DNA of 30,948 nt, taken from a virus. The DNA is taken from IMG/VR virus record IMGVR_UViG_3300031898_000010, positions 1 through 30,948 of that record; one strand, written 5' to 3'. The translations under genes were made by a program, and so were the position numbers. This document shows, in pieces, positions 1 through 30,948 of this stretch. Position 1 is the stretch's first letter; every line of letters begins with the position of its first letter. Under the pieces are notes generated by a model. The model was not told the DNA's origin, searched no databases, and was given only the letters and a program-made list of their open reading frames with translations.

Positions 1-2
1 TG

Positions 3-1127
3 ATTCGTGATAGTGAAGCATCACTCGCTTTTCAACCTCTCGTAGAAAGATATATTAAACCGGCTGCTATGTCATTAGCTCAGCAAATTGATCTTATTTT
101 GTCAGGTCAAGTTTACCAATTCCTAGGTAATGCACAATCTACATTAGGTGATGTTGGAAGTGCTAATATTTTGAATCGAATTTTAGCTGCGCGTGAAAAA
201 ATGAATACACTTAAGGTGCCACTTGATTCACGTTATTTGATTTTAACTACACGGACTGAGACAATTGCTCTGCAACTTGAACAATTTATTTCTGCTGAAA
301 AAGTTGGTGATGCAGGTACTGCTTTGCGTGAAGCATCACTTGGACGAAGATTAGGTTTTGATGTTTATATGGCACAAAATACGCCGAGTATTAGTGGTTC
401 TGTTAAAACGCTTCATGCCGATGAACTAAATGCTGATGCCGCTAAGGGGGCTACTGCTCTTACGCTTGATGCTGGTGTGGTAGCTAATGGTCAGTATATT
501 ACTCTTCAAGGTGATGAACAACCATTGCGTTGTATGAGTGGTGGTGGTACAACTAGTATTGTTGTAAATCGTGCTCTTCGTACTGCTGTTCCGGCAGCTA
601 CTTCTGATCTTTATCTTTATGCTGGTAATACTGTAGACCTTGCTGGTCATACTGGAGTAACTGCTTATCCAGCAGGTTATGTTAAGCAAATTAAAGTGGA
701 TGATGGTGATAGTACCTTGGCTGTACCTCAGGTTGGTCAACTTGTTGCATTTTCTAATAGTGCACGTAATACTGTGCGTGCTGGTGAGTATGCTATTATT
801 GACGTAACTGTTGACGGTGGTGCTACTTATATTACACTTGATCGTCCACTTGTTGCTGCATTAGCTGATAATGATAAGGCTGATTTTGGTCCAGATGGTG
901 AATATAATTTTGCATTACGTCGTGATGCTGTTGCACTTGTTATGCGACCACTTGCATTACCACAGGCTGGTCTTGGTGCTAAGTCTGCTGTTGTAAATTA
1001 TAATAGTTTGCCGATGCGTGTTGTAATGTCTTACGATGGTGATAAGCAGGGTACTCTAGTGACGTTAGATATGCTTGCAGGTATGACTGTTCTAAGAAGT
1101 CAAGCAGGAGTCCCGATGCTAGGTTAA
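3..1127 (+). CDS. Major capsid protein, P22 coat-protein-like (5' end missing)
   Basis: This is the shell-forming head protein. The frame is open back to the first bases of the window, so the N-terminus lies upstream and the methionine at 69 is internal. The visible part reads like the P22 coat family: a helix with KPAAMSLAQQID at about 57-100, a segment with PLDSRYLILT, then REASLGRRLGFDVYMAQN (about 330-380), which in this family enters the beta-hinge. About 150 residues of beta-rich, Gly/Thr/Val-rich sequence follow, matching the inserted I-domain, and the fold resumes near FALRRDAVALVMRPLALP. The stop sits inside a long hairpin (1119-1173). The family assignment is from remembered motifs. 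Capsid identity is well supported by the downstream neck and tail genes. It should be the first late gene of the visible block, with portal and terminase expected upstream. Confidence 0.85.
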   Translation: MRDSEASLAFQPLVERYIKPAAMSLAQQIDLILSGQVYQFLGNAQSTLGDVGSANILNRILAAREKMNTLKVPLDSRYLILTTRTETIALQLEQFISAEKVGDAGTALREASLGRRLGFDVYMAQNTPSISGSVKTLHADELNADAAKGATALTLDAGVVANGQYITLQGDEQPLRCMSGGGTTSIVVNRALRTAVPAATSDLYLYAGNTVDLAGHTGVTAYPAGYVKQIKVDDGDSTLAVPQVGQLVAFSNSARNTVRAGEYAIIDVTVDGGATYITLDRPLVAALADNDKADFGPDGEYNFALRRDAVALVMRPLALPQAGLGAKSAVVNYNSLPMRVVMSYDGDKQGTLVTLDMLAGMTVLRSQAGVPMLG

Positions 1128-1173
1128 AGATCAATCCGGCGTCATGGAGGACGCCGGCCTATCTTTAACCTAG
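1119..1173 (+). promoter_or_regulatory. Long hairpin spanning capsid stop and next SD
   Basis: A 13-nt arm CTAGGTTAAAGAT (1119-1131) pairs perfectly with ATCTTTAACCTAG (1161-1173). Inside it CCGGCGTC (1136-1143) pairs with GACGCCGG (1150-1157) around a 6-nt loop. A small asymmetric internal loop (CAAT against CCT) separates the two stems. The structure contains the capsid stop codon (1125-1127), and its 3' arm runs into the AGGAG (1172-1176) of the next gene. No T-run follows, so a simple intrinsic terminator is unlikely. RNA protection or processing, partial attenuation, or damping of downstream translation are better explanations, but these are inferences. Confidence 0.75.
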
Positions 1174-1184
1174 GAGACATAATA

Positions 1185-1400
1185 ATGGAAAAAGAACTTG
1201 CAGAAATTCGAGCAATGCTTTCAGAAATTTATATTGTACTTATTGGTGATCCAACTAATCCAGATAAACCGGGACATCATACGCGGATTGATCGCCTAGA
1301 ACGATCAAATGCATTTAAGAATAGGGTACTTTGGGTAATGGGAACAGGATTATTTGTAATGATTGTGGATCTTATACGGGCAGCAATATGCAACCATTAA
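1185..1400 (+). CDS. Small membrane-anchored protein, XhlA/holin-like layout
   Basis: A 71-residue protein. Residues 1-20 are an acidic amphipathic helix. A GDPTNPDKPG turn follows, then a charged helix HTRIDRLERSN, and residues 48-68 form one hydrophobic segment (VLWVMGTGLFVMIVDLI), probably membrane-spanning. The start has a clear AGGAG 8 bases upstream. Helix-loop-helix-TM is the layout of XhlA-type haemolysin-like proteins and of small accessory membrane proteins seen beside phage capsid genes. A holin or lysis role is possible but no endolysin is nearby, so I do not assign one. The next gene starts inside its last codons. Confidence 0.6.
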   Translation: MEKELAEIRAMLSEIYIVLIGDPTNPDKPGHHTRIDRLERSNAFKNRVLWVMGTGLFVMIVDLIRAAICNH

Positions 1401-1840
1401 TTTATGATTTCAAACGGTATGGTATAATATGTACTATTATAGTACATAAAATATCAGAATCTATTGATTATCAAACAGGACTTAAAACTAGAGATAATAT
1501 AGTAAAAAAGATAAGACGGGCGGTGATATTCCCAACTAATAACGTGCGAACTAAACAATATGTATTAATGGCGCAAGCATTTAAGTATGGAGCGCAGTTT
1601 GATACTAAAATTAATCAAATTTTGATAGATGTATCAGAGTTAAGTGGCTTTGATATTGAAATTGGTGATTATATTGTTATATTTGGTTATACTGAAAAAT
1701 GGGAAATTTTTGCTATTGATAAATTAGAAACAGCTTTGATTATAAGTTGTAAGGCAGTTGAGGGCGCTAAACGTGAAGCTGTTATTCCTATAAGTATTGA
1801 AAATCATGTAGTAACAACACAAACAATAGGAACTACTTAA
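1388..1840 (+). CDS. Neck / head-completion type protein, unassigned
   Basis: About 150 residues starting MQPLIYDFKRYG. The frame is open to an ATG at 1331, but that would overlap the preceding gene by 70 bases. The ATG at 1388 gives a 13-base overlap and a natural phage-type N-terminus, so I chose it. The shine-dalgarno is weak, suggesting translational coupling. The sequence mixes beta strands with a short basic stretch (KKIRRAVIFP) and ends with a beta-rich half (ISCKAVEGAKREAVIPI). No enzymatic motif is visible. Its place directly after the capsid and before a tail-terminator-like gene suggests an adaptor, stopper or completion protein, by position only. Confidence 0.5.
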   Translation: MQPLIYDFKRYGIICTIIVHKISESIDYQTGLKTRDNIVKKIRRAVIFPTNNVRTKQYVLMAQAFKYGAQFDTKINQILIDVSELSGFDIEIGDYIVIFGYTEKWEIFAIDKLETALIISCKAVEGAKREAVIPISIENHVVTTQTIGTT

Positions 1841-2343
1841 TGCGACTTGTACCATTGCATGTTAAAATTGGTTTAAAAGATGGTAGTTATCATGCTTTCC
1901 CTGATTTTAATAAAATTGATCCTTCTCTTAGAGATAATATGGATTGGTCTTATTATGTAGATAAATTTGGTGGCTGGCATTACGATCAAACAAGCGGACA
2001 TCGGGATGATTCGCCACATTCACCACGTGGTCAGTGGTTAGGAATGCTTTTGGTGCCGGGGGCGTTTGCACAAGAGGCTGTACGATTATTTCCAGAACAG
2101 TGTATTATTCTCACTGAAACTGAAACAGAAGATTTTTATAATAATTACGCACATATTAATGATCCTGAAATTTATGAGGATGAAAAGATTCTAACTGCAA
2201 TTGCCGCTAAGAAGCAATTAGGTATTAAATTATCTCAGTTAGATACTAATGCTCTTGATCCTGAGCATCCGCAACCCGGTCGTCGAGTTAATAAGAGAAA
2301 AACTTGGAGTGGGTATAAATTAGCTGAAGGAATCAGTATATAA
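1840..2343 (+). CDS. Unrecognised structural-module protein
   Basis: A 167-residue soluble protein whose start overlaps the previous stop by one base (TAATG), and whose own stop overlaps the next start the same way. It is rich in aromatic residues and His near the front (DWSYYVDKFGGWHYDQ, about residues 35-50), which resembles small proteins found between capsid and tail genes in phages that carry a glycosyltransferase here. The C-terminus is basic (RRVNKRKTW). No catalytic or metal motif was identified. The one-base overlaps tie its translation to that of the glycosyltransferase gene, but the function is unknown. Confidence 0.5.
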   Translation: MRLVPLHVKIGLKDGSYHAFPDFNKIDPSLRDNMDWSYYVDKFGGWHYDQTSGHRDDSPHSPRGQWLGMLLVPGAFAQEAVRLFPEQCIILTETETEDFYNNYAHINDPEIYEDEKILTAIAAKKQLGIKLSQLDTNALDPEHPQPGRRVNKRKTWSGYKLAEGISI

Positions 2344-2987
2344 TGAAATCAATCTACCTAACCGTGCCTAATGCTGATGGTTGGGTACATAAATTAGTAC
2401 ATTTTGCTATTATAAGAATGATGCAAGATCAACGATTTATTATTCGACATGATGCCCCTACTCACCAACCTTATGAACAAAATCTTCATAAATGTCTTTG
2501 GGACTTTTTGAATGGCGGAGAGCAGTATTGGATATCAATAGACTCAGATAATCCGCCAGTTAGAAATCCACTTGATCTTATAGAATTAGATTGTGATATT
2601 ATTGGTTTACCTACGCCAGTTTGGTATAATGCAGTACCGGGAGATCAACCTTATTATTTCAATGCCTTAAAATGGGTAGAAGATAAACAAGGTTATCAAC
2701 CTATAATAGGGGAAGGATTAACAGAAGTTGATGCGGTAGGATCAGGTTGTTTTATTATAGCAAGAAGAGTAATTGAAGCATTAAAAGATGAACAACCGTT
2801 CGTCCGACAATGGGGACAAGATGGTTTGGTACAATTAGGTTGTGATTTTTCATTTTGTAAGAAAGCAAAAGAAAAAGGCTTCAGGGTATTTACTCATTTT
2901 GATTTTATTTGCCACCATATCAATGATATTAATTTACTAGAAGTAATTCAAGCTCTCGGTGCTATGAATGAGCGACGTACTAACTAA
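2343..2987 (+). CDS. GT-A type glycosyltransferase (family 2-like)
   Basis: A 214-residue cytosolic enzyme expected to move a sugar from a nucleotide-sugar donor to an acceptor, possibly a virion protein or DNA. Residues 63-70 read WISIDSDN, with a metal-binding DSD triad (D67, D69) preceded by a hydrophobic strand as in GT-A folds. Residues 129-145 (VDAVGSGCFIIARRVIE) match the acceptor-loop region of phage and bacterial family-2 enzymes. D168 with FCKKAKEKGFRVF (171-183) matches their ED..C..A...G motif, followed by a pair of histidines (191-192) that could complete the metal site. It is short, with a catalytic domain only and no membrane segment. It sits between neck-type genes, and the next gene starts within its last 20 bases. 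The acceptor is unknown. Confidence 0.75.
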   Translation: MKSIYLTVPNADGWVHKLVHFAIIRMMQDQRFIIRHDAPTHQPYEQNLHKCLWDFLNGGEQYWISIDSDNPPVRNPLDLIELDCDIIGLPTPVWYNAVPGDQPYYFNALKWVEDKQGYQPIIGEGLTEVDAVGSGCFIIARRVIEALKDEQPFVRQWGQDGLVQLGCDFSFCKKAKEKGFRVFTHFDFICHHINDINLLEVIQALGAMNERRTN

Positions 2988-3498
2988 AATACAACCCGAT
3001 CAAATTATATCTATAAGTCTCACACATGCACACTCTACAGATTTACAACATTTACCTAGATGGATAGTTGCATCAACAGCAAAGTATTTTGAAAACTTTT
3101 TTAGATCACATAAAATGCCATTTTATTTTGAGGGTGCTCATCGTAATACAAATGATGAGTTTGAATATATTGAATTTAGATTTAATGGCCCAAGTTCAAA
3201 TGAAGTTAGTAAAAATTATTATAGGTTTGATTTTGATATTAATATTTTGTGGAGTATGTTAATTGGTAAACAAGGATTATATCGCGCACAAACTATTATA
3301 GGATTAATTATAGCGGCAACAAAGAATATATGTGTATATAAATATGGTAATGATACAGTACATGATGATGGAAGTTTTGTTGGAACATTAATTAATGGTA
3401 AGAGTATAGTTAATAATTTTGGTATTATTAGACCAGATGTTAATTTGATGCAAGGTACAATAGAAACACCCTACACAATGCAACTAGAAATCTCTTAG
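2968..3498 (+). CDS. Tail-terminator / tail-completion-like protein
   Basis: A 176-residue protein that starts 20 bases inside the glycosyltransferase gene in another frame. It has an N-terminal helix that includes WIVASTAKYFENFF, then alternating strands and loops, with no membrane segment and no enzyme motif. Length, mixed alpha/beta character and the slot just before the tail tube gene fit a tail terminator or head-tail joining protein, which usually occupies this position in siphoviruses. I could not match a specific motif, so the role is inferred from gene order alone. Confidence 0.4.
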   Translation: MSDVLTKIQPDQIISISLTHAHSTDLQHLPRWIVASTAKYFENFFRSHKMPFYFEGAHRNTNDEFEYIEFRFNGPSSNEVSKNYYRFDFDINILWSMLIGKQGLYRAQTIIGLIIAATKNICVYKYGNDTVHDDGSFVGTLINGKSIVNNFGIIRPDVNLMQGTIETPYTMQLEIS

Positions 3499-3506
3499 GA
3501 GAGAAA

Positions 3507-3614
3507 ATGTCAATGCTCTCTGAGTTGTCAAAGAAAACTGGCGTCCCGGTTTGGGTATTTTTGGCTGCTACGGTTGTTGTGGGTTTAATTGTTGCTAAAC
3601 TACTTCTAGGTTAA
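3507..3614 (+). CDS. 35-residue single-span membrane peptide
   Basis: A short gene fitting exactly between two structural genes: ATG at 3507 after a strong AGGAGAG, stop TAA at 3612. Residues 1-12 are polar (MSMLSELSKKTG). Residues 13-34 are almost all hydrophobic (VPVWVFLAATVVVGLIVAKL), a probable transmembrane helix. The strong ribosome binding site, tight spacing (8 bases after the previous stop, 9 before the next start) and clean hydrophobic pattern argue that it is real. Tiny membrane peptides among phage structural genes can be holin-like or accessory. The function is not known. Confidence 0.6.
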   Translation: MSMLSELSKKTGVPVWVFLAATVVVGLIVAKLLLG

Positions 3615-3623
3615 GGGGATGCC

Positions 3624-5306
3624 ATGAGACCACGCTTCGTTTGTTGTGCACCAATTGATTTAAAAAATGCTGAAATCTATATTCGTGATGGTTATGATAA
3701 TGGGGCTAATACGCCAGTAACACCTGCCATTGAACCGATTAGTGAAACCACTATCCAATTAAGTGGTATGAATAGCCTAGTTCCTTTACCATCAAACGGT
3801 GGTGGTGTAACAGTTAAATTTGGTAGTGATGATACTGAGTATGCTGTAACTGGACGTACTGCTGGTGCAGGTACTAATGAGGTCCAAGTTGTTGAAATTG
3901 ATGACGGTGTTAGCGGTGGTACTTTTACGCTTACGTTTAGTGGTCAAACAACTTCAGCATTAGCCTATAATGCAAGTGCTGCTGTGGTTGAGGATGCTCT
4001 TGAAGCATTAAGCACTATTGGTGCCGGTAATGTTAGTGTATCAGGTGCATCACCTAAATGGACAGTAACTTTTGTTGGTACAAAGGCTGGTACAGACGTT
4101 GCTCTAATGACTGGTAATGGGGCCTCACTTACTGGTGGTGAGCTTACTGATGTTGATGTTGTTGAGACTGTGCAAGGTGTGGCCGCGGTTAATGAAGTTC
4201 AAACTATTGATCGCGGCGGTGCTACTGGTGGTACATTTATTTTACATTTTGGTGGTGATAGCACTAACGCTATTGCTTATGATGCTTCAGCCGCTACCGT
4301 TGAATTGGAATTAGAGGCTCTTGATTCTATTCCACAAGGTGAAGCTACTGTTGCTGCCGGTGCCGGTGATGATTTGACGGTTACTTTCTCTGGTTCATTA
4401 GGTGGTGTTAATCAGCCAATGATTACTGTTACTGATAGTACAACAGGGGGCACCGGTGTTACTGTTGCTGAAACTACTCCCGGAGTAGCCGTAGTATATG
4501 AAAAACAAACTATTTCTATTAACCCGAGTTTAACTGGTGGCTCATTTACACTTACTTGGAGTGGAAATACCACAGTTCCGCTTCCCTATAATTGTAATGC
4601 AGCTACAATGCAATCTGCTCTAAATGCGGCACCAGTAAGTGCTAATGTGACAGTTACAGGCGGACCAGGTCCGGTAACTGATTGGGTAGTAACTTTTAAT
4701 ACTGGTGGTAATAAGAGTGCTATCACTGGTACTGGTACTAACCTTACTGGTGGTGCAACTACTACGGTTGTTATTACTGAAACAGTTAAAGGTGTAACTG
4801 GTACAGGAACTTCTTATATTACAATTACACCAGGATTACTTGTAGCCACTACAATTGGTGGTTCAGTTACATTTGGCGGGCGTAAACTTGAAGTGAAGAT
4901 TGGTGAAGGTAATTTAACTTATACTGAAAATAGTCCTCGCCAATATATTAAAGATCGTGGTAATCTTGATACTGTGCGTAATGACGATCAAGAACCAATG
5001 GATGTTAAAATGGATTTTATCTGGGATTGGTTATCTAGTGTTTCTGGTGCGACGCCCACTATCAAGGAAGCGTTAAAAAAGAAGGGTGGTGCAGTAAATT
5101 GGGTTACTACGTCAGATGATGCTTGTGAACCATATTGTTGTGATCTTGAAATCTTTTATGATCCAAATTGTGGTTCATATAATAGTGAGCGCGTAGTGTT
5201 ACGTGAGTTTAGAGTTGAAACACTTGAGCATAATTTACGTGATGCACAAGTTTCCGCTACTGGCAAGTGTAATGTCATCGAAGCCGAGGAAACTAGAATC
5301 GCTTAA
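3624..5306 (+). CDS. Major tail tube protein with three inserted beta-rich repeats
   Basis: A 560-residue protein, much longer than the usual 150-250 of tail tube subunits. Residues 1-84 and about 392-560 look like one split tail-tube domain: the N-part has VTVKFGSDDTEYAVTGRTAGAG, and the C-part has GGRKLEVKIGEGNLTYTENS, a helix near 465-488, and a Cys cluster DACEPYCCDLEIFYDPNC (499-516). Between them lie three tandem repeats of about 100 residues (85-186, 190-288, 292-391). Each begins NEVQ or YEKQ, continues GGTFTLTFSG, AxAYNASAA, LEAL, VTFxG and ends V-x-GV. This repeat type recurs in phage virion proteins and probably displays on the tail surface. The start has AAGGGG upstream. It directly precedes the tail assembly chaperone, as expected for the tube. 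Confidence 0.75.
   Translation: MRPRFVCCAPIDLKNAEIYIRDGYDNGANTPVTPAIEPISETTIQLSGMNSLVPLPSNGGGVTVKFGSDDTEYAVTGRTAGAGTNEVQVVEIDDGVSGGTFTLTFSGQTTSALAYNASAAVVEDALEALSTIGAGNVSVSGASPKWTVTFVGTKAGTDVALMTGNGASLTGGELTDVDVVETVQGVAAVNEVQTIDRGGATGGTFILHFGGDSTNAIAYDASAATVELELEALDSIPQGEATVAAGAGDDLTVTFSGSLGGVNQPMITVTDSTTGGTGVTVAETTPGVAVVYEKQTISINPSLTGGSFTLTWSGNTTVPLPYNCNAATMQSALNAAPVSANVTVTGGPGPVTDWVVTFNTGGNKSAITGTGTNLTGGATTTVVITETVKGVTGTGTSYITITPGLLVATTIGGSVTFGGRKLEVKIGEGNLTYTENSPRQYIKDRGNLDTVRNDDQEPMDVKMDFIWDWLSSVSGATPTIKEALKKKGGAVNWVTTSDDACEPYCCDLEIFYDPNCGSYNSERVVLREFRVETLEHNLRDAQVSATGKCNVIEAEETRIA
3876..4796 (+). repeat. Three tandem ~100-residue repeats inside the tail tube gene
   Basis: Three coding repeats diverged at DNA level but aligned in protein. 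Shared landmarks are NEVQ/YEKQ, GGTF or GGSF, a TxxxLAYN-type strand (ALAYN, AIAYD, PLPYN), an A-rich helix with EALEAL, EALDSI or NAAPVS, a VTF strand, and a final TVQGV, TTPGV or TVKGV. The third copy is the most diverged. Repetition by domain duplication is seen directly; surface display is inferred. Confidence 0.75.
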
Positions 5307-5782
5307 TGAAAATCAAAGGCAAAAAGATTGAAGGGCCTAATGAGGTCGTTATCGTAATCCCACGCAGTAATACTGCTGATATTGTTTTACGTGCTCGTGC
5401 TGTATTAGATATGTCACCATTTAATAAGATGTGTCCGGTACCAGAACCGCCACAACGAATGATTGCTGGTGGTAAAATGGTTCCTAATCTTAAAGATAAA
5501 GGATATTTACAACAACTTGAAAAACATTCTGAGCAACGTTTATCATGGATTATTTTAACTTCACTTGAAGCTACTGAGGAATTAGAGTGGGAACGAGTAA
5601 AGTTAGATGATCCCACAACATGGAATGATTTTAGAGATGAAATGCGTGATAGTGGATTTTCTGATATTGAAATCAATCGTGTGATTTCCGATTGTATTGG
5701 TGTTAATGCTTTGAATGAAGCTAAAATTGAAGAAGCACGTGAACGTTTTTTAGCCGGTCTCCAGGAACTCATCGAAGAATAG
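5306..5782 (+). CDS. Tail assembly chaperone, short form (gpG-like)
   Basis: A 158-residue cytoplasmic protein thought to coat the tape measure and recruit tube subunits during tail assembly. The start overlaps the tube stop. After a short beta N-terminus (GPNEVVIVIPR) it is largely helical, with a Pro-rich turn CPVPEPPQR (43-51) and an acidic, helical second half (LEATEELEWERVKL, EAKIEEARERFLAGL), which suits a gpG-type chaperone. The zero-frame stop TAG is at 5780. The assignment rests on three facts together: position between tube and tape measure, length, and the slippery heptamer TTTTTTA at 5746-5752 followed by an open -1 frame with no start codon of its own near its beginning. Confidence 0.8.
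   Translation: MKIKGKKIEGPNEVVIVIPRSNTADIVLRARAVLDMSPFNKMCPVPEPPQRMIAGGKMVPNLKDKGYLQQLEKHSEQRLSWIILTSLEATEELEWERVKLDDPTTWNDFRDEMRDSGFSDIEINRVISDCIGVNALNEAKIEEARERFLAGLQELIEE
5746..5752 (+). promoter_or_regulatory. Slippery heptamer TTTTTTA for -1 ribosomal frameshift
   Basis: In the chaperone frame the codons are CGT-TTT-TTA-GCC, so the heptamer is positioned exactly as X-XXY-YYZ (T-TTT-TTA). Sliding back one base re-pairs both tRNAs and continues at 5752 with AGC-CGG-TCT. The -1 frame is closed by a TGA at 5740-5742 just upstream and is then open to 5976, so the shift must occur in the 40 bases before the zero-frame stop, and this is the only slippery sequence there. I found no convincing downstream stem or upstream SD-like stimulator. 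Confidence 0.85.
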
Positions 5783-5979
5783 TTTTACCTGATGGTAGAA
5801 CAGAAATATATGCAATTTGGCGCGCCTGTGAGCGTATTGGAGTTAAACCACCTGGGGTCAAGGTTAATTGGGATAGTTGTAATGTTGATACTAGAGCTAA
5901 AATAATTGCTTTTAGTCAAATTAGAGATGTTGAAGAAGTAGAAAATATGGGAAAAATGTTTAAGGCAATGTTTCCATGA
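5752..5979 (+). CDS. Frameshifted extension of tail chaperone (gpGT-like)
   Basis: Seventy-five codons in the -1 frame follow residue 149 of the chaperone, giving a fusion of about 224 residues. The extension reads SRSPGTHRRIVLPDGRTEIY, then AIWRACERIGVKPPG and KVNWDSCNVDTRAKIIAF, and ends in a charged helix with MGKMFKAMFP. It has no ATG until 5947, so independent translation is unlikely. In lambda-like tails the G part binds the tape measure and the T part binds tube protein. Here the compact alpha/beta T-like domain after a helical G-like part fits that scheme. Its TGA overlaps the ATG of the next gene (ATGA at 5976). The long to short ratio cannot be read from sequence. Confidence 0.8.
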   Translation, partial: SRSPGTHRRIVLPDGRTEIYAIWRACERIGVKPPGVKVNWDSCNVDTRAKIIAFSQIRDVEEVENMGKMFKAMFP

Positions 5980-6443
5980 GATTTACTGGACAACTTGTTC
6001 AGTTAAAACTCGACCAAGTATTGTTTGCTAATCAACTCAAGTCACACTTACGCGATTTAATCGAGGAAGGTGCAAGAGTATGGTTAACAGCGGTACTTGG
6101 TCGAGTTCCTTTATGGTCTGGTATGGCAAGAGGTTCTTTATTAGAATTAAGTCGATTAGTTAATGGTACAATTATATTAACACCATTAAGAGCAAAAAGT
6201 AGAATACCACAAGGGGAAGTATTAGGTACGGCAACACCGAATTATGATAACACAAAAGTAGAAATTGAAATTGAAACAAATGTACCACATTACAATTTAC
6301 AAGAATACACAAAACCAGCTAAAGGTGGTAGTCCAACAGCACCTTGGCACTCAGTAGAAGCTGGAAAAATTGCTTTTAATGAATTTTCTAGGACTGTTAC
6401 ACTCCCTATGCCACAAATCATACCTAAGATAATAAGGTTATAA
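5976..6443 (+). CDS. Minor tail / connector-like protein (HK97 gp10-like?)
   Basis: A 155-residue protein starting inside the stop of the frameshifted chaperone and ending one base before the tape measure. An N-terminal helix (LKSHLRDLIEEGARVWLTAVLGRVP) leads to WSGMARGSLLEL, which resembles the start of HK97 gp10-like tail-completion proteins, where a long helix is followed by a TGxLRxS-type turn. A beta-rich half follows (NGTIILTPL, KVEIEIETNVPHYNLQEYT). HK97 gp10-like genes usually precede the tube gene, so the position after the chaperone is unusual and the assignment is tentative. Confidence 0.45.
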   Translation: MRFTGQLVQLKLDQVLFANQLKSHLRDLIEEGARVWLTAVLGRVPLWSGMARGSLLELSRLVNGTIILTPLRAKSRIPQGEVLGTATPNYDNTKVEIEIETNVPHYNLQEYTKPAKGGSPTAPWHSVEAGKIAFNEFSRTVTLPMPQIIPKIIRL

Positions 6444-6444
6444 C

Positions 6445-9400
6445 ATGCCGGGTGAATCAATAAAAAATGTCTTAGGTTTTGATGCTAGTGATGCTATTAC
6501 TAATTTAAGAGCATTAGCACTAGCACTAGAACAATATAATGTGGCAATAGCAAAATCAGCTAATGCTACTAAACTATTTAACCAAGCAAGTAAAAGTGCT
6601 GCTCAAACCAAGGATATTGATGCAGCGCGACAAAGTTGGTTGAATTATGGTAAAACTGTAAGTAGATTACCAGCAACACATCCTGTTATGCTTGAACAAA
6701 AACGACTCACTGAGGAGTTATCTAATGTAACTAAAAAAGCATCTTCTCAAATGATTTTATCATGGCAGAGTGTAATACGTATTTTCGTAATTCAAACTAT
6801 CCATCGTATAATAGCTCAAGCTAGTGCTGCATTAATTAGTGGGGTAACTGCGGCACGTAATTTCGGTATAGCAATAGGGGAAGTTGAGACTATTGCTATT
6901 GATGTTGGCGTAAGATTTGATGAATTAAGTGAAACAGCAATAAGAGTGGCTAAGGCAATTGGACAGCCATTATCAGTTGTGGCAGAAGCACAGTATCAAT
7001 TATTTTCAGAAGATATTGGTAATGCGCGACAAAATATGGAAGTATTTACTGCAGCACAAAAATTAGCTATTACCACAGTATCATCACTCGATGATGCTGT
7101 ATTATTATTAACTGGGACAATTCATGCATATAATTTTACTACTTCTGAAGCTGAGACAATAGCAGCAAAATATTTCAAGACGATTCAACTAGGTCGAGTG
7201 CGTGCAGATGAAATAGCTAATACTATGGGGCGTGTTACTATTGCGGGAGCACAACTTGGTATAGAATTTGATGAACTTTTAGCGACAATTGCTAGTCTCA
7301 CTATTTCAGGTATGGATGCTGCGCAAGCTTTGACCTTATTAACAAATATTCAATTAAAATTAATTCGTCCTACTGATGAAATGAAGCGCGCATTCAAAGA
7401 ATTACATGTAGAAAGTGCAGAGGCTGGTATTCAAATGTGGGGCCTCCAAGGTTTCTTAGAAAAATTACGCGGAACAACGGAGGGTACTGCAACTGAAATG
7501 GGGGAATTATGGGGACGTGTACGTGCTACGCGGGGTGCATTAGGTATTACTGGAGCTATGGCAGAACAATATCAACGTAGATTAGAGCTTATTAGAAATA
7601 CAACAAGTGAACTTTTAGATGAAAGATTGGAACTTATTTGGCAAACCAATGCTAAACAAGTAGAAATTGAATTAAATAAACTTTCTGTAACTATACAAGC
7701 AGGATTCGGTCGAGGAGTAAATGAGTTGATGTTAAAATTATTTAATGCGTTCGGTGGTGCTGTTGGTACGATCAAAGCATTAACTGTAGTAACTGTTGCA
7801 TCTGCTAGTGCATTTCTACTTGTAAGAACTGGTGCACTATCAGCATTATATGCTATTATCACTACAGCACCCACTGCTACAGCAGCATTAGTAGATTTAG
7901 GTGTAGCTGCAAAAGCATTAATTGCATCACCATTAGCCTGGGCTGTTGCTGTTGGCCTTGCTGTAACTGCTGTAATATATGCTTATAATCGTGCTACAGC
8001 AGCAGCTAAACAACATGCTACTGATACAATAAATGCTAACCGCACAGAGAGTGAAGCATTATTAAAGACTATGGAATTAGAACTTGAAGCTAGAATTAAA
8101 AAGGATAAACAATTACTTGCGGAATTACAAAGAAGATTACATCAACAAGTAATACTTGAGGGTGAGGCAGCTAAGGAGGCAGCAACTATTGAAGATAGAG
8201 CTTTTGATAGTTTACGTGATCAACTTAAAGATCGACTAAGTGCTATTGAAAGATTTACTACGGAAATTATAAAAATAGCAGATGATGCTGCTGAGGCTAT
8301 TCGTAATATTGAAAAAGAAAGTTTAGGAGTAAAACGAAGTTTAGAAGAATTTAATTTTGAACGTCAAATTAGATCATTAAATCAACAACAACAAATATTA
8401 CGCCTACTTGCAAAATCTTCTGAACTACGTAGCAAAGCTTCAATTGCTATTCGTAATAATGATGAAAAGACTGCTGATGCACTTAGTAGACAATCACAGG
8501 ATTATGCTAAACAAGCATTACAAATTGCAGATAATACGAGAAATACTGGATTAATTCGTCAAGCTGAACAGGGAGTACGTAACGCATTAGAAGGAGAAGT
8601 TGACTTAAATAATCAACTTATAAGACATAAAAAAGATCAGGCTAGAATTGCTGAACAAACATTACCGGATTTATATTCACAATCTACAGCTATTAAGGAA
8701 ATGGTAGAAAGATTTGCTAAGTTAAAATATGATGCCGAGAAAGCTAAAACACCTAAAGAATTTATAAAAACATTTCAAGAGATGAGTAAATTAGCTGGAG
8801 AAATTGATAAAAAAGTAGATGAATTTCAACAATTTAAGCCAGTTGCTGAGAAACTTGATTTACGTAAATTATTTGAAGATGCCACTAAAGATTTACGTGA
8901 AGGTCTCACTGGACAACGTATGGATTTAAGTCAAGCAATATTTTTTGATTCTATACAAATTGCACAAGTGTTACAAATAACATTAGATGAAGTGAGTCAA
9001 AAAGTATCAGTTGGTGTGAAACTGATAACTGGAAAAGAGGGCGCACGTTTACAACAAACTGAACTCACACAATTAATACAAAGATTGGATACGGCTAAAC
9101 AAACTGAGGTAGAGCGATTTGAAGCAATTACTACATCTGCACGAGCACAATCAAATTTGAATAATTTATTAGAGGTTCAAGCGCAAACTGCTTGGGATAC
9201 ACTTAAATGGCGTGAAAAGTTAGCAATTGTTTTGCACGCAGAACCAGAATTATATAAGAAATTAGCATTTCCTGATATAGTTAAAACTAATGAGGGTATT
9301 AAACAATTAACTAATCAGGCTATCAATTTGATTAAAGAGGGGGCACCTATTGAACAATTTACAGCTAAATTAAATGAGTTATCAAATATTGAAATTACTT

Positions 9401-9999
9401 TTCGTGCTGGTGGATTAATAGAAATAGCAGATAGAATAAAAGAAATTAGAGAAGAATTAGGTAAATATGCAACTGCACAAGAAACTATTAAATCAACGGC
9501 AAGTGTAATTGATATAATGGATCAAAATATAAATAATGCTTCAGATTCTATTGGTGGTATGGATGCTGCCGCCGTTAATGGGGCATCTAGTTTCATACAA
9601 TCTATGGAAGATAGAGCCGCAGCATCAGATGCAGCAACGACAAGAATTATAGCAAATGCACGAGCACAAGCAACAGCTACGGCTGGTATAGTAACTGAAA
9701 GTTTAGGTGGATATATTTATCGAGCTACTGGAGGTTCAATAGGTACAGATACAGTACCAGCGATGCTAACACCAGGAGAGTTTGTAGTAAATGCAGCAGC
9801 TACTAAAAGATTTTATAGTCAACTAGTCGCAATGAATAGTGGTGTGAAACCAGTTTATCGACAGGAGGGTGGACCAGTTACAACAATAGGTGACATTAAT
9901 ATCAATGTTAATGAGGCTGTTACACCACAACAAACTGCACGTGAAATCATGTCATCAATACGTCGTGAAATACGACGTGGCACCATGAGTCTGAGGTAA
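6445..9999 (+). CDS. Tape-measure protein
   Basis: A 1184-residue protein that sets tail length and probably helps DNA pass the host envelope. Residues 130-380 correspond to the conserved tail tape-measure core (helices with GVTAARNFG, LSETAIRVAKAIGQPLS, MGRVTIAGAQLGI, TISGMDAAQALTLL). Residues about 440-515 are strongly hydrophobic, probably two or three membrane-active helices. From 520 to about 1060 the protein is long, charged and Gln/Glu/Lys-rich, mostly coiled coil (LKDRLSAIERFTTEI, SLNQQQQILRLL). Near 1099-1130 is TDTVPAMLTPGEFVVNAAAT, the recurrent C-terminal motif of phage tape measures. At about 0.15 nm per residue the tail would be near 170-180 nm, an estimate only. It follows the chaperone genes as usual. 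Confidence 0.93.
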   Translation: MPGESIKNVLGFDASDAITNLRALALALEQYNVAIAKSANATKLFNQASKSAAQTKDIDAARQSWLNYGKTVSRLPATHPVMLEQKRLTEELSNVTKKASSQMILSWQSVIRIFVIQTIHRIIAQASAALISGVTAARNFGIAIGEVETIAIDVGVRFDELSETAIRVAKAIGQPLSVVAEAQYQLFSEDIGNARQNMEVFTAAQKLAITTVSSLDDAVLLLTGTIHAYNFTTSEAETIAAKYFKTIQLGRVRADEIANTMGRVTIAGAQLGIEFDELLATIASLTISGMDAAQALTLLTNIQLKLIRPTDEMKRAFKELHVESAEAGIQMWGLQGFLEKLRGTTEGTATEMGELWGRVRATRGALGITGAMAEQYQRRLELIRNTTSELLDERLELIWQTNAKQVEIELNKLSVTIQAGFGRGVNELMLKLFNAFGGAVGTIKALTVVTVASASAFLLVRTGALSALYAIITTAPTATAALVDLGVAAKALIASPLAWAVAVGLAVTAVIYAYNRATAAAKQHATDTINANRTESEALLKTMELELEARIKKDKQLLAELQRRLHQQVILEGEAAKEAATIEDRAFDSLRDQLKDRLSAIERFTTEIIKIADDAAEAIRNIEKESLGVKRSLEEFNFERQIRSLNQQQQILRLLAKSSELRSKASIAIRNNDEKTADALSRQSQDYAKQALQIADNTRNTGLIRQAEQGVRNALEGEVDLNNQLIRHKKDQARIAEQTLPDLYSQSTAIKEMVERFAKLKYDAEKAKTPKEFIKTFQEMSKLAGEIDKKVDEFQQFKPVAEKLDLRKLFEDATKDLREGLTGQRMDLSQAIFFDSIQIAQVLQITLDEVSQKVSVGVKLITGKEGARLQQTELTQLIQRLDTAKQTEVERFEAITTSARAQSNLNNLLEVQAQTAWDTLKWREKLAIVLHAEPELYKKLAFPDIVKTNEGIKQLTNQAINLIKEGAPIEQFTAKLNELSNIEITFRAGGLIEIADRIKEIREELGKYATAQETIKSTASVIDIMDQNINNASDSIGGMDAAAVNGASSFIQSMEDRAAASDAATTRIIANARAQATATAGIVTESLGGYIYRATGGSIGTDTVPAMLTPGEFVVNAAATKRFYSQLVAMNSGVKPVYRQEGGPVTTIGDININVNEAVTPQQTAREIMSSIRREIRRGTMSLR

Positions 10000-10003
10000 C
10001 ACA

Positions 10004-10606
10004 ATGCTTGACCAATTTGAAGCAGAACAAAGCGTACAAGTTAATATATTACGCCAACGCGATAATGTAATTCAATTTAATCCAAAAGGGAAATTTCACC
10101 TAGAACATTGGCGCAATGGTAAGTTATTATCTCGCCAGGAGTTTGCTAATGGTATTACGGATGAAGGTAAAAAGAAACTACTAAATCTTTACTTTTACTA
10201 TTCTGAAACCGGTAAGCCGGATGGTGCAACCTATGGTGTTTATATTGGACTAATTAATACTGGAGCTTCACTAGCTTCTGGTGATACATATACATCACAT
10301 TCTGGTTGGACTGAGTTTACTAATTATACTGTTGGTGGCAATTCTTATCGCGCTAATTGGGCTCCAGGTGCGGCAACTGGAACTGGTACTATAAGTATTA
10401 CTAACGCATCAGCTTTGACGTATGATATTACTGGGGCTGGTGGTACAATTTATGGTATATTTACTTGTTCTGGTATTATTACTGAAATTCGTGCACAAGG
10501 TAATACAACTGCGGGTAATAAACTTTGGGCCACTGGAGCCTTAGCTGCTGAATTGGCTGTTGTTTCTGGTGACCAATTAAAATTGACTTACACAGTAACT
10601 TGTTAA
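10004..10606 (+). CDS. Conserved phage structural protein, beta-rich C-terminus
   Basis: A 200-residue protein. Residues 1-75 hold LEHWRNGKLLSRQEFANGIT, followed by DEGKKKLLNLYFYYSE. The rest is a beta-rich domain with YIGLINTGASLASGDTYTSH, then SGWTEFTNYTVGG, and ends LWATGALAAELAVVSGD plus LKLTYTVTC. This GW-TEFTxY plus LWATG-xxxGDxLKxTYT pattern is familiar from small virion proteins of many phages, where a jelly-roll-like decoration or tail role is suspected but not established. It starts five bases after the tape measure stop, and its own stop overlaps the next start. No enzyme motif is visible. Confidence 0.6.
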   Translation: MLDQFEAEQSVQVNILRQRDNVIQFNPKGKFHLEHWRNGKLLSRQEFANGITDEGKKKLLNLYFYYSETGKPDGATYGVYIGLINTGASLASGDTYTSHSGWTEFTNYTVGGNSYRANWAPGAATGTGTISITNASALTYDITGAGGTIYGIFTCSGIITEIRAQGNTTAGNKLWATGALAAELAVVSGDQLKLTYTVTC

Positions 10607-10770
10607 TGACAGCACTGGAATTAGCAAAATTATTTCACAAATATTATGAAGAATTAGCACCTAAATTTAATTACATTACGCGCCTTGAAACTAGGAGTTT
10701 TGATTCTGAATCTTTAAATGGGCAGTTAATGATTGCTGTCTGTGAAAAGATTTTAGAATCAATAAAATAA
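10606..10770 (+). CDS. 54-residue conserved small phage protein
   Basis: A short gene with its ATG overlapping the previous stop (TAATG at 10604-10608) and its TAA one base before the fibre start. The product starts MTALELAKLFHKYYEELAPK and contains FNYITRLETRSF and QLMIAVCEKIL. It is helical, with the pattern of a known group of short phage proteins reading LA-x-LaPeFgYxTR then LMiaVcexIL. That group has no assigned function as far as I know. The tight overlaps on both sides and the preserved pattern support a real gene. Confidence 0.65.
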   Translation: MTALELAKLFHKYYEELAPKFNYITRLETRSFDSESLNGQLMIAVCEKILESIK

Positions 10771-10771
10771 C

Positions 10772-13150
10772 ATGTCACAAGTTCGTCCTGTTATTGTCCG
10801 TGGTAATCAATTAAAATTATTATTTTTGCCGGGGGACGAACTATTGGTACGTTATTTATCTTCAGATCGTGATTTAAAATTAGCATCCGGTGATAATTAT
10901 CATATATTCTTAGATAATGCACGTTGGCCTAAAACTACAGTTGATAATAAATATCTAAAACATACAACTAATGGTATATTGGAGTGGGCCGCTGCAACAA
11001 ATGACCACGGTGAACTAGATGGTTTAGGGGATGACGATCATTCACAATATCATAATGATACTCGGGGCGATGCGCGTTATTTTACTGAGGCTGAGCATAT
11101 TAATACAAGTGCCGGAGTACCTGATGCCGGTAAGCCTATTGTATTAGACGCTGGAGGCCAAATTGATGCGACAATGATTAATGATGCTGATGTGGACCAT
11201 GGTAATCTCACCGGTCTGGGAGACGATGATCATTCACAATATCATAATGATACTCGGGGCGATGCGCGCTATTTTACTGAGGCTGAGCATATTAATACAA
11301 GTGCCGGCGCTGGGGACGCCGGTAAGCCTATTATATTAAATGCTGACGGCCAAGTAGATGCAACAATGATTAGTGCTGTCGGAGATCACGGTAATCTCAC
11401 CGGTCTGGGAGACGATGATCATTCACAATATCATAATGATACTCGGGGCGATGCGCGCTATTTTACTGAGGCTGAGCATATTAATACAAGTGCCGGCGCT
11501 GAGGATGCCAGTAAGCCTATTGTATTAGACGCTGGAGGCCAAATTGATGCGACAATGATTAATGATGCTGATGTGGACCACGGTAATCTCACCGGTCTGG
11601 GAGACGATGATCATTCACAATATCATAATGATACTCGGGGCGATGCGCGCTATTTTACTGAGGCTGAGCATATTAATACAAGTGCCGGCGCTGAGGATGC
11701 CGGTAAGCCTATTGTATTAGACGCTGGAGGCCAAATTGATGCGACAATGATTAATGATGCTGATGTGGACCACGGTAATCTCACTGGTCTGGGAGACGAC
11801 GATCATTCACAATATTTATTAGCAAATGGAACTAGGACATTAACTGATAACCTTGCAGTTACAGCAACTAAAACTATTGATGGTAGAGATATATCAGTTG
11901 ATGGCACCAAATTAGATGGAATTGAGGTTGGTGCAGATGTAACTGATACTGTCAATGTAACTGCTGCTGGAGCAGCAATGTCTGGCGGTGCATTTCATGA
12001 TGGATTTTCTGATTTCATAGCCGCTGAGCATCTTTCACATCCAAATACAATAGCCAATACTCTAAGTGACCATAATTTAGCTGCACATACAGCATTGGAT
12101 TTATTAGCTATATTAGATACAAGTACCACGTATTATATTTCTACAACTGGAAGTGATGAAACTGGTGATGGAAGTAGCGAAAATCCGTGGGCTACTCTTA
12201 ATGGAGCAATGACATTTCTTGCTCCGTATTATATACCTTTGAATGTTACTATAACAATTCTATATAAAGATGGTCATTACGGAAGTTATACCGTCCCGGA
12301 TCAATTAGCACTTGTTCCATCCCATATTTGTTCACAATCTATATCAATTGCTGGAGAAAATACATATAGTAGAACATTTAGTTCCATTCAAAGTACAAGT
12401 GGATCAGCAGGAGCTTGGTATTATACATTAAATATAAATAGTGTTGCAAATATTATTACCGACGATTATGTACTAATTAAGAGTCCGACTGGCGGAACAT
12501 GGCCAAATCAATTGTATGGTTTCCATAGAGTAACTAATGTAGATGACGTAAATACTAGAATTACGGTTTTAATAAAAAGTAAATATGGTACTGCTTCATC
12601 TGGTGCTGTATCTGGGAATATAACTGTAATTAAGTCAATATTACATTTCACTGGAAGTAGTGCAAGTATTAATATAGGAAAACAAAATAATTTTACTTTT
12701 AATAAATTGGGGTTTGTGGGTGGAACAGATATAACTAGTTGGACTAATTTAGGGTGTCAAGCGACTGGTAGTTCGATAGTAACGTTTGGCACTTCTACTG
12801 GATTTGATAGATTCCATACCGCATTTTATCAATCTTCTGCTAGTCATTTAGGTACAAATTGTATAGCATCTGGTTGTACTTATGGAATTAGAATGTCTGC
12901 TGGAATGATTATTTCCACAGCAATTATAACTGGTTGCGAATATGGTACAATGGTTGATAATAATGCAACACTAAGAGTTGCTTCAGCGGCTGCGTCTGTT
13001 TTAATTGGGTGCAATTACGGTTATTATGCTAGAACTTCCGGATTTATTAGTGTTGGTCCATCTTATATTAATGAATTTTGTGTTACAGATGATTTTACTC
13101 CGAATTTAAATACACTTGGATCACTTGGTGAACTTATAGCTAACACATAA
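10772..13150 (+). CDS. Tail fibre / tailspike with DDDHSQY repeats and beta-helix end
   Basis: A 792-residue fibre, probably trimeric and host-recognising. Residues 1-77 are the likely attachment part. Residues 78 to about 345 consist of four near-identical 63-64 residue units plus a partial fifth, each with DHGNLTGLGDDDHSQYHNDT, then RGDARYFTEAEHINTSAG and an IDATMIND segment. The DDDHxQY motif is common in phage fibre shafts. After a link (TVNVTAAGAAMSG, HLSHPNTIANTLSDHN) the C-terminal part from about residue 453 starts YYISTTGSDETGDGSSENPW, the typical opening of right-handed beta-helix spikes, and runs to the end as short Ser/Thr/Gly-rich rungs. No chaperone or autocleavage domain was noticed. 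A depolymerase activity is possible but no active site can be named. Confidence 0.82.
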   Translation: MSQVRPVIVRGNQLKLLFLPGDELLVRYLSSDRDLKLASGDNYHIFLDNARWPKTTVDNKYLKHTTNGILEWAAATNDHGELDGLGDDDHSQYHNDTRGDARYFTEAEHINTSAGVPDAGKPIVLDAGGQIDATMINDADVDHGNLTGLGDDDHSQYHNDTRGDARYFTEAEHINTSAGAGDAGKPIILNADGQVDATMISAVGDHGNLTGLGDDDHSQYHNDTRGDARYFTEAEHINTSAGAEDASKPIVLDAGGQIDATMINDADVDHGNLTGLGDDDHSQYHNDTRGDARYFTEAEHINTSAGAEDAGKPIVLDAGGQIDATMINDADVDHGNLTGLGDDDHSQYLLANGTRTLTDNLAVTATKTIDGRDISVDGTKLDGIEVGADVTDTVNVTAAGAAMSGGAFHDGFSDFIAAEHLSHPNTIANTLSDHNLAAHTALDLLAILDTSTTYYISTTGSDETGDGSSENPWATLNGAMTFLAPYYIPLNVTITILYKDGHYGSYTVPDQLALVPSHICSQSISIAGENTYSRTFSSIQSTSGSAGAWYYTLNINSVANIITDDYVLIKSPTGGTWPNQLYGFHRVTNVDDVNTRITVLIKSKYGTASSGAVSGNITVIKSILHFTGSSASINIGKQNNFTFNKLGFVGGTDITSWTNLGCQATGSSIVTFGTSTGFDRFHTAFYQSSASHLGTNCIASGCTYGIRMSAGMIISTAIITGCEYGTMVDNNATLRVASAAASVLIGCNYGYYARTSGFISVGPSYINEFCVTDDFTPNLNTLGSLGELIANT
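11003..11820 (+). repeat. Tandem 189-192 bp repeats in fibre gene
   Basis: Units start at the GAC of DHG: 11003, 11195, 11384, 11576 and a partial unit at 11768. Spacings are 192, 189, 192 and 192, all multiples of three. The nucleotide sequence is almost identical between units, especially from TCACCGGTCTGGGAGACGAT to the AATACAAGTGCCGG that follows. Units differ mainly in the segment coding VPDAG, AGDAG, AEDAS or AEDAG. Near-identity at DNA level suggests recent amplification or ongoing recombination that keeps the reading frame. Confidence 0.92.
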
Positions 13151-13152
13151 TT

Positions 13153-14367
13153 ATGCCTAATACTCTAACAATTGGTGATGTTAATAATAAATTGTACCGG
13201 TTATCCGGGCAATTTAGTACAACTATAAAGACAAGTCAAAGTGTATCTACTTGGACAGGATCACCAACTGGTGTATCATGGGATGATACTAATACTCTAT
13301 TTTCCGGTACATCACTAAATGATAAATTATATCTATTATCTGGATTATTTAGTTCTACACTTAAGACAAGTCAAGATGTAAATTCTGTTGACACTAACCC
13401 AACGGATATATCTTGTGATAATACTAATACACCTTGGTGTGGTATTGAAGCATATAAATTATATCTCCAGTCAGGTAGATTTAGTTCTACTATTAAAACA
13501 AGTCAAGGTAATTTAGCTACTAATCGTAGACCACAAGGTATATCTTGGGATAATGTTAATACGCCGTGGTGTGCAAATATACCAGTACAAAAATTATATA
13601 TTCAATCTGGACAATTTAGTTCAACTGTAAAAACAAGTTTGGAGACAGTTGGTGGTGCAGAACCTTGGGCGATTACATTTAGTGCCGGTAATACACCTTG
13701 GGTAAGTGGAACATCTGATAAATTATATCTACAGTCTGGACAATTTAGTTCTACAATCAAAACAAGTCAAAGTATTGCTACAATTGATGGTTGGATGCAT
13801 GGTATTGAGACTGAACCTTATGGTAATAGACTGGGTTATAATCAATCATTAACAAGTGCGATATCTCTAAGTAGTGTTATTGATGCCTATAAAATACATG
13901 TAATACAACATGGTTTTACTATTAGTCAATTTATTGAAATGTGGGGCGGTGCGTATAATAGAAATATTACACATTATTTATCACTTCTACCGTTTGTTAG
14001 ATATGATGGTAATGGTCAATATACTACAGTTGAAAGAGGATTGCGACAAGATATTGTGCAACAATTTTTACCTAATCGTATTCAATATAATGATTTACAT
14101 GCTGAACAACAAATTAATTATAGTTTAATTAGAACTGCTGGTATACCTAGGTCAGTACAAACTGATATTACATTAGGATATAATTTTACGTTATCAAGAT
14201 CATTATGCAGTGATTTAATAATTACACAAACTATTTCTGGTATTAGTGCAAAAGCACCCAAGAGTGTATTAATTGTTAATCAAAGTATTACACTACAATT
14301 GGTTAAGCAATTAAGTGTAATTAGTGCAATAGACGTCCACTCGACCCATACACACTATGCCCTGTAG
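13153..14367 (+). CDS. Propeller-like repeat tail protein
   Basis: A 404-residue protein that starts two bases after the fibre stop. Its first 225 residues contain five units of about 45 residues, with KLYLQSGQFSSTIKTSQ at 13, 58, 102, 147 and 190 and a GISWDNTNTPWCG-like strand pair between them. This four-strand rhythm resembles blades of a beta-propeller; I infer that fold. From about residue 226 the sequence changes to a different repeat style (ISLSSVIDAYKIHVI, INYSLIRTAGI, ITQTISGISA) with alternating hydrophobics. It lies between the fibre and tail-tip genes, so a receptor-binding or fibre-connecting role is plausible. The C-terminus overlaps the next gene by 11 bases. Confidence 0.6.
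   Translation: MPNTLTIGDVNNKLYRLSGQFSTTIKTSQSVSTWTGSPTGVSWDDTNTLFSGTSLNDKLYLLSGLFSSTLKTSQDVNSVDTNPTDISCDNTNTPWCGIEAYKLYLQSGRFSSTIKTSQGNLATNRRPQGISWDNVNTPWCANIPVQKLYIQSGQFSSTVKTSLETVGGAEPWAITFSAGNTPWVSGTSDKLYLQSGQFSSTIKTSQSIATIDGWMHGIETEPYGNRLGYNQSLTSAISLSSVIDAYKIHVIQHGFTISQFIEMWGGAYNRNITHYLSLLPFVRYDGNGQYTTVERGLRQDIVQQFLPNRIQYNDLHAEQQINYSLIRTAGIPRSVQTDITLGYNFTLSRSLCSDLIITQTISGISAKAPKSVLIVNQSITLQLVKQLSVISAIDVHSTHTHYAL
13189..13800 (+). repeat. Five ~45-residue KLYLQSGQFSSTIKTSQ repeats (coding)
   Basis: Each unit has KLYxxSGxF-S-T-x-KTS followed about 20 residues later by a W-D-x-NTPW strand. The DNA copies are similar but not identical. The second and first units are the most diverged (WDDTNTLFSG in the first). 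The units are likely propeller blades. Confidence 0.8.
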
Positions 14368-14830
14368 TAATATTTTACGAACATACCATCCTTTTATAGG
14401 ATCAACTACTGATCCTAATGCACCTACGCCACCACCATTAACACCACCAACTATAACACCAGCAACAGAAATTACTTTTGTCTGTGCTAGTCCAGCAATG
14501 ACACTAACTATACGTAGTCCAAGATTAGGTGATAAAGATGAAATTACACATACTCGGATCAGTAGAGAAACAAGGGGAGGTCTCCTTTTGATTTTTAAAT
14601 CATCTGATTGGCCTGAAATTGAAAAATTAACTATGGAATTTGAGGGCTTAACTAAGGCCAAGGCAGAAGAGGCATTTTATTTTAATCAACAAACAGCCGG
14701 GAAACAAATAACACTTACAGATTGGGAAGGTAATAGTTGGACTGGAACTATGATGACAAGTAATATGGTTAAAAATAAGGATAATTGTGGCGTATCATTA
14801 ACAATTGAATTTGAAGGGAGCAGAGTATAA
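14357..14830 (+). CDS. Tail-tip protein A, small distal-tail-like
   Basis: A 157-residue protein. Residues 20-36 are proline-rich (DPNAPTPPPLTPPTITPA), probably a flexible arm. The remaining part is a beta-rich domain, GGLLLIFKSSDWPEIEKLTM, then an A-rich helix KAKAEEAFYFNQQTAG, QITLTDWEGNSWTG, and the last strand SLTIEFEG. The order helix, G-x-x-I-x-x-x-D-W-x-G, W-x-G, L-x-x-EFEG is also seen in the next gene product, so they look like paralogues. Position before the hub suggests a distal tail or baseplate-ring component. It overlaps the previous gene by 11 bases, and its stop overlaps the next ATG. Confidence 0.55.
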   Translation: MPCSNILRTYHPFIGSTTDPNAPTPPPLTPPTITPATEITFVCASPAMTLTIRSPRLGDKDEITHTRISRETRGGLLLIFKSSDWPEIEKLTMEFEGLTKAKAEEAFYFNQQTAGKQITLTDWEGNSWTGTMMTSNMVKNKDNCGVSLTIEFEGSRV

Positions 14831-15201
14831 TGTTTATACTAAGTTGCTATCAAACAACTACAATATTACCTAATCCAGATTTAGATGATAATGAAAATTT
14901 ATTATACGAGATTGATATTAAACGTAATTTGGGGGGTACTAAACATTATTATGTAAAACTTAAGAAGAGTAGACAAAAATTAACTTTTAATTTTACATTA
15001 ACTAGGATGAAGGCACTTGAACTTAGAGAATTTATACGTGCGTATATGGATCGTCAAATACGTATTCGATATTCGGGGTGGGCTACTATGTTAGGATGTT
15101 GGAAAGGTTATTTAACTATGAATCCATTTACATTTACTTCTATAAATGCAGATGTAATCAAAGTACCATTAGAATTTGAAGGTGTTGAATGCGATCCTTA
15201 A
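14830..15201 (+). CDS. Tail-tip protein B, paralogue-like of the preceding gene
   Basis: A 123-residue protein beginning at the ATG that overlaps the previous stop (TAATG at 14828-14832). It has beta strands HYYVKLKKSRQKLTFNF, a helix TRMKALELREFIRAYM, then RQIRIRYSGWATMLGCWKGY and a final strand VIKVPLEFEG. The arrangement and the shared EFEG end mirror the previous protein without its proline-rich arm. A distal tail/hub-adaptor role is inferred from position immediately before the 1016-residue hub gene, which starts 13 bases inside this one. Confidence 0.5.
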   Translation: MFILSCYQTTTILPNPDLDDNENLLYEIDIKRNLGGTKHYYVKLKKSRQKLTFNFTLTRMKALELREFIRAYMDRQIRIRYSGWATMLGCWKGYLTMNPFTFTSINADVIKVPLEFEGVECDP

Positions 15202-18200
15202 ATGCTGCACAGTTAGCAGAAATTGCTGCAAGTGACAGTCGCCCTCTAATTATTATAGAAGTAGCGTGGAATGGTTATAATAAAAGTGCTTATGCTGATT
15301 TTACTGCGCCTGATAATCCAACACCGTATGCACCTGGACGTATATTAGAATTAACCGGATTAGATAACGTAATTAATATTTCTAATAATTCTGTATCACA
15401 ACAGTTGACTATAAAATTAGATGATACTAATGGGACTATTTTTGAAATTATGAAATATAATGATGTGCACCTTAAACCGGTATGGGTATATCAGTGGTTT
15501 GAAGCTTTGAGTATAAATGATAAATTTCTTCTATTCAAAGGATATATTAATTCTCCATTAGAATGGAATGAGGGAGATAGGACTGTAAGTTTCACGGTTC
15601 TATCAAAAGTAGATGGCCCGGAAGTAGGTTTCTCTCCGGAGGAGGGTCTATTACAAAATTTATCAGATGAATTAGTTGGTGAAGCATGGCCTATGACATT
15701 TGGTACAGTAAAAGGTGTCAAGGCAATAAGATTAACTACTCTAATGGCTGGAACATTGGCTGATGGGTTTGGGATTGCTGATTTTACATTACCTAGTAGA
15801 GCAAAAGCACAATTAGCAATTATTAATTATAAAAAGGGTGGTTGCGTGATGAATTATTTATCTCAATATTTAGTATTAGCGGGCAGTGATTGTGAGGGTG
15901 ATCCATCATTATATCAGGAGTATCTTGAAACATTATGTACTTATGATTGTCAAGTAGCAACACAACGAAATACCTTAAGAATTATTGGCGGTGAGTATTT
16001 TCCACGTGGAAATATTACTATCAGAATTAATGATACTTATTTAACGGGGTATTTTATAAGTAATACAAATATATTTCAATTGAGCAATATAGGAAATAAT
16101 TACGCTATAAATCATCCACTGTATAGTAAATTTATTTTTTATAATCAAACTCAATCATCAACTACATATTTACCTGCTACATCATGCACATGTCAAACAA
16201 GAGTGGATAATACTAAAATTAAAGTTTATCCTTATCCTATATTACGTAAAAAGGCACAAGAAAAGGAACAAACACTTATTCCGAGTTTTTCTTTACCTCA
16301 GTATGATTATACGGGAGAAATAGGTGGGGATACGGCGGGATATGTTTACAATGGACCGGGTACTAGAGTAGACTTAGTAACTGGACGCGCACAAAAATAT
16401 ATTGTAAATATGTTGCCTGGCATAGTTGAAAGTGTATATACATATTCTACAGTAAATGGAAATAGATTTATTGTACAGTTACCAACTAATTTATATACTA
16501 TAGGTACAATGACATTTGGTCCCCTTACAGTTACAATTATTGATATACCTACAGCACTTTCACAAATAAATGATACATGGCAAGATGATATTTATGTTAA
16601 TTATAAATCAAATGTGGGACCAAATACAGTAGATATTATTGAATATCTTATTACTACTTATCTTCCTGATTATACAACTGATACGTCAACTTTTGCTTCT
16701 GTTAAAACTGAATTACAAAATTTACCATCATCTTTTACATTATATGAACGTAAAGAGATATTTCAATTATTACAAGAAATAGCATTTCAAGCAGCTTGTG
16801 CTCTGTATATTGTTAACAATAAATTTTATATTAAATATCTTCTAACTCGGTATTCAGCAGTTGCTACTATTAATAAAACTGATATTTTATTAGAATCATT
16901 ACGTATAAAACATACAATAACAGAGGATTTAGTAACTAAATTGATATTAGAATGGAAATCATCGGATTCATCAGAGGAACCTAATAAGATTGTATTACGA
17001 CATAATGTAAAAAAATACGGAACAAAAGAAGAAACATATCAATTTTATATTTATAATTGGCAGTATCCAATATTAAAACACGGAACTTATTGGTTAATTA
17101 GAAAAGCAAATACATGGAAGAAGGCTGTATTTAATACACCCCTTACAAAATTGGCACTTGAAACATTTGATTATATAAATATTAATTTACCTAATGTACT
17201 TGCAAATACTGCGGTAAGGTCAATTATTGAACAAGCCATATATGATTCGGAACAACATTCTATTGCTTTTGAGTGTTGGACCCCAGTAAAATCAGGTGAA
17301 ATGAATGAATATATTTTTGCATATCCTAATGCCGCGGTAGAAACTGATATATTTCCAACGCAAGCAGAGCGCTTAGCCGGGTTATTAGGTAGTGGTAGTG
17401 AATTTAATCAGGCTGTAATTGGTACGTTACCAGATAAAAATAGTCTTACTAATAAATTTAATGTAAGTGGAATAGATTGGGGTTGTGGTGAATGGGGAGA
17501 TAAAAGTTGCCTAGATTGTTCACAAGTAAAAAATATTGCAGCTTGCCAATCTCGGTCAGATAAGGGACAACTAAACCCAGGGTGGGCAGGTGGGAGTGCA
17601 AGTGGAGGCGGAGGGATGTCAGAAAGTTATCCCTCTGAAGGAACAGGTGGCTCTGGAGCAGGAGCACAAACTACTGATAAAGATGGAGTAGAAAGATACG
17701 ATAAAAATGATGATTTAACAGCAGAAGAGTTATTGGGTGATCTTTATAGTCAACATCCATTGGAGTTACCAATAACACCCGAAGCAAGTGAGACTTGTTG
17801 GTATTCAGTCTGGGTAACTTTCGTAAATCCGGTTGGATTAGTACACTCAGGCGGAATTGGTTGCCATGATTCTACATTAACTGGAGAGTGTGGTACTATT
17901 TGTACTGGACCACTAGAAAAATCACCAGAGAAATATTACTTTGGTTCATGTTCTGCTGCACAAAGTTTCGCGGACGCAATGCGAGAATATGCAGCAACAC
18001 CAGCATGTACAGGAGAGAGACATCCACACTTAGTAGGTGGTCCTCTAAAAATGGATTTACCTATAATTGGTGGATGCGCTGGTTTAGAAGAAAGAGAAGA
18101 GTTATGCGAGGGTTCTTATCCAAAAATGATAGCTTTTAGTCCAAGTGAGGGAACAGATTGGCAGGATGAAAATGGTGATGATAGTTGGACTAAATTTGCG

Positions 18201-18239
18201 AATTGGTCAAATGCTAATGGGTATCCAGATTTTATGTAA
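15189..18239 (+). CDS. Tail hub / tail-associated protein with Cys-rich C-terminus
   Basis: A 1016-residue protein expected to close the tail tube and organise fibres. The N-terminus (SRPLIIIEVAWNGY, ADFTAPDN, LTIKLDDTNGTIFEIM, LFKGYINSPLEWNEGDRTVS) matches the beta-barrel start of siphovirus hub proteins. The centre carries VDIIEYLITTYLPDYTTDTS, a helix ERKEIFQLLQEIAFQAACAL, then YIVNNKFYIKYL and HTITEDLVTKLILEW, the conserved core of one hub group. From about residue 797 a Gly/Ser linker (WAGGSASGGGGMSESY) leads to a C-terminal domain of about 190 residues with many cysteines (GCHDSTLTGECGTICTG, CSAAQSFADAMREYA, GGCAGLEEREELCEG). No peptidase or lysozyme motif was found. The stop overlaps the convergent exonuclease gene by eight bases. 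Confidence 0.75.
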   Translation: MRSLNAAQLAEIAASDSRPLIIIEVAWNGYNKSAYADFTAPDNPTPYAPGRILELTGLDNVINISNNSVSQQLTIKLDDTNGTIFEIMKYNDVHLKPVWVYQWFEALSINDKFLLFKGYINSPLEWNEGDRTVSFTVLSKVDGPEVGFSPEEGLLQNLSDELVGEAWPMTFGTVKGVKAIRLTTLMAGTLADGFGIADFTLPSRAKAQLAIINYKKGGCVMNYLSQYLVLAGSDCEGDPSLYQEYLETLCTYDCQVATQRNTLRIIGGEYFPRGNITIRINDTYLTGYFISNTNIFQLSNIGNNYAINHPLYSKFIFYNQTQSSTTYLPATSCTCQTRVDNTKIKVYPYPILRKKAQEKEQTLIPSFSLPQYDYTGEIGGDTAGYVYNGPGTRVDLVTGRAQKYIVNMLPGIVESVYTYSTVNGNRFIVQLPTNLYTIGTMTFGPLTVTIIDIPTALSQINDTWQDDIYVNYKSNVGPNTVDIIEYLITTYLPDYTTDTSTFASVKTELQNLPSSFTLYERKEIFQLLQEIAFQAACALYIVNNKFYIKYLLTRYSAVATINKTDILLESLRIKHTITEDLVTKLILEWKSSDSSEEPNKIVLRHNVKKYGTKEETYQFYIYNWQYPILKHGTYWLIRKANTWKKAVFNTPLTKLALETFDYININLPNVLANTAVRSIIEQAIYDSEQHSIAFECWTPVKSGEMNEYIFAYPNAAVETDIFPTQAERLAGLLGSGSEFNQAVIGTLPDKNSLTNKFNVSGIDWGCGEWGDKSCLDCSQVKNIAACQSRSDKGQLNPGWAGGSASGGGGMSESYPSEGTGGSGAGAQTTDKDGVERYDKNDDLTAEELLGDLYSQHPLELPITPEASETCWYSVWVTFVNPVGLVHSGGIGCHDSTLTGECGTICTGPLEKSPEKYYFGSCSAAQSFADAMREYAATPACTGERHPHLVGGPLKMDLPIIGGCAGLEEREELCEGSYPKMIAFSPSEGTDWQDENGDDSWTKFANWSNANGYPDFM

Positions 18240-18837
18240 GCATTAATAATCTACGATAAACCTCAGCCGTGACGATTGCGTCTTGTAGCGCATCGTGCGG
18301 CTTCTGATTTTTAACACCTAAACGTGCGCATAGAAAGGTTAGATTATTTTGTGGAAATCGTATTTTTTCTGAACGTAAATCTTGTTGGTCGCGTATAAAT
18401 GCACTCACGGTCATTGTATCTCGATATACTGGATTAAATGAATATTCAAATGATGCGCGACCTAACCATTCAATAATAAATTCACGATCAAATGGCCAAT
18501 TTTGAGCAAGTGGAATAATCTTTTTATATATTGGTAAATGTAAACTATCAAACCATGTATCAAACATATCGGCCGCCGTAAATGGATCAGTAGCACGTTG
18601 TTGTCGTTTAGCAAATTCAACCTTATTCATTTTAACAGCATTTTTATCTATATTATCTGGTCGAGTGATTTTAATATCCATATAAAATGGAATATATTCT
18701 GAATGCGGTTTAAATAAACTATTTAATGGCAATATAGCAATTTGCCATATCTCATTTTTCTTAGGGTCTAACCCTGTAGTTTCAGTATCAATTGCACACA
18801 TTAAGTGTCCATGGCCAGTTGGAATACTAGCACTCAT
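18232..18837 (-). CDS. DnaQ-like DEDDh 3'-5' exonuclease 1
   Basis: A 201-residue exonuclease of the RNase H-like DEDD family, which removes nucleotides from 3' ends with two metal ions. ExoI is CAIDTETTGLDP (D17, E19), ExoII is AQNWPFDREFIIEWL (D117), and ExoIII is PHDALQDAIVTAEVYRRLL (H181, D186), so all five DEDDh residues are present. There is no polymerase or BRCT domain, so it is a free-standing nuclease. It is the last gene of the minus operon, and its start lies one base after the stop of a second, more diverged DEDDh gene. A role in proofreading, primer or RNA processing, or host DNA breakdown cannot be chosen from sequence. Confidence 0.85.
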   Translation of the reverse strand: MSASIPTGHGHLMCAIDTETTGLDPKKNEIWQIAILPLNSLFKPHSEYIPFYMDIKITRPDNIDKNAVKMNKVEFAKRQQRATDPFTAADMFDTWFDSLHLPIYKKIIPLAQNWPFDREFIIEWLGRASFEYSFNPVYRDTMTVSAFIRDQQDLRSEKIRFPQNNLTFLCARLGVKNQKPHDALQDAIVTAEVYRRLLMLT

Positions 18838-18838
18838 G

Positions 18839-19384
18839 CTAGTCTCCTAGTCCAATTCGTACTAATTTAACAACATCTATTGCATCTTGTAACGCTTCAT
18901 GTTTAGCACTATAGTCTAAACCAGCGCGTGTAAAACAGGTTTTAATATCAGGTAATTCAGTATCACCAGGTTTCCAAAATAATATCGCTGGATCAATAAC
19001 TCGATGTCTAATTTTAATTGTGTCATTGAAATAAGGTAACTTATCTAAAAATAATTTATCAAAAGTTCCAAAGTTTTTACCAGCTATATTAAGTTTTGTT
19101 TGTTTATTCCAACCACAATCAAGTAACCAATTAAGAAAAGTAGAGATAACATCATAAGAAGATATTGCATAATCTGGATTCTTTGATAATTCTAAAATTA
19201 ATCGGTGATTTAAAACAAACGCAAAAGCATCACCTATATAAGTAGGGTGTTTTACTAAACATCTAAATTTAGGTAACATATTTATTGAATCTATCATATT
19301 ATCCCAAACAGCACCAATTTCAAGTATTTGATGTTTTTCTGGATTAAGTCCTGTTGTCTCGACATCGATGCTGACGTATTGCAA
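18839..19384 (-). CDS. DnaQ-like DEDDh exonuclease 2 (TTG start)
   Basis: A second DEDD nuclease, 181 residues. The frame is open to an ATG at 19423, but a TTG at 19384 lies six bases after a perfect GGAGG and places the YVSIDVETTGLNP strand at the very N-terminus, as usual for the family, so I chose TTG. Visible residues are D7 and E9 (ExoI), D109 in AGKNFGTFDKLFLDKL (ExoII), and H162 and D167 in KHEALQDAID (ExoIII). The segment HRVIDPAILFWKPGD is typical of the oligoribonuclease/RNase T-like side of the family, so RNA or short oligonucleotide substrates are possible. It overlaps the upstream gene by about 40 bases. Confidence 0.8.
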   Translation of the reverse strand: MQYVSIDVETTGLNPEKHQILEIGAVWDNMIDSINMLPKFRCLVKHPTYIGDAFAFVLNHRLILELSKNPDYAISSYDVISTFLNWLLDCGWNKQTKLNIAGKNFGTFDKLFLDKLPYFNDTIKIRHRVIDPAILFWKPGDTELPDIKTCFTRAGLDYSAKHEALQDAIDVVKLVRIGLGD

Positions 19385-19610
19385 ATTTTTCCTCCAGATT
19401 TTGACGTTTAATACAACCCTCAAATAGTGCGATTATTTCATTAAGTAAAGTTTTACGATTAGTTAAAATATAAACTGCACAAGCATAAATTGGATCAGTT
19501 GGTGTTGGCATAATTTGTCTAGATCCAATTACTTGAAATAATTCACCGGCAGCAGGACCACCTACACATATACCGATAGTCTTTTTATTCTTTTTATTTT
19601 TTTTCTTCAC
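19344..19610 (-). CDS. Small Lys-rich protein, unknown
   Basis: An 88-residue protein starting at GTG 19610, six bases after AAAGGA, and overlapping the previous stop by about 17 bases. The N-terminus is strongly basic (KKKNKKNKKT), coded by an A-rich run. A short hydrophobic part with ICVGGPAAGELFQVIGSRQI follows, then a helix with YACAVYILTNRK. The end is charged (RQHRCRDNRT) and overlaps the start of exonuclease 2. I recognise no family. Nucleic-acid contact is possible from the basic tail, but this is a guess. Confidence 0.5.
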   Translation of the reverse strand: MKKKNKKNKKTIGICVGGPAAGELFQVIGSRQIMPTPTDPIYACAVYILTNRKTLLNEIIALFEGCIKRQNLEEKFAIRQHRCRDNRT

Positions 19611-19779
19611 GCTGTATCCTTTTGATTATTGGACATCGTAATATAACTGCTAATTTATCGGCTAATTTTGTTTCAGTATTATTGAAACTATGTCTTTCTA
19701 ATAAATAATTATAAACTAAAGTAGCTTCATCTACAGATAATATTACAATTGCTGATCCATCAATGTCTGTACTTGGCAT
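19594..19779 (-). CDS. Small protein, unknown
   Basis: A 61-residue protein whose ATG overlaps the methyltransferase stop (TAATG) and whose end overlaps the next gene. The sequence has one likely helix pair (SVDEATLVYNYLLERHSF, ETKLADKLAVIL) and a basic end (KRIQREEKK). There is no motif. The four-gene chain of one- to seventeen-base overlaps around it supports it as a real translationally coupled gene. Confidence 0.5.
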   Translation of the reverse strand: MPSTDIDGSAIVILSVDEATLVYNYLLERHSFNNTETKLADKLAVILRCPIIKRIQREEKK

Positions 19780-20471
19780 TAGTTATTCTCCTCTAGTGCT
19801 TTTTTATAATAAAACGGACTAATTTCAATACCAATATAATTTCTGTTTAATCGTTTACAAACTCGACCTGTTGTATTAGTACCAAAGAAGGGATCAATTA
19901 CTGTATCACCCTCCTTGGTACTTAGTAAAATACATCTTTTTACCAAATCTTCATTTAATTGAGTAGGGTGCCAAGGTCGACGTTGATGAGAATTTCCAGT
20001 AACGCGAGGAATATCAAAAACGTCTCCAGGTACTCTTCCCAATGGATTAGCACGCTTGTCTCCTAGTCGTTGTCGCTCTGATTCTATTCGCATTTCATAA
20101 ATTGGTGTATTTTTTCTTTTAATTCTTAATAGTGGTCTATAATTATTAGTCATATCATCTTCACGATATCGACCAAAATTAAATGTTTGTATACATAATC
20201 TTGCTTCTAGGTAAGGAAATATATATAATATTTCCTTAACAATAGCGCCCATTTCAAATATCCATTTAGTATTAAAAGATACCCAAACCGTTTCAGCTTG
20301 TGAAATAAATTGTAATAACCATTTATATAATTGTGCTGGATAATTTGAAAATTGATCTTTGAAACTTTCATAATTCCAGTCAATACCGTCTGGTGGATCG
20401 GCAAATATACATTGTACTTTAGGTAAAGTAGATAAAACTTCCATACAATCACCTAGAATTAATTTATTCAT
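19779..20471 (-). CDS. DNA adenine/cytosine-N4 methyltransferase, beta-class order
   Basis: A 230-residue S-adenosylmethionine-dependent methylase for exocyclic amino groups. Motif IV comes first (CIFADPPDGIDWNYESF, DPPD at 25-28) and motif I last (VIDPFFGTNTTGRVCKRLNR, about 191-210), followed by NYIGIEISPFYYKKA (motif II-like acidic E). This circular order is the beta class. Motif IV usually reads D/N/S-P-P-Y/F/W; here the aromatic is replaced by Asp, a variant I have seen in related phage and bacterial enzymes (ADPPDN-type). The middle region with NSHQRRPWHPTQLNEDL is typical of these enzymes. No restriction gene is adjacent, so protection against host restriction or self-marking is the likely role. 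The target site is unknown. Confidence 0.85.
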   Translation of the reverse strand: MNKLILGDCMEVLSTLPKVQCIFADPPDGIDWNYESFKDQFSNYPAQLYKWLLQFISQAETVWVSFNTKWIFEMGAIVKEILYIFPYLEARLCIQTFNFGRYREDDMTNNYRPLLRIKRKNTPIYEMRIESERQRLGDKRANPLGRVPGDVFDIPRVTGNSHQRRPWHPTQLNEDLVKRCILLSTKEGDTVIDPFFGTNTTGRVCKRLNRNYIGIEISPFYYKKALEENN

Positions 20472-21139
20472 CTTGCTTTTATTTCCTCAAAAGTTTTAAA
20501 ACCGGGAGTTCCAAATATACCATCCATGAAACCAAGATCAATAGATTGTTGTGGTGATAAATACCATTCCCTAAGAGTATTTATTTGATTACGTAAATAT
20601 TCTTTTATTTTATCTTTTGAATATTTATTCCGCTTAAAAAATGGTCCTTTATAACAACGTCCGGTATAAATATTTAACATGACTTCACCTAGTCGTTCAG
20701 CTTGTTTACCCTCAGCTATGAAACTTCTATCATCACCATCATATCCTGTTGTACCAAAATGAAGCATAAAATCAGCATGGGGCATAATAACACGTCGTTT
20801 AGCAGCCTGTGGTATAATACTTGACATACTTCTAGCATGAGCATGTGCAAGTACGGTAACGGGAGATGGACTAGTAAGAATAGCATCATAGATTGCTATG
20901 CCATAATTCCATTCGCCGCCACAAGTACACTGGTGTACTAAAATAGGTTGATGATTATATGAGTTAAGTAATAATAAATTTTTAATAAAAACATTAGCAC
21001 AAGTCCAGTCAATACCATCTTCATCATTATCAGGATTACTCATGAGTATAATTTCTCTAGTGTCAGGATTCAAATTAAAATTATGAAAATCAAAAAATAA
21101 ATTAGATCGTTGTATAATGGTTCGACGTGGTAATTTCAT
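20468..21139 (-). CDS. ClpP-like serine protease, outside the head module
   Basis: A 223-residue ClpP-fold protein. The oxyanion strand resembles ClpP with VHQCTCGGEWNYGIAIYDAI (about 68-87). HARSMSSIIPQAAKRRVIMP places the nucleophile at Ser104, and HADFMLHFG places the catalytic His at 127. By alignment to LREWYLSPQQSIDLGFMDGI, the third residue, Asp in ClpP (RDRF), would be Glu191 here, a conservative change that might affect activity. Phages often use ClpP-like proteins as head-maturation protease, but here the gene lies in the replication operon on the opposite strand, between methyltransferase and dNMP kinase. It may act with host Clp ATPase or on host proteins. Start and stop overlap both neighbours. 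Confidence 0.75.
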   Translation of the reverse strand: MKLPRRTIIQRSNLFFDFHNFNLNPDTREIILMSNPDNDEDGIDWTCANVFIKNLLLLNSYNHQPILVHQCTCGGEWNYGIAIYDAILTSPSPVTVLAHAHARSMSSIIPQAAKRRVIMPHADFMLHFGTTGYDGDDRSFIAEGKQAERLGEVMLNIYTGRCYKGPFFKRNKYSKDKIKEYLRNQINTLREWYLSPQQSIDLGFMDGIFGTPGFKTFEEIKAR

Positions 21140-21675
21140 GTTAGTAAATTAATGACAATATCATTTAAATCTTTAAGTGAACCCGTATTATTAATAACCT
21201 CATCCCAATCATTCCAATTATCTAATTCTATTTCAGCAGGATCAGTACCAGTAGGTATATTAGGTCGATTAATCTTAACTAACTTTCCATCTGCCTCTTT
21301 AATAGCTTTTGCTTCATTAGGAAAACGTAAATCAGTAATGATAATATAATCAATACCATTTGGTTGCAAAGCACACTGAATCCAAGTATCAGGGTGAATT
21401 TCTCGAACCTTATTACCTAGTTCAATCCAAATTTGACGTGGTGATTTCCCAATTAAAGGGAGAACTACTTCCTTTTCTTGGTAATTTGTTTCATAATAGA
21501 CACCACGTTGTAATCCACCCCACTTGTATAATTGATGTGCAATATCTTTTAACTTAGAAGCAAATGATACAGATTTAGTTGTATTACCTTGTAAACGTAA
21601 ATAAGTCGTAAGAAACTTGGCTGCGGTAGACTTCCCTACGCCTTTTTTATATCCGAAGGTGATTATTTTTGTCAT
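21136..21675 (-). CDS. Deoxynucleoside monophosphate kinase
   Basis: A 179-residue P-loop kinase that would phosphorylate dNMPs from host DNA breakdown for phage dNTP synthesis. The Walker A motif is GYKKGVGKST (8-17). SVSFASKLKDIAHQLYKWG and YETNYQEKEVVLPLIGKSPR match the substrate region of T4 gp1-like dNMP kinases. WIELGNKVREIHPDTWIQCA and DYIIITDLRFPNEAKAIKEA supply the conserved D-R-F/PNE motif of the family. It overlaps the upstream zinc-knuckle gene by ATGA and the ClpP-like gene by ATGA, within the DNA-metabolism operon. Confidence 0.88.
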   Translation of the reverse strand: MTKIITFGYKKGVGKSTAAKFLTTYLRLQGNTTKSVSFASKLKDIAHQLYKWGGLQRGVYYETNYQEKEVVLPLIGKSPRQIWIELGNKVREIHPDTWIQCALQPNGIDYIIITDLRFPNEAKAIKEADGKLVKINRPNIPTGTDPAEIELDNWNDWDEVINNTGSLKDLNDIVINLLT

Positions 21676-21896
21676 TGGTTCCTCATTAAAGACTCACGAT
21701 CAGTAATTCCACAAGTCAAACATTGTTGACGACTAGCATCGTGTTGTATATGTTCACATGATTTATAATGATGTGCAGCAATATCAAGAGCATGTAATAT
21801 AATATTATGCCATGCATTATTGGGTATTACACGCCTTAATCTGGATAAAATACAATATTGTTCCTCTGTTAACTCTATAAGTAATTTGAATTTCAT
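21672..21896 (-). CDS. Small helical protein with Cys/His knuckle
   Basis: A 74-residue protein. The frame extends to an ATG at 21926 but that start has its only SD-like sequence two bases away. The ATG at 21896 overlaps the previous stop (TAATG) and has AAGGA eight bases upstream, so I chose it. The front is helical (ELTEEQYCILSRLRRVIP, HNIILHALDIAAHHY). The end has C47, H49, C59 and C62 (CEHIQHDASRQQCLTCG), which could bind one zinc. No family is recognised. Confidence 0.5.
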   Translation of the reverse strand: MKFKLLIELTEEQYCILSRLRRVIPNNAWHNIILHALDIAAHHYKSCEHIQHDASRQQCLTCGITDRESLMRNQ

Positions 21897-22099
21897 TAAT
21901 TTTTCCTTATTTTTCCATAACTCCAAACTCCAGTTGATTCCAAAATTTCAAGATTAGGAAAATTAGTAGAATTGATGTGTATACCAATATACTCGTTATC
22001 ACCAAATTTTACAAATTGACTAAAACCATGATCGAAAGCATGACTTAACTGCCTTCGTTGTTCAAGGGTAAGACGTTCAATTTGGGCTTTTATTGACAT
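21896..22099 (-). CDS. Small protein, unknown
   Basis: A 67-residue protein starting within the last codons of the primase-helicase gene. It has an N-terminal helix (KAQIERLTLEQRRQLSHAFD) and a beta-type second half with GDNEYIGIHI. Overlaps on both sides suggest translational coupling. No function can be offered. Confidence 0.45.
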   Translation of the reverse strand: MSIKAQIERLTLEQRRQLSHAFDHGFSQFVKFGDNEYIGIHINSTNFPNLEILESTGVWSYGKIRKN

Positions 22100-24774
22100 A
22101 CAAGTTGATCCCCTCGTAATATTAATTTAGGTTTACTAAGATCAGTTGGTGGAGTAAATGATATATTCCCAATATAAAACTGAGCACCCTTAGACATAAC
22201 ACGACCCTTTGGATATTTTGTTGGCAGTTCACGACCAAACTTAATCTTAGACCATTGGTAAACATCATTTGGATCAAGCCAATTTATAAATTGATTAAAT
22301 AAATCAGCATATAAAACCATTTCTCCTGGCGCATAATGACATTTTTCATCTAAGAATATTTCCAAAGTTGTTCTATTTAGTTGTGCTGTTTGATATTTAA
22401 TATCAGTATCAATAACCGGCACATTAAGTCTATCTTGTGATGGCGGTATCTCGATACTAAGAATCTCACCAAGGAAATCAGATGATTCTTGTTCTAATAG
22501 TGCTTTTAATTGTTGTGGCATTAACATATCAATTAAATCAAGTGGTGGTACTTCAATCATAGTAATTCGAGTATCACCAGAAAATACTGGACACTCAAAT
22601 ACACCATTACCTGTATGTATAAAATGTACGGTATTAGTGACTTGATACGGGGTTTTACCTTTATGGTGTAACATCATAATATCTGATGTAACCCAATCTT
22701 TAATTCTATTTCGAGCTGAATAATTCTTTTGCAAATCGGTTTCTTCTATAGCACATAATAACGCATTTTCTAATTCCCCATTAAAACCTGCTCCAGAAAT
22801 AAGAGCCAAATCAGCACGAACATAACCATGAGTCATAAGAGAACCTATAGACTCATGGAATGTAGTCTTACCAGTTCGTTCTTCTTTGGAATAAAGAAAT
22901 AGATAGGGTAAATGTCGTTTGGGATATTGAAAAAGAGAAGCTATCCAAATTTTAAGATAATCGGCACCGGTTTTAATATTATTAGCAATACACCAACCAT
23001 TATTTGCAACTGATATATTTAATCCTGATCCACAATGCTCTAATACTTTTTGCCAGGTAGGATACTTAAATTCCTCACCCTCTTTTGGTTTATAACGATA
23101 TTGTGCCGCTTTTCTATTCCATTTTCTATTACCAGGAAATTCAGGTTGAAATGGATCATTAGTAATAGTCCAACCTTCAAATACACACTTACCAAGAATT
23201 GTATTGATTTCAAAATCACTAAGTTTTAATGCACGTAATGCTAAACGTACATTAACATAAGGTTCTTCTCTCCAAATAGAACTACTTCTAAGAACCCAAC
23301 CAAGATCGTTTCCATTTGGACTAATAATATGTCTTACAATATGATCGTATTCAAGAACTTCTGATTCACCAGGTTGATTAAGTTTGGCATTATAAATACG
23401 TTTCCAGTAACCTTTATCTTCACGCCAACCTTCAATTGGTAAATCATGACTTTCCCTTTTGATTGCAAAAATCAAACGTCCATCTTTATGTTCTTTTAAT
23501 TCAGCAGTTCGTCCTTTTGCCCAATCTGGTAAATTTACTATCGCACCTAAACTAGCCGCGGTAGAAACAGCTTTTTCCGCATTTGAAAATTGAAATCGAC
23601 CTTTCTCATCCTCTATTCCGTTAAATGTTCGGCTAGCGATATTAAGTGTAGGTTCTCTGTTGTAGAAACATCGAGTAAATCCACTAGAATCCTGATCCCA
23701 ATTAGAGGATTCCTGAACGCCAACAGTAAATCGACGTACTACCCAGGCACCCTCAGGGCGTTCCAATGGAATAGCAAAACAATTATGATCAGCACCCTGT
23801 TCTTTTCCTGTAGCAATTGTGTCAAAAATTCCTCTTAATCCTAATTTCTTATGAACAGTTTTAAGATCAAAAGTATGGCAGACTAATAAGTTACGATCTT
23901 GGTCCCACCACCAAGATGCGTTAATTTCATCTAATGCTGCTAAAATCTTTTTATGTTGCTCATCAAGTTTAATTTTAACTCGTTGATTTGTTAAATCTTC
24001 AAATAAATCAAAGCTAGTATCAATATATTTAGGTAAATCTCGTTTCTTTGAGTTTCCTTTAATGACAGTAAGATGATCTCTCCAATTGATTGGAATATCT
24101 TTTAATATTTCACCTTGTTTAATAAGAATAAGTCCATCTTTTGAATATTGCATCTTACGGTGCCAAATCCATAAAACATGTCCACACACATCAACTTGAC
24201 TATTAAAATCATAACCCGTAATTGCAGTCAATTTACCAAGAATTGCTCGCGCTAATGCTGCATGTTCAGTATGATTTTCTGTAGGTACATTATCTAGGAA
24301 AATGTATAAGTGTAATCCCGTACCAGAAGTAGATTTTCTAACAGTAACCCAAGGTATATCACAAACTACCTTTTTAATAGCCTGTAATTCTGTATTAGTA
24401 AGACCAGATGCGTGTGTGATTATAGCATCAAAATCAAACCCAACATACCTAGATACTTTGTTCTTCCAATCCCAGCCAGTAAGTCCTATACCTTCTGCGT
24501 GTTCAGTTAAGGAATATTTGATAATAAAATCATTATCTTCCGGTATTGAGTAAGAATTCTTGGGGATACGAAAAGATGCCCAAGTTTGTATACCATCGGT
24601 ATAGGAATGCCAGGTTCTCCCTTTAAATCCTTCAGTAGAGATACGTTGACCATTATCTTGGGCCACGTTGACTTGGACTTCCAAATCAGAATTATAGAGT
24701 GTGGCCAAATCGGGAAGGGTATTAGCCTCCAAGAAACGTTTGATAGCTTCAGAGCGTTTTGGTTGCTGGGACAT
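22090..24774 (-). CDS. Primase-polymerase fused to SF3-type helicase
   Basis: An 894-residue replication protein. The N-terminal archaeo-eukaryotic primase-like domain (about 60-230) has YVGFDFDA (D114, D116) as metal ligands and RKSTSGTGLHLYIFL (146-160) as the S-x-G-x-H catalytic motif, with WIWHRKMQYSKD near 202. A linker and middle domain follow. The C-terminal ATPase has Walker A SKEERTGKTT near 627-636, Walker B LLCAIEETD near 673, and motif C VHFIHTGNG near 716, as in superfamily 3/D5-like helicases. A phage with this protein can prime and unwind its origin with one polypeptide. It is the first gene of the minus operon, facing the 24775-25370 control region. The shine-dalgarno is weak and the 5' leader resembles that of the divergent gene. 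Confidence 0.85.
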   Translation of the reverse strand: MSQQPKRSEAIKRFLEANTLPDLATLYNSDLEVQVNVAQDNGQRISTEGFKGRTWHSYTDGIQTWASFRIPKNSYSIPEDNDFIIKYSLTEHAEGIGLTGWDWKNKVSRYVGFDFDAIITHASGLTNTELQAIKKVVCDIPWVTVRKSTSGTGLHLYIFLDNVPTENHTEHAALARAILGKLTAITGYDFNSQVDVCGHVLWIWHRKMQYSKDGLILIKQGEILKDIPINWRDHLTVIKGNSKKRDLPKYIDTSFDLFEDLTNQRVKIKLDEQHKKILAALDEINASWWWDQDRNLLVCHTFDLKTVHKKLGLRGIFDTIATGKEQGADHNCFAIPLERPEGAWVVRRFTVGVQESSNWDQDSSGFTRCFYNREPTLNIASRTFNGIEDEKGRFQFSNAEKAVSTAASLGAIVNLPDWAKGRTAELKEHKDGRLIFAIKRESHDLPIEGWREDKGYWKRIYNAKLNQPGESEVLEYDHIVRHIISPNGNDLGWVLRSSSIWREEPYVNVRLALRALKLSDFEINTILGKCVFEGWTITNDPFQPEFPGNRKWNRKAAQYRYKPKEGEEFKYPTWQKVLEHCGSGLNISVANNGWCIANNIKTGADYLKIWIASLFQYPKRHLPYLFLYSKEERTGKTTFHESIGSLMTHGYVRADLALISGAGFNGELENALLCAIEETDLQKNYSARNRIKDWVTSDIMMLHHKGKTPYQVTNTVHFIHTGNGVFECPVFSGDTRITMIEVPPLDLIDMLMPQQLKALLEQESSDFLGEILSIEIPPSQDRLNVPVIDTDIKYQTAQLNRTTLEIFLDEKCHYAPGEMVLYADLFNQFINWLDPNDVYQWSKIKFGRELPTKYPKGRVMSKGAQFYIGNISFTPPTDLSKPKLILRGDQLVCQ

Positions 24775-24835
24775 TTTGATGAGAAAATCCGTAAAAGTTG
24801 ACGCTAGAGAATAGTCATTGGACTATATGCGTCAG

Positions 24836-24850
24836 GCCGCAGATTGCGGC
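24836..24850. repeat. Small perfect hairpin GCCGCA-GAT-TGCGGC
   Basis: Six G/C-rich base pairs with a three-base loop in the 5' leader of the primase-helicase transcript, between the shared leader element and the start codon. No T-run follows on either strand, so it is more likely an RNA leader structure or protein site than a terminator. Confidence 0.6.
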
Positions 24851-24858
24851 ATAAGAAA

Positions 24859-24892
24859 GATTTTCCTATCAATGTAATCAAAAAATCAAATC
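24859..24892 (-). promoter_or_regulatory. Shared leader/promoter element, minus copy
   Basis: On the minus strand GATTTGATTTTTTGA is followed by TTACAT and then TGATAGGAAAATC. The same 15-mer and TGATAGAAAAATC occur on the plus strand at 25299-25329. Within it TTGTAA and TACATT are 17 bases apart, a weak sigma-70-like match. It ends about 84 bases before the primase-helicase start. The copy in opposite orientation upstream of the other arm argues for a common control signal. Confidence 0.6.
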
Positions 24893-24949
24893 ATTACAAT
24901 AACTACAGAATTACCATAAATACTTACGTCGAAACAAGGTTAGTTGTTC

Positions 24950-25127
24950 ACAGATTACAGATTACAGCTACAGATTGGGGGTGGTTTGTCTATAGGGAAG
25001 GGTACTCTACTCTCTTCTGTATGGTCTAGTAAACTAGAGTTGTAGTTGTAGTAGTAGTTATAAATGTAAATGGCATAACAACTTACGTATTACAGATTGT
25101 CCATTATACTTGTAGCTCACCTTACGT
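24950..25127. repeat. Iterated short words ACAGATT and CTTACGT
   Basis: ACAGATT occurs at 24950, 24957, 24970 and 25092. CTTACGT occurs at 24923, 25082 and 25121, partly interleaved. Short iterated words in a divergent phage region can be initiator-binding iterons or regulator sites. The copies are short, so chance cannot be excluded. Confidence 0.45.
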
Positions 25128-25181
25128 CAACCCCTCTTCTGGAATGTTCACTATGTTTATCAACATTTTCTGACAATATAT

Positions 25182-25207
25182 TACGCGCGTACGCGCGCAT
25201 ACGCGCG
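25182..25207. repeat. 26-nt alternating purine-pyrimidine tract with three ACGCGCG units
   Basis: Three ACGCGCG units (25183, 25191, 25201) make a strictly alternating purine-pyrimidine run, with the 14-bp palindrome CGCGCGTACGCGCG inside it (25184-25197). Such runs can flip to Z-DNA under negative supercoiling. It is the most GC-rich spot of a very AT-rich region and is flanked by AT-rich DNA. Confidence 0.7.
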
Positions 25208-25227
25208 AATAAATAATGAATGAACAT

Positions 25228-25245
25228 TTGTACACTAGTGAACAA
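25228..25245. promoter_or_regulatory. Operator-like near-palindrome TTGTACACTAGTGAACAA
   Basis: Sixteen of 18 positions are symmetric around CACTAGTG. The half-site TGTTCACTA recurs at 25145-25153, inverted with respect to TAGTGAACA at 25236-25244. The layout, about 80 bases apart on either side of the ACGCGCG tract, is typical of dimeric repressor sites. The regulator is unknown. Confidence 0.5.
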
Positions 25246-25298
25246 TGTAAGTCTTTTCGACGTAATTAGTTGTGGCGGATCATGCTTTGCCTTATTTT

Positions 25299-25329
25299 GA
25301 TTTGATTTTTTGAATATGATAGAAAAATC
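25299..25329 (+). promoter_or_regulatory. Shared leader/promoter element, plus copy
   Basis: GATTTGATTTTTTGA (25299-25313), then TGATAGAAAAATC (25317-25329), ending 41 bases before the ParB-like start. A TATGAT at 25315-25320 could be a -10 box, but no good -35 lies at 16-18 bases. Both this leader and the minus leader carry GATTTTCT followed by TCAT between the element and the start codon. Confidence 0.6.
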
Positions 25330-25353
25330 AATGTTTATGATTTTCTTCTCATT

Positions 25354-25363
25354 TCCACGTGGA
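25354..25363. promoter_or_regulatory. TCCACGTGGA palindrome on the ParB-like gene's SD
   Basis: A perfect 10-bp palindrome whose right half forms part of GGAGG (25361-25365), the ribosome binding site of the start at 25371. Its CACGTG core is the core of bacterial parS. Two more CCACGTGG octamers occur, at 2023 and inside TTTCCACGTGGAAA at 15999-16012. Autoregulation by the ParB-like product is inferred. Confidence 0.45.
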
Positions 25364-25370
25364 GGCGAAA

Positions 25371-26339
25371 ATGCCAGACGTTACCAGTGTTGCAGTAATC
25401 GCGTTAAAGGACATTCGTGAGAATCCGGTTGCTTTGCGCGCTGTAAACCGTGAGTCAGAAGAATATCTTGGCCTAGTTGATTCAATTCGTAGAGTTGGAT
25501 TGTTAAATCCAATTAGTGTACGGAAACAGGTGCGGGTAGTTGATGATATTACAATCACTTATTATGAGTTGATTGATGGTTTACATCGTTTTTCAGCAGC
25601 ACAAGATGCTGGTTTAATTGAAGTTCCGGTTCTTATTAAGGAACTAGATAATAGTGAGACTATTGAAGCGCAGATTATGGCAAATGTGCATAAGATTGAG
25701 ACGCGCCCTGTTGAGTATACGAAGGCCCTACAACGGATTTTCGTATCAAATCCGACTCTTACACTAGGTCAAATGGCAACCAAAATTGCTAAGAGTCCGG
25801 CCTGGTTGAGTCAACGTCTTAATCTATTGCGCTTGAGTGCTGAAGTTCAAGCTCTGGTTGATAGTGGTCAAATTACGGTGTCTAATGCCGTTGAATTAGC
25901 CAAGCTACCAGTGGAAGAGCAAGCTAATTATATTGACCAAGCAATCACAATGGATGTGAGCGAATTCGTACCTATGGTACAGTCTCGTGCCAAAGAACTC
26001 AGAGATGCTAAGCGTCAAGGACGTTCAGCAACGCCGGCAGTGTTTGTACCGGGTCCACGTCTCCGTAAAATGAGTGAACTAACGACTGAGAATACATCTC
26101 CAGTTGTTGGCCCACAACTTTGTGCTAGACTAGGTATTGATGATGCGGCAGCCGGATTTGCACTCGGAGTTGCTTGGGCAATCAATCTTGATCCAGTAAC
26201 CGTCGAAGTCCGTAAGGCCGATGCTGCTGCTAAAAAGGCCGCCCTAGATGATGCTAAGAGGAAGCGGACTGCCGAACGTGCTCAGAAAAAGGCGGATGAT
26301 GCCGCTGCCGCTGCTGCTAAGGCACTAGCTGAAGTGTAG
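25371..26339 (+). CDS. ParB-like DNA-binding protein
   Basis: A 322-residue protein. A GTG at 25359 is in frame, but the ATG at 25371 has GGAGG five bases upstream, so it is the likely start. The N-terminal ParB/sulfiredoxin-like domain runs about residues 5-110: IALKDIRENP, GLVDSIRRVGLLNPISV, YELIDGLHRFSAAQDAG (GLHR in place of the common GERR), then ANVHKIETRPVEYTKAL. A helix-turn-helix lies at 131-152 (TLGQMATKIAKSPAWLSQ). The last 45 residues are Ala/Lys-rich helix. Phage ParB-like proteins can bind DNA, regulate, or act as nucleases. No ParA partner is present, so partition is not implied. The gene uses more G- and C-rich codons than its neighbours. Confidence 0.82.
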   Translation: MPDVTSVAVIALKDIRENPVALRAVNRESEEYLGLVDSIRRVGLLNPISVRKQVRVVDDITITYYELIDGLHRFSAAQDAGLIEVPVLIKELDNSETIEAQIMANVHKIETRPVEYTKALQRIFVSNPTLTLGQMATKIAKSPAWLSQRLNLLRLSAEVQALVDSGQITVSNAVELAKLPVEEQANYIDQAITMDVSEFVPMVQSRAKELRDAKRQGRSATPAVFVPGPRLRKMSELTTENTSPVVGPQLCARLGIDDAAAGFALGVAWAINLDPVTVEVRKADAAAKKAALDDAKRKRTAERAQKKADDAAAAAAKALAEV

Positions 26340-26357
26340 CGTGGCTTCTCTTGGGTC

Positions 26358-26394
26358 AAGTCTTATCGGCATGATGCCGGTAAGACTTTCTTTT
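26358..26394 (+). terminator. Intrinsic terminator after the ParB-like gene
   Basis: AAGTCTTATCGGC (26358-26370) pairs with GCCGGTAAGACTT (26376-26388) with one T-G wobble and a five-base loop, followed by TCTTTT. It lies 18 bases after the stop and 12 bases before the next gene, whose AAGGA SD starts right after the T-run. Partial termination would lower expression of the genes downstream relative to the ParB-like gene. Confidence 0.85.
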
Positions 26395-26405
26395 AAGGAA
26401 ACAAA

Positions 26406-27065
26406 ATGAACGACTTAGTACCACAGGATTTACAGCAAAGCGCCATTGTACCTGTTGATTTTGATTCTATGGTCAAGAGCGCTGATTATCTTGGGCGCTT
26501 TCAGTTATTTAGTAGTAAATCGGATGCTTGTGCTGAGGGTAGAATCGGAATCGGTCATTATGGCTTGGTTAAGGATGACGTTATTACTGATCTTGGAGTT
26601 AGTATTGATGTAGGTGTCTTGTCTTGGCGACCTAAGGCGTTGAGTATTGAGGGTGATAATGTTATCAATAGTTATAATCCTGAAATCCAAGATGGTGTTA
26701 TTACTAATCCTCTCTTTAAGGATATTGTTGAACGATCAGCAACGCCAAATTCTGGTTGTATGTACGGTCCAGAATTTCTGTTGTGGCTTCCTAGTATTGG
26801 TGACTTTGCACTATTTCATGCTAATAGTAAGACTGCTCGACGTGAAGCTAAGAAATTGCAACCTCTTATTGGTAATGCGGCTACATTTCGTGCTCATTTG
26901 ATTGAGAAGGGTAAGTATAAGTGGCACGGTCCTGTTATTACACAATGTTCTACTCCAATTGCTCCGCCCCCAGAAAATAGGCTTCGTGCGGAGTGGGAAA
27001 AATTTCATAATCCGCCTACTGACACAGTAGAAATTGCTGATGGTTCATCTGATAGAGCACAGTAA
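26406..27065 (+). CDS. Conserved phage protein of unknown function
   Basis: A 219-residue soluble protein with an AAGGAAAC ribosome binding site. The core has a pattern I associate with a widespread uncharacterised phage family: FQLFSSKSDACAEGRIGIGH, YGLVKDDVITDLG, LSWRPKALS, CMYGPEFLLWLPSIGDFALF, SKTARREAKKLQPLIGNAA, then YKWHGPVITQCSTP. The N- and C-termini are poorly ordered; the tail is acidic and Pro-rich (HNPPTDTVEIADGSSD). A beta-barrel core with an acidic tail would suit a single-strand DNA-binding protein, and the neighbouring SNF2 and ParB-like genes are consistent with DNA work, but I see no decisive motif. The stop overlaps the next start. Confidence 0.6.
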   Translation: MNDLVPQDLQQSAIVPVDFDSMVKSADYLGRFQLFSSKSDACAEGRIGIGHYGLVKDDVITDLGVSIDVGVLSWRPKALSIEGDNVINSYNPEIQDGVITNPLFKDIVERSATPNSGCMYGPEFLLWLPSIGDFALFHANSKTARREAKKLQPLIGNAATFRAHLIEKGKYKWHGPVITQCSTPIAPPPENRLRAEWEKFHNPPTDTVEIADGSSDRAQ

Positions 27066-27259
27066 TGTTAGATGCTGTTACACTTGATGAAATGCCGCAA
27101 TGGGTATTATGTGAAGTTAAATATGGTACTACTATTGTAAGACGATTTAGAGTAGATACATATGGTTATTCATTATATAAAGGTTGTTTACCAGAGCGCT
27201 TATTACGAGCTAAAGAATACATTGTTATTAAAATCATTCGCAGGGTTAAAGTAGAGTGA
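27065..27259 (+). CDS. Small protein, unknown
   Basis: A 64-residue basic, beta-rich protein with its ATG overlapping the previous stop (TAATG). Sequence features are WVLCEVKYGTTIVRRFRVDT and EYIVIKIIRRVKVE. It is probably a small single-domain protein. No motif was recognised. Confidence 0.5.
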   Translation: MLDAVTLDEMPQWVLCEVKYGTTIVRRFRVDTYGYSLYKGCLPERLLRAKEYIVIKIIRRVKVE

Positions 27260-27268
27260 GAGGGAAAT

Positions 27269-27763
27269 ATGGCCGGTCAAAGCAGCGTAACACCATTAGT
27301 AGCGACAACCGTGGCGTGGTCGCATTTTCTTGAAGCCGCTAAGGCTTTGACCGGCCACTCTCTTACTAGTAAAATTGATAGTTATACGTATAAACTATCA
27401 GATTTTCAAAAATGGTTAATGGCATTAGAAGAATTTACTGGTTATCACGATAGTTTATTAGATCAATTATTTTTTGGTTTTCTTATTACTGGTAAAAAAG
27501 TAATAAAAAATATTATTCTAAGAACTAGTCTCTCGGTTATACCCTCTAAAAATGGTGAGGTAGCTATTGTTACTGGTAAATTGAGTGAATGGCAAAACGC
27601 GATTATATCAATTTTACAACATGCACGTAATCAAGAATTAATTTATGTTTTTGATGAGATATATTTATACTTTGATAAGTTTGGTTTGATTTCAATATTT
27701 AGTAATTATCAGCGTAAGGAAATAGGGGATCATTACTTTCTATTGGAGTATCATGGAAAATGA
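27269..27763 (+). CDS. Unrecognised protein with structured start region
   Basis: A 164-residue protein starting after AGAGGG. The first 30 codons carry a 14-bp inverted repeat (27270-27283 and 27344-27357) that embeds the start codon. The protein is mixed: a short N-terminal part (TPLVATTVAWSHFLEAAKAL), a helical middle (LSDFQKWLMALEEFTGYH), and a beta/helix C-terminal part (IYVFDEIYLYFDKFG). No membrane or enzyme motif is visible. It overlaps the SNF2 gene start by four bases, so its expression is probably coupled to the helicase. Confidence 0.5.
   Translation: MAGQSSVTPLVATTVAWSHFLEAAKALTGHSLTSKIDSYTYKLSDFQKWLMALEEFTGYHDSLLDQLFFGFLITGKKVIKNIILRTSLSVIPSKNGEVAIVTGKLSEWQNAIISILQHARNQELIYVFDEIYLYFDKFGLISIFSNYQRKEIGDHYFLLEYHGK
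27270..27357 (+). repeat. 14-bp inverted repeat across a start codon
   Basis: TGGCCGGTCAAAGC (27270-27283) pairs perfectly with GCTTTGACCGGCCA (27344-27357). The 60-base loop contains a further GCGAC (27302-27306) to GTCGC (27319-27323) stem. Two bases of the ATG (27270-27271) belong to the stem. The structure can hide the start codon and favour translational control. Confidence 0.7.
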
Positions 27764-29457
27764 AAGTGGAAACCAAATTCAGGGTAGATAAATATCTTTA
27801 TCCTGTTACCCTTAATTTTGATGGTGATAAAATTTGGGTATTTTTTCGCTATAATAAGCAACTAGTTGCTGAGATTAAAACATTCGCAGGCGCTAAATGG
27901 TGGGGCGGGGAAGAACCGCCAATTAAGGCGTGGACAATTTCTAATACACCACGTAATCTTTTTCGCCTAGCTTACCTTCAAGGTAAGAATCCATACGCTT
28001 GGTATGATAAGGAAATCATAAAGAATGAATACGAGCGTCCTCTTTACTTACATCAACGTGACGGTGCAGACTTCGTATTAGCGGTACGGCGTTGTATTAT
28101 TGCTATGGAAATGGGCACTGGAAAAACATTATTAGTAGAAGAAGTAATAGAACGATCTGGAATCAAAGGCCCAAATTGGTGGTATGTAGCACCTAAATCT
28201 GCTCTAAGAGCAGTTCAACGTGAATTCCGGATTTGGCAATCAAAAGTATGGCCTAAATTTATGACTTATGAAGCTCTGGTTAAGGAAATGAAAAATTGGG
28301 TTGACGGATTCCGGGCACCAATGGGTGTTGTATTTGATGAATCAGCTAGGGTAAAAAATCCAACTGCACAGCGTAGCCAAGCAGCTATGCAGTTAGCTGA
28401 TGGTATACGTTCTGATTGGGGTGATGCGGGGTACATCATACTAATGAGCGGTGCGCCAGCACCTAAGTCCCCAGTTGATTGGTGGCATCAAGCAGAAATA
28501 GCATGTCCCGGGTATCTAAGAGAAGGTGATATTTATAAATTTAAAAATCGTCTTGCGGTAATACAACAAAAATCTGATATGCAAGGTGGTGTTTATCCAC
28601 AACTAGTTGCCTGGCGCGATGATGAGCACAGGTGTGATATTTGTGGTAAATTTATAGAAGAGCATAAGGATATTATTTTCGATGAGGGTGAAGATCATGA
28701 ATTTAAGGCTTCTAAGAATGAGGTTAGTTATTTGTATGAGCGCTTAAAAGGTCTTGTTTTTATTAGAATGAAAAAAGATTGTCTTGATTTGCCTGAAAAA
28801 CAATATCGTAAAGTAATACTAGAGCCAACGCAAAAGATACTAAATTTAGCTAGAACAATAGTTAATACGTCACCTACAACTATTCAAGCTATTACTTTGA
28901 TTCGAGAATTATCAGATGGATTTCAATATCAAAAAGATGGTAGTACAGAATATATTGATAGTCCTAAAGAAGGTGCTATTGTTGATATTTTAGATGAATT
29001 AAGTGATATTGGTCGTATAGTTATTTATGCTGGTTTTACGGCCAGTGTTGATAAGTGTGTTGAAATTTGTAATAAATGCGGTTGGCAAACAATAAAAGTA
29101 GATGGCCGTGGTTGGAAGATGTCAGACGGATTAGAGGATGACCCACTTGATATTTTTCAAGATAAATTAGAAAAGTATCCATTTGTTGCTTTTGTTGCGC
29201 ACCCTGGAAGTGGTGGTGTTGGTTTAACACTTACCGCATCACCGGTAGAGGTTTTCTACTCTAATGATTTTGATGCAGATCATCGTATTCAAGCAATAGA
29301 GCGCATTCACCGACCTGGTATGGATTTTAACCGCGGCGCAACTATAATAGACTTAATTCATCTTCCAACAGATCAACTTATTCTCGATAATTTAGAATTG
29401 AAGAAAAGATTACAAGATTTAACTATGGGTGAAATAACTAGAGTATTAGGTAGTTAG
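27760..29457 (+). CDS. SNF2-type DNA-dependent ATPase/helicase
   Basis: A 565-residue superfamily-2 ATPase that would translocate on DNA and remodel nucleoprotein or branched DNA. Motifs in order: LHQRDGADFVLA (Q-like), Walker A MEMGTGKT (116-123), YVAPKSALRAVQREF (Ia), Walker B VVFDESARVKNP (190-201, DESA in place of DEAH), MSGAPAPKSPVDWWHQ (III, 229-244), then a CDIC zinc-knuckle-like insert (292-295). In the C-terminal lobe are VIYAGFTASVDKCVEI, HPGSGGVGLTLTAS (V, about 480) and RIQAIERIHRPG (VI). It lacks chromatin-type accessory domains and is of phage size. It follows ParB-like and unknown genes and precedes a DNA-binding phosphoesterase, implying DNA repair, recombination or replication support. 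Confidence 0.88.
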   Translation: MKVETKFRVDKYLYPVTLNFDGDKIWVFFRYNKQLVAEIKTFAGAKWWGGEEPPIKAWTISNTPRNLFRLAYLQGKNPYAWYDKEIIKNEYERPLYLHQRDGADFVLAVRRCIIAMEMGTGKTLLVEEVIERSGIKGPNWWYVAPKSALRAVQREFRIWQSKVWPKFMTYEALVKEMKNWVDGFRAPMGVVFDESARVKNPTAQRSQAAMQLADGIRSDWGDAGYIILMSGAPAPKSPVDWWHQAEIACPGYLREGDIYKFKNRLAVIQQKSDMQGGVYPQLVAWRDDEHRCDICGKFIEEHKDIIFDEGEDHEFKASKNEVSYLYERLKGLVFIRMKKDCLDLPEKQYRKVILEPTQKILNLARTIVNTSPTTIQAITLIRELSDGFQYQKDGSTEYIDSPKEGAIVDILDELSDIGRIVIYAGFTASVDKCVEICNKCGWQTIKVDGRGWKMSDGLEDDPLDIFQDKLEKYPFVAFVAHPGSGGVGLTLTASPVEVFYSNDFDADHRIQAIERIHRPGMDFNRGATIIDLIHLPTDQLILDNLELKKRLQDLTMGEITRVLGS

Positions 29458-29464
29458 AATAATT

Positions 29465-29614
29465 ATGAAATATAAATATATAGCTAAGGATGGAGAAGTA
29501 ATACATCGTAAATACAAAGTCGATACCATAATTATACATAAACAAAAGAAAGTAGGACCATTACAGAAAGGTGACTTTCACAAAGTTTACAAACGATGGC
29601 TACACCAAGATTAA
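29465..29614 (+). CDS. 49-residue basic protein
   Basis: A short gene from ATG 29465 to TAA 29612, overlapping the next gene by 19 bases. The product is Lys/Tyr-rich (KYKYIAKDGEVIHRKYKV, IHKQKKVGPLQKGDFHK) with about a quarter basic residues. Nucleic-acid binding is possible. The SD is weak, so the evidence is mostly the clean fit between two genes. Confidence 0.4.
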   Translation: MKYKYIAKDGEVIHRKYKVDTIIIHKQKKVGPLQKGDFHKVYKRWLHQD

Positions 29615-30837
29615 AACAAGAGAAGCGGGATGCAGTTACTAAAGATATAAATGAAGGACTACTAACAACTTCTGATATTGCCGTAAAACATAAGGTATCA
29701 GTGGGAACTGTTAGTAATATACGTAATAATATTATACCAGATGACACTGATTCTAGTGAGAAAAAGGTTTTACAATTAGAGGCACAAAATATTGCCTTAA
29801 AAGACGAAATAACTAGGTGTAAACGTGCATATAAGCGCGCACAACGTGAAAATAGTGTATTTGAAGCAATGGCTGATGAATTAGAAAAAGTTATTACACC
29901 CATTTCGTTTTTACCACCAGTTGTAAAAATACCACAAAAAACAAAAGTGATTAAAGAATCATTAGTCGCATATTTAAGTGATGAACACGCTGATACGGAA
30001 GTTCTTCCACATCAAGTTGGAGGATTAGAAAGATATAATTTTCCAATTGCACTGCGACGTGCTGAAACTTATGTTGATTCTATACTTAAATTTACACAAA
30101 GTACACTAGCTAATTATCATTTTCATACTTTATGGATTTTTGCCATTGGAGATCATACTAGCGGTGAGATTCATAAGTCGGTAGATCACTCTTATTATCG
30201 AAATCAAATACGAAATTGTTTAGCTATTGGTCAAATGCACACTTTAATGTTTAGGGATTTAGCTCCGCATTTTGAACAAATAAAAGTTTTATATTTACCC
30301 GGAAATCATGGCCGACGCAGTGAAAAGAAAGATTATCATGGCGCTTGGGATAATTGGGATTATCTAGTTGCTGAGACTGCTCGATTACATTGCGTGAATC
30401 TTACAAACATAGAATTTTTGATTCCGGACTCATTTTCTGCGTGTGTAGAAATTGAGGGTTGGAATTTTGGTTTATCTCATGGTGATGATATTAGAAGTTG
30501 GAATAGTATTCCGTGGTACGGTATCGAAAGAAAAACTCGTCGTTTGATTGCATTATCAACTATACAACGTAAACAAATTGATTATTTTGGTTTTGGGCAT
30601 TTTCATCAACCTGCTAATCATGTTGTATTAAAAGGGGAAGTTTTAATTAATGGTAGTTGGATTGCTACTGATCCGTATATTTATGAAAGATTTTCTAGTT
30701 ATACTGTTCCTAGTCAATATATTCACGGTGTGCATCGTGATTTTGGAATATCTTGGCGTTTGAAAGTTAGATTACAAACACCTAAAGAGCATTTAGGGCC
30801 AGACCGGTATGTTGTAAACTTGGCAAAGGAAATTTGA
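29596..30837 (+). CDS. HTH-coiled-coil metallophosphoesterase fusion
   Basis: A 413-residue protein in three parts. Residues 13-45 form a helix-turn-helix (EGLLTTSDIAVKHKVSVGTV, then SNIRN) like the recognition domain of transposase or repressor families. Residues 55-97 are a coiled coil (LQLEAQNIALKDEIT, RAQRENSVFEAMADELE). Residues 120-345 form a calcineurin-type phosphoesterase with all five motifs: SDEHAD (128-133), GDHTSG (185-190), PGNHGRR (235-241), SHGDD (294-298), GFGHFHQP (332-339). The metal ligands therefore look complete. Phosphoesterases of this fold include Mre11/SbcD nucleases. The DNA-binding front suggests a DNA-targeted enzyme. Next to an SNF2 helicase it could process DNA ends. 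Confidence 0.85.
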   Translation: MATPRLKQEKRDAVTKDINEGLLTTSDIAVKHKVSVGTVSNIRNNIIPDDTDSSEKKVLQLEAQNIALKDEITRCKRAYKRAQRENSVFEAMADELEKVITPISFLPPVVKIPQKTKVIKESLVAYLSDEHADTEVLPHQVGGLERYNFPIALRRAETYVDSILKFTQSTLANYHFHTLWIFAIGDHTSGEIHKSVDHSYYRNQIRNCLAIGQMHTLMFRDLAPHFEQIKVLYLPGNHGRRSEKKDYHGAWDNWDYLVAETARLHCVNLTNIEFLIPDSFSACVEIEGWNFGLSHGDDIRSWNSIPWYGIERKTRRLIALSTIQRKQIDYFGFGHFHQPANHVVLKGEVLINGSWIATDPYIYERFSSYTVPSQYIHGVHRDFGISWRLKVRLQTPKEHLGPDRYVVNLAKEI

Positions 30838-30948
30838 TGAACCCTATCACTTTTAAACTTGGATTAATTCAATTTATTCTTGTGAATACATTTTTTGTTA
30901 CTTACATTATTAATGGTTGGATATCTATATGTAAATGCCTATGTGTAT
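30837..30948 (+). CDS. Small membrane protein (3' end missing)
   Basis: An open frame from an ATG at 30837, overlapping the phosphoesterase stop (ATGA-type overlap), preceded by AAAGGA six bases upstream, and running off the window. The visible 37 residues are hydrophobic from about residue 6 (FKLGLIQFILVNTFFVTYII), probably one transmembrane helix, then NGWISICKCLCV. It has no family assignment. Confidence 0.5.
   Translation, partial: MNPITFKLGLIQFILVNTFFVTYIINGWISICKCLCV

Follow-up and report, generated by a model that had tools for sequence, protein, structure and literature searches.

Between the divergently oriented primase and ParB-like genes of an uncultivated tailed phage lies a gapped inverted duplication with arms of about 104 bp each (24859-24962 / 25226-25329) that, to judge from its anatomy and its evolution, is likely to represent a pair of phage-specific promoters, each followed by a leader. 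Its architecture is conserved in most relatives of the phage, while its sequence is private to each genome, and these putative promoters are probably read by a sigma factor or activator of the phage that evolves fast. The window considered here (the whole stretch of DNA analyzed, 30,948 nucleotides) is a 30.9-kb genome fragment, in which a 596-bp AT-rich gap separates two divergent gene blocks, with the primase side on the minus strand and the ParB side on the plus strand. Gene annotation agrees with the first-pass annotation of this DNA that both flanking blocks carry replication and DNA-processing genes. The features referred to below are the following:

18232-24774, minus strand: left gene block (primase/helicase-like, dNMP kinase-like, ClpP-like protease, DNA methylase, exonuclease)
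22090-24774, minus strand: primase/helicase-like gene (DUF5906; PHROG DNA primase), first gene of the left block
25371-30837, plus strand: right gene block (ParB-like, SNF2-like helicase, exonuclease-like protein)
25371-26339, plus strand: ParB-like gene (ParB_N and HTH_ParB), first gene of the right block
24859-24962, minus strand: left arm of the duplication, facing outward to the primase gene (0 of 2000 shuffles equal its alignment with the right arm)
25226-25329, plus strand: right arm of the duplication, facing outward to the ParB gene
24944-24951, minus strand: upstream box GTGAACAA of the left arm, putative -35-like, the same in both arms and at the same distance from TTTCGACGTAA
25238-25245, plus strand: upstream box GTGAACAA of the right arm, putative -35-like, the same in both arms
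24924-24934, minus strand: downstream box TTTCGACGTAA of the left arm, putative -10-like, with CGTA
25255-25265, plus strand: downstream box TTTCGACGTAA of the right arm, putative -10-like, with CGTA
24878-24893, minus strand: leader motif TGATTTGATTTTTTGA of the left arm, containing the 15-mer, with TGATTTGATT at 24884-24893
25298-25313, plus strand: leader motif TGATTTGATTTTTTGA of the right arm, containing the 15-mer
24859-24871, minus strand: TGATAGGAAAATC of the left arm, whose GAAAATC can pair with the GATTTT of the leader motif over 6 bp, by itself not significant
25317-25331, plus strand: TGATAGAAAAATCAA of the right arm, in which AAAAATCAA (25323-25331) pairs with TTGATTTTT (25302-25310) over 9 bp

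Local alignment of one arm with the other gives a score of 59, for a maximum of 31 among 2000 shuffles and of 42 among another 500. The first-pass annotation had described only part of this duplication, namely an inverted 15-mer (GATTTGATTTTTTGA, at 25299-25313 on the plus strand and 24878-24892 on the minus strand), a nearby companion TGATAG(A/G)AAAATC (TGATAGAAAAATC at 25317-25329, plus strand; TGATAGGAAAATC on the minus strand), and GATTTTCT..TCAT between each copy and its start codon, all of which are present as described. The 15-mer is found nowhere else in the window, even when 2 mismatches are allowed (0.24 expected). Its inverted occurrence had been considered unlikely by chance, which holds only moderately (86 of 5000 dinucleotide shuffles of the 596-bp gap, 1.7%), whereas the larger duplication lies far beyond shuffles.

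Besides the 15-mer, the best-conserved part of the duplication is GTGAACAA-N9-TTTCGACGTAA, two blocks absent from that earlier description. Each arm has the same layout, with these two boxes followed by the 15-mer 35-37 nt past CGTA; box positions are alike between the arms at 19 of 19 sites and their spacing is exact, while the 9-nt spacer is alike at only 2 of 9. Exact boxes around a free spacer are what two promoter boxes would look like. This fixed-spacing anatomy, the outward orientation of both copies, and the conservation of the architecture in most relatives support the idea of a common promoter or regulator site for both arms. The signal itself had nevertheless been placed in the 15-mer, which turns out to be the leader motif of the whole lineage and is probably situated past the transcription start. 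The promoter-like part is located 35-60 nt further upstream.

Other elements lie close to the two start codons. The primase leader harbors a strong nested fold just 5' of the start codon (24800-24856, GCCGCAATCTGCGGC and TGACGC...GCGTCA), and the region 24775-24900 folds at -36.5 kcal/mol, without a U run. On the other side, a palindrome TCCACGTGGA with a CACGTG core (25355-25364, parS-like at its centre) overlaps the Shine-Dalgarno sequence of the ParB gene, and is not evident in the relatives looked at. Far from the gap, a tail-fibre-like gene (10772-13150) contains several near-identical tandem repeats (HGNLTGLGDDDHSQYHNDTRGDARYFTEAEHINTSAG).

Relatives were gathered with the primase (16 loci) and with an alignment of several ParB proteins (80 loci), and the primase gene is divergent to the ParB gene in nearly all of these loci. 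Searches among isolated phages gave no nucleotide match, protein searches returned only distant primase and ParB proteins (around 25-33% identity), and GTDB genomes yielded two weak ParB matches; an exact scan of viral contigs for the 15-mer gave at least 120 matches and was not informative. No paper uniting divergent promoters, inverted repeat, phage, primase and ParB was found in the literature. The gaps were compared in a set of 66 distinct sequences of at most 1.1 kb, from uncultivated relatives with the divergent ParB/primase layout. The inverted likeness of one half of the gap to the other exceeds all 200 shuffles in 53 of the 66 (median z 11.3), versus 23 cases and a median z of 2.9 for the direct-orientation control on the same gaps. 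In 50 of 66 genomes, the best match of an arm among all 66 is its own partner (median score of 45.5 for own arms, 19.5 across genomes), the arms being alike inside a genome and not between genomes. Conservation in related phages, which had been proposed as a check on the shared site, is thus observed for the architecture, but not for the sequence of the copies, which co-varies within each genome.

All 779 usable genome pairs at 40-70% ParB identity group by genome, and the only two usable pairs that exceed 80% do so by side. L164 and L184, at 81% ParB identity, differ jointly in both arms over a core of about 35 bp, while much of the flank has changed separately. This grouping by genome, together with the co-changed core, indicates that the two arms evolve in concert. 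Could such likeness simply reflect a recent duplication, or gene conversion or inversion between arms that share no function? Identity is indeed higher within genomes than between orthologous arms, and near-perfect blocks of 33-42 bp occur in L142 and in L154, but this explanation appears quite improbable given that the boxes of the window are fully alike at exact spacing around a diverged spacer, that the architecture persists in 66 diverged genomes, that dispersed copies elsewhere in the genome co-vary too, and that no serine or tyrosine recombinase was detected in 34 contigs. An invertible (phase-variable) promoter was rejected from the same search, as neither PF00239 nor PF00589 was found in these 34 contigs, which may be incomplete, while positive controls were matched. 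In L158, the shared block reaches about 80 bp, which is longer than a two-box promoter needs, and a further DNA-binding protein may be involved.

The promoter-like geometry can be followed across the lineage. In relatives, CGTA clusters 30-44 nt ahead of the leader motif (35 and 37 nt in the window) and, within 60-180 nt before start codons, it is oriented outward 85 times and inward 46 times (p 8e-4). When the 21 genomes with CGTA are anchored on the -10-like box, column identity between arms peaks at -22..-12 and -4..+9, two maxima some 17 nt apart on either side of a dip, with background from +15, although these profiles were built from alignments chosen for similarity, and the peaks are inflated accordingly. 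Two boxes at promoter spacing, conserved between copies, are the configuration looked for in promoters of a phage sigma factor. With a generic sigma-70 matrix, outward scores in the arms are not above shuffles (mean z 0.16), and TTGACA-17-TATAAT of host sigma-70 promoters is not above chance overall, with single exceptions (TTGTTA-17-TATAAT in L212). Unsupervised EM motif search revealed no shared promoter motif, and recovered mostly Shine-Dalgarno-like words. Bacterial ECF-type sigma promoters carry GGAAC / CGT boxes, to which the arms bear some likeness (TGAAC-N17-CGTA in the window, GGAAC and then CGTA in L175), but this is a resemblance only, as the boxes vary among genomes, and the best PDB matches of the phage proteins presented below are SigF/SigB/FliA-like and not ECF.

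The main rival to a sigma factor as reader of the arms is a DNA-binding activator or repressor, favored by palindromes of the L164/L168/L184 group. In a more specific form, considered unlikely, a phage regulator (the ParB-like protein, for example, controlling its own promoter and that of the primase) would bind both arms as a pair of operators, with the genome-specific sequence as its site, and transcription would be started by host sigma-70. ParB-like proteins do contain an HTH domain, some arms have a good sigma-70 promoter (as the L212 example above), palindromes such as GTAAGTCACCTAATTAGGTGACTTAC occur in the arms of this same group as well as upstream of the L184 sigma-like gene, and a spaced GTAAGT..ACTTAC palindrome reaches 0.18 per kb in the gaps versus 0.001 per kb outside. 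Most arms, including those of the window, nonetheless consist of two separated boxes at promoter spacing without a long palindrome, and conservation stops just past the -10-like box, both of which count against such operators.

Copies of the core are also found at other genes. A piecewise scan of the contigs of 12 relatives with their own arms revealed a third copy, in front of a gene that encodes a Cys/His-rich protein of some 175-205 aa. In L144 this gene is close to that of the terminase large subunit, and its product is for this reason probably the small terminase subunit (TerS). For the region before the putative terS gene, the arms of the same genome rank first of 66 in 9 of 21 cases and among the top five in 13 of 21 (p 1e-11), and own arms are the best in 14 of 21 when only the 21-genome arm set is considered. 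This fit to own arms suggests that the copies behave like a single set of sites with a common reader. With own arms as query, the core was likewise detected in L158 and L201, in front of a second ParB-like gene, and own-arm sequence precedes the sigma-like gene in L184 and L189 (2 of the 12 sigma-like genes tested). Relatives therefore possess several copies at the start of gene blocks (putative terS, second ParB), while in the window only the two arms were seen, with no third promoter copy above background heading a plausible operon. As the same promoter precedes other operons in relatives, it would not be a switch private to the two arms. A weaker promoter copy is present in the genome of L212 (L239:13401-13449, minus strand), before a gene for a secreted trypsin-like protease look-alike.

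These dispersed copies also bear on the possibility that the gap is a replication origin made of inverted repeats, the arms being recognition sites for an initiator or the primase. The gap adjoins the primase gene, an alternating CGCGCGTACGCGCGCATACGCGCG tract occupies its centre amid AT-rich sequence (25185-25207), and CGCGCG is enriched in the primase/ParB gaps of relatives (seven phages, 0.38 versus 0.06 per kb). Core copies standing at the start of packaging and second-ParB genes and pointing toward the gene, and conservation with the geometry of a promoter, make an origin the most improbable of the alternatives.

Which factor, then, could read such promoters? Contigs of most relatives encode a divergent sigma-70-like protein of about 170-250 aa, with PF04545 found in 24 of 34 contigs and PF04542 in 14 of 34 (E <= 0.01, many of them weak). 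A profile of 12 of these proteins matches bacterial sigma factors in the PDB at 2e-22, and in a predicted structure (pLDDT 76, flexible between domains) all matches at E <= 0.001 are sigma factors. The family (L297, L299, L301, L302 and others) diverges fast, its members being 15-34% identical to the first one within the lineage. The gene was not found in the window, which covers a 31-kb fragment only, and a sigma-70-family gene is documented in relatives only. PF00940, used as a query for T7-type RNA polymerase, matched 0 of 34 contigs, and the search control was likewise without match. That the promoters are read by the phage sigma-like protein is a possibility that we place slightly short of an even chance.

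Downstream of the promoter-like core, each arm carries TGATTTGATT, a word inside the 15-mer that is common to the lineage. It occurs 72 times in the gaps (2.1 per kb) versus 7 times in 708 kb around them, an enrichment of about 200-fold, and is oriented outward in 45 of 132 half-gaps (0.3 expected); half-gaps with GATTTGATT in one orientation only are outward in 32 cases and inward in 3 (p 4e-7). No relevant use of the string GATTTGATT appeared among the literature matches listed. A complementary word tends to come after TGATTTGATT (mean helix of 7.5 bp, 5.25 in shuffles, p 1.5e-7), the upstream control for this complement being not significant, and in the window it is borne by the companion TGATAG(A/G)AAAATC (over 9 bp for the right arm and 6 bp for the left). 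Leaders have better folding scores than shuffles, but these are equivalent for sense (z -1.36) and antisense (z -1.37), so that folding does not separate an RNA hairpin from a DNA operator. An IHF site was rejected: the consensus of such sites is WATCAANNNNTTR, and by eye the TTR part next to AATCAAATCA fits the left arm only, and fails in the right arm and in most relatives. TGATTTGATT is also found after canonical-looking sigma-70 promoters of other operons, at L222:2301-2459 and L226:2036-2158 (genomes of L004 and L140), preceded by TTGACA-17-TATATT and TTGACC-17-TATACT, respectively. The leader motif can thus occur without the genome-specific promoter.

Host RNA polymerase is redirected to phage promoters by sigma factors that phages themselves encode, such as gp28 and gp34 of SPO1 or gp55 of T4, and the parallel drawn here with them is one of role. 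Divergent phage sigma factors with essential roles have been discussed (PMC9429907), and pairwise alignment of intergenic regions has revealed low-copy promoters of phage sigma factors in phiEco32 and Salmonella phage 7-11 (PMC4331800). If a sigma factor is indeed involved, the case described here would work like the promoters of these two phages, which encode a divergent sigma factor and have low-copy, well-conserved phage-specific boxes at the start of gene blocks (PMC4331800). In contrast to them, two mirrored copies are placed here between divergent primase and ParB genes lineage-wide, their sequence differs in nearly every genome, a lineage-wide leader motif follows, and the system is described from sequence analysis. 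Promoters of phage sigma factors are thus already known, while what is new is that a mirrored pair recurs at one gene junction throughout a lineage, that its copies diverge in concert, and that a leader motif follows.

Taken together, each copy would comprise a -35-like box (GTGAACAA in the window), a -10-like box (TTTCGACGTAA in the window, with CGTA), a transcription start probably about 10-15 nt past the latter, and the leader TGATTTGATT, after which its complement often comes. RNA polymerase would be sent outward from both copies by a phage factor acting in trans, most likely the divergent sigma-70-like protein, leading to joint expression of the primase and ParB blocks, and in relatives the same promoter would also start the packaging block. 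We propose that a single factor has to recognize every copy in a genome, which keeps the copies alike, and that they would drift together between genomes as this factor evolves. Somewhat more tentatively still than the assignment of the reader, this could be a lineage where a fast-evolving phage sigma factor and a handful of promoters co-diverge in each genome, as a private promoter code with a mirror pair at the primase/ParB junction, in addition to a lineage-wide leader.

If so, this lineage would constitute a natural collection of sigma/promoter pairs, dozens of them matched and divergent, from which it may be learned how promoter recognition evolves. The function of the leader motif TGATTTGATT represents a second, independent question. 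The junction would mark the phage's own promoter in any genome of the lineage, by mere comparison of the two sides of the primase/ParB gap, and would thus offer a first transcription map for phages without a cultured member.
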